Assembly: GCF_014243445.1 (NCBI RefSeq)
Contig: NZ_JACLQD010000002.1
Location: 186,001-250,000, forward strand
Length of the DNA: 64,000 nucleotides
Reading direction: 5' to 3'
Source: Paragemmobacter straminiformis
GTDB lineage: Bacteria; Pseudomonadota; Alphaproteobacteria; Rhodobacterales; Rhodobacteraceae
A program made the translations under genes and the position numbers. The notes under the pieces are model-generated. The model made no database searches and was not told where the DNA came from. It worked only from the letters and a program-made list of their open reading frames with translations. Below are positions 1-64,000 of the stretch, one piece after another (within the stretch, counting starts at the first letter, position 1; every line of letters begins with the position of its first letter).

Positions 1-107
1 AGGGGATGCGCATGACGGTCGTGCGGCTTTGCCTTGCCGACCCTGCCCGCGCGGGGAGAACGGGGCGCTTGCGCGACGAGGGCGCGTTCGTGGCTGCGGG
101 TGGAATT

Positions 108-130
108 GAGTATTTGGGCAAGGGTGAAAG
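108..130 (+). repeat. Dispersed Rhodobacterales-type intergenic motif, copy 1
   Basis: Copy of a motif beginning GAGTATTTGGGCAAGG and ending in GTGAAAG. It differs from the reverse complement of the copy at 3450-3480 by one base over 23. It lies in the first 229 bases, where a short open frame (6-233) exists, but the presence of this otherwise intergenic motif argues that the stretch is non-coding. A gene upstream of the window may end at the TGA at 13-15. Confidence 0.6.
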
Positions 131-229
131 GGCAGGGTTTTTCCGCGCGGCGGGGCGAGGGCGCGCGTCCCGTGCCGTGGCGCGCGGGGCGGCGGTCGGG
201 ATCGCGTCTTCGCGCAGCGGGGGCGCGGC

Positions 230-565
230 ATGAGCGGGGGCGCGTTGATCTGGCTGGGTGCGGCGATGGCGGCTTTCGTGGCGGCCAATTCGGTGCTGCG
301 GACCTATGCCCATTCGGGCGTGATGCTGACGCTGGCGGGGGCGCTGGGGCTGTTCCTTGTCGGCAACCTGATCATGGTGCGGGTGATGCGCGAGGGCGGG
401 CTGGCGCTGGCCGTGGCGATTTCGAGCGTGGTGCAGCTGGTGCTGCTGGCCCTGATCGGGGTCTTGTGGTTCGGCGAGAAGCTGACGCCCTTGCAGATGG
501 CGGGGGTGGTGCTGGGCATCGTGTCGGTGGCGCTGATCGCATGGCCGCAGGGAGGCGCGTCATGA
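230..565 (+). CDS. Small EamA/SMR-like membrane protein in an ABC importer operon
   Basis: A 111-residue, almost wholly hydrophobic protein with about four membrane segments. The last third carries the GEKLTPLQMAGVVLG pattern typical of small multidrug resistance and half-size EamA transporters (Glu-Lys-Leu-Thr before the last helix). A monomer this short would have to dimerise to form a transporter. Its stop overlaps the next permease start as ATGA, so it is probably translated together with the importer. What is seen is the membrane topology and family motif. A role as accessory component of, or parallel exporter to, the ABC system is inference. The substrate is unknown. Confidence 0.7.
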   Translation: MSGGALIWLGAAMAAFVAANSVLRTYAHSGVMLTLAGALGLFLVGNLIMVRVMREGGLALAVAISSVVQLVLLALIGVLWFGEKLTPLQMAGVVLGIVSVALIAWPQGGAS

Positions 566-1425
566 ACCGTGTGCTGCCCGTCCTGACGGTGATCGGGGTG
601 ATCGTGGCGGTCTGGTATGCCGCGACGGTCTGGATGAACCGGACATGGGTTTACGACCAGGCCGCGCGCGACGGGGTGGAGGTGAGCTTTGCCCAGCTGG
701 TGCCCGCCACGCTGAATCAGGAGCGGCCCGTGCTGCCCGCGCCGCATCAGGTGGTGACGGAGCTGGTGAAATCGACCTTCGGCATGAAGGTGACGTCGAA
801 GAAATCGCTGGTCTATCACGGCTGGGTGACGCTGTCGGCCACGCTGCTGGGCTTTGCCATCGGCACGGGGGCGGGGGTGTTGCTGGCCGTGGGGATCATC
901 CACAACCGCGCGATGGACCTGTCGGTGATGCCTTGGGCCATCGCCTCGCAGACGATCCCGATCCTTGCCATCGCGCCGATGATCATCGTGGTGCTGAACT
1001 CGATCGGGGTGCAGGGCTTGCTGCCGAAGGCGATCATCTCGGCCTACCTGTCGTTCTTTCCGGTGGTCGTGGGGATGGTGAAGGGGCTGCGCTCGCCCGA
1101 TGCGATGCAGCTTGACCTGTTGCGGACCTATAATGCCACCGGATCCGAGACCTTTGCCAAGCTGCGCCTGCCGTCGTCGATGCCCTACCTGTTCACGAGC
1201 CTGAAGGTCGGCATCGCGGCATCGCTGGTGGGGGCCATTGTCGGGGAATTGCCGACGGGGGCGGTGGCGGGCCTGGGTGCGCGGCTGCTGTCGGGAAGCT
1301 ATTACGGGCAGACCGTGCAGATCTGGGCGGCGCTGTTCGCGGCGGCGCTGGTGGCGGCGGCGCTGGTGGCGCTGGTGGGCGTGATCGAGGGCCGCGTGCT
1401 GCGGCGGATGGGGATGGCGCGATGA
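562..1425 (+). CDS. ABC transporter permease, NitT/TauT/NMT1 type (first)
   Basis: A 287-residue inner-membrane permease with an N-terminal anchor at about residues 4-24 and a BPD_transp_1 core from about residue 90. An EAA-like loop is visible around LLRTYNATGSETFAKLRLPSSMP, the cytoplasmic coupling segment that contacts the ATPase. Residues 30-80 form an extra periplasmic loop. The start overlaps the upstream stop (ATGA at 562-565) and the stop overlaps the next permease start at 1422-1425, so the three genes look translationally coupled. With the NMT1-like binding protein downstream, import of a thiamine-precursor, riboflavin-like or related small organic molecule is likely. The ATPase is not in the window and probably lies just upstream. 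Confidence 0.88.
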   Translation: MNRVLPVLTVIGVIVAVWYAATVWMNRTWVYDQAARDGVEVSFAQLVPATLNQERPVLPAPHQVVTELVKSTFGMKVTSKKSLVYHGWVTLSATLLGFAIGTGAGVLLAVGIIHNRAMDLSVMPWAIASQTIPILAIAPMIIVVLNSIGVQGLLPKAIISAYLSFFPVVVGMVKGLRSPDAMQLDLLRTYNATGSETFAKLRLPSSMPYLFTSLKVGIAASLVGAIVGELPTGAVAGLGARLLSGSYYGQTVQIWAALFAAALVAAALVALVGVIEGRVLRRMGMAR

Positions 1426-2267
1426 TCTGGGTGATCCTGTCGCTGGCCTTCTGGGCCGGGGCCTGGGCCGCGAATGTGCGGCTGTCGCATTCGGCAATGG
1501 TCCAAAGCCGCGCGGGGCGTCTGGCGGTGCCCGCGCTTTTCGGTGTGACCATTCTGGTCGTCTGGGAGGGCATGGTGCGCGGGCTGGGCGTGCCCGGTGT
1601 GATCCTGCCGCCGCCGAGCGCCATCGCGGCGCGCTTCGGGGCCGAGTTGCCGACGCTTTGGGCAGATTTCCGCCAGACCTTCGTCAAGGGCGCGCTTTCG
1701 GGATATGCCATCGGCTGCGGTGCCGCCTTCCTGACGGCGATTGCCATCGACCGTTCGCCCTTTTTGCAGCGCGGCCTGCTGCCTGTGGGAAATTTCGTCG
1801 CCGCCTTGCCGATCGTGGGGATCGCCCCCATTCTGGTGATGTGGTTCGGTTTCGACTGGCAGTCGAAGGCGGCGGTGGTCGTGGTGATGGTGTTCTTTCC
1901 GGTGCTGGTGAACACGGTCGCGGGGCTTGCGGCATCCGAGCGGATGCAGCGCGACCTGATGGCCACTTGGGGGGCGAGTTACTGGCAGTCCTTGCTGAAG
2001 CTGCGCCTGCCTGCGGCCATGCCCTTCGTGTTCAACGGGTTGAAGATCGCCACCACCCTGGCGCTGATCGGTGCCATCGTGGCCGAGTTCTTCGGCAGCC
2101 CCATCGTCGGCATGGGGTTCCGCATCACCGCCGAGGTGGGGCGGCTGGGTCTGGACATGGTCTGGGCCGAGATTGCCGTTGCGGCATTGGCGGGATCGGC
2201 CTTTTATGGGCTGGTCGCGCTGATCGAACGGCGGGTGACCTTTTGGCATCCGTCGCAAAGGGTTTGA
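1422..2267 (+). CDS. ABC transporter permease, NitT/TauT/NMT1 type (second)
   Basis: A 281-residue permease with about six membrane segments and a clear EAA loop (LMATWGASYWQSLLKLRLPAAMP, about residues 178-200). It is homologous to the preceding gene, so the two probably form a heterodimeric channel. The ATG overlaps the previous TGA by four bases. A spacer of 49 bases with no terminator separates it from the binding-protein gene, in keeping with one operon. Substrate as for the neighbouring binding protein: not decidable from sequence alone. Confidence 0.9.
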   Translation: MIWVILSLAFWAGAWAANVRLSHSAMVQSRAGRLAVPALFGVTILVVWEGMVRGLGVPGVILPPPSAIAARFGAELPTLWADFRQTFVKGALSGYAIGCGAAFLTAIAIDRSPFLQRGLLPVGNFVAALPIVGIAPILVMWFGFDWQSKAAVVVVMVFFPVLVNTVAGLAASERMQRDLMATWGASYWQSLLKLRLPAAMPFVFNGLKIATTLALIGAIVAEFFGSPIVGMGFRITAEVGRLGLDMVWAEIAVAALAGSAFYGLVALIERRVTFWHPSQRV

Positions 2268-2316
2268 AGAGAAGGACGGCTCCGGACCAACCGGACCGCG
2301 CAACATGGAGGTTGAA

Positions 2317-3288
2317 ATGAAAAGATTGCTGACGGCGGCGCTGTTCGCGCTGGGGGCGGGGGCCGCGCAGGCCGAGGATGTGACGCTGCAGTTGAAATGG
2401 GTCACGCAGGCGCAGTTCGCGGGCTATTATGTGGCGCAGGCCAAGGGCTTCTACGAGGAAGAGGGGCTGAATGTCACCATCCTTCCGGGCGGGCCGGATG
2501 TGGCGCCGACGCAGGTGATCGCGGGTGGCGGGGCCGATGTGGTCGTGGACTGGATGCCTTCGGCCCTTGCGGCACGCGAGAAGGGGCTGGCGCTGGTCAA
2601 CATCGCGCAGCCGTTCAAATCCTCGGGGATGATGCTAACCTGCCTCAAGGAATCCGGTGTGACCTCGCCCGCCGATTTCAAGGGCAAGACGCTGGGCGTG
2701 TGGTTCGGGGGGAACGAATATCCCTTCCTGAACTGGATGAACAAGCTGGGGCTCAAGACCGACGGGACGGATGTGACGGTGCTGAAGCAGGGCTTCAACG
2801 TCGATCCGCTGCTTCAGAAGCAGGCGGCCTGCATCTCGACCATGACCTATAACGAATACTGGCAGGTGATCGACGCGGGCGTGAAGCCCGAGGACCTGAT
2901 CACCTTCAAGTACGAGGACGAGGGCGTGGCCACGCTGGAGGACGGGCTTTATGTGATGGAGGACAAGCTGGCCGATCCGGCCTTTGCCGAGAAGATGGTC
3001 AAGTTCGTCCGCGCCTCGATGAAGGGCTGGAAATATGCCGAGGCGAATTCGGACGAGGCGGCGATGATCGTTCTGGAGAATGACGAGACCGGCGCGCAGA
3101 CCGAAACCCACCAGAAGCGGATGATGGGCGAGATTGCCAAGCTGACCGCCGGATCGAACGGCGCGCTGGACGAGGCCGATTACAAGCGCACCGTCGCCGC
3201 GCTGATGTCGGGCGGGTCGGACCCGGTGATCACCAAGGAGCCGGAAGGCGCCTGGACCCATGCGATCACCGATGCGGCGCTGAACTGA
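2317..3288 (+). CDS. NMT1/THI5-like periplasmic substrate-binding protein
   Basis: A 323-residue secreted protein. I chose the ATG at 2317 (MKRLLTAAL) because GGAGG at 2307-2311 stands five bases before it and it opens a classical signal peptide ending AQA before Glu-Asp. An ATG at 2305 would overlap that ribosome site. The mature N-terminus reads LQLKWVTQAQFAGYY, the hallmark of NMT1/THI5-like binding proteins for pyrimidine precursors of thiamine, riboflavin and related ligands. FGGNEYPFLNWM and a central segment with Cys-Ile-Ser-Thr-Met-Thr are further family-like regions. Family membership is clear; the exact ligand is not. A hairpin terminator follows at 3315-3342. Confidence 0.88.
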   Translation: MKRLLTAALFALGAGAAQAEDVTLQLKWVTQAQFAGYYVAQAKGFYEEEGLNVTILPGGPDVAPTQVIAGGGADVVVDWMPSALAAREKGLALVNIAQPFKSSGMMLTCLKESGVTSPADFKGKTLGVWFGGNEYPFLNWMNKLGLKTDGTDVTVLKQGFNVDPLLQKQAACISTMTYNEYWQVIDAGVKPEDLITFKYEDEGVATLEDGLYVMEDKLADPAFAEKMVKFVRASMKGWKYAEANSDEAAMIVLENDETGAQTETHQKRMMGEIAKLTAGSNGALDEADYKRTVAALMSGGSDPVITKEPEGAWTHAITDAALN

Positions 3289-3314
3289 GCCTTGTCTGAC
3301 GGAATGTTGCCGGG

Positions 3315-3342
3315 GGGGCGTGGCGCAGGCCGCGCCCCTTTT
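3315..3342 (+). terminator. Rho-independent-type terminator after the ABC importer operon
   Basis: GGGGCGTGGC and GCCGCGCCCC form a ten-pair stem with one mismatch or wobble, a GCAG loop and a TTTT tract. It lies 26 bases after the binding-protein stop. Confidence 0.7.
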
Positions 3343-3360
3343 GCTTCGGGCGCGCGGGGG

Positions 3361-3381
3361 AGGGGGGCTGTCTGCCCCCCT
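3361..3381 (+). repeat. GGGGGGC-N5-GCCCCCC hairpin, copy 1
   Basis: Perfect inverted repeat AGGGGGGC/GCCCCCCT with loop TGTCT. The 19-base core GGGGGGCTGTCTGCCCCCC recurs exactly at 53881-53899. Variants with other loops follow the genes ending at 47291 and 59894. No T tract follows this copy. Confidence 0.7.
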
Positions 3382-3406
3382 CGCGCCTTTCAGGCGCTCA
3401 CCCCCC

Positions 3407-3480
3407 GAGGATATTTGCGCGAGTATGAAAGCCGCAGCGGTCTTTCCTGCTTTCACCTTTGCCCAAATACTCCCGGGGGG
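3407..3480. repeat. Dispersed intergenic motif, two copies facing each other
   Basis: The forward copy, GAGGATATTTGCGCGAG with a GTATGAAAG end, spans 3407-3431. The inverted copy spans 3450-3480; its reverse complement reads CCCGGGAGTATTTGGGC and ends GTGAAAG. The arrangement suggests the unit is mobile, or is selected in either orientation. Confidence 0.65.
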
Positions 3481-3556
3481 GGAGCCGCTTGCGGCGAGGG
3501 GGCGGGAGGCCCCCTTTGCGCGGGTCGTCACGGGAAGCGGGGGCGGGTTTGCGGCA

Positions 3557-3585
3557 ATTGTAAATATTTGCAGGCGATTGTAAAT
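3557..3585 (+). promoter_or_regulatory. Direct repeats upstream of the ScfR-family gene
   Basis: ATTGTAAAT occurs at 3557-3565 and again at 3577-3585, exactly two helical turns apart, with TTTGC-containing sequence between and before them. On the minus strand these read TTTACAA and TGCAAA. I recall that ScfR/RamB-type regulators recognise TTTGCAAA-like half-sites, so autoregulation is plausible. This is inference from pattern and position 30 bases before the start. Confidence 0.45.
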
Positions 3586-3614
3586 TCGGGCGCGACACGA
3601 GGGAGGCCCGAACC

Positions 3615-4922
3615 ATGCCGATGCAGGCCCTGACCGGAACGCGGTTGCGCGAGCGGCGTCTGGCGCTGGGGGTGCGGCAGGCGGAAATCGCCGAGGCGGC
3701 GGGGATTTCGGCGAGCTATCTCAACCTGATCGAGCATAACCGGCGGCGGGTGCGGGGCGATGTGCTGGCGGCCCTTGCGGCAGCACTCGGGGTGCCTGCG
3801 GCGCAATTGGCCGAAGGGGCCGAGGGGGGGCTGGCCGACGATCTGCGCGCGGCGGCGGCGGCGGTTGCGGGCGCGGGGGGGGCAGAGCTGGCCGAGGTGG
3901 ACCGTGTCGAGGAATTCGCGGGACGTTTTCCGGGATGGGCGGGGGTCGTGGTGGCGCTGCATGCGCGGATGTCGAGCCTCGAGCGGGCGGTCGAGGCGCT
4001 GAACGACCGCATGACGCATGACCCGCACCTGTCGGAATCGCTGCACGAGGTGTTGTCGGCGCTGTCCTCGGTGCGGTCGACGGCGGCGATTCTGGCCGAG
4101 ACCGAGGAGATCGAGCCCGAGTGGCGCGCGCGCTTCCACCGCAACATGCACGAGGACAGCGAGCGGATGGCGGCGGGGGCCGAGGCGCTGGTTGCCTATC
4201 TCGACGGGTCGGAGGCGGCGGCCGAGGCGGGGATCGCGGCGCCGCTCGAGGAGATGGAGGCCTGGCTTTCGGGGCGGGGCTGGGCGCTGCCCGAACTCGA
4301 GGACGGGCGGGGCGAGACGCTTGGCGCCGAGGTGGGGCGGCTGGCCTCGGGGGCGGCGCGGGAACTGGCGGCGGGGTGGCTTGCGCAGGCGGCGGCGGAT
4401 GCGGTGGTGCTGCCGATGGCCGATCTGGCGGCGGCGCTGGAGGGGGGGCTGCCCGACCCGTTGCGGCTGGCCGCGCGCTTTGCCGTCGGGGTGGAGGTGG
4501 TGTTCCGCAGGCTTGCGCTGATGCCGGGGCGGGCCTATGGGCTGGTCAGTTGCGACGGGTCGGGGACGCTGCTTTTCCGCAGGCCGACCGAGGGGTTTCC
4601 CCTGCCGCGCTTCGGCGCGGCCTGTCCGCTCTGGCCGCTTTATGCAGCCCTTGGCCATCCGGGACGCGCGGTGCTGGCCGAGGTGGCGGTGGCGGGGCGG
4701 CGGTCGCGGCGGTTCCGCGTGCTGGCCCATGCGGGCCTGCGCCATCCCGAGGGGTTCGGCGGGGTGGAGCTGCGCGAGGCGCATATGCTGGTCTTGCCCG
4801 TTGACGGGGGGGCGGCGCCCACGGGGCCGGCGGGGCCGCTGGTTGTCGGGTCGACCTGCCGGATCTGCCCGAAAAGCGGTTGCCCCGCGCGGCGCGAGCC
4901 GTCGATCGTGAGCCTTGGCTGA
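3615..4922 (+). CDS. ScfR/PccR/RamB-family XRE transcriptional regulator
   Basis: A 435-residue regulator. Residues 5-64 are an XRE helix-turn-helix, with the RQAEIAEAAGISASYLNLIEHN pattern. The long C-terminal region ends in a cysteine-rich tail STCRICPKSGCPARREPS, diagnostic of the DUF2083 short-chain fatty acyl-CoA regulator family, whose members control acetate, propionate or glyoxylate metabolism. Residues 140-190 (HEVLSALSSVRSTAAILAE then MHEDSERM) look like a helical dimerisation segment. GGGAGG at 3601-3606 precedes the ATG. It lies head-to-tail with a two-component system, separated by about 90 bases, which suggests shared control of carbon metabolism. The target genes are unknown. 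Confidence 0.88.
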   Translation: MPMQALTGTRLRERRLALGVRQAEIAEAAGISASYLNLIEHNRRRVRGDVLAALAAALGVPAAQLAEGAEGGLADDLRAAAAAVAGAGGAELAEVDRVEEFAGRFPGWAGVVVALHARMSSLERAVEALNDRMTHDPHLSESLHEVLSALSSVRSTAAILAETEEIEPEWRARFHRNMHEDSERMAAGAEALVAYLDGSEAAAEAGIAAPLEEMEAWLSGRGWALPELEDGRGETLGAEVGRLASGAARELAAGWLAQAAADAVVLPMADLAAALEGGLPDPLRLAARFAVGVEVVFRRLALMPGRAYGLVSCDGSGTLLFRRPTEGFPLPRFGAACPLWPLYAALGHPGRAVLAEVAVAGRRSRRFRVLAHAGLRHPEGFGGVELREAHMLVLPVDGGAAPTGPAGPLVVGSTCRICPKSGCPARREPSIVSLG

Positions 4923-5014
4923 ACGGCGCTTTTGACAGGACGGGTCGGGATGGGGCATCGTTCGGCCACAGGCGGGCGCGAAGACCCGCCGCAAGGGAAC
5001 TGTCGGGGGGAAAG

Positions 5015-5437
5015 ATGGCGCGCGTCGTGCTGATCGAGGACGAGCCGAACATCGCCGAGGCGATCCGCTTCCTGCTGGTGCGCGACGGCTGCGAGGTGCT
5101 GGCGCTGCCCGACGGGCTGGGCGGGGTGGCGGCCATTGCGGCGGGGCGGCCGGATATCGTGATCCTCGATCTGATGTTGCCGGGGGTGTCGGGGCTGGAC
5201 CTGCTGGCCGCGATCCGGGCCGATGCCGGGCTTGCCGCCGTGCCTGTGCTGATGCTGACCGCCAAGGGGCAGGGCCGCGACCGCGAGGCCGCCGAACGCG
5301 CGGGGGTGAGCCGGTTCATGACCAAGCCTTTTGCCAATGCCGAGATGCTGGCCGCGGTGCGCGACCTTGTCGGGCAAGGACGTGAGCGGGGACACGATCA
5401 GGGACACGATCAGGGGCAGGGCGGGGGGCGGCCGTGA
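5015..5437 (+). CDS. Single-domain (CheY-like) response regulator
   Basis: A 140-residue receiver domain without an output domain. The acidic pair follows VVLIEDEPN (Asp9), the phosphoacceptor is Asp52 in VILDLMLPG, and Thr82 and Lys104 (FMTKPF) complete the active site. The start at 5015 is chosen because it begins the receiver fold directly and is preceded by GGGGGGAAAG; earlier in-frame codons give no family sequence. The C-terminal tail is polar and repetitive (GHDQGHDQGQGGG). Its stop overlaps the next start, and a histidine kinase lies one gene downstream, so it is the probable partner of that kinase. A stand-alone receiver may act by protein contact or phosphotransfer. Confidence 0.87.
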   Translation: MARVVLIEDEPNIAEAIRFLLVRDGCEVLALPDGLGGVAAIAAGRPDIVILDLMLPGVSGLDLLAAIRADAGLAAVPVLMLTAKGQGRDREAAERAGVSRFMTKPFANAEMLAAVRDLVGQGRERGHDQGHDQGQGGGRP

Positions 5438-5733
5438 TGGCGAAGCGCCGCGCGCCCCTGTTCCTCAAACGCAAGAGCTACCGGCGGCGGCGGCTGCGCG
5501 ATGCGGCGCGGCTTTTGCCGATTCTGGGCGGGTTTCTGGTCTTGCTGCCCATCCTGTGGAGCCCGAGCGGCAGCAGCGGGGCCGATACGGCATGGGACGG
5601 GATCTACCTGTTCTCGGTCTGGCTGGCGCTGGTGGCTCTGGCGGCCGCACTTGCCCCCGGACTGGCGCATGACGCCCCCGAGGGTGACGAGGCCGATCTG
5701 TTGCCGCAGGCGCGGGGCGAGGATTTCCGCTGA
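5437..5733 (+). CDS. Small membrane protein coupled to the symporter-kinase gene
   Basis: A 98-residue protein with a strongly basic N-terminus (KRRAPLFLKRKSYRRRRLRD), two hydrophobic segments (about residues 25-42 and 52-72) and an acidic tail. TGATG overlaps join it both to the response regulator before it and to the kinase after it. A GTG at 5434 is an alternative start. The position recalls the small CbrX-like proteins that precede CbrA-type symporter kinases in pseudomonads, but I see no sequence basis for equating them. A role in assembly or control of the kinase is inference. Confidence 0.75.
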   Translation: MAKRRAPLFLKRKSYRRRRLRDAARLLPILGGFLVLLPILWSPSGSSGADTAWDGIYLFSVWLALVALAAALAPGLAHDAPEGDEADLLPQARGEDFR

Positions 5734-8420
5734 TGCCCTTCAACCTCTTGGTCCTGTTCTGCCTGTGCTATGTCGTCATGCTGTTCCTTGTGGCCTTTCT
5801 GGCCGAGCGGCGGGCGGCGGTGGGGCGGATCGGCTGGCTGCGCTCGCCGGTGATCTATACGCTGTCGCTGTCGATCTATTGCACGGCCTGGACGTTTTAC
5901 GGCGCGGTCGGCTATGCGGCGCGGTCGGGGCTTGAGTTCGTGACCATCTACCTCGGGCCGACGCTGGTTTTCGTGGGCTGGTGGTGGGTGTTGCGCAAGC
6001 TGGTCAAGATCGGGCGGCAGCAGCGGGTGACGAGCATCGCGGACCTGATTTCCAGCCGGTTCGGCAAGTCGAACCTGCTGGGCGTGGTGGTGACGCTGAT
6101 CGCGGTGGTGGCGGCGACGCCCTATATCGCGTTGCAATTGCAGTCGGTCACGCTGTCCTTTGCCGTCTTTGCCAGCGGCACGCCCGAGGGCTGGGCGCTG
6201 CCCAACCGCGATGCCACGGCGGTCTGGGTGGCGGGGGGGCTGGCGCTGTTCACCATTCTGTTCGGCACGCGCAACCTTGATGCCAAGGAGCAGCATCACG
6301 GCGTGGTGCTGGCCATCGCGGTCGAGGCGGTGGTGAAGCTGGTGGCCCTGCTGGCGGTGGGGGCCTTTGTCGTCTGGGGCATCGGCGGCGGGCTGGGCGC
6401 GGTCTTTGCCAAGATCGGGGCGGCGAGCATTCCGGACTGGGTGATCAAGCCCGACCGCTGGTTCGGCATGATCGCCGTTTCGGGGGCGGCCGTCATCTGC
6501 CTGCCGCGCATGTTCCAGGTGATGGTGGTCGAGGATGGCGACGAGCGGCACATGGCTTTGGCAAGCTGGGCCTTTCCGGCCTATCTGATGCTGATGAGCC
6601 TGTTCATCGTGCCCATCGCCGTGATCGGGCTGGAGCGGATGCCGGCGGGCGCGAACCCCGACATGTTCGTCCTGACCCTGCCCCTGGCCGAGGGGCAGGC
6701 GGGGCTGGCGATGCTGGCGTTTCTGGGCGGGTTCTCGTCGGCCACCTCGATGGTGATCGTGGAATCGATCGCGCTTGCGACGATGGTGTCGAACCATGTC
6801 GTCATGCCGCTGTGGCTGCGGCTGGCGCCGCAATCGGCGATGTCGGGCGATGTGCGGCGGATCGTGCTGCTGGCGCGGCGGCTGTCGATCATCGGGGTGC
6901 TTGCGCTGGGGTATCTTTACTATCGCATGTCGGGCGGGTCGGTGGCGCTGGCCGCGATGGGGCTGATCGCATTCGCCGGCGTGGCGCAGGTGCTGCCGGT
7001 GCTGCTGGGGGGCATCTTCTGGCGCGGGGCCACGAAATCGGGTGCTGTGGCCGGATTGCTGACGGGGTTCTGCGTCTGGGCCTTTACGCTGTTCCTGCCG
7101 TTCTTCGGGCCGGATGCGGTGCTGAGCCAGGCGGTCTTTGACCAGGGGCTGATGGGGGCGGGCTGGTTGCGGCCGCAGGCGCTGTTCGGGGTGACGGGAA
7201 TGGACCCGCTGGTCCATTCGCTGTTCTGGTCGGCGGCGCTGAATACGGCGGCCTTCTGCATCGTCTCGCTGCTGACCTTTCCCGGTCCGGTCGAGCGGAT
7301 GCAGGGGGCGGCCTTTGTCAACGTCTTCGATGCCGATGCCGCAGGCCCGCAGGGCTGGGCGCGGGGGCGGGCGGAACCCGAGGCGCTGCTGGTGATGGCG
7401 CAGCGCATTCTGGGCGAGGATCAGGCTTTGGCGCTGTTCGAGGCCGAGGCGCGGGCGCAGGGCAAGGGCGGCTATCTGCCCGATGCCACCCCCGATTTCG
7501 TCGCCGGTCTGGAGCGGCGGCTTGCCGGATCGGTCGGGGCGGCCACGGCGCATGCGATGATCAGCCAGATCGTGGGCCGCGCGACCGTGTCGGTCGAGGA
7601 CCTGATGGCCGTGGCCAACGAGACCGCGCAGATCATGGAATATTCCGCGCAGCTTGAAGCGCAGCGCGAGGAGTTGACCCGCACCGCGGGCGCGCTGCGC
7701 GAGGCGAACGAGAAGCTGAAACAGCTTTCGGTGCAGAAGGATGCCTTTCTCAGCCAGATCAGCCACGAGCTGCGCACGCCCATGACCTCGATCCGCGCCT
7801 TTTCCGAAATTCTGACCGAGGGCGATCTGCCGCCCGAGCTGGTGGCGAATTACGGGCGGATCATCCATGACGAGGCGATCCGGCTGACGCGGCTGCTTGA
7901 CGACCTGCTCGATCTGAGCGTGCTGGAAAACGGGTCGGTGCAGCTGAATATCGGGCTGGTGAATTTGCAGCCCCTGATCGACCGGGCGCTGGCCTCGGCG
8001 CAGCACACGCGGCCCGAGCGGGATTTCACGGTGCTGCGCGATCTGCCGACGGAAAGCCTGTTCCTGCGCACCGATGGTGACAGGCTGGTGCAGGTCTTCA
8101 TCAACCTCATCTCGAACGCGCGGAAATATTGCGATGCGGGCACGCCCGAGCTGAAGATCTCGGTCCGGCAGCGGTCGGGGCGGGTGCATGTCGATTTCAT
8201 CGACAACGGCACGGGGATCGCCAAGCAGAGCCAGGGCATCATCTTCGAGAAATTCGCCCGCCTGACCGACCAGAGCCGCGCGGGCGGGGCGGGGCTGGGC
8301 CTTGCCATCTGCCGCGAGGTCATGGCGAACCTTGGCGGGCAGGTCACCTATCTGCCCGGTCGCGGCGGGGCGGCGTTCCGGGTGACCCTGCCGCTGCGCA
8401 TCGGGCAGCAGGCGGCTTAA
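5733..8420 (+). CDS. Sodium:solute symporter-histidine kinase fusion (CbrA/CrbS-like)
   Basis: An 895-residue sensor. Residues 1 to about 520 form a multi-helix SLC5/SSS transporter-like module, including GGFSSATSMVIVESIALATM and KSGAVAGLLTGF. After a variable region (520-640) comes a coiled coil (about 640-670), then a DHp domain with phospho-accepting His678 in ISHELRTPMTS, and a HATPase_c domain with NLISNARKY (N box), DNGTGI, FEKFARL and GLGLAI. Related kinases sense acetate or amino acids, by transport or by ligand binding. The upstream response regulator is the probable partner, and the ScfR neighbour supports a carboxylate or acyl-CoA signal. The specific ligand is not known. Confidence 0.9.
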   Translation: MPFNLLVLFCLCYVVMLFLVAFLAERRAAVGRIGWLRSPVIYTLSLSIYCTAWTFYGAVGYAARSGLEFVTIYLGPTLVFVGWWWVLRKLVKIGRQQRVTSIADLISSRFGKSNLLGVVVTLIAVVAATPYIALQLQSVTLSFAVFASGTPEGWALPNRDATAVWVAGGLALFTILFGTRNLDAKEQHHGVVLAIAVEAVVKLVALLAVGAFVVWGIGGGLGAVFAKIGAASIPDWVIKPDRWFGMIAVSGAAVICLPRMFQVMVVEDGDERHMALASWAFPAYLMLMSLFIVPIAVIGLERMPAGANPDMFVLTLPLAEGQAGLAMLAFLGGFSSATSMVIVESIALATMVSNHVVMPLWLRLAPQSAMSGDVRRIVLLARRLSIIGVLALGYLYYRMSGGSVALAAMGLIAFAGVAQVLPVLLGGIFWRGATKSGAVAGLLTGFCVWAFTLFLPFFGPDAVLSQAVFDQGLMGAGWLRPQALFGVTGMDPLVHSLFWSAALNTAAFCIVSLLTFPGPVERMQGAAFVNVFDADAAGPQGWARGRAEPEALLVMAQRILGEDQALALFEAEARAQGKGGYLPDATPDFVAGLERRLAGSVGAATAHAMISQIVGRATVSVEDLMAVANETAQIMEYSAQLEAQREELTRTAGALREANEKLKQLSVQKDAFLSQISHELRTPMTSIRAFSEILTEGDLPPELVANYGRIIHDEAIRLTRLLDDLLDLSVLENGSVQLNIGLVNLQPLIDRALASAQHTRPERDFTVLRDLPTESLFLRTDGDRLVQVFINLISNARKYCDAGTPELKISVRQRSGRVHVDFIDNGTGIAKQSQGIIFEKFARLTDQSRAGGAGLGLAICREVMANLGGQVTYLPGRGGAAFRVTLPLRIGQQAA

Positions 8421-8468
8421 GGTTTCGTGAACCCTTGCTGTGGCAGGCTGGCCGCGCAGGAGGGACGC

Positions 8469-9347
8469 ATGGAGATTCTACGGCGCAAGATGGGCGGGGC
8501 CGGGGTTGCGGCGGGCGGTCCGGGGGCGGAGCGCGCGTGGCGGCTGGCGCTGGCGCGGGCGGCGCGCGACCATTTGGGGCTGGCGCTTGACGTCTCGGCC
8601 CTGCGGGACGAGCGGGTGTCGCTGGGCGAGTTGATCGAGATGCCCGCCGAACGGTCGCTTCTGGCCGTCCTCGACGCTGCGGCCGAGGGGTTGGGGCTGG
8701 TCGCGGTAGACCCCGCGCTGCTGGCCGCGATGGTGGCGATGCTGACCACGGGGCGGGTGGTCGCCGATGCGCAGGCGCCGCGCCGCCCGACGCGGACCGA
8801 TGCCGCCATGCTGGCCCCGATGGTCGACGCGGCACTTGCCGGCCTGTTTGATGCCTTGGCCGGGCAGGATGATGCCGCCTGGGCCGAGGGCTGGCGCTAT
8901 GCCAGCTTTCTGGAAGAGCCGCGCCCCCTGGCGCTGCTGCTCGAGGACACGACCTATCGGGTGCTGCGGGCCGAAGTGGGCCTGATGCAGGGGGCGGTGA
9001 CGGGAACGATCCTTCTGGCCCTGCCTGCGGGGCAGCGGGCGCGTCCGGTCGCGGCCCCCGTGGTTGACGAGGGCGCGTTCCGCGCGGCCTTTGCACGGCA
9101 GGTCGAGGGGGTCGCCTGCCGGATGGAGGCGGAACTGGTGCGGCTGACGCTGCCCTTGTCGCGGGCGCTTGGCCTGCAGGTGGGCGAGGTCTTGCCGCTG
9201 GGCGAGGCCACGGTCGGGCGGCTGGTCTTGCGCGGGATCGACGGGCAGGTGTTGGCCGAGGGCAAGCTTGGCCAGATGCGCGGGATGCGGGCCGTGCGGC
9301 TGGCGCTGGCAGTGGCCGAGGACGAGGCGTTGCGGCTGGCAGGCTAG
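8469..9347 (+). CDS. FliM/SPOA-domain-like protein
   Basis: A 292-residue protein. The start at 8469 follows a strong AGGAGG at 8458-8463. The N-terminal two thirds resemble the middle domain of the flagellar switch protein FliM (LGELIEMPAERSLLAVLDAAAEGLGLVAVDPALLAAMV). The last 75 residues fit a surface-presentation-of-antigens fold (LGLQVGEVLPL, then VGRLVLRGIDGQVLAEGKLGQ). No EIDALL-type N-terminal CheY-binding motif of true FliM is present. It lies 48 bases after the symporter kinase, probably in the same operon, and no flagellar genes are nearby. It may be a second, divergent switch protein; its function is uncertain. Confidence 0.7.
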   Translation: MEILRRKMGGAGVAAGGPGAERAWRLALARAARDHLGLALDVSALRDERVSLGELIEMPAERSLLAVLDAAAEGLGLVAVDPALLAAMVAMLTTGRVVADAQAPRRPTRTDAAMLAPMVDAALAGLFDALAGQDDAAWAEGWRYASFLEEPRPLALLLEDTTYRVLRAEVGLMQGAVTGTILLALPAGQRARPVAAPVVDEGAFRAAFARQVEGVACRMEAELVRLTLPLSRALGLQVGEVLPLGEATVGRLVLRGIDGQVLAEGKLGQMRGMRAVRLALAVAEDEALRLAG

Positions 9348-9672
9348 GGCGCGCTGTGGCCCCCGTGGGCGCGGGCGCATCGGCAGCCCGTGGCGCGTGG
9401 TTGTCGCCGGATGGGGGCGACGCGCCGCGCGGCACCTTGCGGCCAATCCGGCCCCCCGACATGGCGCCCCGATCCTGTCGCGGCCTGCGGGGCGACACCG
9501 GCGCGCGGCCCGACGGACGCTAAGGGCGAAACGGCGCCCCCCCCCTTCAGCCTTGACCAAATACTCCGGGGGGGCTCGCCCGGCGGGCGAGCATGGGGGG
9601 CTGGCCCCCCTGTTCCCGTGCAGGCTGCGGGCGGGCGGGTGCCAAGGCAATCCCCCGCCCTGCGTTGCGGGA
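9348..9672. other. Intergenic stretch with hairpins and a repeat copy
   Basis: It separates convergent operons and shows no credible gene. It holds an inverted copy of the dispersed motif (9545-9567), an 8-bp hairpin GCTCGCCC-GGC-GGGCGAGC (9574-9592) and a GGGGGG-CTGG-CCCCCC hairpin (9595-9610). These could terminate both flanking operons. Confidence 0.65.
9545..9610 (-). repeat. Dispersed motif plus two GC hairpins
   Basis: On the minus strand the motif reads GGAGTATTTGGTCAAGG (9545-9567) and is preceded by the hairpins at 9595-9610 and 9574-9592. The order of G-rich hairpin then GGAGTATTT motif matches the units at 3361-3431 and 53881-53947, supporting one composite element. Confidence 0.6.
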
Positions 9673-10539
9673 TCAGCCCTTGGGTGCTGCTTCCAGCAGG
9701 GGGCGGAGGTGTTCGAGCTGGTAGCCGAAGCGGGCGGGAATGCCGATGAGTTCATCGGCCGGACGCAGGCCCGCATGGGCGACGGCCCAGACGACCGACG
9801 AGCGGTTGCCCGAGGCGCAATAGGCGAAGACGGGGCCGGAGGCGGCCTCGATCGCGGCGCGCTGGGTGGCGACGTTCTCGGGGGTCATCGCGCCACCGAT
9901 CACGGGATTGGCGACGAAGGTCAGGCCAAGCGCCTTGGCGGCGTCTTCCATCACCTCGGTATGCAGGTGGGGCGGGATCTCGCCGTCGGGGCGGTTGTCG
10001 ATGACCGTGGTGTAGCCTGCGGCCTTGATGGCGGGCAGGTCCTCGGGGTCGATCTGGGGCGAGACGGCATAGGTCGGGGTCAGGGCGCGGATGTCCATCG
10101 TGCTTCCTTTGGGCGCGGTCAATCGGTCGAGCCAGCGGCTGGCCTTGGGTGCGGCAACCATAGCGGCGAGCATCGCGATAAGGAAGACGGCACCGTTCAC
10201 CCCGCCGAAGCCGAGAGAGGCGAGCGCGGGGCCGGGGCAGAGACCCGCCAGCGCCCAGCCCGCGCCGAAGAGGACCGAGCCTGTCACCAGCTTTGCAGTG
10301 ACGCCCGAGCGGTTCCTTGGCGGAAAGGGCGTGCCGAGGGCCGAGACCTCGCGCCGCGCGGCGAAGCGCCATGCGATGGCCATCGGCAGCATGGCCCCGC
10401 CCATGACGAAGGCAAGCGTGGGATCCCAGTCACCGAAGACGTCGAGCCAGCCTTGCACCTTGGTCGTGTCGGTCATGCCCGAAAGCAGAAGGCCCGTGCC
10501 GAAGAGGGCCCCCGAAAGGGCGGCGGCGAGGTTGCGCAT
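9673..10539 (-). CDS. YeeE/YedE (DUF6691)-TIGR01244 sulfurtransferase fusion
   Basis: A 288-residue frame. Residues 1 to about 147 are a YeeE/YedE-type membrane half with LLLSGMTDTTKVQGWLD and the cysteine motif AGLCPGPALASL. From residue 148 (MDIRALTPTYAVSP) a complete TIGR01244/DUF442 beta-lactamase-hydrolase-like or rhodanese-like domain follows, with an active-site loop YCASGNRSS. No stop separates the two, yet an AAGGA ribosome site precedes the internal ATG at 10096-10098, so a separate 141-residue sulfurtransferase may also be made. The start overlaps the upstream gene's stop as TGATG. A probable role is moving and transferring thiosulfate or persulfide sulfur. Confidence 0.82.
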   Translation of the reverse strand: MRNLAAALSGALFGTGLLLSGMTDTTKVQGWLDVFGDWDPTLAFVMGGAMLPMAIAWRFAARREVSALGTPFPPRNRSGVTAKLVTGSVLFGAGWALAGLCPGPALASLGFGGVNGAVFLIAMLAAMVAAPKASRWLDRLTAPKGSTMDIRALTPTYAVSPQIDPEDLPAIKAAGYTTVIDNRPDGEIPPHLHTEVMEDAAKALGLTFVANPVIGGAMTPENVATQRAAIEAASGPVFAYCASGNRSSVVWAVAHAGLRPADELIGIPARFGYQLEHLRPLLEAAPKG

Positions 10540-10964
10540 CAGATCAGCCCCAGTCCGTGGCGGGCCAGTGCCATCACAAGGCCGCCGGCAAGGATGTAGA
10601 ACACGGTGGCGACGATGCCGCGCAGCGACAGGCGCGAGATGCCGCAGACGCCGTGGCCCGAGGTGCAGCCATTCGCCATGCGGGTGCCAAGCCCGACAAG
10701 GGCGCCTGCGACCACCAGAACCGCCCAGTTTCCGGTCGCGTGGGTCTGGCCGCCGCCAAACACCCATACGAGGGCGGCGGGGGTGGCGATCAGCGCGGCG
10801 AGGAAGCTGGCCTTTTCGGCAAGGCTGCGCCCCGCCGAGCCGTCGACCACGTCGCCGAGGATGCCCGAAGCCCCCATGATGCGCCCGTTGACCAGAAGGT
10901 AAAGCGCCGCTGCCGTGCCGATGCACAGCCCGCCGATAAGGCCGTAAAGCCAGTCGATCTGCAT
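10539..10964 (-). CDS. YeeE/YedE family sulfur-compound channel protein
   Basis: A 141-residue membrane protein with about four helices. It carries the family motif MANGCTSGHGVCGISRLSLRG, whose cysteine is the conduction residue in thiosulfate channels of the YeeE/TsuA family. It is half size: the partner half is the next gene, with which it shares a TGATG overlap. It lies 54 bases after the metallo-beta-lactamase gene. Import or export of thiosulfate or related sulfane sulfur is inferred from the family and neighbours. Confidence 0.88.
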   Translation of the reverse strand: MQIDWLYGLIGGLCIGTAAALYLLVNGRIMGASGILGDVVDGSAGRSLAEKASFLAALIATPAALVWVFGGGQTHATGNWAVLVVAGALVGLGTRMANGCTSGHGVCGISRLSLRGIVATVFYILAGGLVMALARHGLGLI

Positions 10965-11018
10965 GGGAAGGCTCCTTTCGCAAGCGCAATGGCCGCTGCG
11001 GCGGTCAGGGTCAAGGCG

Positions 11019-11897
11019 TCAAAGGCCGTTGATCGGGAGTTTGAGGTAGGAGGTGCCGTTTTCCTCGGGCTCGGGCATGTGGCCTGCGCGCATGTTCACC
11101 TGGATCGAGGGCAGGATCAGCCTTGGCATTCCCAGCGTCTTGTCGCGGGCCTCGCGCAGGGCCACGAAATCCTCGCGGCTTTTGCCCGCGCCGATGTGGA
11201 CGTTGCGGGCCTTTTGCTCGGCCACGGTGGATTCCCATGCGAAATCCTCGCGGCCGGGGGCCTTGTAGTCGTGGCCGACGAAGATGCGCGTCTCGTCCGG
11301 CAGGGAGAGGATGCGTTGCACCGAGTCGAACATGGTCGAGGCGGAGCCGCCGGGGAAATCGCAGCGGGCGGTGCCGAAGTCGGGCATGAAGAGCGTGTCG
11401 CCCACAAAGGCCGCATCGCCGATGACATAGGTCAGGCAGGCGGGGGTATGGCCCGGCGTGTGCAGCACATGGCCCGAAAGCTGGCCGATCATCAGGCTGT
11501 CGCCCTGCCGGAAGAGCCGGTCGAACTGCGAGCCGTCACGCTGGAAGCGGGTGCCTTCGTTGAAGATCTTGCCGAAGGTTTCCTGCACCACCGTGATGCG
11601 GTCGCCGATGCCGATCTTGCCGCCGAGCCGCTCCTGTAGGTAGGGCGCGGCCGAGAGGTGGTCGGCGTGGACATGGGTTTCGAGCAGCCATTCCACCGTA
11701 AGCCCCTTGGCGCGGACGTATTCGGCCACGGCGTCGGCTGAGCGCGTGTCGGTGCGGCCCGAGGCCTGATCGAAGTCGAGCACCGAGTCGATCACCGCGC
11801 AGGCGCTGCCCTTCGGGTCGGCCACGACATAGGTGATGGTGTTGGTGGCCGTGTCGAAAAAGGCCTTTACGTCGGGGGCGAGGGTCGGTTCGGGCAT
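11019..11897 (-). CDS. MBL-fold persulfide dioxygenase-like enzyme (ETHE1/Blh type)
   Basis: A 292-residue metallo-beta-lactamase-fold hydrolase. Metal ligands are visible in ETHVHADHLSAAPYL, HTPGHTPACL, AFVGDTLF and VGHDYKA, the pattern of ETHE1, Blh and sulfur dioxygenases, which oxidise glutathione persulfide to sulfite. The start at 11897 follows AAGGGA; a longer open frame upstream has no family sequence. It leads a minus-strand operon with two YeeE-type proteins and a sulfurtransferase, like the bigR-controlled sulfide detoxification operons of other alphaproteobacteria. An imperfect dyad lies just upstream at 11927-11950. Confidence 0.88.
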   Translation of the reverse strand: MPEPTLAPDVKAFFDTATNTITYVVADPKGSACAVIDSVLDFDQASGRTDTRSADAVAEYVRAKGLTVEWLLETHVHADHLSAAPYLQERLGGKIGIGDRITVVQETFGKIFNEGTRFQRDGSQFDRLFRQGDSLMIGQLSGHVLHTPGHTPACLTYVIGDAAFVGDTLFMPDFGTARCDFPGGSASTMFDSVQRILSLPDETRIFVGHDYKAPGREDFAWESTVAEQKARNVHIGAGKSREDFVALREARDKTLGMPRLILPSIQVNMRAGHMPEPEENGTSYLKLPINGL

Positions 11898-11926
11898 GGG
11901 TGTGTCCCTTGGTTCGGTCAGGAGGT

Positions 11927-11950
11927 AACATATAACGAAAGGCGAATGTT
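11927..11950 (-). promoter_or_regulatory. Candidate SqrR/BigR-type operator before the sulfur operon
   Basis: AACAT and ATGTT arms lie 14 bases apart in the only AT-rich part of this gap. Inside, ATAA-N8-GAAT (11932-11947) resembles, with two mismatches, the ATTC-N8-GAAT pattern I recall for SqrR. Position is 30-53 bases before the start codon. An SqrR homologue is encoded at 45242-45601. Confidence 0.4.
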
Positions 11951-12080
11951 TCAAAGCCTTGCGTCGTGCGGCGGGGGCGGGACGCCCGATCGCCACCGGA
12001 TCGCCACCGGATTGACGCAGGTCAAGGCGTGGCGCGGGCGGGGGCGTTAGGGTTTTCGGGAACAGACGACAGGAGCGCGC

Positions 12081-12398
12081 ATGAAACCGACCAGCATTCG
12101 CAAGGCCGAACTTCGGGACCGGCTGTCCCAGTTGCAGGGGCGACTCGGGCGGATCGAGGAAGAACTCGACAGCCACGGCGAGAAGGATTGGGAAGAAATC
12201 GCCACCGAACGCGAGGGCGACGAGGTGCTCGAGCAATTGGGGCAGGGCGGTCAGGCCGAAATCCGCATGATCGAGGCGGCCTTGGCGCGGATCGATGCGG
12301 GCGAGTATGGCTTTTGCGCGAAATGCGGGGCCGAGATCGGCGAGGCGCGGCTGGATGTGCTGCCCTATACGCCGTTTTGCAAGGAGTGCGCGGCATGA
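12081..12398 (+). CDS. TraR/DksA-type zinc-finger protein
   Basis: A 105-residue protein with an N-terminal helical part and a C-terminal zinc finger formed by Cys79, Cys82, Cys100 and Cys103 (GFCAKCG, then PFCKECA). It is shorter than E. coli DksA (151 residues) and lacks most of the coiled coil, like many alphaproteobacterial DksA paralogues that may act on RNA polymerase or respond to stress. AGGAGCGCGC precedes the ATG. The stop overlaps the next start (ATGA). It is divergent from the sulfur operon. Confidence 0.87.
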   Translation: MKPTSIRKAELRDRLSQLQGRLGRIEEELDSHGEKDWEEIATEREGDEVLEQLGQGGQAEIRMIEAALARIDAGEYGFCAKCGAEIGEARLDVLPYTPFCKECAA

Positions 12399-12595
12399 GA
12401 GGGCAGGAGCATCCGGTCGAAACCGGATTGAACGGGCTGGCGCTGGCGGTGCTGCGCGCCGAGATGGAGGCGCTGTCGCTGCTTTTGCCCGGAGCCTTTG
12501 CCCCCGCGCGGGACATCGGGGCCGAGGACGGGGCGCAAGCCGAGGCGCGGGCCGAGGCGCAAGCGGAAGACATGTTCGAGAACATGCCCCTTTAA
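12395..12595 (+). CDS. Small protein coupled to the DksA-like gene
   Basis: A 66-residue protein that begins in an ATGA overlap with the DksA-like stop. The N-terminal half is amphipathic-helical (LNGLALAVLRAEMEALSLLLPG); the C-terminal half is very acidic and ends DMFENMPL. I know similar small unnamed proteins behind this gene in related genomes only from memory. No domain is recognised. The tight coupling and normal codon use support a real gene; its function is unknown. Confidence 0.65.
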   Translation: MRGQEHPVETGLNGLALAVLRAEMEALSLLLPGAFAPARDIGAEDGAQAEARAEAQAEDMFENMPL

Positions 12596-12762
12596 TGTGC
12601 CCTTGCAACGTGCCCTTGCAGGGCTGCGCTGCCGCGGGTTTCGGCAGGTTTCGGTCAAGGCCGGGCCTATGGCATTGCCAAGCCCGTTGCTGCCGTCCTT
12701 AATGCGCCTTGTGTGCGGATAGGGTGGACGATGGGCAGGCGCGGGACGAAGGGCGGGGCGCG

Positions 12763-14397
12763 ATGGGCGTTCTGACCGTGATCGAGGTTTCGGGAGACCT
12801 TACCGCTGCGCGGCGGTCGGCCCTTGCTGCGGAGTTGGCGCAGGCGGGTGGGGCGGTGCTGCTGCGGATCGCCTCGGCCGGGCTGCCCGAGGCGGAATTG
12901 GGCGTGGCTGCGGCCGTTGCCGAGGTGGCGGCGCTGTGCGAGGCCATCGAAAACCGCACCGCTGCCGTTGTTGCCGTTTTGTCGGGTCAGGTGCGCGGGG
13001 CTGCGCTGGAGCTGGCCCTTGCCGCCGGGGCACGGGTTGCGCGACAGGGCGCGGCCTTCGGATTTTCCGACGCGGGGCTGGGGCTGGTGCCGGGGGCCGG
13101 CGCGACGCAGCGCCTGCCGCGGCTGGTCGGTGCGGCCGAGGCTTTGCGCATGTTGCAGGACGGGGCCGAGGTCGATGCCGTGACGGCGTTTGCGACCGGA
13201 TTGGTCGATGCGCTGGCCGAAGGCGACGGAGTGCAGGATGCCGTCCGGCTGGCGGGGGCGCTGCCTTTGCGCAAGGGCATTCGGGACGGGCGGGCCTATC
13301 TGGCCACGGTCGCGGCGGCGCGGGGGGCGGCCAGAACGCCGGCACAGGCGCGCATCGTCGATTGCGTCGAGGCGGCGTTGATGCTGCCGCACGGGCCGGG
13401 TCTGGCCTTTGAGCGGGTGACCTTCGAGGACCTGTGCGCCAGTGCGGAAACGCAGGGTTTGCTTCATGCGCGGCGGGCCTTTGCCGTGGCGGCGGACGCG
13501 GCTGTGCCGGTGGCGCGGCTGGGCATCTGGGGGGCTGCGGCACCTGCGGTGGGCCTTGCGGTGGCGGCGCTGCGGGCGGGGCTGGAAGTGCAGCTTGCCG
13601 CCGAAAGCCGCGAGGCGGTGGTCAAGGCGCTTGCCGATGTGGCCGAGCGGCAGGAGGCCGAGGTTCAGGCGGGCCGGATGCTGCCCGAGGCGCGCGAGGC
13701 GGAATGGGCGCGGCTATTGCCGCAGGTCGGGGCCGCAGGGTTGGCGGGCGTCGATCTGACCGTGATGACCGAGGCGGGCGCCGTGGCGGGGCCGCGTCTC
13801 GCCTATGGCGTGGCGCTGGCGGATGTGCCGGTGCTGACGCGGTTCGAAAGCCTTGCCGAGATTGCCGCCAATGGCGCGGCCCCCGACCATGTGGCGCGCG
13901 GCGCGGGCCTTGCGCGGGCTTTGGGCTGGGTGCCGGTCGTCACGCGGCAGGGGGGGCCGGTGGTGTTGCGTCTGGCGACCGCCTTGGCCGAGGCCGTCGC
14001 TTGGGTCGAGGCGCAGGCGGCCGCACAGGACGCAGGGCGGGGAGTCGGGCGGGCCGCACTGGCGCAATCGCTGGCGGCGCAGGGCATCGCGGGCGAGGGT
14101 GCCGCGCGGGCCGGAGTGGCGGACGGGATTGCGCTGCGCTGTCTTGCGGCCCTTGCGAACGAGGGGGCGCGTCTGGTCGGAGAGGGGATCGCGCCGAGTG
14201 CCGCGCATGTCGATGCGGTGGCCATTGCCGCAGGGCTGATGGCGCGCTGGACCGGCGGGCCGATGCATCAGGCCAACCGTCGCGGGCTGATGGTGCTGCG
14301 GCGCGACCTGCGGGGCTGGGCCGCTGACGATGCGGCCCTGTGGACCCCCGCGCCGCTGATCGACGCGCTGATCGCCGAGGGGCGCGGGTTTACTTGA
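12763..14397 (+). CDS. Degenerate FadB/FadJ-like enoyl-CoA hydratase/3-hydroxyacyl-CoA dehydrogenase homologue
   Basis: A 544-residue protein with the domain order of FadB/FadJ but about 150 residues shorter. The crotonase part (about 1-190) has LELALAAGARVA and GLGLVPGAGATQRLPRLVG. The first catalytic glutamate is kept, but the second position reads Asp (FSDAGLG instead of PExxLG). The Rossmann motif is eroded (LGIWGAAAPAVGLA), and I see no His-Glu pair of the dehydrogenase. The C-terminal part (CLAALANEGARLVGEG, GGPMHQAN) still fits the dehydrogenase fold. It may be inactive, specialised, or regulatory. The start at 12763 is a judgement; 12709 is possible. Confidence 0.72.
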   Translation: MGVLTVIEVSGDLTAARRSALAAELAQAGGAVLLRIASAGLPEAELGVAAAVAEVAALCEAIENRTAAVVAVLSGQVRGAALELALAAGARVARQGAAFGFSDAGLGLVPGAGATQRLPRLVGAAEALRMLQDGAEVDAVTAFATGLVDALAEGDGVQDAVRLAGALPLRKGIRDGRAYLATVAAARGAARTPAQARIVDCVEAALMLPHGPGLAFERVTFEDLCASAETQGLLHARRAFAVAADAAVPVARLGIWGAAAPAVGLAVAALRAGLEVQLAAESREAVVKALADVAERQEAEVQAGRMLPEAREAEWARLLPQVGAAGLAGVDLTVMTEAGAVAGPRLAYGVALADVPVLTRFESLAEIAANGAAPDHVARGAGLARALGWVPVVTRQGGPVVLRLATALAEAVAWVEAQAAAQDAGRGVGRAALAQSLAAQGIAGEGAARAGVADGIALRCLAALANEGARLVGEGIAPSAAHVDAVAIAAGLMARWTGGPMHQANRRGLMVLRRDLRGWAADDAALWTPAPLIDALIAEGRGFT

Positions 14398-14605
14398 GGA
14401 TCACGCCGACGATCACCAGCATCAGCCCGAAGAACGACAGCGCCAGCGCGCCGAGGTTGATGGCGACCACCTTTTGCAGGCGCTTGCGGATTTCGTCGTC
14501 CGGCAGGCCCGATTTGCGGGCCTTGAAGGCCAGCGCGATGCACCAGCCCAAACCCGCCACCCCGACGAGCGACAGGACCGCGCCGCTCCAGATCAGATAG
14601 TCCAT
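14390..14605 (-). CDS. Small two-helix membrane protein
   Basis: A 71-residue protein with two hydrophobic helices (about 5-27 and 46-68) joined by a polar loop rich in Lys and Arg (KARKSGLPDDEIRKRLQKV). It starts at MDYLIW. Its 3' end overlaps the end of the convergent FadB-like gene by eight bases. No family name can be given with certainty; similar small proteins are common in Rhodobacterales. Confidence 0.7.
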   Translation of the reverse strand: MDYLIWSGAVLSLVGVAGLGWCIALAFKARKSGLPDDEIRKRLQKVVAINLGALALSFFGLMLVIVGVILK

Positions 14606-14744
14606 GCCATGCGCCCCTGCTTTTCCGCCCCCGCACCTAGCGCGGGTGCCCTTGCGAGGCAAGATGGCAGCCGCTGCCGCTTGAACCCGACGGGGCAGGC
14701 GGGGTAGGGAGGGGGCGCGCGTTTTCCCCTTTTGCCATGAGGCC

Positions 14745-15002
14745 ATGATGAGCGACCCCAACGACGCCTATAACGTCACCGCCGACGAGCTGCGCCAGTT
14801 CATCGAACGCTACGAGCAGCTTGAAAGCGAGAAGAAGGACGTGGCCGAGCAGCAGAAAGAGCTGATGGCCGAAGCCAAGGGGCGCGGCTATGACACCAAG
14901 GTGCTGCGCAAGGTCGTGGCGCTGCGCAAGCGCAAGCCAGACGAGATTGCCGAGGAAGAAGCGGTTCTCGAGATGTACAAGCAGGCGCTTGGCATGACCT
15001 GA
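14745..15002 (+). CDS. gapR: GapR nucleoid-associated protein (DUF2312)
   Basis: An 85-residue helical, charged protein with the full DUF2312 pattern: LRQFIERYEQLESEKKDV, then GYDTKVLRKVVALRKRKPDE and a C-terminal helix. In Caulobacter, GapR clamps overtwisted DNA ahead of replication and transcription. Length and residues agree with the family. Two consecutive ATG codons (14745, 14748) are possible starts. It is monocistronic and is convergent with the exopolysaccharide genes. Confidence 0.93.
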   Translation: MMSDPNDAYNVTADELRQFIERYEQLESEKKDVAEQQKELMAEAKGRGYDTKVLRKVVALRKRKPDEIAEEEAVLEMYKQALGMT

Positions 15003-15064
15003 CGGAGCGCCGCGCCTGTGCCGCGCCTGCCGTGCTTGCCGCGCGGGGCGCGGGGGGCGTGGGC

Positions 15065-16237
15065 CTAGGCGGTGTCGCGCGCCGATATCGTGCGGGCGAC
15101 GGTGCGGGCGATCTTGCCTGCGACGATATCCCAGTCGAACCGCGTGGTGGCGCGGGCAAGGCCTGCATCGCCCAAGCGGCGGCGAAGGGGCGCATCGGTG
15201 CAAAGATCCTCCATCGCGCGGGCGAGGGCCGCGCTGTCGCCCGGCGGAAACAGCCGGCCTGTCACGCCCTCTTCGACGATTTCGTCAAGCGGGGGCTGGT
15301 CGGGGCAGAGGCAGGGCAGGCCCTGCGACATGGCCTCGATCAGCACATCGCCCCATGTCTCGAAGCGCGAGGCGATGACGAAGGCGTCCGAGCTGCGGAA
15401 CAGGCTGGCGAAGAGCGCGGGGTCGGGTGCCGCATGGACGGTGACGCCCTGTGGCAGGTCGGGCGGTGCATCTGCGGTGACCATGACCAGTTCCGCGAAA
15501 GGCTGGCGCGCGCGCAGGCGGCGGAAGGCATCGAGGACGATATCCCCGCCCTTGCGCAGGAAGGATTTGCCGACGAAGAGAAAGCGGACAGGGCGGTCGG
15601 GCGGGTTACGGTCGGCCGCTGCGGGCGGAAGCGGCAGGTTCGAGCCGCCGCCGACCACCTCGATCCGGTCCGGTGCGATGCCGTAATCGCCGGTGATGGC
15701 GTCGGCGACGAAGCGGCTGCGGACGCAGATGGCGGCAAGCCCCTCCATCGCGCGCTGTTCCTGTGCGATGCGCCGCGCGGACAAGGCACCGTCTAGCGGG
15801 TGGCGCAGGCGGTTGGCCAGACGGGCGGTCAGGGCTGTGGTGTAGTCGGTGTAGGTGATGACGGGCGCGCCGCCGGAATGGCGTGCGGCATCGAATTTCA
15901 GCCCGAAGGTCACGAAGCAATCGACCGGCGCGCCCTGCTGCCGGACCTTTGCCGCGAAGGCTTTGCCATAGGCGTCGAAGGTGGCGGGATGGCTGTAGAA
16001 GGTCTCGCGCCAGATGCGGGTGTCGGGGCGGAAGGCGCGGGCCATGCAGAGCGCGCGCCGCCATCCCCAGATGTCGACATCCCAGAACTCGACCTGCGGC
16101 AGGTGGCGGCGCAGGGCGGCGAAGGCCGAGCCGTATTTGACGCCTTGCAGACCCTTGGAGCTGCCCTGCACCAGCACGACCACGCGCCGCGCCGCGGTTG
16201 CAGGATCGCCATCGGGCAGGGCGGGGGGCTGCGACAT
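15065..16237 (-). CDS. GT4-family glycosyltransferase
   Basis: A 390-residue glycosyltransferase group 1 protein with GT-B fold. The C-terminal donor site is seen in VRFLFVGKSFLRKGGDIVLDAF and the E-x7-E motif in RFETWGDVLIEAMSQGLP. The N-terminal acceptor half begins VVVLVQGSSKGLQGVKYGSA. It is the last gene of a minus-strand run of four glycosyltransferases and follows the GT2 gene by five bases. A role in building an exopolysaccharide or capsule repeat unit is inferred from the flippase, Wzz-like and Wzy-like genes nearby. The sugar is unknown. Confidence 0.87.
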   Translation of the reverse strand: MSQPPALPDGDPATAARRVVVLVQGSSKGLQGVKYGSAFAALRRHLPQVEFWDVDIWGWRRALCMARAFRPDTRIWRETFYSHPATFDAYGKAFAAKVRQQGAPVDCFVTFGLKFDAARHSGGAPVITYTDYTTALTARLANRLRHPLDGALSARRIAQEQRAMEGLAAICVRSRFVADAITGDYGIAPDRIEVVGGGSNLPLPPAAADRNPPDRPVRFLFVGKSFLRKGGDIVLDAFRRLRARQPFAELVMVTADAPPDLPQGVTVHAAPDPALFASLFRSSDAFVIASRFETWGDVLIEAMSQGLPCLCPDQPPLDEIVEEGVTGRLFPPGDSAALARAMEDLCTDAPLRRRLGDAGLARATTRFDWDIVAGKIARTVARTISARDTA

Positions 16238-16242
16238 GGCCT

Positions 16243-17388
16243 TCAGTTCCTGACCGGATTCCAGAGGGTGCTGCGATGGCCCGCGACATAGCGGACCAGT
16301 CCGGCGGCCATTGCGGCGTTGGACATGGCGAAAAAGAAAAGCTGACGGACGAGCGGCAATTTGCGGAACGGCAGGAAAAGGGCGGCCGCAAGGATCACGG
16401 CGTAGCCCGCAAGCTGGAGGGTCGCGGCAAAGGCGTAGAACCCGCCCCGTCCGGCAAGGGCGAGATTGGCAAGACAGCAGACCAGCAGCAGGAAGGGTGT
16501 CAGGCGGCGCAGGAATTTATGCGAGAAAAGCTGCCAGGCGTAAAAGCCGTGGTTCAGCGGGTTCAGCAACTGCCGGTGCGCCATCAGCGCGCGCCATCCG
16601 CGTTCGGTCGAGCGGATGCGGCGGCCCATCTCGCGGCGGGCGCGTTCGGTCACCTGCTCGGTCGCGATCACGCGCGGATCGAAGGCGAGGCGGCTGCCCG
16701 AGGCCACGACGCGGACGGAATTGTAGAAATCGTCGGCGCAATCGTCGCGGAAGGGGGCCACGAACTCCTTGCGGATCGCGTAGAACGAGCCTTGGGCCGA
16801 GACCGCCCCGCCAAGCCGCGTTTCGGCGCGTTTGAGGGCCTGGTCATAGGTCCAGTAGAAGCCCTCGCCCTTGCCGATGGAGCCTGCCTTGGCGGTATCG
16901 ACGCGGATTTCGCCGCAGAGGCCGCCGATGGCCGGATCGGAGAAGCAGTCGGCCATCGCGGCAAGCGCGCCGGGCGCGACAAGGCTGTTGGCATCGGTGA
17001 AGATGACGATCTCGCCCGTTGCGAGCGGCAGGATGCGGTTGAGGGCGAGCGCCTTGCCGCTGCGGCCTTCGGGCACGACAAGCGTGACGCGGGGATCGGT
17101 GATCCGGCGCAGCTCGTCAACCGTGCGGTCGGTCGAGCCGTCGGAGACGACGACGACCTGCACGTCAAAGCCGCCCTCGTCGGCAAGGGCGAGGCAGTTC
17201 GCCACCTTGTCGCGGATGCAGGCTTCCTCGTTATGCGCGGCGACGAGGAAGGAAAACGAGGCCGGACGCGGGCCGGTCGGCTGCGCGTCGCGACCCAAGA
17301 GGCGGGCCAGCACCAGCAGGGCCAGCGGATAGCCCGCGATGACATAGACGAGCAGGGCAAGGCTGATCCAGAACAGGGCTGCGGTCAT
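16243..17388 (-). CDS. GT2-family membrane glycosyltransferase
   Basis: A 381-residue protein with an N-terminal membrane anchor, a GT-A catalytic domain and about three C-terminal membrane helices. Motifs in order: FLVAAHNEE, VVVVSDGSTDRT, IFTDANSLV, the acceptor region QGSFYAIRKE, and RRIRSTERGW in the place of the QxxRW motif. This architecture is that of processive or lipid-linked-sugar GT2 enzymes. Its start overlaps the stop of the GT4 gene before it (17385-17388), so the genes are coupled. Confidence 0.88.
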   Translation of the reverse strand: MTAALFWISLALLVYVIAGYPLALLVLARLLGRDAQPTGPRPASFSFLVAAHNEEACIRDKVANCLALADEGGFDVQVVVVSDGSTDRTVDELRRITDPRVTLVVPEGRSGKALALNRILPLATGEIVIFTDANSLVAPGALAAMADCFSDPAIGGLCGEIRVDTAKAGSIGKGEGFYWTYDQALKRAETRLGGAVSAQGSFYAIRKEFVAPFRDDCADDFYNSVRVVASGSRLAFDPRVIATEQVTERARREMGRRIRSTERGWRALMAHRQLLNPLNHGFYAWQLFSHKFLRRLTPFLLLVCCLANLALAGRGGFYAFAATLQLAGYAVILAAALFLPFRKLPLVRQLFFFAMSNAAMAAGLVRYVAGHRSTLWNPVRN

Positions 17389-18590
17389 CGGCTGTTCTCT
17401 TCTATCAGCCGCAGCAGGTCGGCGGCGTTGTTGTCGAGGTTGTATTCGTCAAGCACTTGCGCCCTGCCGCGCGCGGCAAGCGCCTGTGCCGCGGGGTAGG
17501 CGTCAAGGACCTGCGTGATGCGGGCGGCAAGGTCGGCGGCATCGCCGGGGGTGAAGAGAAAGCCGGTCTTGCCGTGCTGGACCAGTTCGGGAATGCCCGA
17601 CAGGCGCGAGGCGATGACGGGCGCTTCGGCGGCGAGGGCTTCCATCGAGACGACCGGAATGCCTTCGGAGCGGTTCAGGCTGTCGGTGATCGAGGGGATG
17701 ACGACGAGGTGGGCGGAATACATGGCGGCCTTGACCTCGGCCATCGTGGCCGGGCCGTGGAAGGTGACGCGGCCGGGCAGGGTGCGGGTGGCGAGCTGTT
17801 GCAACTGCGCCATTTCGGGGCCGCCGCCGTGAACGTTCAGGTGCCAGTCGGGCCGTGCGGCCAGACGGGCGAGGGCGTGCAGAAGGATGTCGACACCCTT
17901 GCGCGGCAAAAGGGCGCCGACGAAGGTGATGTTGAAATCCGTGTCCGCCGCCTTGGGCTGGCGTTCGGGGGCAGGGAAGCGGGCAGGATCGACGCCGCAG
18001 CGGATGACGCGCAGCTTGGCGCTGTCAAAGCCGGGGATGCGGGCGAGAAAATCGCGGTTGAAGTCGGAAATGGTGCGCACGAAGCGCGCCTTGCGGGATT
18101 TCTCGGCCAGCAGGCTTTGCGACACGAAGATGTCGTACATATGGGCCGAAAAGCTGAAGGGCAGGCCGGACAATTCCGCAGCAATCCATGCCGCCGTTGC
18201 CGGATGGGTGGCGAATTCGGCGTGGATATGGTCGATCCCTTCGGCCCGCGCATAGGCGGCGAGGGCTGCGGATTTGGGCAGGATGGCAAAGCTTTCGGCA
18301 AGGCGGCGCGGCTCGCGCCACATCTCGGCGACCAGTTTGGCGGTGATGGTCGCCATTCTGACCGGATGGCGCAGCAGGGCGGCCAGAAAGGGGCCAAGCG
18401 GCAGCCAGGGAAAGGTGAAGCCGCGCTCGACCACGGGCCGCGCCTCGTCATGGACGATTTCGGCGTGGCGGAAGGGTTTGAGGTGGAACACCCGCGCGTC
18501 ATGCCCTTGGCGCAGGTAATGCAGCACATTCGCGATGGCGAAGGTTTCGGTGATCTTGGGAAACTCGCTGACGACGACAAGGATTTTCAT
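17385..18590 (-). CDS. GT4-family glycosyltransferase (WcaL-like)
   Basis: A 401-residue GT-B glycosyltransferase that opens MKILVVVSEFPKITETFA, the start typical of colanic-acid WcaL/AmsK-type enzymes. It has DHIHAEFATHPATAAWI in the acceptor half, and FVGALLPRKGVDILLHAL and the E-x7-E motif EGIPVVSMEALA in the donor half. Both ends overlap neighbours by four bases. It probably adds one sugar of the repeat unit. Confidence 0.88.
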   Translation of the reverse strand: MKILVVVSEFPKITETFAIANVLHYLRQGHDARVFHLKPFRHAEIVHDEARPVVERGFTFPWLPLGPFLAALLRHPVRMATITAKLVAEMWREPRRLAESFAILPKSAALAAYARAEGIDHIHAEFATHPATAAWIAAELSGLPFSFSAHMYDIFVSQSLLAEKSRKARFVRTISDFNRDFLARIPGFDSAKLRVIRCGVDPARFPAPERQPKAADTDFNITFVGALLPRKGVDILLHALARLAARPDWHLNVHGGGPEMAQLQQLATRTLPGRVTFHGPATMAEVKAAMYSAHLVVIPSITDSLNRSEGIPVVSMEALAAEAPVIASRLSGIPELVQHGKTGFLFTPGDAADLAARITQVLDAYPAAQALAARGRAQVLDEYNLDNNAADLLRLIEENSR

Positions 18591-19732
18591 ATGTCCGCTC
18601 CGGCAAGGCGGCTTGGTCCCGTTGCGGGGGAGGGGGGAAGAAGGACGGAAAGGTATTGGTCGATGATGTGGTCGGTGTCGAAGCGGGCCAGCATGGCATC
18701 GGAGGCGGGCGGCAGCGGTCGGGCAAGGCTTTCGCGGATCGCCTCGGCAAGGGCGGGCGCGTCCCCCACGGGCACGAGCCTGCCCCAGCGCCCCTGTTCG
18801 AGGATTTCATCCGGTCCGGTCGGGCAATCGGTGGCGACGACCGGCGTGCCGACCGCCAGCGATTCGAGCAGAACGCCGGGCAGGCCCTCCCAGCGCGAGG
18901 ACAGGACGAAAAGATCGGCGGCGGCGAGTTCGACGGGCAGCGACGGGACGAAACCGGGAAGCGAGACGCGCGCGCCAAGGCCAAGGTCGTTCACCTGCGC
19001 CTGAAGCGCCGGGCGGTCGGGGCCTTCGCCAAAGATGACGAGCCGCGCGGGCGAGGTCTGCGCGAGAAGGGCGAAGGCGCGCAGGAGGGTGGGGAAATCC
19101 TTTTGCGGTGCAAGGCGCCCTGCGGCCACGAGGACCGGGGTTGTCCTGTCGCGCAGCCACGGATGGCGGGGCGGGGTTGCGGCCATGTCGCGCAGATGGC
19201 CAAGCGGCAGCGGGTTGTAGATCGTGCGGCGCCGGTCGGCGGGCAGGGCAAGGGCGGCGGCGAATTCGTCCTGCATGGCGCGCGAGACAAAGGTGACGCA
19301 GGCCGCACGCGGATAGAGCAGCCGCGCCAGCGCCCGCTTTGCCGCACGCTTCGCGCGGCTGCCCGATGCGAGCATCATGGTGATGCTGTTGTGTTCGGCC
19401 ACGACGATCCGCGGGGCGCCGCGCGCAAGACGGGCCGCGACGAGCGTGGCCAGATTGGCATGGGTCAGCGCCGACAGGACCGCATCGGGGCGATCGGTGC
19501 GGAAATGGCGGACCAGCGCCGGAATGGCGCGACCGAAGCGCGGCACGTCGAGGTCGAGAAGCCGGACCCCGGCCGAAAGATCGGCAAGGCAGGGGCCTTT
19601 GGCCTGACCTGCGATCATGGTCGTGTCAAAGCCGCGCGCTGCAAAGGCGTTGGCAAGGGTGACCATGATCCGTTCGGCACCGCCGCCTCCGAAATCGGGA
19701 AGCACGAGGGAAAGCTTTGGCGTCACCGCCAT
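18587..19732 (-). CDS. GT4-family glycosyltransferase
   Basis: A 381-residue GT-B enzyme with the glycine-rich N-terminus VLPDFGGGGAERIMVTLANA, donor-site VLVAAGRLAPQKDFPTLLRAF and E-x7-E motif WEGLPGVLLESLAVGTPVV. The ATG at 19732 is chosen because AGGA precedes it and the family begins there; the frame stays open upstream without family sequence. It heads the four-gene glycosyltransferase operon, with a GTTAA-N6-TTAAC dyad 55-70 bases upstream. Confidence 0.87.
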   Translation of the reverse strand: MAVTPKLSLVLPDFGGGGAERIMVTLANAFAARGFDTTMIAGQAKGPCLADLSAGVRLLDLDVPRFGRAIPALVRHFRTDRPDAVLSALTHANLATLVAARLARGAPRIVVAEHNSITMMLASGSRAKRAAKRALARLLYPRAACVTFVSRAMQDEFAAALALPADRRRTIYNPLPLGHLRDMAATPPRHPWLRDRTTPVLVAAGRLAPQKDFPTLLRAFALLAQTSPARLVIFGEGPDRPALQAQVNDLGLGARVSLPGFVPSLPVELAAADLFVLSSRWEGLPGVLLESLAVGTPVVATDCPTGPDEILEQGRWGRLVPVGDAPALAEAIRESLARPLPPASDAMLARFDTDHIIDQYLSVLLPPSPATGPSRLAGADI

Positions 19733-19786
19733 GATGGGTCCTGACACGAGACTACGATGCTTTTTCTGCAACGACAGGGGGGTGGT

Positions 19787-19802
19787 GTTAAAGTAAATTA
19801 AC
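19787..19802. promoter_or_regulatory. GTTAA-N6-TTAAC dyad (CtrA-like) before the glycosyltransferase operon
   Basis: GTTAAAGTAAATTAAC has perfect GTTAA and TTAAC arms, in an AT-rich gap within GC-rich DNA. The same arm sequence and spacing occur at 21524-21539 and 29648-29663. CtrA of Caulobacter binds TTAA-N7-TTAAC, one base wider. Confidence 0.5.
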
Positions 19803-19885
19803 AAATCCCGATGGTGATTTGCGCCCGAGTGTTGCTGCCGGATGCTGGAAAGTGCCGTTGCCGGGGCGGTATGCCGCACGACGCC

Positions 19886-21412
19886 TTATCGCTTTGCCCG
19901 TTCCTTGCGCCGGCGTGACGCAATTTTGAGCAGCATGCGGGCGGCCATGGTTTCGATGCCGTCCGGCTTTCCCCTGAGCTGCCAGATCAGCCAGAGCGTG
20001 CCGCAATAGGCGGCGAGGCCACCGGATCCGGCAGCGAGAAGCCGCAGAAGATGAAGCGGGTGCCAGCGTTGCGCGATATCGGGCATGGCCGCAAGGATCA
20101 GGCCGGAGGCGAGGCCGAGCATTGCCGTCGCTGTCGCGATGCGCAGGACGCCGGAGGCCACCTCGCGCCAGTTTCCGGTCACGTCGCGGGCCGCGACGAC
20201 GAAGGAATAGGCGCAGGAGACGGCCGTGGTCAGGACCACCGCCACGGCGACACCGCCAAGGCCGAAGGTCTGCGCGGCGAAGGCGACGCTGGGGATGAAC
20301 ACGGCCAGCCCGATGGCCTGACGCAGGGCCACGAGGCGGGTGTGGCCCGCCGCGAGGATCGAGCTTGCCGGTGCGGCGGCGGCGATGCCGAAAAGGGCGT
20401 TGGCGCTGAAGAGTTGCAGGAAGAAGGTCGTCGGCGCCCATGCCGCACCCAAGGCGAAGGACACGAGGTCTTTGGCACAGAGGGCGAGCAGCAGGCTTGC
20501 CGGTGCGCCGATCAGAAGTGCCGCCTGCGTGGCCGAGGACAGGGTTGCAAAGGCCAGCACGGCGCGCGCGCCTGCATCGTGGCGGTGGTCGTGGCTGACG
20601 AATTTCGAGAACAGCGCGACACGGAAGGCGCTGGCAAGTTCGGTCCCGATCAGTTCGGCCAGCATCTTTGCGAGGTAGTAGGGGCCAAGCGCCGCCGCAC
20701 CGGCGTATTTGCCGATCAGGAAGACATCGGCCCTGAGCAGGATCTGGAACAGGACGTTCTGCACCATGAGCCATGCCGAATGCTGGCCGATGTCGCCCAG
20801 TGTCGTAAGGCCCAGCCGCGGGCGGCGCGGGTGCATCATGTAGCTGACCAGCACATCGACCATCCGCTGCACGACATAGCCGATCACCACGGCCCAGAAG
20901 CTTTGCGTCAGGATGGCTATGACCACCGAAACGACAAGCGCCACGAGGCGGCTTGCCACGTTCGCGATGAACACCTTGCGGAAATCCATCTCTTTGAAGA
21001 ACTGCGCCATGCCGACGTTGACGAAGCCGCCGATGGCAAGCGACAGGGCCAGCAGGTAAAGCGGGGCGATGAGCTTGGGATCGCCGTAGAAAGCCCCGAT
21101 CCACGGCGCGCCAAGGGCAAGGCCCGTCCCGCAGAGCAGGCCACGGATGATCTGGAGCGTCCAAGCCGTGTCGTAAAGACCGTCGTCCTGATCGCGCGAA
21201 CGGATGAGCGAGAAGTTGACCTTCATGTCGGTGATCGCCTCGACGAAGAGGACGATGCTCATCACGAGGACCGCATGGCCAAAGTCGGCGGGCAGGAGGA
21301 TGGCCGAAAGCACCATCGTCCGCCCCACGCCGAGGGCGCGCGCGACCCAGCGGGAGCCGACAAGCCAGCCAACCGCCCGGCCAAGGGGGCGCTCTGCCGT
21401 TCCATCGTTCAC
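19886..21412 (-). CDS. Oligosaccharide flippase (Wzx/MOP family)
   Basis: About 508 residues with 12-14 membrane helices and the features of the polysaccharide-specific MOP/Wzx branch (SRWVARALGVGRTMVLSAILLP, FGHAVLVMSIVLFVEAITDMK). It should move lipid-linked repeat units across the inner membrane. No ATG lies near the N-terminus: I use the GTG at 21412 with GGGGA eight bases before it; a TTG at 21433 is the alternative. It is separated from the glycosyltransferase operon by 153 bases and is divergent from the Wzz/Wzy-like genes. Confidence 0.85.
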   Translation of the reverse strand: MNDGTAERPLGRAVGWLVGSRWVARALGVGRTMVLSAILLPADFGHAVLVMSIVLFVEAITDMKVNFSLIRSRDQDDGLYDTAWTLQIIRGLLCGTGLALGAPWIGAFYGDPKLIAPLYLLALSLAIGGFVNVGMAQFFKEMDFRKVFIANVASRLVALVVSVVIAILTQSFWAVVIGYVVQRMVDVLVSYMMHPRRPRLGLTTLGDIGQHSAWLMVQNVLFQILLRADVFLIGKYAGAAALGPYYLAKMLAELIGTELASAFRVALFSKFVSHDHRHDAGARAVLAFATLSSATQAALLIGAPASLLLALCAKDLVSFALGAAWAPTTFFLQLFSANALFGIAAAAPASSILAAGHTRLVALRQAIGLAVFIPSVAFAAQTFGLGGVAVAVVLTTAVSCAYSFVVAARDVTGNWREVASGVLRIATATAMLGLASGLILAAMPDIAQRWHPLHLLRLLAAGSGGLAAYCGTLWLIWQLRGKPDGIETMAARMLLKIASRRRKERAKR

Positions 21413-21523
21413 GGCCGGGTTCCCCGTTTGCAACCGGATGCCACTTTTTGCGCCTTTTGGACCATGCCGACACGAATTCGGCAGCGTTACAGACCGAGGG
21501 AGTCACCTCGATTAAATTTGTAT

Positions 21524-21539
21524 GTTAAGCAAGTTTAAT
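21524..21539. promoter_or_regulatory. GTTAA-N6-TTAAT dyad (CtrA-like) between flippase and beta-helix genes
   Basis: GTTAAGCAAGTTTAAT differs from the other two sites only in the last base. An additional TTAA lies at 21512-21515. The site sits 112-127 bases before the flippase start and 74-89 bases before the beta-helix start, so it could serve both divergent promoters. Confidence 0.45.
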
Positions 21540-21612
21540 AGATATATTTCAGGTGATTTCGAGGGGGATCGTAGCGGTGTTGAAGGTGTTGGGCAAAGTG
21601 GCAGGCGGCCGG

Positions 21613-22521
21613 ATGCGGCGGTTTGCGACCTTCGCGGCTGTGGTATCCGTTTTTGCGGGGACAGTCGTGCCTGACGGTGCCACGGCAGGGCCATTCGGCA
21701 GTTTTGGCGGGGCATCCTGCGCGCAGCTCGCAATGCCGAGGGTGCCTGCCTACAAGCGGGTGGTGCGTGATCTCGACGTGACGCGCACGCTCGACATCGA
21801 GGGGCCGGAGTGGAACGACACGCTGGTTCTGGGCTGCAACGTCCACAAGGTGCGGGGCGACGGTATCCGCATCCGCAACGTGCGCAACCTGACGATCCGT
21901 GGCTGCCATATCAGCGACATCAAGGGGGTGGGGATATTGCTGCGCTCCACGGGCGGCACCTCGGGTGTGTGGCTGGTGGACAACCTGATCGAAGGCACGG
22001 ATTCCGACGGGATCGCCGCCGCGCAGCGGGCCGAGGACGGGGTTGACCATACCGGCCTTGTGATCGGCTGGAACCGGATCGACACGACCGGACGGCGCGG
22101 CCATGACGGACGCCAGCACGGGATCTATTCGCAAGCCTCGGACGCGGTGATCGTGTCGAACAGGATCAGCGGCCCGCGCGAGGGCAACGGCATTTCCGTG
22201 CGCAGCTCCTCGCTTGTGGCCTGCAACACGGTGTCGGGCACCTCGCGCGATGACAAGCCGGGCATCCGCTATTACGCGGACCATGTGACGGGGCCGTCAA
22301 AGGCGCTGATCATCCGGGGCAACAGGGTGACGGGGTCGTCGGTCGGGATCGACATCATGGACCCGCCGGGGCGCAATGCGGACCGGATGGATGACATCGT
22401 GCGGTCGGTCGAAGTGACCGGAAACCGTTCGGAACGCTTCGTCCTGACCATCGCGCATTTTTGGCTGAAGAATAAACTTATCAAGCTGTTGCAGAAGAAT
22501 AATGAAGAAATCCAGAAGTAG
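21613..22521 (+). CDS. Secreted right-handed beta-helix protein of the polysaccharide locus
   Basis: About 302 residues. An N-terminal signal sequence (RRFATFAAVVSVFAGTVVP) is followed by repeated short beta rungs: IRIRNVRNLTIRGCHISDI, VWLVDNLIEGTDSDGI, VIVSNRISGPREGNGI, LIIRGNRVTGSSVGI. These fit a parallel beta-helix (pectate-lyase-like) fold, often a polysaccharide lyase, epimerase or binding protein. I use the ATG at 21613 because it starts the signal peptide; a GTG at 21553 is possible. The 3' end overlaps the Wzz-like gene by 20 bases. Enzymatic activity is not shown by any clear active-site motif. Confidence 0.75.
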   Translation: MRRFATFAAVVSVFAGTVVPDGATAGPFGSFGGASCAQLAMPRVPAYKRVVRDLDVTRTLDIEGPEWNDTLVLGCNVHKVRGDGIRIRNVRNLTIRGCHISDIKGVGILLRSTGGTSGVWLVDNLIEGTDSDGIAAAQRAEDGVDHTGLVIGWNRIDTTGRRGHDGRQHGIYSQASDAVIVSNRISGPREGNGISVRSSSLVACNTVSGTSRDDKPGIRYYADHVTGPSKALIIRGNRVTGSSVGIDIMDPPGRNADRMDDIVRSVEVTGNRSERFVLTIAHFWLKNKLIKLLQKNNEEIQK

Positions 22522-23827
22522 TCTCTTCGACCGTTCCAATGAAACGGCAGCGCTTGCCGACAAGGCGGCCGCGTTGCGCATACAGGCGGCGCGTGCCTAT
22601 CCCGCGCCGGATGCCGCAGCCAACCGCGCCGCCGAGGCCGTGCCGCTGCGTGCGCCCCAGCCTGTTGCCAACCGCCCGCCCAAGCCTGTTGCCAACCGTC
22701 CGTCCGAGCCTGTCGCCCTGCGCCCGCCCGCAGGGGGCGAGACAAGCCCCGCAGCGGGCCGCTTTCCGCCGCTGGCCCCGCCCGACGACCGGGCCGGGGA
22801 CGAACCGCTGTTCGACTTTGGCGGGTTTCTGGCATGGTTCAACCGTGCCAAGCTGTGGATCGCGCTGTCCTGCGCCGCCGTCGGGCTTGCCGGATTTCTT
22901 ATGGCGCGGCAGGACATGCAAAGCAGCCCCGTGTTCACGAGTGCGACGGACATCCAGATCTTTCCCGGTGACCTGCAACTGGAATTCGCGCGCAAGGCGC
23001 TGGGCGGGTCGCGCGATGCGCAGACGGCATCGGTCGTGCGCAGCCTGACCGAGGAATTGACCGGCGATGGCGTGCTTGCCCGCGCCGTCGAGATCGCCTT
23101 TGCGGAGCGGCCCGCGCCCGAGGTTGCCGCCAAGCGCAAAGGTCCGCTGTCACGCTGGTCGGAATGGCTGAACTACGGGCAGTTGCCCGAGGCGGCGGCT
23201 GATCCGCTGGCCCCCTATCGCGAGGCGTTGACGATCGATTCCATCGACGGCTCTTTCGTGATGCGGATTTCGGCGTCGATGGGTGATCCGCAAAGCGCCG
23301 CCGATCTGGCGAATGCGGTCTATGCCGCCTATTCGGAGCGGCGCATGGCCGCGCGGGACGAGGCACGAGAGGCGTTGCGCGCGAGCTATGCCGCCAAGAT
23401 CGAGGATGCGCGCGAGGAACTGGATGCGCTGATCCGGCGCGAGATCGAACTGGACCGCGAGGTTGCGCCGGCCGCGCCGGTTGCGGCGGCGGGGGCAGGG
23501 GCAGCGGCGGCAGTTGCGGCTGCCCCTTCGGTGAAGGCGGTGGCCGAATTGCGGGCGAACCTGCAGAATCAGGATGCCTTGGTGCGGTCGATCGGCGCGC
23601 TGCGAAGCGAGCTTGTCACGCGCGAGATCGACAATACCAACCTTGGCGGCGATGCATCGGTGCTGCGCAGGGCGGTGCCCCCGGTCGTGCCGGACGGGGC
23701 GACGCCGCTGATGACGGGCTTTGCCTATGCGGTCGGCTTCTTCCTGTTCCTGATCGGCGTGCTTGTGCTTGGATCTTCGGGGTCGGCGCTGGCGCGGCGC
23801 ATGACGAAAGCGGGCGCGAAGCGGTGA
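22502..23827 (+). CDS. Wzz/GumC-like chain-length determinant family protein
   Basis: A 441-residue inner-membrane protein. The N-terminal 100 residues are disordered, with four eight-residue Pro-rich repeats. A first membrane helix (about 119-137, LWIALSCAAVGLAGFLMA) leads into a periplasmic domain with coiled-coil segments (AAKIEDAREELDALIRREIELD) and a final helix (about 405-425). This is the polysaccharide co-polymerase layout. No C-terminal tyrosine kinase is attached. The stop overlaps the next start (GTGA). It probably sets polymer length together with the Wzy-like protein. Confidence 0.8.
   Translation: MKKSRSSLFDRSNETAALADKAAALRIQAARAYPAPDAAANRAAEAVPLRAPQPVANRPPKPVANRPSEPVALRPPAGGETSPAAGRFPPLAPPDDRAGDEPLFDFGGFLAWFNRAKLWIALSCAAVGLAGFLMARQDMQSSPVFTSATDIQIFPGDLQLEFARKALGGSRDAQTASVVRSLTEELTGDGVLARAVEIAFAERPAPEVAAKRKGPLSRWSEWLNYGQLPEAAADPLAPYREALTIDSIDGSFVMRISASMGDPQSAADLANAVYAAYSERRMAARDEAREALRASYAAKIEDAREELDALIRREIELDREVAPAAPVAAAGAGAAAAVAAAPSVKAVAELRANLQNQDALVRSIGALRSELVTREIDNTNLGGDASVLRRAVPPVVPDGATPLMTGFAYAVGFFLFLIGVLVLGSSGSALARRMTKAGAKR
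22634..22729 (+). repeat. Four 24-bp tandem repeats inside the Wzz-like gene
   Basis: Four in-frame units encode EAVPLRAP, QPVANRPP, KPVANRPS and EPVALRPP. The middle two are nearly identical at DNA level. They lie in the cytoplasmic tail and could vary in number by slippage. Confidence 0.75.
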
Positions 23828-25257
23828 CGCGCGGGCGGGCGGAAGGACAGTCGGGGGCGGGGGTGGCCGTCGTTCTGGCGCTTTTCGCCGGTCTGTGGCT
23901 GGGGCTTGCGGCAGCGGTTTCGGCGGTGCTGGGCATCGCGCGTGCGGATGCCGCGCCTGCGGTGGTGCTGGCCCCCTTTGCCCTTGCCGGACTGGCAAGC
24001 CTGCGCTGGCCGCATCGGGCCGTGCCGATGCTGCTGCCGGGGCTTCTGGTGTTCTTCAAGGTCAACGATGCCCTTGCCGAAACGGTGGGCGGCACGGTCA
24101 CCAACGATACGCTGGCCGCAGCCCTTGCGCTGTGGCTGCTGTTCCGGCTTGGCCGTGACCAGCTGATCGAGACGGTTCTGGCGGGGCGGCTGTTCCTTAT
24201 TCTGCTGGCCGGTCTGGCGGGGGTGCTTCTGGTGTCGTCGATCAATGCCGTGGACCGGGCGCAAAGTCTTGCCACGAGTGCCATCTTTGGCAAGGATGTC
24301 GCCCTTGCCATCCTGCTTGCGCTTTCGATCCGGACGCGGCGGGATCTGGATGCGCTGATCGACTGGCTGATCCTTTCGACGGCCTTTTGCGCCGTGATCA
24401 TCCTTTACGACACGATGCAGGGTGCGCCGCTGTTCCCCGGCGACAAGATCGCGACATGGCAAGGGGCGCTGAGGTCGAGCGGGGCTTCGACCGAATCCGT
24501 GCCGGATGTGGCGGCCCTGATCCTGATGGGGACGATCCTTGCCGGAACCAATGCCGCCCGCAAGGCAAGGGGGCGCTGGCTGCATATCGGGGCGGCGATC
24601 CTTGGGGTGGCGGCGGTTCTGGCCACGATCAGCCGCGCGCCCTTTGCGGCGCTGCTGGTCATGGCGGGGCTGTTTCTCTATCGCCACCGCCACGAGGCCT
24701 ATTTCGCGAAAGCCGTGAGCCTGTCGCTGGCGACGCTTCTGGTCGCGGTGCTGACCTTGGCGCAGCCTGTCATCTCGAAGTTCGGAGCGGTCGCCGCGCC
24801 GTCCGAGGACCGGACCGTGGCACGTCGGCTGAGCTATCAGGAGATCGGGATCGACCTGTTCGGACAGGCACCCTTCCTCGGGATCGGGGCGGGCAACTAT
24901 GCGGTCCATTTCGCCTCGGACGAGTACCGCTTTGTCGGGGGGCGCGGCAGCGAGGCGCGGCCGTTGCACAACATCTACCTGCAATATGCCACCGAAACCG
25001 GACTTCTGGGTTTCGGCTATTTCATCGGGCTGGTGGGGGCCATCGCTGCAACGCTGCTGCGGGGCACGCGCAGCGGCGAGGAGACGATCGCCGGACAGTC
25101 CGAGGGGTTGTTGCTTGCGCATATCTCGATCTGCGCGCTGCTTCTGGCGCTGTCGTCGAAATCCTTCCTTGGCCTGTGGCTGCTGGTCGGCTTTTCCATC
25201 GCCCTTGCGCGGTTGATGCGCAAGCACGGGCCGCCGGGCGGGGCGTTGCAGCCCTGA
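23824..25257 (+). CDS. O-antigen ligase/Wzy-like polymerase
   Basis: A 477-residue protein with about 12 membrane helices and a large periplasmic loop near the C-terminus (QEIGIDLFGQAPFLGIGAGNYAVHF, then RPLHNIYLQYATETGLLG). The His-Asn element with the GxGxGNY loop is the Wzy_C/O-antigen ligase signature. A GTG start overlaps the Wzz-like stop (GTGA at 23824-23827). It should polymerise or ligate the lipid-linked units exported by the flippase. Polymerase and ligase cannot be told apart from sequence. Confidence 0.85.
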   Translation: MTRGRAEGQSGAGVAVVLALFAGLWLGLAAAVSAVLGIARADAAPAVVLAPFALAGLASLRWPHRAVPMLLPGLLVFFKVNDALAETVGGTVTNDTLAAALALWLLFRLGRDQLIETVLAGRLFLILLAGLAGVLLVSSINAVDRAQSLATSAIFGKDVALAILLALSIRTRRDLDALIDWLILSTAFCAVIILYDTMQGAPLFPGDKIATWQGALRSSGASTESVPDVAALILMGTILAGTNAARKARGRWLHIGAAILGVAAVLATISRAPFAALLVMAGLFLYRHRHEAYFAKAVSLSLATLLVAVLTLAQPVISKFGAVAAPSEDRTVARRLSYQEIGIDLFGQAPFLGIGAGNYAVHFASDEYRFVGGRGSEARPLHNIYLQYATETGLLGFGYFIGLVGAIAATLLRGTRSGEETIAGQSEGLLLAHISICALLLALSSKSFLGLWLLVGFSIALARLMRKHGPPGGALQP

Positions 25258-25260
25258 GCG

Positions 25261-26136
25261 TCAGGCCGCGAGGAAGGTGACGCCTTCCATCTGGCGGATG
25301 CGGGTGATGTCGCGCTGGTAGCCGCTGTTCAGATCATCGAGCAGGGATTCGTCCCAGCCGGGAAGTTCGAATTCGGTTTCGATCTGGTCGGGCAGGGCGA
25401 ATTTGTCGAGGAAGGCCGAGACGATCCGCCGCCGCTGCGCGACCGAGCTGGGCGGGTTGGAGGAGAGATAGCCGTTCATCCGCGTCAGCCCCTCGGGCGA
25501 CATGATGCTGGTCAGCAGTTCGTCGGTTTCGGCAAGCTGGGTGTCGGGGGCGTGGCCCGAGACGTTCTGCAACACCTCGGGCCATATCAGGGGGGTGTCC
25601 TCGTCGCACCAGATGGTGAGCGGGGCGTCGGGGTTGAGGGTGCGGATCTCTTCGACCATGCGGCTCCAGCTGAGGGCGCGCGGGTCGGCGGTGCCGATGA
25701 ATTCCTCGTAGGGTTTGCCGCGCTGCTTGGCAAAGAGGGCGGGCAGGAAGCTGGCCGGATTGCGGATGGCAAGGTGGAACTCGGCCTCGATCTCGGGGAA
25801 GATCTGGGTAAAGGCGCGGATGCGTTCGCCTGCGGCAGGGTAAAGGCGGCGGTCGCGGATCGCCCATTGCGGATAGGAGAGGAAATTGTCCCATGACAGG
25901 ATCAGCCTGTCGGCGCGGTCCTCGTCCATGATCTGGTCAAGGACAAGCGCCTGCGTGTCGCGCGATGCGGCGCGGCCCTTGAGCGTGATCGCCGTGTCGC
26001 GCAGGAGCGCGCGGTAGCGGGTGGGGCCGGGGACCACGATGCCCTGATGGCCGAGCGTGGCGCGGTTCTTCCACAGGCAGCGGATGAGACGTTCCTCATC
26101 TGTGCAATGGGCGCCGAGGTGATACACGATACGCAT
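25261..26136 (-). CDS. Hypothetical protein with sulfotransferase-like N-terminus
   Basis: A 291-residue soluble protein. It starts MRIVYHLGAHCTDEERLIRCLWKN, a pattern (HLGAHKTG-like) resembling the nucleotide-loop region of sulfotransferase-like proteins in marine Rhodobacterales. Conserved-looking segments include FHLAIRNPASFLPALFAKQRG and RMVEEIRTLNPDAPLTIWCDED. I do not recognise a named family with certainty. It is convergent with the Wzy-like gene (three bases between), so modification of the polysaccharide is possible but unproven. Confidence 0.6.
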   Translation of the reverse strand: MRIVYHLGAHCTDEERLIRCLWKNRATLGHQGIVVPGPTRYRALLRDTAITLKGRAASRDTQALVLDQIMDEDRADRLILSWDNFLSYPQWAIRDRRLYPAAGERIRAFTQIFPEIEAEFHLAIRNPASFLPALFAKQRGKPYEEFIGTADPRALSWSRMVEEIRTLNPDAPLTIWCDEDTPLIWPEVLQNVSGHAPDTQLAETDELLTSIMSPEGLTRMNGYLSSNPPSSVAQRRRIVSAFLDKFALPDQIETEFELPGWDESLLDDLNSGYQRDITRIRQMEGVTFLAA

Positions 26137-26226
26137 GGATGACTGTTCTGCCGTCTGCCCGTTTCTTGGCCCTGACTATACGGGCTTTTCTGGACAGGGA
26201 AACCGCTTTCGGCTAGATCGCCTGAC

Positions 26227-27885
26227 ATGATGTCCGACCAAAACACTCAAGTTAGGGGCGCGTGGCAGGGGGTCCGGCTGGATGGCTGGTCGCTCGGGGC
26301 TGCGCTGATTGCCATTGTGGTGCTGGCGCCGATGGTGGCGGTGGTCTGGATCGCCTTTCATCCGACCGAGAACATCTGGCCGCATCTGCTGGCGACGGTC
26401 TTGCCGCGCTATTTCACCACGACGCTGACGATGATGCTGGGCGTGGGGGTGCTGACGGCGGCGATCGGGACGGGGGCGGCGTGGCTGGTGGTGATGTACC
26501 GCTTTCCGGGGCGGGGCTGGCTGGACCATGCGCTGCTGTTTCCGCTGGCGATTCCGGCCTATGTCGGGGCCTTTGCGCTGGTGGATTTCCTGCAATATGC
26601 GGGGCCGGTGCAGACAGGGCTGCGCGCGGCGATGGGCTGGCAGACGGCGCGGGACTACTGGTTCCCCGAGGTGCGGTCCGAGGGCTTTGCCATTCTGGTG
26701 CTGGCCTTTGCCTTTTACCCCTATGTCTACCTGCTGGCCCGTGCCGCCTTCCGCGAGCAATCGGGCTGTTCCTACGAGGTGGCGCGGGCGCTGGGTGCGG
26801 GCCCCTGGGGGCTGTTCCTGCGCGTGGGCCTGCCGCTTGCGCGGCCTGCGGTGGCGACGGGGGTGGCGCTGGTGCTGATGGAGACGGTGGCCGATTACGG
26901 CACGGTCACCTATTTCGGCGTGCAGACGCTGACGACGGGCGTGTTCTCGACCTGGCTCAACGGCAACAACGCGGGCGGGGCGGCACAGATCGCGGGGGTG
27001 ATGCTGGTGCTGATCTTCCTGCTGGTCGCGACCGAACGCATCAGCCGCCGCCGCGCGCGCTTTCACCGCCAAAGCCGCGCCTCGCGCCCTGTGGCGCCGC
27101 TGGCGCTTGAGGGCGGGCAGGCGTGGCTTGCCACGGGGTTGTGCCTGCTGCCCTTTGGTCTGGGGTTCGTCCTGCCTGTGGCGGTGATGCTGGTGCATGC
27201 CTTTGCGGCACCCGGCGTGTGGCTGGCGCCCGGGCTGGGCGAGGCCTTGGGCAACACGCTTTTCGTGGGCGGGGTCGCGGCCCTTGTGACGGTGGGGGCG
27301 GCGGTGTTCCTTGTCTACGGGGTGCGGATGGCGGGGCGCGGGCTGGCGCGGGTGGTGCTGCCGCTGACGACGCTGGGCTATGCGGCGCCGGGCGCGGTGC
27401 TGGCGGTGGGGATCCTCATTCCGCTGGCGGCTTTGGACAACCGTGTCGCCGATGCGGTGCTGGCGCTGACGGGGCATGATCCGGGGTTGATCATGACGGG
27501 CACCTCGGGGGCGCTGATCCTTGCCTATGCGGTGCGGTTCTTCGGCATCGCGCAGGGGGCGGTGGATGCGGCCTTCGGGCGGGTCTCGCCGTCGCTGCCG
27601 ATGGCGGCGCGGTCCTTGGGGCGGTCGGCGGGAGGGGCGCTGCGGGCGGTCTACCTGCCGTTGATGCGCGGCTCGGTTGCGACGGCGCTGCTGGTCGTTT
27701 TCGTCGATTGCGTAAAGGAATTGCCCGCGACGCTGCTGTTGCGGCCGTTCAACTACAACACGCTGGCAACACGGGTGTTCGAGCTTGCCAGTCTTGAGCG
27801 CCTGTCCGAGGCGGCCCCCGCCGCGCTGATGGTCATGGCCGTGGGCCTGTGCGCCGTGGCACTGCTGGCACGGGCGAACCGCTAG
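26227..27885 (+). CDS. FbpB-type iron(III) ABC permease, lone gene
   Basis: A 552-residue permease with two tandem BPD_transp_1 halves and about 12 membrane segments. The EAA loops read YEVARALGAGPWGLFLRVGLPLARP (first half) and SLPMAARSLGRSAGGALRAVYLP (second half). The double-length single-chain design is that of Fbp/Sfu/Afu ferric-iron importers (also thiamine/phosphonate types). No binding protein or ATPase is beside it, so it must work with parts encoded elsewhere. The start may be 26227 or the next ATG at 26230. Confidence 0.85.
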   Translation: MMSDQNTQVRGAWQGVRLDGWSLGAALIAIVVLAPMVAVVWIAFHPTENIWPHLLATVLPRYFTTTLTMMLGVGVLTAAIGTGAAWLVVMYRFPGRGWLDHALLFPLAIPAYVGAFALVDFLQYAGPVQTGLRAAMGWQTARDYWFPEVRSEGFAILVLAFAFYPYVYLLARAAFREQSGCSYEVARALGAGPWGLFLRVGLPLARPAVATGVALVLMETVADYGTVTYFGVQTLTTGVFSTWLNGNNAGGAAQIAGVMLVLIFLLVATERISRRRARFHRQSRASRPVAPLALEGGQAWLATGLCLLPFGLGFVLPVAVMLVHAFAAPGVWLAPGLGEALGNTLFVGGVAALVTVGAAVFLVYGVRMAGRGLARVVLPLTTLGYAAPGAVLAVGILIPLAALDNRVADAVLALTGHDPGLIMTGTSGALILAYAVRFFGIAQGAVDAAFGRVSPSLPMAARSLGRSAGGALRAVYLPLMRGSVATALLVVFVDCVKELPATLLLRPFNYNTLATRVFELASLERLSEAAPAALMVMAVGLCAVALLARANR

Positions 27886-27910
27886 GCCAAAGGCCGGAAC
27901 ATCAGGGAAA

Positions 27911-27986
27911 TGGTGCCCCCAGCAGGACTTGAACCCGCGACCCCCTGATTACAAATCAGGTGCTCTACCAGCTGAGCTATAGAGGC
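27911..27986 (-). tRNA. tRNA-Thr (anticodon TGT)
   Basis: A 76-base cloverleaf on the minus strand: acceptor GCCTCTA pairs with TGGGGGC, D arm GCTC/GAGC, anticodon arm CCTGA-TTTGTAA-TCAGG with TGT, T arm GCGGG-TTCAAGT-CCTGC, discriminator A and an encoded CCA. It reads ACA and, by wobble, other Thr codons. It lies between the lone permease and the EPS-type genes; no duplicated 3' end (attachment site) was noticed. Confidence 0.95.
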
Positions 27987-28051
27987 GTGGGCAGGGATGT
28001 AGCCCTATTGCGGCAAGCCTGCAAGAGGAAGGCGCGGGGTGGGGGGCGACG

Positions 28052-28798
28052 TTACACTTTCGGATCGGCCTGCGGGGAACCCCGGCGCGCATAGAGGACG
28101 GCGGTGCAAGCGGCGAGTGAGACCATCAGCAGTTCGCCGCCGTCCTCGATACGCCCCAACGCCTGCCGGAGCAGTTTGACAAGATGATCGTTCCGGTCGA
28201 ACACGATCTTCGTGACGGAATGGATCAGGTCCATGCCGACGGCAAAGAAGACCAGACCCGCAAAGACGAGGGCAAAGACGAGGTAGATGCCCAGTTCGTC
28301 CTTTTGCATGCGCAACAGACACCATGCGAGAGGGGGCAGGAACAGGATGCCGGCGATGCCCCAGGCGACAAGTTCGCCGATGTCTTCTGCGCCCTTCGAC
28401 AGGCCATATCTTTGCAGGCTATGTTCGATCACCTCTCCGAGGCGTTCGTGATACGAAAAGGAGTCGTCGAAGGTGATGAAGCCGAAGAGCAATGCGAAGA
28501 AGAGGAAAGCCTTTTTTCCGGTTTTGCCGAACGAGTAGAGGCAGGCCGCAGCACAGATGAATTCGACGACATACATGAAGATTTCGGGCAGCGCCCCGTC
28601 CTCGGTCAGAGAGAACATGTGGTCTGCCGGCATGCGGACACCCTCGGCGCGGAACAGGTCGCGCAGGACGGTCAGTCCCAGAAGCAGCAGCGCCGCCCCC
28701 ATGATGACCAGAAAAGCGTTGCGGCAAGCACGGTCGTTGCGCAATTGCGCGCGCATTTGCGCGAGTTCCGATTTCAACCCGTTGTAATAGGAGAGCAT
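28052..28798 (-). CDS. Multi-helix membrane protein of the sugar-transferase operon
   Basis: A 248-residue protein with about six membrane helices (for example FLVIMGAALLLLGLTVL, AAACLYSFGKTGKKAFLFFALLFGFITF, ILFLPPLAWCLL). A charged segment DDSFSYHERLGEVIEHSLQ stands between helices. The start at 28798 follows GAAGGG. It is 53 bases downstream of the ExoY-like sugar transferase on the same strand, probably the same operon. No domain name can be given; a role in export or in regulation of polysaccharide synthesis is possible. Confidence 0.72.
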   Translation of the reverse strand: MLSYYNGLKSELAQMRAQLRNDRACRNAFLVIMGAALLLLGLTVLRDLFRAEGVRMPADHMFSLTEDGALPEIFMYVVEFICAAACLYSFGKTGKKAFLFFALLFGFITFDDSFSYHERLGEVIEHSLQRYGLSKGAEDIGELVAWGIAGILFLPPLAWCLLRMQKDELGIYLVFALVFAGLVFFAVGMDLIHSVTKIVFDRNDHLVKLLRQALGRIEDGGELLMVSLAACTAVLYARRGSPQADPKV

Positions 28799-28851
28799 CC
28801 GATGCCCTTCGCCACGGCCCGCCGCACCGGCGGGCGTGAGCCGGAGCCGGA

Positions 28852-29550
28852 TCATACTCCCGTGCGGCGGACGAGGGCGACGAGGGCGGTGTCGAACAGC
28901 ACCCGGATGTCGCCGCGCAGGGATTTGGAGGCGATGTAGTCCAGATCGATCTTGCAGCGCTCGACGAAATCGGTCGGCTTGTCGCGCATCACCTGCCATG
29001 TTCCGGTTATGCCCGGACGCACGGCGAGACGGGCGCGCTGCCACGGTTCGAGGTGCTGGGGCGGGCAGGAATTGGCGCGAGGGCCGACAAAGGACATGTG
29101 GCCGCAGATCACGTTCCAGATCTGGGGCAGTTCGTCGAGATAGGTCTTGCGCATCCAGCGGCCCGGACGGGTGATGCGCGGGTCGTCCTTCATCTTGAAG
29201 CCCGCCGCCTGCGCGAGGGGCTGGCCGCAGAGGTCGGCTTTCAGGCTTTCGGCATCCGGCACCATCGTGCGCATCTTGACGATGCGGAAGGGCTTGCCGT
29301 CCTTGCCGTAGCGGGTTTGCAGAAAGAAGGCGGGCGCACGCGGATTGTCGAGTTTGACAACCAGAAAGAGAATGATTACCAATAAGGCAATGGCGGGCAG
29401 CGCTACGATGGCAATGGCCAGATCGAAGGCGCGGTACTTGAACGACAGGCCCGTGTCGGGGCGGCCCACAGGCGGGCTTCGCTTGGCGCTTGCCGAACGG
29501 CCGGGGCTTACGCCCTTGCTTTGAAAACGATCCCCCGGGAAATAGACCAT
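28852..29550 (-). CDS. Undecaprenyl-phosphate sugar phosphotransferase (ExoY/PssA type)
   Basis: A 232-residue initiating sugar transferase. One membrane segment (about 46-68) follows KYRAFDLAIA. The catalytic domain has QTRYGKDGKPFRIVKMRTM, DDPRITRPGRWMRKTYLDELPQ, NVICGHMSFVGPR and RPGITGTWQV. In VGPR-A the usual Pro after Arg is Ala. It has only the C-terminal catalytic unit, like ExoY, not the long WbaP form. It should start repeat-unit assembly by moving a sugar phosphate to undecaprenyl phosphate. The start at 29550 has GGAG seven bases before. A perfect 16-bp palindrome lies about 98 bases upstream. Confidence 0.9.
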   Translation of the reverse strand: MVYFPGDRFQSKGVSPGRSASAKRSPPVGRPDTGLSFKYRAFDLAIAIVALPAIALLVIILFLVVKLDNPRAPAFFLQTRYGKDGKPFRIVKMRTMVPDAESLKADLCGQPLAQAAGFKMKDDPRITRPGRWMRKTYLDELPQIWNVICGHMSFVGPRANSCPPQHLEPWQRARLAVRPGITGTWQVMRDKPTDFVERCKIDLDYIASKSLRGDIRVLFDTALVALVRRTGV

Positions 29551-29647
29551 CGCAGACTCCGGCCAATAGATACGTGGCGCTCCAAGGCTGTGGCAGAGCC
29601 TTTGAGCGGTGGTGAAATGCAGCCTTGGACCCATACCTTTGGGCGTA

Positions 29648-29663
29648 GTTAATACGTATTAAC
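29648..29663. promoter_or_regulatory. Perfect 16-bp palindrome GTTAATACGTATTAAC (CtrA-like)
   Basis: A perfect palindrome with TTAA-N6-TTAA geometry, 98-113 bases before the ExoY-like start. It is the best of three matching sites in polysaccharide promoters (the others are at 19787 and 21524). Confidence 0.55.
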
Positions 29664-29974
29664 GTAACGAAAGACTTGTCTACGCTTTCGACACAATTTG
29701 GTCATATTTCTTTTGGTCCGGACGACTTATCCACCGTTTTGCAACCTTTTGGTGAGGTTCACAGGCAAAAATGGCCTATTTGCGAGAGTCCGATCTGCCT
29801 TTGTTTTGCCATAATTCGCGCGGCCCGTTCGCAAACCGCCTCGTTTTTCGCCATCTGCGGGCTTCGGGCCGCAAGGGGGCTGCGGAAGGCGGGACTGATT
29901 CGCCGCGCTTTCGAAAGGTGGCGGGCCGGCCATCTTTCGGGTGTTTGCGGACTTGACAGACCCGATCCGAAACT

Positions 29975-29986
29975 GACCAATTGGTC
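29975..29986. promoter_or_regulatory. Palindrome GACCAATTGGTC before the peptide importer
   Basis: A perfect 12-bp palindrome 58-69 bases before the binding-protein start. The ACCAATTGGT core is of a type used by GntR/FadR-like repressors, but no such regulator is adjacent. Candidate operator by position only. Confidence 0.35.
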
Positions 29987-30043
29987 TACATCATGGTCGG
30001 GCCGATGCAGCCTGCCGGACAAAATCCTGACGGGGAGTCATTC

Positions 30044-31642
30044 ATGAATCTTGATCCGAAACTTTCGCGCTTCGGCTCGGCCGTGCTTGTGGCCCTGCTG
30101 GCGACCTCGGCGCCGGCGGCGCTTTTTGCCGAAACGCCCGCCGATACGCTGGTGATTGCGGATGCCATCGACGACATCGTGTCGCTCGACCCGGGCGAAG
30201 CCTATGAATTCTCGGGCCTCGACGTGGTGAACAACACCTATGACGGGCTGATCGAGCTTGACCCGACCAAGGTGGGCGAGCTGGTGCCCGGTCTGGCGGA
30301 AAGCTGGGCGGTGGACGAGGCGGGCACCACATTCACCTTCAAGATGAAGTCGGGTGTCACCTTCAGCTCGGGCAATCCGGTGACGGCGGAAGATGCGGCA
30401 TTCTCGTTGCAGCGCGCGGTCAAGCTGAACAAGTCGCCGGCCTTCATTTTGAACCAGTTCGGCTGGACGGCCGAGAACGTGGACCAGATGGTCACGGCGA
30501 GCGGCGATACGGTGACGCTCAAGACCGACAAGGCCTATGCGCCGACCTTCCTTTACAACTGCCTCACCTCGGGTGTGGCGTCGATCGTCGACAAGGCCAC
30601 GGTCATGGCCAACGAGGTCGATGGCGACATGGGCAACGCCTGGTTGCACAACAACTCGGCAGGGACGGGGGCCTATATCCTCAAGTCGTTCAAGCCGAAC
30701 GAGGGCTATCTGCTCGAGGCGCGCGCGGGCTACTGGCGCGGCGATGCCAAGATCAAGAACGTCTTCATGCGCCATATCCCAGAAGCGGCGACCCAGCGGT
30801 TGCAGCTTGAAAAGGGTGATATCGACATCGCGCGCGAGCTGACGCCCGTGGATATCGAAGGCATGTCGGGCAATGCCGATGTGAAGGTGCAGCAGGATGT
30901 GGGCGGGCAGATCTTCTATCTGTCGTTCAACCAGAAGAACGAGGCCTACAAGAACGAGAAGCTGCTGGATGCGATGCGCTATGCCATCGACTATCAGGGC
31001 ATGGCCGACACCTTCCTGAAGGGCAACATGGTCGTGCATCAGGCCTATCTGCCCAAAGGATACCTCGGGGCGCTGGACGACACGCCCTACAGCCTCGACA
31101 TCGAAAAGGCCAAGGCGCTGATCGCGGAATCGGGCATCACGCCGCCCAAGGTGGTGATGGATGTGCGCAACTCGTCTGACCGGATGGAAATGGCGCAGTC
31201 GATCCAGAACACCTTTGGTCAGGCGGGGATCGAGGTCGAGCTGAACATCGGGGAAGGGGCAGAGCAGCTCAAGCGTTACCGTGCGCGCCAGCATGACGCG
31301 ACGCTGCAAAGCTGGGGGCCGGATTATCCGGACCCGCATACCAACGCCTCGGCCTTCTCGATGAACGCCGACAACTCGGACGATGCGCAGACCGGTGGCC
31401 TTGCATGGCGCAACGCCTATGATCCCGGCCCGCTGCATGCGATGACGGAAGCGGCGGTGATGGAGCGTGACGGGGCCAAGCGCGCGTCGATGTATGCCGA
31501 AATCCAGCAGAAGCATCGCGAGACCTCGCCCTTTATCGTGATGTTCCAGATCGGCTACCAGACGGGGATGCGGGCCAGCGTGTCCAACTTCTTCACCGGC
31601 GGGGCGACCGACTCGGCCGCCTATTGGCTGATCACCAAGTAA
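30044..31642 (+). CDS. Dipeptide/oligopeptide-type ABC substrate-binding protein
   Basis: A 532-residue periplasmic SBP_bac_5 protein. The signal peptide (about 1-30, core AVLVALLATSAPAALFA) is cleaved before ETPADTLV. Typical features are VNNTYDGLIELD, VPGLAESWAVDEAGTTFTFKMKSGVTFSSG, AMRYAIDYQGM and LQSWGPDYPDPHTNASAF. It opens a five-gene operon with two permeases and two ATPases. Related proteins bind peptides, opines, nickel or glutathione; the ligand here cannot be fixed. GGGGAG lies before the ATG. A hairpin follows its stop. Confidence 0.9.
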   Translation: MNLDPKLSRFGSAVLVALLATSAPAALFAETPADTLVIADAIDDIVSLDPGEAYEFSGLDVVNNTYDGLIELDPTKVGELVPGLAESWAVDEAGTTFTFKMKSGVTFSSGNPVTAEDAAFSLQRAVKLNKSPAFILNQFGWTAENVDQMVTASGDTVTLKTDKAYAPTFLYNCLTSGVASIVDKATVMANEVDGDMGNAWLHNNSAGTGAYILKSFKPNEGYLLEARAGYWRGDAKIKNVFMRHIPEAATQRLQLEKGDIDIARELTPVDIEGMSGNADVKVQQDVGGQIFYLSFNQKNEAYKNEKLLDAMRYAIDYQGMADTFLKGNMVVHQAYLPKGYLGALDDTPYSLDIEKAKALIAESGITPPKVVMDVRNSSDRMEMAQSIQNTFGQAGIEVELNIGEGAEQLKRYRARQHDATLQSWGPDYPDPHTNASAFSMNADNSDDAQTGGLAWRNAYDPGPLHAMTEAAVMERDGAKRASMYAEIQQKHRETSPFIVMFQIGYQTGMRASVSNFFTGGATDSAAYWLITK

Positions 31643-31655
31643 AGCGTGGGCCACC

Positions 31656-31677
31656 CCCCCCGGCACGGGCCGGGGGG
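31656..31677 (+). terminator. Intercistronic hairpin after the binding-protein gene
   Basis: CCCCCCGGC and GCCGGGGGG form a perfect 9-bp stem with loop ACGG, without a T tract. The 3' arm contains the GGGGGGAG that could act as ribosome site of the permease at 31691. It may stabilise the binding-protein mRNA and reduce permease synthesis. Confidence 0.55.
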
Positions 31678-31690
31678 AGCGGCTTGCCCG

Positions 31691-32737
31691 ATGGCAATGA
31701 ACACATCCCTTCTGAACGGTCGCCTGCGCATGGTGCTGGGCTTTGTCGTCTCGCTTGTCGTGACGATTTTCGGGCTTTTGCTCGTCACCTTCATCATCGG
31801 TCGCGTGGTGCCGATCGACCCGATCCTGTCCATCGTGGGCGAACGGGCGACGCAGGCCCAGATCGAGGCGGCACGAGTGGCGCTGGGGCTGGACAAGCCG
31901 CTGTGGCAGCAGTTTTTCATTTACGTTTTCAATGCGTTCCAAGGCGATCTTGGCATGTCGATCCGCACCGGAGAGCCGGTGATCGACGCCGTGACGCGGC
32001 ATTTCCCGGCCACGCTTGAACTTGCGACCATCGCCACGATCCTTGGTGTGATCGCGGGGGTTCCTGCGGGGGTTCTGGCCGCGACCCGCCCGGGCAGCAT
32101 GGCCGACCATGTGGTGCGGCTGGTGGGGCTTATGGGTTATTCCATGCCGGTGTTCTGGCTGGGGCTGATCGGGCTTTTGGTGTTTTACGGACAGCTTGGC
32201 TGGGTCGGCGGTCCGGGGCGGTTGGACGCCATGTATGACATGATGTATGATTTCGAGGTGCCGCAGCGGACGGGGATGATCCTGCTCGACACCGCCTTTG
32301 CCGGGCGTTGGGACATGTTCGCCAATGCGATTTCCCATATCATCCTGCCCGCGGGGCTGCTGGGCTATGTGTCGATGGCCTATATCAGCCGGATGACGCG
32401 GTCTTTCATGATGAACGAGCTGGGGCAGGAATATATCACCACCGCGCGCGTCAAGGGGATGCCCGAGCGGCGGGTGATCTGGGTCCATGCGATGCGCAAT
32501 GTGCTTGTGCCGCTGATTACGGTGGTGGCGCTGTCCTATGCCTATCTTCTGGAAGGGTCGGTCTTGACCGAGACGATTTTCGCCTGGCCCGGGCTTGGCA
32601 GCTATATCACCGATGCGCTGATGGTGGCCGATATGCCCGCCGTGCTGGGCGGGACGGTCGTGGTGGGTGTGGCCTTTGTCGCGCTGAACATGGTGTCGGA
32701 CCTTCTTTACCGCCTTGTCGATCCGAGGGCGCGGTAA
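31691..32737 (+). CDS. Peptide-type ABC permease (DppB-like)
   Basis: A 348-residue permease with about six membrane helices. The EAA loop reads YITTARVKGMPERRVIWVHAMRN; the N-terminal helix and the PIDPILSIVGERAT loop are typical of DppB/OppB. An alternative start is the ATG at 31697. Its TAA overlaps the next ATG (TAATG). Partner of the following DppC-like permease. Confidence 0.9.
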   Translation: MAMNTSLLNGRLRMVLGFVVSLVVTIFGLLLVTFIIGRVVPIDPILSIVGERATQAQIEAARVALGLDKPLWQQFFIYVFNAFQGDLGMSIRTGEPVIDAVTRHFPATLELATIATILGVIAGVPAGVLAATRPGSMADHVVRLVGLMGYSMPVFWLGLIGLLVFYGQLGWVGGPGRLDAMYDMMYDFEVPQRTGMILLDTAFAGRWDMFANAISHIILPAGLLGYVSMAYISRMTRSFMMNELGQEYITTARVKGMPERRVIWVHAMRNVLVPLITVVALSYAYLLEGSVLTETIFAWPGLGSYITDALMVADMPAVLGGTVVVGVAFVALNMVSDLLYRLVDPRAR

Positions 32738-33657
32738 TGGGGGGCGCGGTGATGGCGGGGGTGATGGCATGGCTGCGCGAGCAGAACCCGACAAGCCGCG
32801 CGCAGGCGCGGGCGGGGCAATGGTTCCTTGGCTGGCTGCGGCTGAAGCGCAATCCGCTGGCGATGGTGGGGCTGGCGATCATCGTTGTCTTGCTGGTGGT
32901 TGCCGCCTTTGCGCCGCAGCTTGCGCCGCATGATCCCATTGCGCAGAACCTGCGCGAGCGGTTGTTGCCGCCGCTGACGGACGGGCATCTGCTTGGCACC
33001 GACGATTTCGGGCGGGATATCCTGACGCGCATCCTTTATGGCGCGCGGATCACGCTTTACATCGTGGCCCTTGTGACGGTGACGGCGCCTGTGGTGGGCC
33101 TGATGATCGGCACCGTGGCCGGATATTTCGGCGGCTGGGTGGACGAGGTGTTGATGCGGACGACCGACATCTTCCTTGCCTTTCCGCGGCTTATCCTTGC
33201 GCTGGCGCTGGTTGCCGTGCTTGGCCCCGGCATCGAGAATGCCGTGCTGGCCATCGCCCTGACCGCTTGGCCGCCCTATGCCCGCGTGGCGCGGGCCGAG
33301 ACGCTGACGGTCAGGAATTCCGACTATATCGCTGCCGTGCGCCTGCAAGGGGCGGGGGCGGCGCGGATCATCTGGGGCCATGTGGTGCCGATGTGCCTGC
33401 CGAGCGTGATCATCCGCGTGACGCTGGACATGGCGGGTGTGATCCTGACGGCGGCGGGGCTTGGTTTTCTGGGCCTTGGCGCGCAGCCGCCGCTTTCGGA
33501 ATGGGGGCTGATGATCAGCGCGGGGCGGAAATACCTGTTCGAGCAGTGGTGGGTTGCGACCATGCCGGGGCTGGCGATCTTTATCGTGGCGCTGGGGTTC
33601 AACCTGCTGGGCGACGGGTTGCGCGATGTGCTGGACCCGCGGAGTGCAGGGAAATGA
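32737..33657 (+). CDS. Peptide-type ABC permease (DppC-like)
   Basis: A 306-residue permease. After a cytoplasmic start and the first helix (AMVGLAIIVVLLVVAAFAPQLAP) come the DppC marks HLLGTDDFGRDILTRILYGAR and the EAA loop YIAAVRLQGAGAARIIWGHVVP. It begins in a TAATG overlap and ends in ATGA with the first ATPase. It should pair with the DppB-like protein in the channel. Confidence 0.9.
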   Translation: MGGAVMAGVMAWLREQNPTSRAQARAGQWFLGWLRLKRNPLAMVGLAIIVVLLVVAAFAPQLAPHDPIAQNLRERLLPPLTDGHLLGTDDFGRDILTRILYGARITLYIVALVTVTAPVVGLMIGTVAGYFGGWVDEVLMRTTDIFLAFPRLILALALVAVLGPGIENAVLAIALTAWPPYARVARAETLTVRNSDYIAAVRLQGAGAARIIWGHVVPMCLPSVIIRVTLDMAGVILTAAGLGFLGLGAQPPLSEWGLMISAGRKYLFEQWWVATMPGLAIFIVALGFNLLGDGLRDVLDPRSAGK

Positions 33658-34487
33658 CGCTTCTGTCGGTGAAAGACCTGCGCGTGACATTCGACACCGA
33701 GGCGGGCGTGGTCGAGGCGGTGCGGGGCGTGAGCTTTAGCCTTGGGCGGGAACGGCTTGGAATCGTTGGGGAAAGCGGTTCCGGCAAGACCATGACGGGG
33801 CGGTCGGTGCTGCGGTTGATCCGGCCTCCGGGGCGGATCGACGCCGCCGAGATGGTGTTTGACGGGCAAGACCTGATGAAGGCGAGCGAGCGCGAGATGC
33901 GCGCCCTGCGCGGGCAGCGGATCGCGATGGTGATGCAGGACCCGAAATACAGCCTGAACCCCGTGATGCAGGTGGGGGCGCAGTTGATGGAAGGCCTGCG
34001 CCAGCGCGACCGTCTGGGCGGGGCCGAGGCGAAGAAAAAGGCCATCGCCGCGCTGGAGGCCGTGCAGATCCGCGACCCCGAGCGGGTGATGGCGGCCTAT
34101 CCGCATGAACTTTCGGGCGGGATGGGGCAGCGGGTGATGATCGCCATGATGCTGATCCCCAATCCCGACCTGCTGATCGCGGACGAGCCGACGAGCGCGC
34201 TTGATGTGACGGTGCAGGCCGAGGTTCTGTCGATCCTTGACGGGCTGGTGCGCGACCGGGGGATGGGGCTGATCTTCATCAGCCACGATCTGCGGCTGGT
34301 GGCGCGGTTCTGCGACCGTGTGCTGGTGATGTACAAGGGCAAGATCGTCGAGGAACTGGCGGCGCGTGACCTCTTGGCGGCGAAACATCCCTATACGCAG
34401 GGGCTTCTCAACTGTCTGCCACGGATCGGGGGCGACCGTGGCCCCTTGCCGGGGCTTGACCGCACGGCGGATTGGGCGCGGGCATGA
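33654..34487 (+). CDS. Peptide-type ABC ATPase (DppD-like)
   Basis: A 277-residue ATPase with Walker A GESGSGKTMTG, signature LSGGMGQRVMIAMM, Walker B LLIADEPTSALD and switch His in FISHDLR. The C-terminus is short: the usual oligopeptide C-terminal extension with its cysteines is absent, and the chain ends after RIGGDRGPLPGLD. It overlaps the next ATPase by four bases. Confidence 0.92.
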   Translation: MTLLSVKDLRVTFDTEAGVVEAVRGVSFSLGRERLGIVGESGSGKTMTGRSVLRLIRPPGRIDAAEMVFDGQDLMKASEREMRALRGQRIAMVMQDPKYSLNPVMQVGAQLMEGLRQRDRLGGAEAKKKAIAALEAVQIRDPERVMAAYPHELSGGMGQRVMIAMMLIPNPDLLIADEPTSALDVTVQAEVLSILDGLVRDRGMGLIFISHDLRLVARFCDRVLVMYKGKIVEELAARDLLAAKHPYTQGLLNCLPRIGGDRGPLPGLDRTADWARA

Positions 34488-35233
34488 TCGGGGTTCGGGG
34501 TCTTTCGGTCACGTTCCAGAGCAAGGGCCGCGAGGTGCGGGCGGTCGAGGATGTGAGCCTTTCGGTTGCCAAGGGCGAAAGCTTCGGGCTGGTTGGGGAA
34601 AGCGGGTCGGGGAAATCGACGATCCTGCGGGCGATCTGCGGCTTGGCGCCGGTCACGGCGGGCGAGATCGAGATCGGCGGCGCGCCTGTGCCGACCCCGC
34701 GCGGCAAGGGCTTTGCCGAACGGGTGCAGATGGTGTTTCAGGACCCCTACGCCAGTTTGCACCCGCGCCACACGATCGACCGGACCCTGTCGGAGCCTTT
34801 GGCGATTCACGCTGTGGGCGATACCGACCAGCGCGTGATGCAGGCGCTGGCGGATGTGGGGCTACCGACCTCGTTCCGGTTCCGCTATCCGCACCAGTTG
34901 TCGGGCGGGCAACGGCAGCGGGTGGCGATTGCGCGTGCCCTGATGTTGCAGCCGCAGGTCCTGCTGCTGGACGAGCCGACAAGCGCGCTGGATGCCAGCG
35001 TGCAGGCCGAGACGCTGAACCTTTTGTCACGCTTGCGCGACGAGCGGGGGCTGACCTTTCTGATGGTGTCCCATGACCTCGCCGTGATCGACCATATGTG
35101 CGACCGCGTTCTGGTCATGCAGCATGGCCGCGCGGTCGAGGAGATGAGCCGCGCCGATCTGGCGGCGGCGCGGATGAAGACCGATTACGCCCGCAGCCTG
35201 TTTGAGGCCAGCGCCGACCGGATGCTGGGGTAG
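34484..35233 (+). CDS. Peptide-type ABC ATPase (DppF-like)
   Basis: A 249-residue ATPase with Walker A GESGSGKSTILR, signature LSGGQRQRVAIARAL, Walker B LLLDEPTSALDASV and MVSHDLAV. The start at 34484 sits in an ATGA overlap; an ATG 12 bases upstream is less likely. Shorter than E. coli DppF (334 residues), without the C-terminal extension. It should form a heterodimer with the previous ATPase. A hairpin at 35235-35255 closes the operon. Confidence 0.92.
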   Translation: MIGVRGLSVTFQSKGREVRAVEDVSLSVAKGESFGLVGESGSGKSTILRAICGLAPVTAGEIEIGGAPVPTPRGKGFAERVQMVFQDPYASLHPRHTIDRTLSEPLAIHAVGDTDQRVMQALADVGLPTSFRFRYPHQLSGGQRQRVAIARALMLQPQVLLLDEPTSALDASVQAETLNLLSRLRDERGLTFLMVSHDLAVIDHMCDRVLVMQHGRAVEEMSRADLAAARMKTDYARSLFEASADRMLG

Positions 35234-35234
35234 C

Positions 35235-35255
35235 GCCCTCTGTGCCACAGGGGGC
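35235..35255 (+). terminator. Hairpin after the peptide importer operon
   Basis: GCCCTCTG and CAGGGGGC form an eight-pair stem (one G-T pair) with loop TGCCA, one base after the last stop. There is no T tract, so termination strength is uncertain. Confidence 0.5.
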
Positions 35256-35398
35256 GGGGCGCCTGCCGCGCAAAGGGATTGCGGGTTTGACCCGAAGGGC
35301 CGGGTCGCGCTAGCCTTTTGGCAACAGCCCCGCGAGAGGGCGCGGGGCAGGGGTATGGATTTGCGCGTGGGCTTGGCCTTGGTTGCGGCGTTCCGATC

Positions 35399-37480
35399 AT
35401 GACGGATGCGGAAGAGATCGTCGCGGTGAAGCCGTCGCGGGCGCAGCGGCCCGATCCGGTTGCGACTGCGGCCGAGGCTGCGGGCAAGGACAGCTTCTTT
35501 CTGCGCGGCGGGTTGGTTGACGCGTGGTTCGAGCGGCGGTCGGATGTGCTTGTGGTCAGTTTCGACAACCTCGCCTCGGTCGGGGAATACGAGCCGGCCC
35601 AGCCCTGGCTTTACGCGCGGGCGGAAAAGGCGGGCGTTTCTTTGCTGGGGCTGATGGCAAGCCGCAAGGACTGGTATCGCAACGCGGATACGGCGGCGCT
35701 TATCTGCGCCTTGCGCGATGCGGGGCTGTTCGCGCGGTTCCGGCGTGTGGTCTTTGTCGGCGCTTCGATGGGCGGTTTTGCGGCCTGTGCCTATGCGCGG
35801 CTGGTGCCGGATGCGGCGGTGCTGGCTTTCAGCCCGCAAAGCACGCTGGATCGCAAGCGCGCACCCTTCGAGAAGCGCTACCGCTACGGCGCGAAGAAAT
35901 GGGACTGGACGGGCGATTTCTCGGATGCGGCGGGGGTGGCCGACGGGCGCGAGATCACGCTGGTCTACGACCCCAAGGTGCCCGAGGACCGCGCCCATGC
36001 GATGCGGCTGGACGGGGCAGGGGTAAGGCATCTGCCGGTGCCGCGCACGGGGCATCGGGCGATCCGCTCGCTCAAGTCGCTTGGCGTTCTGGACGGGCTG
36101 GTCGAGGGGACGATGCGCGGCGATTTCGATGCGGTCGCGTTCTGGCGCGGGTTCAGGGCGCGGCGGGGCGACGTGGGCTGGCAGCGCGCGATTTGCGCCG
36201 AGGCGGTCGAACGCGGGCACCAGCCGCTGTTGCGGCGGGCGGTGGCGGCGATGGTCCGCGCCTATCCCGATCTGGGCTTTCCGCGCCGCGAGGCGAAGCG
36301 ACTGGCCGGTGCGGTGCCGATGCAGCACCTGCCGCCGAAGCTGGTCCATGTGACGGCGGGCAACCCGCAGGCGCCGTTCAGCGGCGCGATCGAAGAGATC
36401 TCGCGCGCGCTGGTGGTGCCCGAGCGCGCGCATGACCGGAGCCTTGCCTCGGGCGTGCTTTACGCGGGGGGGCGTTATGCGCCCCTGTCGCAGGCGTGGA
36501 TCCGTGCCCGCAAGCCCACGCCCGAACCTGTGCTTTCCGCCGACGAGCCGGTGGTCGACCTTGCGGGGCGGCATCTGTTCGCGGGGCATTTCCGCGGGCA
36601 TTTCGGGCATTTCATGGTGGAATCCACGGCGCGGCTTTGGGCGCTGGACCATCTGGATGGCAAGATCGACAGCATCCTTTACCTGCCCTATCGCGGGGCC
36701 ACGGGGGCGAACCTGCGGGCGATGGACGGGATGGATGCGTTCTTCCGCCTGCTCGGGGTCGAGGTGCCGGTGGTCGCGCATCCGACCGCGCTGCGGGTCG
36801 AGCGGCTGGTCCTGCCGGAACTGGGGTTCGGCTGGAACGAGCGCTATGCCGGATCGCCCGCCTATCGCGCGTTCATGCAGGGGCGTCTGCGCGGGGCGGT
36901 GCGGGCCGAAGGGGGCGAGCGGCTTTACATCTCGCGCGCGCGGCTGAACGCACAGCGCGGCGGGATTCTGGGTGAGACGGTGATCGAAGAGAACCTTGCC
37001 CGCGCCGGATACGAGGTGTTCCACCCCGAAAAGCACAGCCTCGAGGTGCAGATCGCGCGCTATCGGGCGGCGCGCAGGATCGTGGCGCTGGACGGGTCGG
37101 CGCTGCATCTGGCGGCTTATGTGGCCGAACCGGGGACCGAGGTTGCGATGGTCCTGCGCCGGTCACGGGCGAATGCGGCGGATTACATCCTGCAATTCCG
37201 GTCTTTTTGCGGGGTCGATCCGCAGGTGATCGACGTGATCCGGCATGACTGGATCGGCGCGGACGCCTCGCGCGTGGATTTCCGTTCGGTCGGGGAAATC
37301 GACTTTGACGCGCTGTTCAGGGCGTTGAAGGCCAAAGGTTTCCTGCCCAAGAGTTTCCGCCCCGACACGCCCGATGCCGCCACCGTGGCCGAGATGCTGG
37401 CCCGCTTTCAAGAGAAGCGCGGCGCGATGCGGACGCTGGGGGCGGGAGAGTTGCATCTCGACGCCGAGGAGGGCGCATGA
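35399..37480 (+). CDS. Serine-hydrolase-like domain fused to GT61-like glycosyltransferase
   Basis: A 693-residue, two-domain protein. Residues about 35-240 look like an alpha/beta-hydrolase fold: the nucleophile elbow VFVGASMGGFAACAY gives Ser123, Asp191 follows a strand (ITLVYDPKV), and His219 (PRTGHRAI) completes a plausible triad. Residues about 385-690 match the GT61/DUF563 family: GHFRGHFGHFMVESTARLW, LYISRARLN, YEVFHPEKHSLEVQIARY and IVALDGSALHLAAY. The start at 35399 is the first ATG in frame with family-like sequence. The stop overlaps the next gene. A combined deacylase/esterase and sugar transferase acting on one glycan is inference. Confidence 0.78.
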   Translation: MTDAEEIVAVKPSRAQRPDPVATAAEAAGKDSFFLRGGLVDAWFERRSDVLVVSFDNLASVGEYEPAQPWLYARAEKAGVSLLGLMASRKDWYRNADTAALICALRDAGLFARFRRVVFVGASMGGFAACAYARLVPDAAVLAFSPQSTLDRKRAPFEKRYRYGAKKWDWTGDFSDAAGVADGREITLVYDPKVPEDRAHAMRLDGAGVRHLPVPRTGHRAIRSLKSLGVLDGLVEGTMRGDFDAVAFWRGFRARRGDVGWQRAICAEAVERGHQPLLRRAVAAMVRAYPDLGFPRREAKRLAGAVPMQHLPPKLVHVTAGNPQAPFSGAIEEISRALVVPERAHDRSLASGVLYAGGRYAPLSQAWIRARKPTPEPVLSADEPVVDLAGRHLFAGHFRGHFGHFMVESTARLWALDHLDGKIDSILYLPYRGATGANLRAMDGMDAFFRLLGVEVPVVAHPTALRVERLVLPELGFGWNERYAGSPAYRAFMQGRLRGAVRAEGGERLYISRARLNAQRGGILGETVIEENLARAGYEVFHPEKHSLEVQIARYRAARRIVALDGSALHLAAYVAEPGTEVAMVLRRSRANAADYILQFRSFCGVDPQVIDVIRHDWIGADASRVDFRSVGEIDFDALFRALKAKGFLPKSFRPDTPDAATVAEMLARFQEKRGAMRTLGAGELHLDAEEGA

Positions 37481-38367
37481 GCAAACCCCGCCTGACGATG
37501 TTCTTTATCGTGGAGCCGCCGAAATACCAGCTGATGGCCTGTCATCTGGCGGCCTCGATCCGTGCCAACTTTGGAGACAGCGTGGCGATGGTGGGCTATT
37601 GCCCCGCGCATCGGATGGCCGAGCTTTCCCCCGATGCCGTTTCGGTTCTGGGCCGGATGGGCTGCGAGCTGCGTCCGATGCAGACCGAAGGGCGCTTCGA
37701 TCCGCCCTATCCGCACGGCAACAAGATGCTGGCGGCGCTCGAGCGGCGCGAGACGGAGTATTCCTGCTTCCTTGACAGTGACATCCTGTTCCTGCGCCCC
37801 AATTCGGTCGAGAACCTGATTTCGGCCGGAAAGGTGAGCCTGACGCCCGCCGCGTCGATGGGATGGGCGGGGCAGGATATCTGGCCCGTGATCTATGCCG
37901 CAGCAGGGCTCGGGATGCCCGCCGAACGCATCCGCCTGATGAACCAGCGCAAGGGGGCGGACCGGATGCCCTATTTCAGCAGCGGGTTGTTCTGCTTTCC
38001 CGAAAACCATGTCGACGCGCGGGGGATGCGCTTTGCCGAGGTGTGGATGGAGGTGGCGGCGGCGATTGACGCCGCGCCGGATGTTCCGGCCAAACGCCCC
38101 TACCTCGACCAGATGACGCTGCCTTTGGCGATCCGCAAGGCGGGGCTGGACTGGAACATCCTGCCCAAGGAGCAGCACTGGATTCTGGGCGGGATGAAGC
38201 GGGGCCAGCCCTTGCCCAAGGACCGCGAGATTTTCACCGTGCATTACCGGAACTGGGACATCGTCAAGGAATACGGGCTGTCGCGGCAGGCCAAGGACAT
38301 GCTTCAGGCCCATGCCGGTGTGCGGCGGATGGCGCAGATCGGCAAAGGGGCCGAGGCGGCGGAGTGA
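37477..38367 (+). CDS. Putative glycosyltransferase (GT-A type, DxD)
   Basis: A 296-residue soluble protein. It begins MSKPRLTMFFIVEPPKYQLMA and has a probable metal site in SCFLDSDILFLRP (Asp-Ser-Asp), as in nucleotide-diphospho-sugar transferases. Later segments YFSSGLFCFPENH and HYRNWDIVKEY fit acceptor-side loops. It overlaps the GT61-like fusion by four bases, so they are probably made together. The family assignment is by fold features, not by a named match. Confidence 0.68.
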   Translation: MSKPRLTMFFIVEPPKYQLMACHLAASIRANFGDSVAMVGYCPAHRMAELSPDAVSVLGRMGCELRPMQTEGRFDPPYPHGNKMLAALERRETEYSCFLDSDILFLRPNSVENLISAGKVSLTPAASMGWAGQDIWPVIYAAAGLGMPAERIRLMNQRKGADRMPYFSSGLFCFPENHVDARGMRFAEVWMEVAAAIDAAPDVPAKRPYLDQMTLPLAIRKAGLDWNILPKEQHWILGGMKRGQPLPKDREIFTVHYRNWDIVKEYGLSRQAKDMLQAHAGVRRMAQIGKGAEAAE

Positions 38368-38382
38368 TCGGGTCCGGTCGGG

Positions 38383-39093
38383 TCAGATCCAGTCGAGGCT
38401 GACGCGGTTCGGATCGTATTTCGCGGCGAAGCCTTGGCGCAGGGCGCGGAAGCGCGGGCGCAGGTCGCGGAATTTGCGTTCATGCGTTTCGGCGACCAGC
38501 ACGCGGATACGGTCGAAGAAGCCGCCCGCGTCCAGCGCCTCGAGAATGTCGAGTTCGGCGCCTTCGATATCCATTTTGACAAAGGCGATTTCGGGCCGTT
38601 CGGCCAGACGTTCCGTGAGGTAGGCCGGAAAATCGACCAGCGGCACGTCGACCGCGTTTTCCGCGTCGATCTGGCGGCCGCCGTCGAGGATGGTGGATTT
38701 GACCGAAGCGCCGAGCGGATTGTCCCCGAAGTTCTGCGCCCGCATCAGGCGGACGGTGCCGGACCCGATACCCACGGCGGCGTTGACCAGCGTGACATTG
38801 GGGGTGTCGGCAAAGCGTTCGGTCAGCTTGGCAAAGGCCCAAGGGTCGGGCTCGAAGGCCACGACATCGGCGCCCGTGCGGGCGAGGATATCGGTGACGA
38901 CCCCCATGTTCGCGCCAAGGTCGAGCGCAAGATCCCCCTTGCGCAGCATGGCGGCGACGCCTGACAGGTAGCCTTCGGCATGGGCCTTGCGCAGGTTGCG
39001 CTTCTGGCGGCGGATCAGCGCCTCGGCGCGGAGTTCGGCCTTGGATTTCGGGGTTTCGGTATCGTCCGACGGGTCACTGTCACCGGCGTCCAC
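38383..39093 (-). CDS. FkbM-family methyltransferase
   Basis: A 236-residue SAM-dependent methyltransferase. Motif I is LALDLGANMGVVTDILA, followed by the acidic VVAFEPDPWAF; the FkbM hallmark FVKMDIEGAELDILEAL is present. The GTG at 39093 is chosen because GGAGG stands seven bases before it and it follows the upstream stop by two bases; no ATG fits. FkbM enzymes O-methylate sugars or polyketides. Here the substrate is probably a glycan, given the neighbours. It is convergent with the putative glycosyltransferase. Confidence 0.85.
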   Translation of the reverse strand: MDAGDSDPSDDTETPKSKAELRAEALIRRQKRNLRKAHAEGYLSGVAAMLRKGDLALDLGANMGVVTDILARTGADVVAFEPDPWAFAKLTERFADTPNVTLVNAAVGIGSGTVRLMRAQNFGDNPLGASVKSTILDGGRQIDAENAVDVPLVDFPAYLTERLAERPEIAFVKMDIEGAELDILEALDAGGFFDRIRVLVAETHERKFRDLRPRFRALRQGFAAKYDPNRVSLDWI

Positions 39094-39095
39094 GC

Positions 39096-39911
39096 CTATT
39101 CCTCCAGCGCCTTGGAGGGGTCGACGCCCTCGATCGCGCACATCCGCGCCGCGTAGGAATTGGGAAGCGGCGGGTTCTTGCGCCACCACGGTTTGGTGCC
39201 GTTGGTGTAGAGGTGGACAGAGAGGGTCTGGTCGGTGAAATGCCCCTCGACGCGGCCATAGGGGTCGTAGAACACATCGTTCAACTGGAAGGGCACGGGG
39301 TAAAGCACGTCGGGCGACAGCGCCTTGTCATAGTCGCCGGTCTGCTGGGCGAACCATGTAAAGGCTTGCGGGCCAAAGGCGGTGCGTTCGGCGTTGTAGA
39401 TGCGCACGGCCTGCGGCAGCGAACGGTCCTGCTTTTCGATCTTCTTGCGCTGCTGCTTGTTGAACCATGCCGGAGCCTCGGGCAGGTTTTCGTAATAGTC
39501 GAGCAGGCGGTCGATCAGCTCGCCCTTGGGCGGGATATAGACCACGCCGCAATTGAGCGCGCCGCGGAAGCCGTGGCCTGCGAAGATGTTCTGCATCTCG
39601 TCGGGGAAGGGCTTGTGGCAATAGGCGTCGCAGTCGATCCAGACGGCGTCGATGGCCTTGATCATCTTGTAGCGGAAGACGTTCGACAGGAAGGATTCCG
39701 AGGTTTGCGCGACGATGTCGCGGTCGATGGCCATGATGTCCGAGGCGCGGCGCACCTCGACCCCTTCGGGGACATTCGTCACCTCGTCGGTGCAGTAAAG
39801 GATGGTGGGGTGACCCTGCCGGACATGGGACAGAAGGCAGATCTGGTTGAGGTAGTGGAGCCGCGTGCCGATCCAGAGGGAGGCGACGGGGCGGCGTTGG
39901 GGAACTGACAT
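39096..39911 (-). CDS. Putative capsular glycosyltransferase (GT32-like)
   Basis: A 271-residue protein. SLWIGTRLHYLNQICLLSHVRQG followed by TILYCTDE, and AVWIDCDAYCHKPFP (Asp-Cys-Asp as DxD), fit the GT32/alpha-1,4-glycosyltransferase-like fold found in capsule loci. The C-terminal HFTDQTLSVHLYTNGTKPWW resembles the closing histidine region. It precedes the FkbM gene by two bases. Specificity unknown. Confidence 0.75.
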   Translation of the reverse strand: MSVPQRRPVASLWIGTRLHYLNQICLLSHVRQGHPTILYCTDEVTNVPEGVEVRRASDIMAIDRDIVAQTSESFLSNVFRYKMIKAIDAVWIDCDAYCHKPFPDEMQNIFAGHGFRGALNCGVVYIPPKGELIDRLLDYYENLPEAPAWFNKQQRKKIEKQDRSLPQAVRIYNAERTAFGPQAFTWFAQQTGDYDKALSPDVLYPVPFQLNDVFYDPYGRVEGHFTDQTLSVHLYTNGTKPWWRKNPPLPNSYAARMCAIEGVDPSKALEE

Positions 39912-40019
39912 CGAAGCCTCGTGGTTTTTTGCCCCGTGCGGGGTTTATCGTTGGTGCGAAGAATGACCGAAGGGCGGGGCGCTGTCCAACCTTTCGCAGG
40001 GCGCAAGGCGGGTTGCGCG

Positions 40020-41921
40020 TCAGGGTGTGGGAGCGGCGACACGCCCGTAGCCACGGGTGAGCGCAGGGTCAAAGCCCCATTGCGGGCCGTGCCAGCCGTT
40101 TGCGGCAAGTGCGGCCTCGGCGGCGGGGGTGTCCTTGTGCCACGCCTCCATCCAGCGGCCCGACAGGAAGAGTTGCGCGGGCAGGGGGGAAAGGGCGGGC
40201 AGAAGCCTTGCAAGGGCGTCGGGCCCTATCGCGGGGTCTGACAGGATCAGCGCCGCGGGACGATGTTCGGCCACAAGCGCGCGCAGCCGGTCGGCAGGGG
40301 ACGTGTCATTGGACAGGTCATTGGACGGGTCACCGAACGGGCCTATCAGGCGCAGGCGGTCGGACGGCGCGCGGCCGTTCCGTTCGAGGATGCGCCCGCA
40401 AAGCAGACGCAGGGCGGGGCTATCCTCGTGCAGCAGAAGCGTCAGGTCGGGGCGGAGGCTGGCAAGATGGGCGGCAAGAAAGCCGCAGCCCGCGCCAAGG
40501 TCCAGCACCACCGCCCCTTTGGGCAGCACCTGCGGCATCCGGCGGGCAAGGCCGCGTTCGAACTTGCCCGCCGCGATGGCGGCAAGGGCGGGGGCGGTAA
40601 AGACGCGCGGATCGGCGGGCAACTCGACGCTGTGGTTGCGGACCCAGTCGAGCGGGATGTCACCCGCCGGATCATCGGGCGTGGCGCGGTAAAGGCCCGA
40701 GGGCAGGGCGGGCGGCTTTTCGGGCGGGTTGGCCTTGCGGTCCTCTTTCGCCTTGGCGCTGCGGCGCTTTTCGACCTCGGACATCAGGGCCGCGATCTTT
40801 TCGGGGTCGCGGGCCTGCGGGGGCTTGGCGGTGATTTCGCTGATCGGCACGGCCGAGGCGCGGGCAAGGTCGGCCACGAGGGCGGCATAGGCTTCGGTGG
40901 CCTTGATCTCGGCAAGGCGCGCTTCGGCCCGCGCCACGGCGGCGTGGTGCAGGCGGTTCAGGACCGGGTCTTGCAAGAGCGCGTCGATCAGGGCGTTGCG
41001 GCGGTCGGTGTAGCGCAGCATCGTGTCGTCGCGCACCTCGTTGCGGTCTTGCAGCGACCAGTAGTCGGAATTGTACTTGTCCTTCTTGTTGTTCACGTTG
41101 CCGCGCAGCTTGCGGATGGCGTAGCTGTCGACCGATTTCACCGCGTAATGGTTCAGCTGCACCCAGTCATATCCCACGGTGCGGGTGATCGAGCGCCAGC
41201 CGCGGAATTTGAAGTAATCCTCCATCACGCGGCCCGACCCGTTGAGCCATTTCACCGTGTCGGGAAAGGGCGTGTCGATGTGGCGGTTCTTCATCTTGGG
41301 GCGGTGGATGCCGAGTTTCCAGTAATCGGGATCGAATTTGAACAGGGTCTTGACGCCCCATCCCTTGTTCCAGTCCTGCGGCGCGGCAAGCAGGTATTGT
41401 TCGGTGACGGGGGCGCGCGACCAGTCGACCACCCCGCCCGAGCCGAAGATGCGCCATGTCACCACGATGCCATTGGCGTCCTGCGCGCGGGCCGAGGCGA
41501 TCAGGCTGTCGAGCGTGCCGTCGCCGTGGCGGATCGAGAGAAACTCGTCTGCGTCGAAGACCATCACCCAGTCGGAGCCGCACACGACCGGTTCTTCCTG
41601 CGCGTGGTTGAGCGCCGAGGGTTGCGGGCGGATGCCTTCGGGAATGACGTTGCGGCGGTGATGCGCGAGGCCAAGCTCTTCCAGCCGGATCAGCATGTCA
41701 TCGGTGCCGTCCGAACAGTCGTTGGTATAGACGACAAGGTCGGTGAAGCCGACGGCGAGGTGATGGGCGACCCATTCGATGACGTAGGGGCCTTCGTCCT
41801 TCATCATCGAGACGGCGGTGACCTGCCCGTGCGGGCTGATGTGGCGTTTGACGCCGAAAGGCACGGTTCCGAACAGGGCCGATGCACCGCGCGGGGGTTT
41901 TGCCTTGCGTTCCGCCTTCAT
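40020..41921 (-). CDS. GT2/GT92-like glycosyltransferase fused to a SAM methyltransferase
   Basis: About 633 residues. Residues about 35-290 are a glycosyltransferase-2-like domain (VTAVSMMKDEGPYVIEWVAHH, VVYTNDCSDGTDDM, MVFDADEFLSI as DxD). A charged linker rich in Lys, Glu and Pro (about 330-420) joins it to a C-terminal methyltransferase with motif I VLDLGAGCGFLAAHLASLRP and LLLHEDSPALRLL. The ATG at 41921 is chosen; a GTG at 41999 with GAAGGG before it is possible. One protein could thus glycosylate and methylate the same glycan. Confidence 0.78.
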   Translation of the reverse strand: MKAERKAKPPRGASALFGTVPFGVKRHISPHGQVTAVSMMKDEGPYVIEWVAHHLAVGFTDLVVYTNDCSDGTDDMLIRLEELGLAHHRRNVIPEGIRPQPSALNHAQEEPVVCGSDWVMVFDADEFLSIRHGDGTLDSLIASARAQDANGIVVTWRIFGSGGVVDWSRAPVTEQYLLAAPQDWNKGWGVKTLFKFDPDYWKLGIHRPKMKNRHIDTPFPDTVKWLNGSGRVMEDYFKFRGWRSITRTVGYDWVQLNHYAVKSVDSYAIRKLRGNVNNKKDKYNSDYWSLQDRNEVRDDTMLRYTDRRNALIDALLQDPVLNRLHHAAVARAEARLAEIKATEAYAALVADLARASAVPISEITAKPPQARDPEKIAALMSEVEKRRSAKAKEDRKANPPEKPPALPSGLYRATPDDPAGDIPLDWVRNHSVELPADPRVFTAPALAAIAAGKFERGLARRMPQVLPKGAVVLDLGAGCGFLAAHLASLRPDLTLLLHEDSPALRLLCGRILERNGRAPSDRLRLIGPFGDPSNDLSNDTSPADRLRALVAEHRPAALILSDPAIGPDALARLLPALSPLPAQLFLSGRWMEAWHKDTPAAEAALAANGWHGPQWGFDPALTRGYGRVAAPTP

Positions 41922-42059
41922 GCCCGCGTTCAAACCGGTATCCACTTCCTGCCCGCCCTTTGATGCCCATGGCTGCGCCGCTGCGTCAAGCCTTGGCACG
42001 CTTGCCCTTCGGCGGGGCCGCCCCTAGCATGGGCCGGATTTTATGAGTGAGGTCTTGCG

Positions 42060-42863
42060 ATGACTACCCCGATGACCCAAGCGGTCGCGCGCCGTCTGGG
42101 CGAATTGCTGAAGGGCGAACCTTCGATGGGGGCGCTGAACGCGGCGCTGCGGCATCTGGCGAAATGGCGCGCGCAGGTGTTGGAGAACACGCTTGTAAAA
42201 CGCTCGGGCGAGGTGGTGCTTTCGGGGCCGTTCAAGGGGTTGCGCTATGCGGTGCGGGCATCGGAAGGGTCGCGCAACGCGCGGCTGATCGGCTGTTACG
42301 AGGCGGGTTTGCACAAGGTGGTCGAAGAGATCGTGGCGGGCGGCTACGGGCTGGTCGTCGATGTCGGCAGCGCCGAGGGCTATTACGCCACGGGGCTTGC
42401 GATGCGTATGCCTGCGGCGCGGGTGCTGGCGCGCGACGTCGACCCCAAGGCGCGCGAGGCCTGTGCCGCGATGGCGGCGGCGAACGGGCTTTCGGAGCGG
42501 GTCGAGATCGGCGGCGCGTTCAACCATGCCGATTTCGCCATCTGCGCGGGGCAAAGGACGGTCGTTGTCTGCGATATCGAGGGGGCCGAGGGAGAGTTGC
42601 TCGACCCCGTGGCTGCCCCCGACCTGCGCCATGCCGACATTCTGGTCGAGGTGCATGAGGGGATGCGTCCGGGGTTGCTGGCGCAATTGACGGGGCGGTT
42701 TTCGCCCACGCATGAGGTGCTGCGGATCGACCGCAGGCTTGATGACAGCGGAATGCCCGACTGGACGCAGGAGCTGGGCGATCTCGACCGGTTGCTGCTG
42801 ATGTGGGAGTGGCGGTCCACGCCGACCCCGTGGCTGTGGATGCGGCGGAGGGCCGGGGCATGA
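42060..42863 (+). CDS. SAM-dependent methyltransferase, FkbM-like
   Basis: A 267-residue protein with motif I VVDVGSAEGYYATGLAMRMP, the acidic loop VLARDVDPKAREAC, and VVVCDIEGAEGELLDP resembling the FkbM DIEGAE signature. The start follows GAGGTCTTGCG. Its TGA overlaps the ATG of the next glycosyltransferase. It is divergent from the GT2-methyltransferase fusion. The target is probably a sugar in the glycan made here. Confidence 0.8.
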   Translation: MTTPMTQAVARRLGELLKGEPSMGALNAALRHLAKWRAQVLENTLVKRSGEVVLSGPFKGLRYAVRASEGSRNARLIGCYEAGLHKVVEEIVAGGYGLVVDVGSAEGYYATGLAMRMPAARVLARDVDPKAREACAAMAAANGLSERVEIGGAFNHADFAICAGQRTVVVCDIEGAEGELLDPVAAPDLRHADILVEVHEGMRPGLLAQLTGRFSPTHEVLRIDRRLDDSGMPDWTQELGDLDRLLLMWEWRSTPTPWLWMRRRAGA

Positions 42864-44506
42864 GCCGGGATCGCAACGCGGCCATCTGGTTCGCGCCGGA
42901 CGGGTTCGACCCGAAAAAGGGCGTCAACGGGCGGCGGATGGCGGGCGAGAGCTTCATCCGCGGGTTCTTCCGCCATGCGGCGGTCGAGGAATTCGTCGGG
43001 CTGACCTATGGGCCGACCGATGCCGATGCCTTTGGCAGGCTGGCGGCGGATTGCGGGGTCACGGCCCCCGTGCGCCCCGTGCGTCTGGATGATGCCCGCG
43101 CGATCGATCCGGTGGGGACGGTCTATTTCTCGGGCCCCAACTACGCGCCGGAAACATGGCGGCGCGAGCTGTGGGGGGCCACGCGCTATTCGATTTGCGG
43201 GATCACCCATACCATCTCGACCAAGGCGGTGATGGAGGGGTTCTGGCATCTGCGGGCGGCGCCGCAGACGGAATGGGACGCGGTGATCTGCACCTCGCGC
43301 GCGGTGCATTCGGCGCTGTCGGTGCAGTTCGACCTGATCGACGCGCATCTGAAGCGCCGTTTCGGCGGGGTGCCGCCGCGCCCGCAAATGCCGGTGCTGC
43401 CGCTGGGGATCGATTGCGACGATTTCGCGCCCGACCCCGCGGCAGGGGCGGCGCTGCGGGCAAGGCTGGGGATCGCCGAGGGGGATATCGTCGCGACCAT
43501 CGTGGCGCGGATGAGCCCGCACGAGAAGTTCGACCCGCTGCCTGTCTATCTGGCATTGCAGCAGGCGCAGGCAGGGACGGGGCAAAGGCTGCATCTGCTG
43601 CTTTACGGCAATTTCCCCGACGGCTATTCCGAGCGGGTGTTCAAGAGTGCCGCCCCGAAGCTGATGCCTGATGTGGGCTTTCACCATCTGCCGCACGAGG
43701 GGGCCGCGCTGCGGCGGGCGGCGCTGTCGGCGGGGCAGATGTTCCTGTTTCCCATCGACAATTTGCAGGAAAGCTTTGGCCTTGCGCCGGTCGAGGGGAT
43801 GGCGGCGGGGTTGCCGGTCGTCGCCTCGGACTGGGACGGGATCCGGGATACGGTGGACGAGGCTTCGGGCTTTCGCATTCCGACGCTGGGGGGGCGGGCG
43901 GAACATACCACGCTTTACGGGCTGCGCCATGCGGGGGGCACGGACAATTACGTGCAATACCTCAGCCAGAATTCGGCGATGACCGAGCTTTCGGTTGCCG
44001 GAATGGCGCGGGCGGTGCGCGCCCTGATGCAGAACCCCGATCTGCGGGCGCGGATGGGGGCTGCGGCGCTGGCGCGGGCGCGGGGGGTGTTCGACTGGTC
44101 GGTTATCATTCCGCAAATGCAGGACCTGTTTGCCGAGCTGGCCGCGATCCGCAAGGCGGCGGACCCTGCGCGGCACCCCCCGATTTCGCCCCATCACATG
44201 CCGGTCGCCCCGTCGCCGATGGTGATGTTTGACAGCTTCCCCTCGGGCCATCTTGCCAAGGATTCGCCGCACAGATACGCGCCGCGCCCCGTGACGGCGG
44301 GGCTGGCCGAGGTCTGGGCCTTGCGCGACTATGCCAAGACGGGCCGCGAGTTCGAGCCGCTGGCGCTGGTCGAGCGGGTTCTGGTGGCGGTGGCGGAAGC
44401 GGCCGGCGGGGCCACGGCGGCGGAAGTTGCGGCGGGGCTGCAAATTCCGGTAACACGGGTCGAGCGTTGCCTGCTATGGCTGCTGAAATACGACTTCATC
44501 GGATGA
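42860..44506 (+). CDS. GT4-family glycosyltransferase with C-terminal extension
   Basis: A 548-residue protein. The GT-B donor domain shows [23 protein letters not shown] and an E-x7-E motif in [23 protein letters not shown]. The N-terminal half ([31 protein letters not shown]) is the acceptor part. About 100 residues after the catalytic fold (from SPHHMPVAP) form an extra domain ending in a helix-turn-helix-like segment [29 protein letters not shown], unusual for GT4 enzymes. It is coupled to the methyltransferase upstream and lies four bases before the SDR gene. Confidence 0.82.
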
Positions 44507-44510
44507 TCCC

Positions 44511-45245
44511 ATGACAAAGACGATCCTGATCACCGGTGCCGGAAGCGGCATCGGGCGCGCCACGGCACGGGCCTTCATGGCGGCAGGGTGGCGCGTGGCG
44601 CTGCTCGGGCGGCGCGAGGGGGCGCTGGTGGAAACGGCGGCGGGGGCGGATGCGCTGGTGCTGCCCTGCGACGTGACCGATGCGGGGCAGGTCGAGGCGG
44701 CTTTCGCAACGCTCGAGGCCGGGTTCGGGCGGCTGGACGTTCTGTTCAACAACGCGGGCCAGTCCTTGCCCGCAGCCCCCATCGACGAGATCGCGGTCGA
44801 GGATTGGTTGCAGCTTTCGGGGGTGAACATCACCGGCATGTTCCTTTGCGCCCGCGCGGCCTTTGGCCTGATGCGGCGGCAATCGCCGCAAGGCGGGCGG
44901 ATCATCAACAACGGCTCGATCTCGGCCCATGTGCCAAGACCGGGGTCGGCGCCCTATACCATGTCGAAACACGCGGTGACGGGGCTGACGCGGACGCTGG
45001 GGCTGGACGGACGCCGGTTCGACATCGCCTGCGGGCAGATCGACATCGGCAATGCCATGACCGATATGGCGGCGGCCTTTACCAAGGGCGTGCCGCAGGC
45101 GGACGGGTCGATCAAGGTCGAGCCGGTGATGGATGTGGCCCATGTCGCCGATGCCGTGCTGCACATGGCGGGCTTGCCACTTTCGGTGAACGTGCCGTTC
45201 CTGACGATCATGGCGCGGGACATGCCCTTTATCGGTCGGGGTTAA
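44511..45245 (+). CDS. Short-chain dehydrogenase/reductase
   Basis: A 244-residue classical SDR: cofactor loop [16 protein letters not shown] at the Rossmann edge, catalytic Ser in [10 protein letters not shown], and Tyr/Lys in [10 protein letters not shown]. Arg-Arg after the second strand (LLGRREGAL) suggests NADP preference. The start is four bases after the glycosyltransferase stop. The 3' end overlaps that of the convergent SqrR gene by four bases. The substrate is not known; it could be a sugar nucleotide or a general ketone. Confidence 0.88.
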
Positions 45246-45601
45246 CCGGCCTTGGCCGGCCCGCAGAACATGTCATAGACCAGTGCGATGGTGCTGCGGA
45301 CCTTGGGGTCCTCGATCGAGTAGTAGATTGCCTTGCCGTCGCGCCGTGCCGAGACCAGCCCTTCGAGGCGCAGGCGGGCAAGCTGCTGGCTGACGGCGGC
45401 CTGACGGCTGTCGAGCAGGCGTTCGAGTTCGGTCACCGACTTTTCTCCCGCCGAGAGATGGCACAGGATCATCAGCCGCCCCTCATGCGCGAGGGCCTTG
45501 AGGAAATCGGCAGCCTCGGTCGCGCGCGCGGTCATGGCGTCGGGCGGAACCGGCGCGTCGGGCGCGATTTGGGCGGACGTCGGGATGGCGGTCGGGGGCA
45601 T
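45242..45601 (-). CDS. sqrR: SqrR/BigR-type persulfide-sensing ArsR repressor
   Basis: A 119-residue winged-helix protein. The DNA-binding helices read [29 protein letters not shown], followed by the wing [13 protein letters not shown]. Cys47 (ILCHLS) and Cys113 (YDMFCG) stand 66 residues apart, the same spacing as Cys41 and Cys107 of R. capsulatus SqrR, which form a tetrasulfide bridge with sulfide-derived persulfide. The metal sites of classic ArsR proteins are absent. Start chosen at 45601 (MPPTAIPT); a later ATG at 45538 is possible. Its probable targets include the sulfur operon at 9673-11897, 34 kb away. Confidence 0.8.
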
Positions 45602-45656
45602 GGAATACCGGTTGCGATGGGATTTTGCCCCCCTTGCATAGCACAGGCGGCGCAAG

Positions 45657-45688
45657 GGGGCGAGAGGCGGGGTTCTGCGTCTCGCCCC
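45657..45688 (-). terminator. Hairpin between flavin reductase and sqrR genes
   Basis: GGGGCGAGA and TCTCGCCCC form a perfect nine-pair stem around a 14-base loop, 16 bases after the flavin-reductase stop on the minus strand. It probably separates that gene from sqrR. Confidence 0.5.
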
Positions 45689-45703
45689 GCGCGCTTTGGC
45701 CTT

Positions 45704-46216
45704 TCAGGCCGCGAAGCCGCCGAAGTGGCCTTGGGAAAAGACGAGCGGCGCGCCCTGACGGAAGCTGGCTGCCAGAACGCGGCCAAGCAGGATCAGGTGG
45801 TCGCCGCCGTCGAGCGCGCGGTCGAGCGCGCAGTCGAACCGCGCCAGCGTGCCGCCGATGAGAGGGGTGCCGCCGTGCCCTGCGGCGAGGGGCAGCCCCT
45901 CGAACCCCGCGCCGCCACGGGTGAAGCGGGCGGCGAGGTCGCGTTCATCGGCCCCGAGGATGTGGATGGCGAAGTTCTGCGCCGCCGAAAAGGACGCAAA
46001 ACGCGACGAGCTGCGCGCGATGGACCAAAGCACCAGCGCAGGATCGAGCGAGACCGAGGCGAAGCTGTTTGCGGTGATGCCGACGGGGCCGTCCTTTGTG
46101 AGGCAGGTGATCACGGTCACGCCGGTCGCAAAGCGGCCAAGCGCGTCGCGCAAGAGGCGCGGGTCGGATGTGGCGGGCTGGAATTCCGCGTCTTGCGGGT
46201 GGTCGATACTCTGCAC
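45704..46216 (-). CDS. Flavin reductase-like domain protein
   Basis: A 170-residue single-domain flavin reductase family protein: LGRFATGVTVITCL, GITANSFASVSLDPALVLWSI, FAIHILGADERDLAARF and LDGGDHLILLGRVL match the FMN-binding split-barrel fold. Such proteins supply reduced flavin to two-component monooxygenases; no monooxygenase is adjacent. A GTG start at 46216 follows GAGG by six bases. A 20-bp perfect dyad lies 21-40 bases upstream. Confidence 0.85.
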   Translation of the reverse strand: MQSIDHPQDAEFQPATSDPRLLRDALGRFATGVTVITCLTKDGPVGITANSFASVSLDPALVLWSIARSSSRFASFSAAQNFAIHILGADERDLAARFTRGGAGFEGLPLAAGHGGTPLIGGTLARFDCALDRALDGGDHLILLGRVLAASFRQGAPLVFSQGHFGGFAA

Positions 46217-46236
46217 GGACGGCCTCTGGAGTTATG

Positions 46237-46256
46237 TTTCCCTGACATAAGGGAAA
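46237..46256. promoter_or_regulatory. Dyad TTTCCCT-N6-AGGGAAA before the flavin reductase gene
   Basis: TTTCCCTGACATAAGGGAAA has perfect seven-base arms, and an overlapping TTATGT-N7-ACATAA dyad spans 46232-46250. It lies in the divergent gap between the flavin reductase and PHP-domain genes and is a candidate operator. Confidence 0.45.
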
Positions 46257-46343
46257 AGTCCGCCACGGCAATGGGCGATCGCTGTCACTGGACCTTTGCG
46301 TTCGCATGGATAGGCTCTGCCGCGACAACCGAGGGAGACTCGC

Positions 46344-47291
46344 ATGCGCCTTTCCGCATTCACCGCACCGGGCCGTTTCTGGCGCGGCAACCTGCACACG
46401 CATTCCACCCGTTCGGACGGGGTGCTCTCGCCCGAGGAAGTGTGCCGCCGCTATCGTGCCGAGGGCTATGATTTTCTGGCGCTGACCGACCATTTCGTGG
46501 GGATGTGGGGCTATCCCATCGTCGATACCGTGCCGTTCCGCGCCGAGGGGTTCACCACGATTCTGGGGGCCGAGCTGCATTCGGGGGCGATGGCGAACGG
46601 CGAGTTGTGGCATATCCTTGCCGTGGGCCTGCCGCCCGATTTCGCGCCGTCGAACAGCCCCGATTTCGTGCCACGCGCCGATCAGGAAAGCGCGGCCGAG
46701 ATCGCGGCGCGGGCGGTGGCGGCGGGGGCCTTTGTCGCCATCGCCCATCCGCAATGGTCGGGGCTGACGCTGGCCGATGCGCGGGCGGTCACGGCGGCCC
46801 ATGCGGTCGAGGTCTATAACCACGGCTGCGCCACGGGGTGCGACCGGCCCGACGGCTTTGCCATCGCCGACCTGCTGCTGACCGAGGGGCGCAAGCTGAG
46901 CATGATCGCCACCGATGACGCGCATTTCTCGGAGCCTGACCATTTCGGCGGCTGGGTCATGGTGAAATCGGAAGCGAACGAGCCTGCGGCCCTGCTGGCG
47001 GCGTTGAAGCGGGGCGAGTTCTATTCGAGCCAGGGCCCGGAATTGCGCGATGTCCGGATCGAGGGGGATGTGGTGGTCGTCGAAAGCTCGGCCGTCGCGT
47101 CGGTCATCGTGCAGGGATGGGGCACGGGGGCAAAGGGTGTTCACGGGCATTCGATGACGCGGACGGAAGTGCCGCTGCAACGCTTGCTCAACAGCCCGTG
47201 GCTGCGGGTGTCGGTGATCGATGCGGCGGGAAAGCGGGCCTGGTCGAACCCGTTCTGGCGCGAGGTCGATGCGGGCAATCCGCGCGTGTGA
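46344..47291 (+). CDS. PHP-domain metal-dependent phosphoesterase-like protein
   Basis: A 315-residue protein with PHP metal-binding motifs in order: NLHTHSTRSDG, FLALTDHFVG, FVAIAHPQWSG and MIATDDAHF. The family cleaves phosphoesters with two or three metal ions, but many single-domain members have unknown substrates. The C-terminal 80 residues form a beta-rich domain (VRIEGDVVVVESSAVASVIVQGWG). GGGAGACTCGC precedes the ATG. A strong terminator follows, shared with the convergent hutU gene. Confidence 0.83.
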   Translation: MRLSAFTAPGRFWRGNLHTHSTRSDGVLSPEEVCRRYRAEGYDFLALTDHFVGMWGYPIVDTVPFRAEGFTTILGAELHSGAMANGELWHILAVGLPPDFAPSNSPDFVPRADQESAAEIAARAVAAGAFVAIAHPQWSGLTLADARAVTAAHAVEVYNHGCATGCDRPDGFAIADLLLTEGRKLSMIATDDAHFSEPDHFGGWVMVKSEANEPAALLAALKRGEFYSSQGPELRDVRIEGDVVVVESSAVASVIVQGWGTGAKGVHGHSMTRTEVPLQRLLNSPWLRVSVIDAAGKRAWSNPFWREVDAGNPRV

Positions 47292-47301
47292 CGGCGGGGT
47301 C

Positions 47302-47325
47302 GGGGGGCTTTGCGCCCCCCTTTTT
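47302..47325. terminator. Terminator between PHP-domain gene and hutU
   Basis: GGGGGGC-TTTGC-GCCCCCC followed by TTTTT on the plus strand: a strong intrinsic terminator 11 bases after the PHP-domain stop. It is a loop variant of the hairpins at 3362 and 53881. Confidence 0.8.
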
Positions 47326-47330
47326 CGCGG

Positions 47331-49016
47331 TCAGTTGCCCAGAATGCCCGGCAGGCGGAGGTTCATGGCCTTGGCATGGTCGAGCGCGATGTCATAGCCC
47401 GCGTCGGCATGGCGCATGACGCCGGTGGCAGGGTCGTTCCACAGCACGTTCGAAAGACGCCGCGCCGCATCTTCGGTGCCATCGGCCACGATCACCATGC
47501 CCGAATGTTGCGAATAGCCCATGCCCACCCCGCCGCCGTGGTGCAGCGAGACCCATGTGGCCCCCGAAGCGGTGTTCAGCAGTGCGTTCAGAAGCGGCCA
47601 GTCCGACACGGCGTCGGAGCCGTCCTTCATGGCCTCGGTCTCGCGGTTGGGCGAGGCGACGGAGCCTGAATCGAGGTGGTCGCGTCCGATCACGATGGGG
47701 GCTTTCAATTCGCCGCTTGCGACCATCTCGTTGAACATCAGCCCCGCGCGGTGACGGTCGCCCAGACCGATCCAGCAGATGCGGGCGGGCAGGCCCTGAA
47801 AGGCGATGCGCTCGCCCGCCATGTCGAGCCAGCGGTGCAGGTGGGTGTTGTCGGGGAACAGGCGCTTCATCGCGGCGTCGGTCTTGCGGATATCCTCGGG
47901 GTCGCCCGAAAGAGCGACCCAGCGGAAGGGGCCGATGCCACGGCAGAAGAGCGGGCGGATATAGGCGGGCACGAAGCCGGGGAAGGCGAAGGCGTTTTCC
48001 AGCCCTTCGTCCTGTGCGACCTGACGGATGTTGTTGCCGTAATCGAGCGTGGGCACGCCCGCGTTCCAGAAATCGACCATCGCGGCGACATGGGTGCGCA
48101 TCGAGGCGCGGGCGGCTTTTTCCACCGCCTTGGGGTCGGTTTCCTGTCTGGCGCGCCAGTCGGCCACGCTCCAGCCCTGCGGCAGGTAGCCGTGCAGCGG
48201 GTCATGGGCCGAGGTCTGGTCGGTGACGATGTCGGGACGGGGACCGCCTGCCTTCATGCGGGCGACGAGTTCGGGGAAGATGTCGGCGGCGTTGCCGAGA
48301 AGGCCCACGGATTTCGCCTCGCCCTTGGCTGTCCAGTCGGCAATCAGGGCAAGGGCTTCGTCAAGCGTCTGAGCTTTGGCGTCCAAGTATCTGGTGCGGA
48401 TGCGGAAATCGATGCGCGTCTCGTCGCATTCGACCGCGAGGCAGCAGGCGCCTGCCATGACGGCGGCCAGCGGTTGCGCCCCGCCCATGCCGCCCAGGCC
48501 GCCCGTCAGGATCCAGCGGCCGTTGAGGTTGCCGCCGTAATGCTGGCGGCCCGCTTCGGCAAAGGTCTCGTAGGTGCCTTGCACGATGCCTTGGGTGCCG
48601 ATGTAGATCCACGAGCCTGCGGTCATCTGGCCATACATCGCCAGACCCTTCTTATCGAGTTCGTTGAAATGGTCCCATGTCGCCCAATGCGGCACGAGGT
48701 TCGAATTGGCGATCAGCACGCGGGGGGCGTCCTTGTGGGTGCGGAACACGCCCACGGGCTTGCCCGATTGCACGAGCAGGGTTTCGTCGTCGTTCAGCGT
48801 TTTCAGCGTGGCGACGATGCGGTCGAAATCCTCCCACGTGCGGGCGGCACGGCCGATGCCGCCATAGACCACCAGTTCATGCGGGTTTTCGGCCACGTCG
48901 GGATGCAGGTTGTTCATCAGCATCCGCATGGGCGCTTCGGTCAGCCAGCTTTTGGCGGTGATCTCGGTTCCGGTGGCGGGGAAGATGTCGCGGAGGTTGT
49001 GGCGCTTGTTCATCAT
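47331..49016 (-). CDS. hutU: Urocanate hydratase
   Basis: A 561-residue enzyme, the usual length. It converts urocanate to 4-imidazolone-5-propionate with tightly bound NAD, the second step of histidine breakdown. Recognised by [29 protein letters not shown] in the N-terminus (full-length match to the family), [13 protein letters not shown] for NAD binding, and [18 protein letters not shown] and [19 protein letters not shown] near the C-terminus. Two ATG codons (49016, 49013) are possible. It follows hutH by four bases and is last in the hutI-hutH-hutU operon. Confidence 0.97.
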
Positions 49017-49020
49017 GGCC

Positions 49021-50550
49021 TCAGAGTTGGGGAAGGGGCAGGGCCGCGGCGGCGGCGAGGTCGCCATTGGCGATCAGGCGGGCGGCGGCGTTCAGGTCGG
49101 GGGCGAGGTAGCGGTCATCGCCAAGGGTCGCCACATCGGCGCGCAGGCGGGCGACGACCCCTTGCAGCGGGGCCGAAGTGGTGAGCGGGGCGCGGAATTC
49201 GACGCCTTGGGCGGCGCAAAGCGCCTCGACGCCCAGAATGACGGAGAGGTTGGCGTTCATGCGCGACAGGCGGCGCGCGCCGTGGGCGGCCATGCTGACA
49301 TGGTCCTCTTGGTTGGCCGAGGTGGGGGTGCTGTCGGTCACGGTGGGATGGGCGAGGTGTTTGTTCTCGCTCATCAGGGCGGCGGTGGTGACCTCGGCGA
49401 TCATCAGGCCCGAGTTGAGGCCGGGGTTGGGCGTCAGGAAGGGCGGCAGGTCGAAGGAGAGCGTCGGGTCCACCATCAGCGCCACGCGGCGTTGGGCGAT
49501 GGCGCCGATCTCGCTGATGGCAAGCGCGGTCATGTCGGCGGCGAAGCCCACGGGTTCGGCGTGGAAATTGCCGCCCGAGACGATCTGCCCGTCCGACAGG
49601 ACAAGCGGGTTGTCGGTGGCGGCGTTGGCCTCGATTTCCAGCGTGCGGGCGGCTTGGCGCAGCACATCCATCGCGGCCCCCGTGACCTGCGGCTGGCAGC
49701 GGATGCAATAGGGGTCCTGCACGCGGGTATCGCCCGTCACATGGCTTTCGCGGATCACCGAGCCGTCGAGCAGGGCGCGCAGCGTGGCTGCCGCCTCGAT
49801 CTGCCCCGCATGGCCGCGCAAGCTGTGGATTTCGGGGTGAAGGGGGGCGGTCGAGCCCATGATCGCATCGGTCGAAAGGGCCGAGACGACCAGCGCCGCC
49901 TGCGCGCCCCGCCATGCGTCGAACAGGCCCACAAGGGCATAGGCGGTCGAGAACTGGGTGCCGTTGATGAGGGCAAGCCCCTCTTTCGGGCCAAGGGTGA
50001 CGGGGGAAAGACCTGCCATTGCAAGGGCTTCGGCGGCGGGCTTCACCTGACCTGCGAACTCGGCCTCGCCCGCGCCGATCATGGCGGCGGCCATATGGGC
50101 CAAGGGGGCAAGGTCACCGGATGCGCCGACCGAGCCTTGGGCGGGGATGACGGGTGTCACGCCCTTGGCGAGCATCGCCTCGATCAGGGCCACCACCTCC
50201 CAGCGCACGCCGGATGCGCCGCGCCCGAGGGAAAGAAGCTTGAGCGCCATCATCAGGCGGGCGACGGGGCGGGGCATGGGGTCGCCCACGCCGCAGCAAT
50301 GCGACAGGATCAGGTTGCGTTGCAGGGTCGCCGTGTCCTTGGCCGCGATCTTGAGCGAGGCGAGTTTGCCGAACCCCGTGTTCACGCCGTAGACCGCCGC
50401 ATCGCCCGCGGCGGCGGCGGCGATACGGGCGGCGGCGGCCTCGACGCCTGCGCGGGCATGGGGGGCGAGGGCGGCGGGCGCTTCGGTCCGGTAAAGACGT
50501 TCGAGCTGGGCGAGGGTGGTTTCGCCGGGGTGCAGAAGTTCAGGCGACAA
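49021..50550 (-). CDS. hutH: Histidine ammonia-lyase
   Basis: A 509-residue enzyme that deaminates histidine to urocanate. The Ala-Ser-Gly that forms the MIO cofactor is at residues 143-145 ([14 protein letters not shown]). The substrate-site regions [21 protein letters not shown] and [10 protein letters not shown] are present. No ATG fits: I use the TTG at 50550, which has GGAGG five bases before it, and MIO position 143 agrees with position 142 in Pseudomonas putida HutH. This start lies inside the end of hutI (11-base overlap). Confidence 0.95.
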
Positions 50551-51736
50551 GGCGGCCTCCGATGTAGCGGGCGTGCAGGGCTTCGGCCCCGATGCGGTAG
50601 GAAAGTTCGGCGGGGTGGTCGGCGCTCCAGACGGCAAGGTCGGCGCGCTGGCCTGCGGCAAGGGTGCCGCGATCGGCAAGGCCAAGCGCGCGGGCGGCAT
50701 GGGCCGTGGTGCCAAGAAGCGCCTCTTCGGGCGTCATGCGAAACAGGGTGCAGGCCATGTTCATCGCCAAGGGAAGCGAGGTCATGGGCGAGGAGCCTGG
50801 GTTGCAATCGGTCGCCACGGCCATCGGCACGCCTGCGGCGCGCAGGGCCGCGACGGGGGGCATCTGCGTCTCGCGCAGGGTGTAGAAGGCGCCGGGCAGG
50901 ATCACCGCGACGCTGCCCGAGGCGGCCATCGCGGCGATGCCCGTGGCCGAGAGGTATTCGAGGTGGTCCGCCGATTGCGCGCCGAAGCGGGCGGCAAGGG
51001 CCGCGCCGCCAAGGTCCGAGAGTTGTTCGGCGTGGAGTTTGACCGGAAGGCCGAGGCTTCGGGCATGGGCGAACAGCCGTTCGACCTGAGCGGGGGAAAA
51101 GGCGATGCCTTCGCAAAAGGCGTCGACCGCGTCGACCAGTCCTTCGGCATGGGCGGCGGCAAGCGAGGGGATCGCCACCTCGTCGATATAGGCATCGGCG
51201 CGGCCTGCGTATTCGGGCGGGATCGCATGGGCGGCAAGGTGGGTGGTGGTGACGGTCACGGGGCGCAGCGTGCCAAGGTGGCGGGCGGCGCGAAGGAGTT
51301 TCAATTCGTCCGCCACCGTCAGCCCGTAGCCGGATTTGATTTCAACCGTCCCCGCCCCTTGGGCCATGATCGCATCGAGGCGCGGCAGGGCGGCGGCGAC
51401 CAGCGCCTCGGGGGTGGCGGCGCGCGTGGCCGTGACGGTCGAGAGGATGCCGCCGCCCTTGCGGGCGATTTCCTCGTAGCTTGCGCCTTGCAGGCGCAGT
51501 TCGAATTCCGCCGCGCGGTTGCCGCCAAAGACGATATGCGTGTGGCAGTCGATCAGGGCGGGCGTCACGAGGCGGCCGCCGAGCGCGCTGTGCGGCAGGG
51601 CGCCGTATTCGGCGGGCAGGTCGGCGCGGGGGCCGATCCAGCGGATCGCGCCATCCATGACGATGGCGGCATCGGGGAGCAGCCCGTAGCCGCCCTGCAT
51701 GGTCGCCGCCGTCAGATCGGTGAGCAGAATCGCCAT
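50540..51736 (-). CDS. hutI: Imidazolonepropionase
   Basis: A 398-residue amidohydrolase-superfamily enzyme that hydrolyses imidazolone-propionate to N-formimidoyl-glutamate. Metal ligands lie in [25 protein letters not shown]; substrate and later metal residues lie in [37 protein letters not shown] and [13 protein letters not shown]. Length matches the family. It is the first gene of the minus-strand hut operon and shares a 70-bp promoter gap with hutF. Confidence 0.96.
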
Positions 51737-51767
51737 GACGCCTTGCCTTATGTCCAGATGTGACGTT

Positions 51768-51785
51768 ATTATGTCTATACATAAT
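51768..51785. promoter_or_regulatory. Probable HutC operator between hutI and hutF
   Basis: ATTATGT-CTAT-ACATAAT is an 18-bp dyad with perfect seven-base arms, midway in the 70-bp gap between the divergent hutI and hutF starts. The GntR-family HutC gene lies in the same locus, and known HutC sites contain a TGTATA-type core. Urocanate is the expected inducer. Confidence 0.65.
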
Positions 51786-51806
51786 GATCCGTCAAGCGAG
51801 GTTCCC

Positions 51807-53174
51807 ATGCGCCTTTTCGCCGAAACCGCCCTTTTGCCCCAAGGCTGGGCGCGGAATGTCGTGGTCGGGGTGGACGGAGGGCGGATCGTTTCGGTGGACG
51901 CGGCGGGCCAAGGGAGGGGGCAGCCGGACGGGGCGGCCGATGCAAGCGTCGGTTGCCTGCTGCCCGCGCCGGTGAACCTGCATTCCCACGCCTTCCAGCG
52001 GGCGATGGCGGGGTTGACCGAAAGGCGCGGGGCCACGGCGGACAGTTTCTGGACATGGCGCGATCTGATGTACCGCTTCCTCGACCGGCTGACGCCCGAG
52101 GATGTCGAGGCGATCGCGGCGCAGGTCATGGTCGAGATGGCCGAGGCGGGTTACGCGGGTGTGGCCGAGTTCCATTACCTGCACCACCGGCCCAACGGGG
52201 CGCCCTATGCCGATCTGGCCGAAATGGCGGGGCGGATCGCGGCGGCGGCCGAGGCGACGGGGCTGGGGCTGACGCTGCTGCCGGTGCTGTACCAGCAGGG
52301 CGGGTTGGACGGGCGGGCGCTGGGGGCGGGGCAGTTGCGCTTTGGCAATGATCCCGAGCGTTTCGGCAAGCTCTGGCAGGCGGCGGGGACGGCGATTGCC
52401 GCTTTGCCCGATGCGGTTCTGGGGGTGGCCCCGCATTCGCTGCGGGCGGTCACGGGCGAGGGCCTGCGCTTTGCCGCAACGCTGGGGGGGCCGCTGCATA
52501 TCCATCTGGCCGAACAGATGGCCGAGGTCGAACAGGTTCTGGCCCATACCGGCGCGCGGCCGGTGGAATGGCTGCTGTCGCAGGCCGATGTCGATGCCCG
52601 CTGGTGCGCGATTCACGCCACGCAGATGCGGCCTGCCGAAACGGCGGCGCTGGCGCAGTCGGGGGCGGTGGCGGGTTTGTGCCCGATCACCGAGGCGAAT
52701 CTGGGCGACGGCATCTTCGACGGGGCGCGGTATCTTGTGTCGGGCGGGGCTTTCGGCGTTGGCTCCGACAGCAATGTGCGCATCTCGTTGACCGAGGAGT
52801 TGCGGCTGCTGGAATATTCCCAACGCCTGCGCGACCGCGGGCGGGCGGTGCTGGCAACGGCCGAGCGTTCGACGGGGCGCGTGCTTTACGAGGGGGCGGT
52901 CAAGGGGGGCGCGCAGGCGGCAGGGCGCGCGGCCGGGGCCATCAGCCCGGGCATGTGGGCCGATCTGGTGGCGCTCGACACCGGGCATCTGCATCTTGAG
53001 GGGCTGGCGGGCGATGACCTGCTGGACGCCTTCATCTTTGCGGGGGATGACCGGCTGGTGGCCGATCTGTGGTCGGCGGGGCGGCATATCGTGCAGGGCG
53101 GGCGGCATGTCGCGCGCGCTGCCGTGCAGGCGCGGTTCCGCGCGGTGATGGGCAAGCTGCGGACGCGGCTGTGA
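51807..53174 (+). CDS. hutF: Formimidoylglutamate deiminase
   Basis: A 455-residue amidohydrolase that turns N-formimidoyl-glutamate into N-formyl-glutamate plus ammonia (the five-step hut route). Motifs: [19 protein letters not shown] with metal histidines, [31 protein letters not shown] and [19 protein letters not shown] stands before the ATG. The stop overlaps hutC (GTGA). The product needs an N-formylglutamate deformylase (HutG), which is not in the window. Confidence 0.95.
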
Positions 53175-53857
53175 TCGCGGGGTGGGAAGATGTCCGCGCC
53201 GAGGTGCTGCGCCGCATCCGTGCGCGCCTTTGGGCGCCGGGGGCGCTGATTCCGGGGGAAGAGGCGCTGGCGGCGGAATTCGGCGTGGCCCGGGCGACGG
53301 TGAACCGCGCGCTGCGCGATCTGGCCGAGGCGGGGTTGCTGGAACGGCGGCGCAAGGCGGGCACGCGGGTGGCGCTGCTGCCGGTGCGGCGCGCGACGCT
53401 GGAGATTCCGGTGATCCGCCAGGAGGTCGAGGCGCGGGGGCAGAGCCATTCCTTCCGGCTGCTGGCCATGCGCATGGCGGTGCCGCCCCTGCCTGTGGCG
53501 GGCCAGCTTGGCTGGGCCCCCGATGCGGAGAAGCTGTATCTCGAGACCCTGCATCTGGCCGATGGCAAGCCCTATGCCCACGAGACGCGCTGGCTTGACC
53601 CTGCGCATCTGCCCGATCCGCGCCCCGATTTCGCGGCCGTCAGCGTGAACGAATGGCTGGTGACCCATGTCGCCTTTGCCACGGGCGACATCGCCTTTGC
53701 CGCCGAAGCGGCCGATGCCCGCAGCGCCGAGGTGCTGGGCGTGGCGCAGGGGGCAGCGCTTTTCGTCACCGAGCGGACGACCTTTACCACCGAGACCGCC
53801 ATCACCTTCGTGCGGCTGATCCATGCGCCGGGCTATCGCATGGTCACGATGGTCTGA
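53171..53857 (+). CDS. hutC: HutC, GntR-family histidine-utilisation repressor
   Basis: A 228-residue GntR/HutC-family repressor. The winged helix-turn-helix lies at about residues 10-65 (PGEEALAAEFGVARATVNRALRDLAEAGLLERRRKAGTRVA). The C-terminal UTRA effector domain (about 85-225) contains YLETLHLADGKPYAHETRWL and FTTETAITFVRLIHAPGYRM. A GTG start overlaps the hutF stop. In known systems HutC releases its operator when it binds urocanate. The dyad at 51768-51785 is the likely site. Confidence 0.92.
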   Translation: MIAGWEDVRAEVLRRIRARLWAPGALIPGEEALAAEFGVARATVNRALRDLAEAGLLERRRKAGTRVALLPVRRATLEIPVIRQEVEARGQSHSFRLLAMRMAVPPLPVAGQLGWAPDAEKLYLETLHLADGKPYAHETRWLDPAHLPDPRPDFAAVSVNEWLVTHVAFATGDIAFAAEAADARSAEVLGVAQGAALFVTERTTFTTETAITFVRLIHAPGYRMVTMV

Positions 53858-53880
53858 CCGCAGCCCCTGTGGCGGATCGC

Positions 53881-53947
53881 GGGGGGCTGTCTGCCCCCCA
53901 CGCCGCGTGCCGCGGCTCCCCCCGAGGATATTTCGGGCAAGAGGAAG
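53881..53947 (+). repeat. Composite repeat: GC hairpin plus dispersed motif
   Basis: GGGGGGCTGTCTGCCCCCC (53881-53899), identical to 3362-3380, is followed after 24 bases by GAGGATATTTCGGGCAAG (53924 on). The same order and similar spacing are seen at 3361-3431. It lies between the convergent hutC and LysR genes, 24 bases after the hutC stop, and probably acts as its terminator. Confidence 0.7.
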
Positions 53948-53960
53948 GGGGGCGCCGCGT

Positions 53961-54812
53961 CTAGCGCCCGGCGAGCCTGCGCTGCACGATGCGGTTCAGG
54001 CGGCGGTGCATCGGGCTGGTGCGGTGGCGCAGGTGGATGGCGGCATAGACGGGCTGGCGCAGGACGGGGGCATCGGTGACCTCGGAAAAGCCTTCGGTCG
54101 CGACCATGCGGGCGGCGGTGCGTTCCAGCACATAGCCCGCCCCGCCCATGGCCCCCAGAAGCGAGGCGACGGTGGCGCTTTGGCCGACCGAGATCGGGCT
54201 TCCGGCAAGCTCGGGTGTCAGGTCGCGGTGCATCGCCTCGAAGGCGGGGGAGAAATGGGCGAAGATGAAGGTTTCGGGGTTCACGCCCGCGCGGCGGTCG
54301 GTGTCGGTGCTGACCATGCGGTAGCTCACCTCGCCCAGTTCCGAGAAATGCAGGTCGGGATGGGGTTTTGGCGCATACATCACCGCGAAGTCGAGCGTGC
54401 CGGTCAGGACGTCGGCGCACATCTGGTTGGAATAGTCGGGTTCGATGTAGAAGGCCGTATCGGGCAGGGCGCGGCGGAAATCGGCCATCCATTCACCGAT
54501 GTGCTGGGCGGCAAGGTCGTTCTGGATGCCCAGACGCACCAGATGCGCGGCGCGGTCGGGAACCTGGATGCGCCGCCGCGCCTGATGCCATTCGTGCCGC
54601 AGGGTGCGGGCATGCCCCTCGAAGCGCGCGCCTTCGGTGGTAAGGTCGGTGCCCGCGCGCGAGCGGGTGAAGAGCCGCGCGCCGAGTGCCGCTTCCAGTG
54701 CTGCGATGCGGGATGAGACGGTGGATTGCGTGATGCCGAGCCGGTCCGCCGTGCGGTTGAAGCTGCGGGTTTCGCAAAGGTCGAGGAAGGTGTCGAGCTG
54801 GTCGATCTGCAT
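53961..54812 (-). CDS. LysR-family regulator of the methylated-amine cluster
   Basis: A 283-residue LysR regulator. The N-terminal helix-turn-helix (IDQLDTFLDLCETRSFNRTADRLGITQSTVSSRI) is followed by an effector domain from about residue 88, which appears rather short at the C-terminus (family usually about 300). It is divergent from the flavoprotein genes across a 123-bp gap holding a T-N11-A dyad, so it probably activates them in response to a cluster substrate. The ligand is unknown. Confidence 0.9.
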   Translation of the reverse strand: MQIDQLDTFLDLCETRSFNRTADRLGITQSTVSSRIAALEAALGARLFTRSRAGTDLTTEGARFEGHARTLRHEWHQARRRIQVPDRAAHLVRLGIQNDLAAQHIGEWMADFRRALPDTAFYIEPDYSNQMCADVLTGTLDFAVMYAPKPHPDLHFSELGEVSYRMVSTDTDRRAGVNPETFIFAHFSPAFEAMHRDLTPELAGSPISVGQSATVASLLGAMGGAGYVLERTAARMVATEGFSEVTDAPVLRQPVYAAIHLRHRTSPMHRRLNRIVQRRLAGR

Positions 54813-54823
54813 GGGCGCGCCTA

Positions 54824-54838
54824 ATCGGGTTATCCGAT
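54824..54838. promoter_or_regulatory. LysR-type box ATCGG-N5-CCGAT
   Basis: ATCGGGTTATCCGAT fits the T-N11-A LysR consensus with perfect five-base arms. It lies 12-26 bases before the regulator's own start and 98-112 bases before the first flavoprotein start, the usual place for the recognition site. Confidence 0.55.
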
Positions 54839-54935
54839 CAATAGCCCGTCCCGCTCCGAATTGAAAGCGGGCCGTCGCTGGGGCACCATGCGCCGCGAAA
54901 GCCGCCCCGCGCAGAGGGCGGGCAGGGAGTGCAAG

Positions 54936-57377
54936 ATGGCCGATTTTCCGAACCGCGCGCGGGTTGTCATCATCGGGGGGGGCGCGGTGGGGGCGTCGTC
55001 GCTTTACCACCTGTGCAAGGCGGGTTGGACCGATTGCGTGCTGCTGGAAAAGAACGAGCTGACGGCGGGCAGCACATGGCATGCGGCGGGCAACGTGCCC
55101 ACGTTTTCGTCGAGCTGGTCGATCATGAACATGCAGCGCTATTCGGCGCAGCTTTACCGCGGGCTTGGCGAGGCGGTCGATTACCCGATGAACTACCATG
55201 TCACGGGATCGGTGCGGCTGGGTCACAGCAAGGAGCGGTTGCAGGAATTCCAGCGCGTGGTGGGGATGGGGCGCTATCAGGGGATGGACCTGACCATCCT
55301 GTCGCCCGACGAGATCAGGTCGCGCTATCCTTTCGTCGAGACGCACGGGCTGACGGGGGCGCTTTACGACCCCTATGACGGCGACATCGACCCCGCGCAG
55401 CTGACGCAGGCGCTGGCCAAGGGGGCGCGGCAGATGGGGGGGCGGATCGAGCGGTTCTGCCCCGCAACCGGCGTGCGCCGCGAGGGGGAGGACTGGGTCA
55501 TCTCGACCCCCAAGGGCGAGATCCGCTGCGAGATTGTTGTCAATGCCGCGGGCTACTATGCGGGCGAGGTGGCCAAGTGGTTCGGGCGCGATCTGCCGAT
55601 GATGGTGATGAGCCACCAGTACATGCTTTTCGACACGATCCCCGAGCTTGAGGCATGGACCAGGGAGTCGGGCCACAAGCTGCCGCTGCTGCGCGATGTG
55701 GACAGCAGCTATTACCTGCGGCAGGAAAAGATGGGCTTCAACCTTGGCCCCTATGAAAACCCCTGCCGCGCACATTGGGCGACACCTGACGATCCGATGC
55801 CCGAGGATTTCAGCTTCCAGCTTTTCCCCGACGATCTGGAGCGGCTGGAATGGCATATCAACGACGCGATGGAGCGCGTGCCGCTGCTGGCGCAGGCGAA
55901 CCTGACCAAGGTGATCAACGGCCCCATCCCCTATACGCCCGATGGCAACCCGCTGATCGGGCCGATGCCCGGTGTGCCGAATGCCTTCGAGGCCTGCGTC
56001 TTTACCTTCGGCATCTGTCAGGCGGGCGGCGCGGGCAAGGTGCTGGCCGAATGGGTGACCGAGGGCGCCACGGAATGGGACATGTGGTCTTGCGATCCGC
56101 GCCGGTTCACCGGTTTCGAGGACCGCGACTATTGCGTGAAGAAAGGGATGGAGGTTTACGGGCACGAATATGCCATCCACTTCCCGCATCACGCATGGCC
56201 CGTGGGGCGCGGCAAGAAGCTGTCTGCCGTGCATGACCGTGTGGCGGCGGCGGGGGCGCAGTTCGGCCCCTACAACGGCTGGGAGCGGGCGTTGTGGTAT
56301 GCGCGCGAGGGGGATGACACATCCGAGGCCGCGCAGCGGACATGGGACCGCGAGGGGCCGTGGTTCGGTGCGGTGCGCGAGGAATGTCTGGCGGTGCGCG
56401 ATGCTTGCGGGATACTCGATCTGCCGGGGTTCTCGCGCTTCATGCTGACGGGGGCCGGGGCGGCGGAGTGGCTGGCAGAGCAGATCACGGGCAAGCTGCC
56501 GTCGGTCGGGCGGCTGGGGCTGGCCTATTTCGCCGATGACAAGGGGCGGATCGTCACCGAGATGTCGGTGGCACGGATGGGCGAGGAGCAGTTCCTGCTG
56601 ATCACCGCCGCGACCGCGCAGCTGCATGACAAGGAATGGCTGTTGCGGCACATGGCGCCGGGGCTGAGCCTGTTCGATGCGACCGACCAGTGGTCGTGCC
56701 AGATCCTGACGGGGCCGAAATCGCGCGAGGTGCTGGCGGCCTGTTCGGATGCCGACCTGACCAAGGGTTGGCTGACCTTTCAGAAGGCGCGGATCGCGGG
56801 GGCGGAGGTCTATCTGTTCCGTGTCAGTTTCGCGGGCGAGCTGGGGTGGGAAATTCATTCCCCCGTGGCCGATACGGCAGCGGTCTATGATGCGGTGGTG
56901 GCGGCGGGCAAGCCGGTCGGGCTGCGCCCCTTTGGCATGTTCGCGCTGAACAGCTTGCGGGTGGAAAAGGGCTATCGGGCGTGGAAGGGCGATCTTTCGA
57001 CCGATTACACGGTCTTGCAGGGCGGGCTGGAGCGGTTCGTCGATTGGACCAAGCCCGATTTCCGCGGCAAGGCTGCTTTGGCGGCAGAGAAGCAGGCGGG
57101 GGTGGGCAAGCGCTTCGTCACGCTGACCATCGAGGCGGGCGATTGCGACCCGCCCTACATGTCGACCATCTGGCATGACGGGAAGGTCGTGGGGGAAACC
57201 ACCAGCGGCTATTTCGGCCACCGTGTCGGCAAGGTGATCGCGCTGGGGATGCTGCGGGCGGACCTGAACGTGGCGGGAACGCGGGTCGAGGTGGAAATCT
57301 TCGGCAGGCGCTGCCCGGCGGTGGTGCAGGAGGATGCACCGCTTTGGGACGCGAAGAACGAGCGGTTGCGCGCCTGA
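54936..57377 (+). CDS. Dimethylglycine dehydrogenase-like flavoprotein with folate (GcvT) domain, first paralogue
   Basis: An 813-residue enzyme. An N-terminal FAD domain (VVIIGGGAVGASSLYHL) contains His49 in AGSTWHAAG, the place of covalent FAD attachment in dimethylglycine dehydrogenase. The FAO/DAO domain runs to about residue 370 (AYGICQAGGAGK-like segment CVFTFGICQAGGAGK). The GcvT/aminomethyltransferase part (about 430-813) should bind tetrahydrofolate and take the formaldehyde unit (CGILDLPGFSRF, FAGELGWEIHSP, MFALNSLRVEKGYRAW). After WHAAG the sequence is NVPTF, unlike the usual LxGxLR, so substrate binding may differ from the paralogue. The start at 54936 follows AGGGAG. Confidence 0.88.
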   Translation: MADFPNRARVVIIGGGAVGASSLYHLCKAGWTDCVLLEKNELTAGSTWHAAGNVPTFSSSWSIMNMQRYSAQLYRGLGEAVDYPMNYHVTGSVRLGHSKERLQEFQRVVGMGRYQGMDLTILSPDEIRSRYPFVETHGLTGALYDPYDGDIDPAQLTQALAKGARQMGGRIERFCPATGVRREGEDWVISTPKGEIRCEIVVNAAGYYAGEVAKWFGRDLPMMVMSHQYMLFDTIPELEAWTRESGHKLPLLRDVDSSYYLRQEKMGFNLGPYENPCRAHWATPDDPMPEDFSFQLFPDDLERLEWHINDAMERVPLLAQANLTKVINGPIPYTPDGNPLIGPMPGVPNAFEACVFTFGICQAGGAGKVLAEWVTEGATEWDMWSCDPRRFTGFEDRDYCVKKGMEVYGHEYAIHFPHHAWPVGRGKKLSAVHDRVAAAGAQFGPYNGWERALWYAREGDDTSEAAQRTWDREGPWFGAVREECLAVRDACGILDLPGFSRFMLTGAGAAEWLAEQITGKLPSVGRLGLAYFADDKGRIVTEMSVARMGEEQFLLITAATAQLHDKEWLLRHMAPGLSLFDATDQWSCQILTGPKSREVLAACSDADLTKGWLTFQKARIAGAEVYLFRVSFAGELGWEIHSPVADTAAVYDAVVAAGKPVGLRPFGMFALNSLRVEKGYRAWKGDLSTDYTVLQGGLERFVDWTKPDFRGKAALAAEKQAGVGKRFVTLTIEAGDCDPPYMSTIWHDGKVVGETTSGYFGHRVGKVIALGMLRADLNVAGTRVEVEIFGRRCPAVVQEDAPLWDAKNERLRA

Positions 57378-57379
57378 GG

Positions 57380-57416
57380 GGCGGCGGGAGCGGGGGCCAG
57401 CCCCCCGCGCCGCCGG
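57380..57416 (+). terminator. Strong hairpin between the two flavoprotein genes
   Basis: Nested arms GGCGGC/GCCGCC and GCGGGGG/CCCCCGC around CCAGC form a long GC stem without a T tract, directly after the first flavoprotein stop. It may attenuate transcription into, or process the mRNA before, the second gene. Confidence 0.5.
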
Positions 57417-57446
57417 AGAATGTGTTGGCAGGAAATGGAGACGGGT

Positions 57447-59894
57447 GTGGGGCAGATTCCAGAGCGCGCGCGGGCGGTCATCATCGGGGGCGGGGTTTCG
57501 GGCTGCTCGGTCGCCTATCATCTGGCCAAGGCCGGCTGGACCGACATCGTGCTTTTGGAGCGCAAGCAGCTGACCAGCGGCACCACATGGCATGCGGCGG
57601 GGCTGATCGGGCAGTTGCGCGGATCGGCCAACATGACCCGTCTGGCGAAGTATTCCGCCGATCTTTACGTCAAGCTTGCCGCCGAGACCGGGGTCGAGAC
57701 GGGGATGCGGCAAGTGGGGTCGATCTCGGTCGCGCTGACGCGCGAGCGGCACGAGGAATTGCTGCGTCAGGCCACGGTGGCGCGGATCTTCGATGTCGAG
57801 GTGCACGAGATTTCCCCCGCCGAGGTCAAGGCGCGCTATCCGCATCTGAACGTGTCGGATGTGGTGGGGGCGGTGGCGCTGCCGCTTGACGGGCAATGCG
57901 ACCCCGCCAATATCGCGATGGCGCTGGCCAAGGGCGCGCGGATGCGCGGGGCGCAGATTTTCGAGCATACCAAGGTGACAGGGGTCACCAAGGTTGCGGG
58001 CCGCGTGACGGGTGTCGATTACATCGGTGCCGAGGGCGAGCCGGGCCATATCGCCGCCGATGTGGTGGTGAACTGCGGCGGCATGTGGGGGCGCGACCTT
58101 GCCGAACAGTCGGGCGTGACGCTGCCGCTGCATGCCTGCGAGCATTTCTACCTGATCACCGAACCTGTCGAGGGCCTTGGCCATCTGCCCGTTCTGCGGG
58201 TGCCGGACGAATGCGCCTATTACAAGTCGGACGCGGGCAAGATGATGATCGGCGCTTTCGAGCCGAAGGCGAAGCCCTGGGGCATGGGCGGCATCCGCGA
58301 GGATTTCATGTTCGACACGTTGCCCGAGGACTGGGACCATTTCCAGCCGATCCTCGAACATGCGATGAACCGGATGCCGCTGTTCGAGACGGCGGGGATC
58401 CACACCTTCTTCAACGGACCCGAGAGCTTTACGCCCGACGACCGCTACTATCTGGGCGAGGCGCCCGAGGTGGCGGGCTACTGGATCGCGGCGGGCTACA
58501 ACTCGGTCGGGATTGCGGGATCGGGCGGGGCGGGGATGGCGCTGGCGCATTGGATCACCGAAGGCGAGGCCCCGTTCGACCTGTGGGAGGTGGATATCCG
58601 CCGCGCCCAGCCGTTCCAGCGCAACCGCAAATACCTCAGGGAGCGGGTGACCGAGACGCTGGGTCTGCTTTACGCCGACCACTTCCCCTATCGGCAGGTG
58701 GAAACCAGCCGCGGGGTGCGGCGCACGCCCTTGCACGCGCATCTGAAGGCGCGCGGCGCGGTCTTTGGCGAGGTTGCGGGCTGGGAGCGGGCGAACTGGT
58801 TCGCCAACGAGGGGCAGGAGCGCGAATACCGCTACAGCTGGAAGCGGCAGAACTGGTTCGGCAACCAGCGGGCCGAGCATCTGGCGGTGCGCAACGGGGT
58901 GGGGCTGTTCGACATGTCCTCGTTCGGGAAGATCAGGGTCGAGGGGCGGGATGCCTGCGCCTTTCTCAACCGCGTCTGCGCCAACCAGATCGACGTTGCC
59001 ACGGGGCGGATCGTCTATACGCAAATGCTCAACCGCAAGGGCGGGATCGAAAGCGATCTGACGGTGACGCGGCTTTCGGAAACGGCCTTCCTGCTGGTGG
59101 TGCCGGGGGCGACCTTGCAGCGCGATCTGGCGTGGTTGCGGCGGCATCTGGGCGAGGATTTCGCGGTCATCACCGATGTGACGGCGGGCGAGGCGGTGCT
59201 GTGCCTGATGGGCCCCAAGGCGCGTGATGTGATGCGGGCGGTCAGCCCTGCCGATTTCTCGAATGCGGGCCATCCCTTCGGCACGGCGCGCGAGATCGAG
59301 GTGGGCATGGGCCTCGCCCGGGCGCATCGGGTGACCTATGTGGGCGAGCTGGGCTGGGAGCTTTACGTCAGCGCCGATCAGGCCGCGCATGTGTTCGAGG
59401 CGGTGGAGGAGGCGGGGGCGGAACACGGGCTGAAGCTTTGCGGCATCCACACGCTCGATTCCTGCCGGATCGAAAAGGCCTATCGCCATTTCGGCCATGA
59501 CATCACCGACGAGGACCATGTGCTGGAAGCGGGGCTTGGCTTTGCGGTCAAGACCGGCAAGGGCGATTTCATCGGGCGTGATGCGGTCTTGGCCAAGCAA
59601 GAGGCCGGGCTGTCGCGCCGGATGGTGCAGTTCCGGCTGACCGACCCCGAACCGCTGATGTTCCACAACGAGGCCGTGGTGCGCGACGGCAAGATCGTCG
59701 GACCGGTGACGAGCGGCAATTACGGCCATTTCCTCGGGGGGGCGGTGGGACTTGGCTATGTGCCCTGCAAGGGCGAGAGCGAGGCCGATGTGCTGGCGAG
59801 CCGCTACGAGATCGAGATTGCAGGCGTGCGCCACGCGGCGGTGGCGTCGCTGGTGCCGATGCATGATCCGAAATCGGAACGTGTGAAGGGTTGA
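57447..59894 (+). CDS. Dimethylglycine dehydrogenase-like flavoprotein with folate (GcvT) domain, second paralogue
   Basis: About 815 residues, the same architecture as the preceding protein: FAD motif VIIGGGVSGCSVAYHL, His49 in SGTTWHAAGL, standard GLIGQLRGSANMTRL, an FAO region with AAGYNSVGIAGSGGAG, and a C-terminal GcvT domain (GLFDMSSFGKI, TYVGELGWELYV, HTLDSCRIEKAYRHFGHDI). I use the GTG at 57447: GGAG stands six bases before it, and it gives an N-terminus equal in length to the paralogue. ATG codons at 57435 and 57420 lack a well-placed site. It probably oxidatively demethylates an N-methyl amino acid and passes C1 to folate. Confidence 0.9.
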   Translation: MGQIPERARAVIIGGGVSGCSVAYHLAKAGWTDIVLLERKQLTSGTTWHAAGLIGQLRGSANMTRLAKYSADLYVKLAAETGVETGMRQVGSISVALTRERHEELLRQATVARIFDVEVHEISPAEVKARYPHLNVSDVVGAVALPLDGQCDPANIAMALAKGARMRGAQIFEHTKVTGVTKVAGRVTGVDYIGAEGEPGHIAADVVVNCGGMWGRDLAEQSGVTLPLHACEHFYLITEPVEGLGHLPVLRVPDECAYYKSDAGKMMIGAFEPKAKPWGMGGIREDFMFDTLPEDWDHFQPILEHAMNRMPLFETAGIHTFFNGPESFTPDDRYYLGEAPEVAGYWIAAGYNSVGIAGSGGAGMALAHWITEGEAPFDLWEVDIRRAQPFQRNRKYLRERVTETLGLLYADHFPYRQVETSRGVRRTPLHAHLKARGAVFGEVAGWERANWFANEGQEREYRYSWKRQNWFGNQRAEHLAVRNGVGLFDMSSFGKIRVEGRDACAFLNRVCANQIDVATGRIVYTQMLNRKGGIESDLTVTRLSETAFLLVVPGATLQRDLAWLRRHLGEDFAVITDVTAGEAVLCLMGPKARDVMRAVSPADFSNAGHPFGTAREIEVGMGLARAHRVTYVGELGWELYVSADQAAHVFEAVEEAGAEHGLKLCGIHTLDSCRIEKAYRHFGHDITDEDHVLEAGLGFAVKTGKGDFIGRDAVLAKQEAGLSRRMVQFRLTDPEPLMFHNEAVVRDGKIVGPVTSGNYGHFLGGAVGLGYVPCKGESEADVLASRYEIEIAGVRHAAVASLVPMHDPKSERVKG

Positions 59895-59905
59895 CGGCGG
59901 GGCAA

Positions 59906-59924
59906 GGGGGGCGTTCGGCCCCCC
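59906..59924 (+). terminator. GGGGGGC-N5-GCCCCCC hairpin after the second flavoprotein
   Basis: Perfect seven-base arms with loop GTTCG, 12 bases after the stop, followed by CTGGATATTTGA, a diverged form of the dispersed motif. No T tract, so it may be a partial terminator within the operon. Confidence 0.55.
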
Positions 59925-59969
59925 GGTCCTGCCCTGGATATTTGACAGACAGAACATGAGGGTGCGGGG

Positions 59970-61532
59970 ATGAGCGACGACATCATGACGGGCGAGACCT
60001 GCGAGCCGTCGCGGGCGCGGCGGGCAGGGGGGCGGGCGAACCGCGTGGCGCTGCGCTCGGCGCCCTTGGCCGAGAATTTGCGCCCCGTGCGCGGGGGGAT
60101 GCCCGGCGGGCAATACAAACCCCTGACCGAGGCGGGGATGGCCGCGATCCATGCCAGCGCGCTGGATGCGCTCGAGGTGATCGGGCTGTCGCAGGCGCCG
60201 AAATCGGGGGTCGAGATCATGACCGCCGCAGGGGCGATACAGGGCGATGACGGGCGGCTGCGCTTTCCGCGCGCACTGGTCGAGGATATGCTGGCGGTCG
60301 CGGCGCGCGACATCACGCTGCATGCGCGCGACCCCAAGCACGACCTGCATCTGTCTGGGAACAATGTGCATTTCGGCACGGCGGGGGCGGCGGTGCATAT
60401 CGTCGATCCGATCACGCTGGAGTATCGCGACAGCACGGCGCAGGATCTTTATGATGCCGCGCGGCTGGTCGACAACCTCGACAACATCCACTTCTACCAG
60501 CGCACGATGGTTTGCCGCGATGTGGTGGACAACCGCGACATGGACCTCAACACGCTTTACGGCTGCCTTGCCGGAACGACCAAGCATGTCGGCACCAGCT
60601 TCAGCGACCCGAGCCATGTGGCCGACTGTTTCGACATGCTTTACATGGTGGCGGGCGGCGAGGAGAAATGGCTGGAGCGGCCTTTCGTTTCGAACTCGAA
60701 CTGTTTCGTCGTGCCGCCGATGAAATTTGCCGAGGAATCCTGCATCACGATGGAGGATTGCATCCGCCGTGGCATGCCGATGCTGCTGCTGAGTGCGGGT
60801 CAGGCGGGGGCGACGGCACCCGCGCCCATCGCGCTGACCATCGTTCAGGCGATGGCGGAATGTCTGGCCGGTGTGGTCTATGCCAATGCGATCAAGAAGG
60901 GCGCGCCCTGCATCTTTGGCACCTGGCCCTTCGTGTCGGACCTGCGGACGGGGGCGATGAGCGGCGGATCGGCCGAGCAGGCGCTGCTGACGGCGGGCTG
61001 CGCGCAGATGCACCATTTCTACCGCCTGCCCGGCGGGGCGGCGAGCGGGATTTCCGACAGCAAGCTGCCCGACATGCAGGCCGGATGGGAGCAGGGCATC
61101 ACCAATGCGCTGGCGGGCCTGTCGGGGCTGAACATGTGCTACGAGGCGGTGGGGATGCATGCCTCGCTTCTGGGGTTCTGCCTTGAATCGCTGGTGCTGG
61201 GAGACGACCTGCTGGGGCAGGCGATGCGTCTGGTGCGGGGCATCGACGTGACGCCGGACAGCACCAGCATCGAGGCTATGAAGCAGGTCTGTCTGGGCGG
61301 GCCGGGGCATTATCTGGGCTCGGACCAGACGCTGAGCCTGATGCAGACCGAATACATCTACCCCGCCGTGGGCAACCGGATGAGCCCGAAGGAATGGAAC
61401 GAGGCGGGAAAGCCGTTGTTGCTCGACACGGCGATTGCGCGCAAGAATGCCATTCTGGCCAAGGCGGGCTGCCGCATCGATCCCGAGATCGACGCCGCGA
61501 TCCGCGCCAAATACAATATCCATTTCCGGTGA
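59970..61532 (+). CDS. Non-pyrrolysine MttB-superfamily methyltransferase
   Basis: A 520-residue protein of the trimethylamine methyltransferase family: RGGMPGGQYKPLTEAGMAAIH at the start, FGTAGAAVHIVDPITLEYRDST, LSAGQAGATAPAPIALTIVQ, a probable active-site region GTWPFVSDLRTGAMSGGSAEQAL, and GGPGHYLGSDQTL at the end. There is no in-frame amber codon, so it is not the pyrrolysine enzyme; homologues act on glycine betaine, carnitine or proline betaine together with a corrinoid protein. No corrinoid-binding protein (DxHxxG) is nearby. It lies 76 bases after a flavoprotein that could process the demethylated product. Confidence 0.9.
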   Translation: MSDDIMTGETCEPSRARRAGGRANRVALRSAPLAENLRPVRGGMPGGQYKPLTEAGMAAIHASALDALEVIGLSQAPKSGVEIMTAAGAIQGDDGRLRFPRALVEDMLAVAARDITLHARDPKHDLHLSGNNVHFGTAGAAVHIVDPITLEYRDSTAQDLYDAARLVDNLDNIHFYQRTMVCRDVVDNRDMDLNTLYGCLAGTTKHVGTSFSDPSHVADCFDMLYMVAGGEEKWLERPFVSNSNCFVVPPMKFAEESCITMEDCIRRGMPMLLLSAGQAGATAPAPIALTIVQAMAECLAGVVYANAIKKGAPCIFGTWPFVSDLRTGAMSGGSAEQALLTAGCAQMHHFYRLPGGAASGISDSKLPDMQAGWEQGITNALAGLSGLNMCYEAVGMHASLLGFCLESLVLGDDLLGQAMRLVRGIDVTPDSTSIEAMKQVCLGGPGHYLGSDQTLSLMQTEYIYPAVGNRMSPKEWNEAGKPLLLDTAIARKNAILAKAGCRIDPEIDAAIRAKYNIHFR

Positions 61533-61539
61533 GGATAGA

Positions 61540-62970
61540 ATGACTTACGCCAATCTTTCAAAGTTCTACATCAACGGGGAGTGGGTGGCGCCCCTTGGCA
61601 AGGCCACGATGGGGGTCGAAAATCCCGCCACCGAGGAGATCGTGGGGCAGGTGGCGCTGGGCAGCGTGGCCGATGCGGACCGCGCCATTGCGGCGGCGCG
61701 GGCGGCCTTTGCGGGGTTTTCGCTGTGGTCGGCCGATGACCGGATCGCGCTGCTGGAGCGGATACTGGCCGAATACAACGCACGCTACGACGCCTTTGCG
61801 CAGGCGATGAGCACCGAGATGGGCGCGCCGATGGCCTGGGCACGCGAGGCGCAGGCCTGGGCGGGGCAGGTGCATCTGGAAAGCACCATCGCCGCCGCCA
61901 AGGCGTTCCACTGGGAGGAGAAGCGCGGCAACACCCTGCTGATCCGCGAAGGCATCGGGGTTTGCGCGCTGATCACGCCGTGGAACTGGCCGATGAACCA
62001 GATCGCCTGCAAGGTTGGCCCTGCCATCGCGGCGGGCTGCACGATGGTGCTGAAGCCTTCGGAAATCGCGCCCCTGTCGGGGGTGCTGTTTGCCGAGGTC
62101 TGCCATGCGGCGGGGGTGCCTGCGGGCGTGTTCAACATGGTCAACGGCACGGGGCCCGAGGTCGGCGCGCGGATGTCGAGCCACCCCGAGGTGGATATGG
62201 TGAGTTTCACCGGATCGACCCGTGCGGGCGTGCAGGTGGCGACAGCCGCTGCCCCCACGGTGAAGCGCGTGGCGCAGGAGCTGGGCGGCAAGTCGGCCAA
62301 TATCATCCTGCCGAGCGCCGATCTTGCCGCTGCGGTGGCGGGCGGTGTCGAGGGATGTTTCGGCAATACGGGCCAGTCCTGCGACGCGCCGACGCGCATG
62401 TTCGTGCCGATGGCGCGGATGGACGAGGCGCTGGCCGTGGCGAAGGCCGCTGCCGAAAAGGTGGTGGTGGGCGATCCGAACGACCCTGCGGTGACGATGG
62501 GGCCGCTGATCTCGAAACTGCAATTCGACAAGGTGCAGGGGCTGATCCAGAAGGGCATCGACGAGGGGGCCACGCTGGTCACCGGGGGTGTCGGCCGCCC
62601 TGTCGGGGTCAATCGCGGCTGGTTCGTGCGGCCGACGGTCTTTGGCCATGTGACCAATGACATGACCATCGCGCGCGAGGAGATATTCGGCCCCGTGCTG
62701 TCGGTGATCGGCTATGACAGCGTCGATCAGGCGGTCGAGATGGCGAATGACACGGTTTACGGCCTTGCCGCCTATGTGCAGGGCGACGTGGCCGAGGCGG
62801 TTGCCGTGGGGCGGCGGTTGCGGGCGGGGCAGGTGAACCTGAACTATCCGGCCTGGGACACTTTCGCGCCCTTCGGCGGCTACAAGCAATCGGGCAACGG
62901 ACGCGAATATGCCGATTGGGGCATCCATGATTTCTGTGAAGTGAAGGCGCTGGTGGGGGCAGGGGCATGA
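61540..62970 (+). CDS. NAD(P)-dependent aldehyde dehydrogenase
   Basis: A 476-residue ALDH of usual length. Catalytic Cys281 lies in GNTGQSCDAPTRM and the general base Glu247 in AQELGGKSAN, the normal 34 residues apart. ITPWNWPMNQIACKVGPAIAAG is the cofactor region and FAPFGGYKQSGNGREY the C-terminal signature. GAGGATAG precedes the ATG at 61540; the gene follows the MttB-like stop by seven bases. It may oxidise an aldehyde made from the same substrate, for example betaine aldehyde or a semialdehyde, but the substrate is not shown. Confidence 0.93.
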   Translation: MTYANLSKFYINGEWVAPLGKATMGVENPATEEIVGQVALGSVADADRAIAAARAAFAGFSLWSADDRIALLERILAEYNARYDAFAQAMSTEMGAPMAWAREAQAWAGQVHLESTIAAAKAFHWEEKRGNTLLIREGIGVCALITPWNWPMNQIACKVGPAIAAGCTMVLKPSEIAPLSGVLFAEVCHAAGVPAGVFNMVNGTGPEVGARMSSHPEVDMVSFTGSTRAGVQVATAAAPTVKRVAQELGGKSANIILPSADLAAAVAGGVEGCFGNTGQSCDAPTRMFVPMARMDEALAVAKAAAEKVVVGDPNDPAVTMGPLISKLQFDKVQGLIQKGIDEGATLVTGGVGRPVGVNRGWFVRPTVFGHVTNDMTIAREEIFGPVLSVIGYDSVDQAVEMANDTVYGLAAYVQGDVAEAVAVGRRLRAGQVNLNYPAWDTFAPFGGYKQSGNGREYADWGIHDFCEVKALVGAGA

Positions 62971-63866
62971 AATACGGCTATATCGGGCTTGGAAACCTTG
63001 GCGGGCATCTGGCCGCCAGCCTGATCCGCGCGGGGCATGAGGTGGTGGTGCATGACCGCGACCCCGCTTTGGCCGAACGGCACCGCGCGATGGGGGCCAA
63101 GGTGGCGGCAAGCCCCGCCGAGGTGGCGGAACTGTCGGACCATGTGTTCACCTGCCTGCCCTCGCCCGCCGTGTCCGAGGCGGTGCTGGCGCAGTTGATG
63201 ACGGCGATGCAGCCCGGCGCGACATGGATCGAGAACTCGACCCTGGGGCGGGACGATATCTTGCGGCTGGCCGGTCTGGCGCGGTCGGGCGGGGTGCGGC
63301 TTCTGGAAGCGCCCGTGACCGGGGGGGTCCACCTTGCCGCGCGGGGCGAGATCACCGTGCTGGTGGGCGGCGATGCGGACCTGTTCGAGATGCACAAACC
63401 CGCGCTTCAGGCGATTGGCGACAAGATTTTCCATATGGGTCCGCTCGGCTCGGCGGCGGTGATCAAGGTGATCACCAACATGCTGGCCTTTATCCATCTG
63501 GTCGCGGATGGCGAGGCGCTGATGCTGGCCAAGCGCGGCGGGCTTGACCTGAAAACCGCGTGGGAGGCGATTGCGGCCTCGTCCGGGACCAGTTTCGTGC
63601 ATGAGACCGAGGGGCAGTTGATCCTGAACGGCAGCTACGACATCGCCTTCAGCATGGATCTTGCGTTGAAGGATCTGGGTTTCGCGATGGGCTTCGGGAA
63701 AGAGTTCGGCGTGCCGCTCGACCTTGCGGCGATGACGAACCAGACCTTCATGAAGGGCAAGGCGGTTTATGGCGGCGGGGCGCAATCGACGCAGATCGTC
63801 AAGTTGCTGGAAGATGCGCTTGGCACCGATCTGCGCGCCGCAGGTTTCCCCGCGCGGCTGGAATAG
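62967..63866 (+). CDS. 3-hydroxyisobutyrate dehydrogenase-type oxidoreductase
   Basis: A 299-residue beta-hydroxyacid dehydrogenase: Rossmann motif YIGLGNLGGHLAASLIRAGH with Asp-Arg after the second strand (VVHDRDP), the substrate loop LLEAPVTGGVHLAARGEITVLVGG, and catalytic Lys167 in AVIKVITNMLAF. It overlaps the aldehyde dehydrogenase by four bases, so the pair may oxidise a hydroxyacid and its semialdehyde in sequence. The usual DGPVSGG loop reads APVTGGV. Confidence 0.9.
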   Translation: MKYGYIGLGNLGGHLAASLIRAGHEVVVHDRDPALAERHRAMGAKVAASPAEVAELSDHVFTCLPSPAVSEAVLAQLMTAMQPGATWIENSTLGRDDILRLAGLARSGGVRLLEAPVTGGVHLAARGEITVLVGGDADLFEMHKPALQAIGDKIFHMGPLGSAAVIKVITNMLAFIHLVADGEALMLAKRGGLDLKTAWEAIAASSGTSFVHETEGQLILNGSYDIAFSMDLALKDLGFAMGFGKEFGVPLDLAAMTNQTFMKGKAVYGGGAQSTQIVKLLEDALGTDLRAAGFPARLE

Positions 63867-63915
63867 GCTTGCACGGCGCGGCGGGGCGGGGAAGATGCGG
63901 GCAAAGAGGTGAGAC

Positions 63916-64000
63916 ATGACCCGCAATTCCGACGACCGCCGTTTTGCCGAGCTTTTGCACCACCGCCGCGACCGGCTGGCGCAGGGTGATCCGATCACCC
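63916..64000 (+). CDS. Start of an unidentified gene, cut by the window end
   Basis: The frame opens with ATG after AGAGGTGAGAC and stays open for 28 codons to the window edge (MTRNSDDRRFAELLHHRRDR). Codon use (G or C in most third positions) and the ribosome-site-like sequence support a real gene, 49 bases after the oxidoreductase stop and so perhaps in the same operon. Too little is present to name it. Confidence 0.5.
   Translation, partial: MTRNSDDRRFAELLHHRRDRLAQGDPIT

Follow-up and report, generated by a model that had tools for sequence, protein, structure and literature searches.

A rare TTAA-N6-TTAA element upstream of exopolysaccharide and other surface genes in Paragemmobacter straminiformis: a candidate operator of an OmpR/PhoB-family regulator, possibly CtrA

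Three promoter regions of an exopolysaccharide (EPS) locus in Paragemmobacter straminiformis carry sixteen-base sites that look alike, which raises the question of whether a single regulator reads all of them and, if so, which one. A first-pass annotation of the window (the whole stretch of 64,000 nucleotides that was analysed) had proposed that one regulator, perhaps CtrA or a CtrA-like protein, controls the locus as a regulon. The sites, for which no strand is given, and the genes around them are as follows:

19787 to 19802: site 1, GTTAAAGTAAATTAAC, GTTAA-N6-TTAAC; the ATG of the first glycosyltransferase, at 19732 on the minus strand, follows 54 bases on
21512 to 21515: an extra TTAA box just upstream of site 2
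21524 to 21539: site 2, GTTAAGCAAGTTTAAT, GTTAA-N6-TTAAT, between the divergent flippase (minus) and beta-helix (plus) genes
29648 to 29663: site 3, GTTAATACGTATTAAC, a perfect palindrome, 13 or 97 bases before the possible ExoY-like starts at 29634 or 29550 on the minus strand
18587 to 19732, minus strand: glycosyltransferase, the first after site 1 (Pfam PF13692, PF00534 and others)
17385 to 18590, 16243 to 17388 and 15065 to 16237, minus strand: further glycosyltransferases (Pfam), downstream of the first
19886 to 21433, minus strand: polysaccharide flippase (PF13440, 177.8 bits)
21553 to 22521, plus strand: right-handed beta-helix protein (PF13229)
22502 to 23827, plus strand: open frame that the first-pass annotation placed with Wzz; neither Pfam (E 0.001) nor NCBIfam (E 1e-8) gives a match
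23824 to 25257, plus strand: Wzy-type polymerase or ligase (PF04932)
28852 to 29634, minus strand: ExoY-like initiating sugar transferase (PF02397, 183.5 bits; TIGR03025 below its cut-off)

All three sites are present where they had been reported, and they are the only GTTAA-N6-TTAAY matches in the window, compared with a mean of 0.00 in 100 dinucleotide shuffles, which bears out the earlier remark that such AT-rich matches are rare here. TTAA itself occurs 11 times in the 64 kb, six times inside the three sites and once at 21512; this extra box lies a 13-base step from the first box of site 2 and is therefore out of 10-base phase with it. The arms had been described as identical. The six-base spacing is indeed common to all three sites, but the full GTTAA-N6-TTAAC is found in sites 1 and 3 only, because site 2 ends in T. 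Each site contains the two tandem TTAA half-sites by which a CtrA box is recognized, but at a spacing of six bases instead of the canonical seven (an 11-base step), and TTAA-N7-TTAA has no match in the window. Since several start codons are possible for the beta-helix, flippase and ExoY-like genes, the distances given in the first-pass annotation are true of some starts and not of others: site 2 lies 13, 37 or 73 bases from the beta-helix starts at 21553, 21577 or 21613, and 90, 111 or 207 bases from the flippase starts at 21433, 21412 or 21316. A promoter and terminator scan of positions 19600 to 30000 returned nothing above shuffled sequence. A genome-wide count gave eight GTTAA-N6-TTAAY places, three of them in the EPS locus, and none for the reversed string.

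A census of the 4.12-Mb genome gave 21 occurrences of TTAA-N6-TTAA and 14 of TTAA-N7-TTAA, two separate peaks above a mean of about two for the remaining spacings between 1 and 20. By our own unblinded labels, surface genes adjoin 15 of the 20 N6 places and three of the 14 N7 places; three of these 15 labels (PT-rich, Gly-rich and sulfotransferase-like proteins) were given from the look of the sequence in the absence of Pfam matches, and a fourth (C9:973166) was assigned from its neighbours. Besides the EPS locus, the surface genes at N6 places comprise a Tad-pilus cluster with three sites, adhesins, a porin and glycosyltransferases, and one N6 site precedes a gene for a LuxI-type synthase. 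Spacers of the strict N7 sites in this genome are GC-rich, and the genes next to them are mostly of other kinds. N6 spacers are AT-rich and differ in composition from those of strict N7 sites in a comparison of 71 and 14 sites, which came from loci partly fetched for holding either spacing and, unlike the whole-genome counts, do not amount to a genome census. AATT, the reversed string, outnumbers TTAA (61 versus 35 and 331 versus 71 in two counts); the argument is built on spacing, position and gene context rather than on raw counts. Sites show a weak preference for one orientation relative to the gene (33 of 46 sites, 17 of 24 gene families, p = 0.064) in a set that, like another of 25 sites, was hand-picked for clear gene direction.

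The same element recurs in relatives. Upstream of a gene for a Hint/Ig secreted protein, an N6 site is present in 9 of 11 close orthologues (at least 66% identity) and in 6 of 8 paralogues (47-49%), and these sites hold their position while the spacer varies. Overlapping loci show five of the 20 N6 places in this set twice, leaving 15 distinct ones. Where a locus has no more than a domain in common with this protein (11 loci), N6 sites are absent, and N7 sites are found in none of the 30 loci of these three sets. ExoY-like loci were collected irrespective of the motif; of the 29 obtained, eight carry N6 upstream (nine sites versus 0.53 expected, every one upstream of the gene); the loci that bear it fall into two groups by position, and three N7 sites also lie within the 29. 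The ExoY-like gene of the window reaches at best 46% identity elsewhere in the genus; other ExoY-like loci, not orthologous to it, keep N6 sites between species. Of the genes next to site 2, the beta-helix gene has a match in only one of 19 genus genomes, its own, and none among the contigs of named genomes, a set that may leave out the genome under study; a plasmid search with the flippase returned only matches below 60% identity.

At some promoters there are more than two boxes. Three boxes at 10-bp steps precede the gene for the same secreted protein in G000 and G013, and five precede a GT25-like gene in G007. Such repetition of boxes at a helical step, in more than two copies, is what is expected of a tandem operator of the OmpR/PhoB type. 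Three-box places turned up in 22 of 198 genomes of the family (29 places), compared with about 75 places for the reversed string; these arrays are therefore individual cases and not an enrichment. The strict GTTAA-N6-TTAAC likewise does not exceed the reversed control in several relatives (3 versus 4 in G002, 0 versus 2 in G008). A four-box scan of named genomes gave at least 120 stretches, and was set aside as the 80 listed seemed to come mostly from AT-rich and unrelated organisms.

A rare site that is common to EPS promoters and other surface genes, in relatives as well, is probably the switch by which one regulator governs them all, and we are confident that some single regulator, whichever it is, has a shared operator before the three EPS promoters and other surface genes. 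The proposed regulon extends beyond the EPS locus to which it had been assigned, taking in Tad pili, adhesins, a porin, glycosyltransferases and the LuxI-type synthase. As to the identity of the reader, CtrA is the leading candidate and a plausible one. The N6 pattern looks like the tandem operator of an OmpR-family response regulator, and from the sequence we tentatively predict sites 1 to 3 to be operators of a member of the OmpR/PhoB family, namely CtrA, a proposal we hold at a little less than even.

A ctrA gene is present in the genome (NF045991, 431.9 bits versus a cut-off of 350), and 17 of the 19 genus genomes have a match. The full CtrA site TTAA-N7-TTAA(C) and its 6-bp forms share with our sites the tandem TTAA half-sites shortly upstream of a start. 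Six-base spacing is documented in parts of several papers: TTAA-N6-TTAA at Caulobacter ctrA-P2 (PMC3751295; PMC11264516), given as N7 in a passage of PMC4287350, and at podJ P1 (PMC4287350); 6 bp at Caulobacter pilA sites 2 and 3, and one pair at 6 and one at 7 bp in the Agrobacterium pilin promoter (PMC11264516); and elements 6 bp apart at R. sphaeroides flgB2p and fliI2p (PMC6180460). The N6 spacing makes CtrA membership less likely, but these published sites leave room for it. The CtrA sites predicted for Dinoroseobacter include a Tad pilus gene and luxI2/R2 (PMC6473078), which resemble the candidate targets found here. Unlike in CtrA systems, the 6-bp class is here the commoner one, has AT-rich spacers, occurs in 10-bp arrays and is a mark of EPS and adhesin genes, and ctrA itself has the 7-bp form: its own promoter carries NTAA-N7-TTAA in all 17 genus genomes with a ctrA match, and never N6. 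With one base inserted, the N6 matrix gives this element the top score in its locus, as it would almost any N7 TTAA pair, and the likeness of the spacer is mostly one of base composition (shuffled ctrA spacers score 4.8 on average versus 5.9).

It is possible, if rather doubtful, that another OmpR/PhoB-family regulator reads the 10-bp-phased boxes and runs a regulon of the sessile lifestyle while CtrA keeps the 11-bp sites. The separate N6 and N7 peaks and the constant N7 of the ctrA promoter favour this, the difference in spacer composition suggests two readers, and phased arrays suit head-to-tail binding. Other OmpR-family genes are available among 17 Trans_reg_C matches, including one nearest to TorR (258.8 bits, short of the 275 required), one that we labelled ChvI-like and a divergent one. 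No candidate among them stands out, however; a comparison of DNA-binding domains, in which several of the frames, picked automatically, came from the wrong strand, singled out none, and the 17 fetched Trans_reg_C loci contain no N6 site (0.28 expected), hence no sign of self-regulation. CtrA, moreover, is reported to accept 6-bp spacing in the papers cited above. In its most specific form, to which we give a similarly low rating, a genus-level master regulator of the sessile state, distinct from CtrA, would read GTTAAY boxes phased at 10 bp, and one base of spacing (10 versus 11) would set its regulon, made up of surface, EPS, pilus and adhesin genes, apart from that of CtrA.

We regard it as unlikely that a dimeric regulator of a different kind, either AccR-like from the TetR family or of CRP/FNR type with a 16-bp geometry, recognizes the sites as inverted repeats. 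In favour of such a reader, site 3 is perfectly palindromic, the orientation preference of N6 sites is weak, and sites 1 and 3 match the 16-base GTTAA-N6-TTAAC listed, in an extract of a review (PMC10933834), as the operator of the TetR-family protein AccR of Streptomyces. The consensus in Streptomyces avermitilis is identical, but AccR serves acyl-CoA genes in an actinomycete, and that extract describes no arrays for it. In G000 and G013 the three-box site has beside it, divergently oriented, a gene read from its sequence as TetR-family; this gene also adjoins what by eye are RND efflux genes, its more likely targets. The outer bases of many N6 sites are not mirror images, and a two-fold dimer accounts poorly for arrays in which three to five boxes follow one another every 10 bp; such phased arrays led us to prefer tandem binding over a CRP/FNR palindrome.

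CenR, the envelope regulator of R. sphaeroides, was rejected: its operator resembles ours as a tandem repeat at about one helical turn with envelope targets, but the published TGA-N8-TGA is a different half-site that, compared by eye, does not match sites 1 to 3. AT-rich DNA is common upstream of surface genes, and MucR/Ros systems likewise control EPS and surface genes through AT-rich sites with periodic T tracts (T repeats at 10-11 bp in MucR targets, according to part of PMC8857273), but a reading without a specific regulator, in which the sites are AT-rich promoter DNA, H-NS-like or MucR-like silencer sites or chance, is most improbable and is largely refuted by the exact 10-bp spacing (21 sites versus about two expected) and the conserved positions in relatives, and MucR itself was rejected for want of any ROS_MUCR match in this genome at E 0.001, where a Caulobacter control was positive.

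If an OmpR/PhoB-family regulator, tentatively CtrA, is the reader, its phosphorylated form would presumably line up head to tail on the DNA, contacting the major groove at every (R)TTAA(Y) box, while the AT-rich spacer would fall in the minor groove. The gene-proximal box would sit near the -35 region and either recruit or block RNA polymerase. EPS assembly (ExoY-like starter, flippase, polymerase and glycosyltransferases), Tad pili, adhesins and the LuxI-type signal gene could in this way be switched jointly.

Three look-alike sites have thereby become a testable genome-wide list of about 20 candidate operators that links EPS, Tad pili, adhesins and a LuxI-type signal. If CtrA reads the N6 class, its regulon would extend to surface attachment by way of closer-spaced sites that scans with a 7-bp motif would overlook. 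If the reader is another protein, a surface regulator would exist that has so far gone unrecognised. With either reader, how the spacing of half-sites separates two overlapping regulons becomes directly testable.

In the exopolysaccharide (EPS) locus of the window, the minus strand encodes several consecutive glycosyltransferases together with a flippase and an ExoY-like sugar transferase, and the plus strand a beta-helix protein, a frame without match and a Wzy-type protein. Three 16-mers with two TTAA words (boxes) six bases apart, here called N6 sites, had been proposed as promoter elements of this locus, and all were found at their places:

Sites in the EPS locus (window positions)
19787-19802, site 1, GTTAA-N6-TTAAC
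21524-21539, site 2, as site 1 with T as final base
29648-29663, site 3, GTTAA-N6-TTAAC

Both arms are complete in sites 1 and 3, with site 2 deviating in its last base. The distances given by the first-pass annotation hold or fail according to the start codon picked. GTTAA-N6-TTAAY occurs nowhere else in the 64 kb, and shuffled versions of the window predict no such place. The AT-rich matches are indeed rare at 67% GC: the window has just 11 TTAA words, of which the three sites account for six, and one more, at 21512, adjoins site 2. A tRNA-Thr(tgt) gene (27911-27986) separates the EPS cluster from its ExoY-like gene, and the beta-helix gene has no match in the 18 other genomes of the genus; together these may hint at an acquired island. 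Elsewhere in the window, an Rfam PYLIS_3 match (61050-61149; 40.6 bits, threshold 38) within an MttB-family gene (59970-61532) is probably shared coding sequence and not a sign of pyrrolysine use.

The proposed genome-wide count gave eight places with GTTAA-N6-TTAAY in the 4.12-Mb genome (G000, where the window is C9:186001-250000), three of them in the EPS locus, and none for the reversed control. TTAA pairs spaced by 1 to 20 bases occur at 71 places: 21 with six bases between the words (N6, a 10-base step), 14 with seven (N7, an 11-base step) and about 36 over the remaining 18 spacings (mean 2.0), a start with two partners possibly being counted once. The Poisson tails are 6e-15 for N6 and 3e-8 for N7. 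Pairs of the reversed string AATT are more numerous (331 vs 71 for spacings 1-20, 61 vs 35 for spacings 6 and 7), probably because AATT is the commoner word; the spacing comparison is independent of this excess. The binomial chance of at least three of 20 N6 places falling within the 14.6-kb EPS stretch is 5e-5, a post hoc value for a locus picked for having N6 sites.

Genes at the other N6 places and at N7 places of the genome (C, contig)
C14, Tad-pilus cluster: three N6 places, before a TPR protein, before a TadG-like protein and 81 bases before CpaB; the TPR protein is just upstream of a prepilin peptidase, and a periplasmic-glucan gene (MdoG) lies 461 bases from the first of these N6 places, on its other side
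C14:85108, upstream of a Hint/Ig secreted protein
C15:13686, between an RTX protein and a glycosyltransferase
C10:492022, upstream of a cadherin-like adhesin
C10:534375, upstream of a porin
C10:49120, upstream of a family 2 glycosyltransferase gene and, in divergent orientation, a GtrA-like gene
C10:45101/45111, double site upstream of a PT-rich secreted protein
C10:119225, upstream of a Gly-rich secreted protein
C13:130628, upstream of a sulfotransferase-like protein (by eye)
C9:973166, near a glycosyltransferase and a sulfotransferase-like gene
C10:59789, upstream of a response-regulator protein
C9:689696, 120 or ~174 bases (by start codon) upstream of a LuxI-type autoinducer synthase (PF00765, 44.4 bits, cut-off 24)
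C9:99362, C9:943149 and C11:9692, no clear neighbours
N7 places, among their neighbours: CckA-like hybrid kinase, glycosyltransferase, H-type lectin and RTX protein

With labels assigned unblinded and the double site taken as one place, 15 of 20 N6 but 3 of 14 N7 places are surface-related (Fisher p = 0.003). Most of the 14 strict N7 places have GC-rich spacers, and several are not in clear promoters; one is 40 bases upstream of the CckA-like kinase gene (in locus C9:525150-529150; 450 bits to NF046020, under the cut-off of 1000).

In relatives within the genus, the strict motif precedes GT25-like, GT2-like, sulfotransferase-like, porin, Tad and secreted-protein genes, and also genes without visible surface role (both by eye). 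Sites at the Tad and PT-rich proteins are present in G000 and its relative G013 alike. For the Hint/Ig protein, searched in 19 genus genomes, upstream DNA from 10 of 19 loci contained TTAA-N6-TTAA in eight, at nearly constant distance with differing spacers, and lacked it in two. Across all 30 Hint/Ig loci the N6 sites number 15 after removal of duplicates and N7 sites are absent, with N6 upstream of 9/11 close orthologues, 6/8 paralogues and 0/11 single-domain matches. The 29 ExoY-like loci, chosen by protein similarity alone and including one own paralogue, have nine N6 sites in eight loci, where the rate in the own genome predicts 0.53, and in addition three N7 sites. Each of the nine is upstream of the frame for the sugar transferase; the distance to the first ATG is 232-288 bases in six loci (252 in L055) and 129-165 in two. 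Since a common flank follows the site in the six and the two agree in distance, the loci fall into about two independent groups, a number that does not allow a formal test; no fetched locus with an N6 site is orthologous to the window's ExoY-like gene.

Read toward the gene, 46 hand-picked sites give (G/A)TTAA(Y)-A-W-W-N-R-TTAAC-A, the outer G and C being partly an effect of the search by which some sites were picked up. N6 spacers are ~87% A+T at their centre, strict N7 spacers GC-rich. Direction relative to the gene shows a tendency only (33/46 sites, 17/24 families, p = 0.064). In two species the PT-rich protein has an upstream array of three boxes with steps of exactly 10 bases, and five boxes precede a GT25-like gene of G007, another genome of the genus. 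Such phased arrays favor a winged-helix response regulator that binds head to tail, and we infer that one such protein would bind the N6 boxes in tandem near –35.

A three-box 10-bp array, TTAATCAAC(C/T)TTAACAAGAATTAA and close forms, is nearly identical in six Rhodobacteraceae genera (G030, G048, G053, G075, G081, G217; printed loci L276, L284, L286, L287, L292). In all printed loci except L292 it adjoins a frame of tandem repeats like GDAVEAFTSWSGPT, which could, as a guess, encode a multi-core peptide precursor. In two other genera of the family, three-box arrays lie 44 bases before a Wzz-type protein (L278, G041) and 131 bases before a GalU-like sugar nucleotidyltransferase (L288, G095).

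CtrA, whose gene is present in the genome, may quite possibly be this regulator. According to the passages cited, elements six apart were proposed as CtrA sites and tested by mutagenesis in R. sphaeroides (PMC6180460), and the spacing recurs in Caulobacter at ctrA-P2 (PMC3751295, PMC11264516; written with N7 in PMC4287350), podJ P1 (PMC4287350) and pilA sites 2 and 3 (PMC11264516). The recognition region of Ruegeria KLH11 CtrA is stated to be identical to that of Caulobacter (PMC3692519), and in Dinoroseobacter luxI2/R2, cckA and one Tad pilus gene are among the predicted targets (PMC6473078). The CtrA motif of Dinoroseobacter and Rhodobacter, TTAAC-N5-GTTAAC, has seven bases between the TTAA words (PMC7232146). 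The ctrA promoters of the genus carry NTAA-N7-TTAA (17/17, with GTAA in 13). An N6 matrix with one inserted base allowed ranks this element first in 17/17 loci, but any N7 TTAA pair would do well on it, and spacer likeness is mostly composition. On this balance CtrA is the leading candidate, at slightly below even odds. Another OmpR-family regulator, which the phased arrays would also suit, is a less likely reader. N6 sites are absent from 17 OmpR-family and 17 ctrA loci, where only ~0.3 was expected in each set. The CenR site in R. sphaeroides is given as TGA-N8-TGA (PMC9275681), which differs from the N6 boxes. L149 (C10:182278-182511 of the own genome) encodes two apparent membrane segments (by eye) and a terminal Trans_reg_C-like winged helix scoring just below the Pfam cut-off; it is possibly a membrane-anchored regulator. 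A different kind of reader is less probable still, but the operator of the Streptomyces TetR-family repressor AccR, GTTAA-N6-TTAAC according to a review (PMC10933834), is identical to the full form of sites 1 and 3 and makes a palindrome reader conceivable. The silencer MucR has no match in the own genome.

In the matches listed, TTAAN6TTAA and GTTAA-N6-TTAAC appear with Caulobacter CtrA or the cell cycle and with actinomycete antibiotics, and the titles and abstract openings listed for Rhodobacterales or Rhodobacteraceae EPS regulation do not describe this regulon. Novelty is claimed within these searches only. The N6 sites are a real, rather broad operator class and a new form of the CtrA-type TTAA-repeat site.
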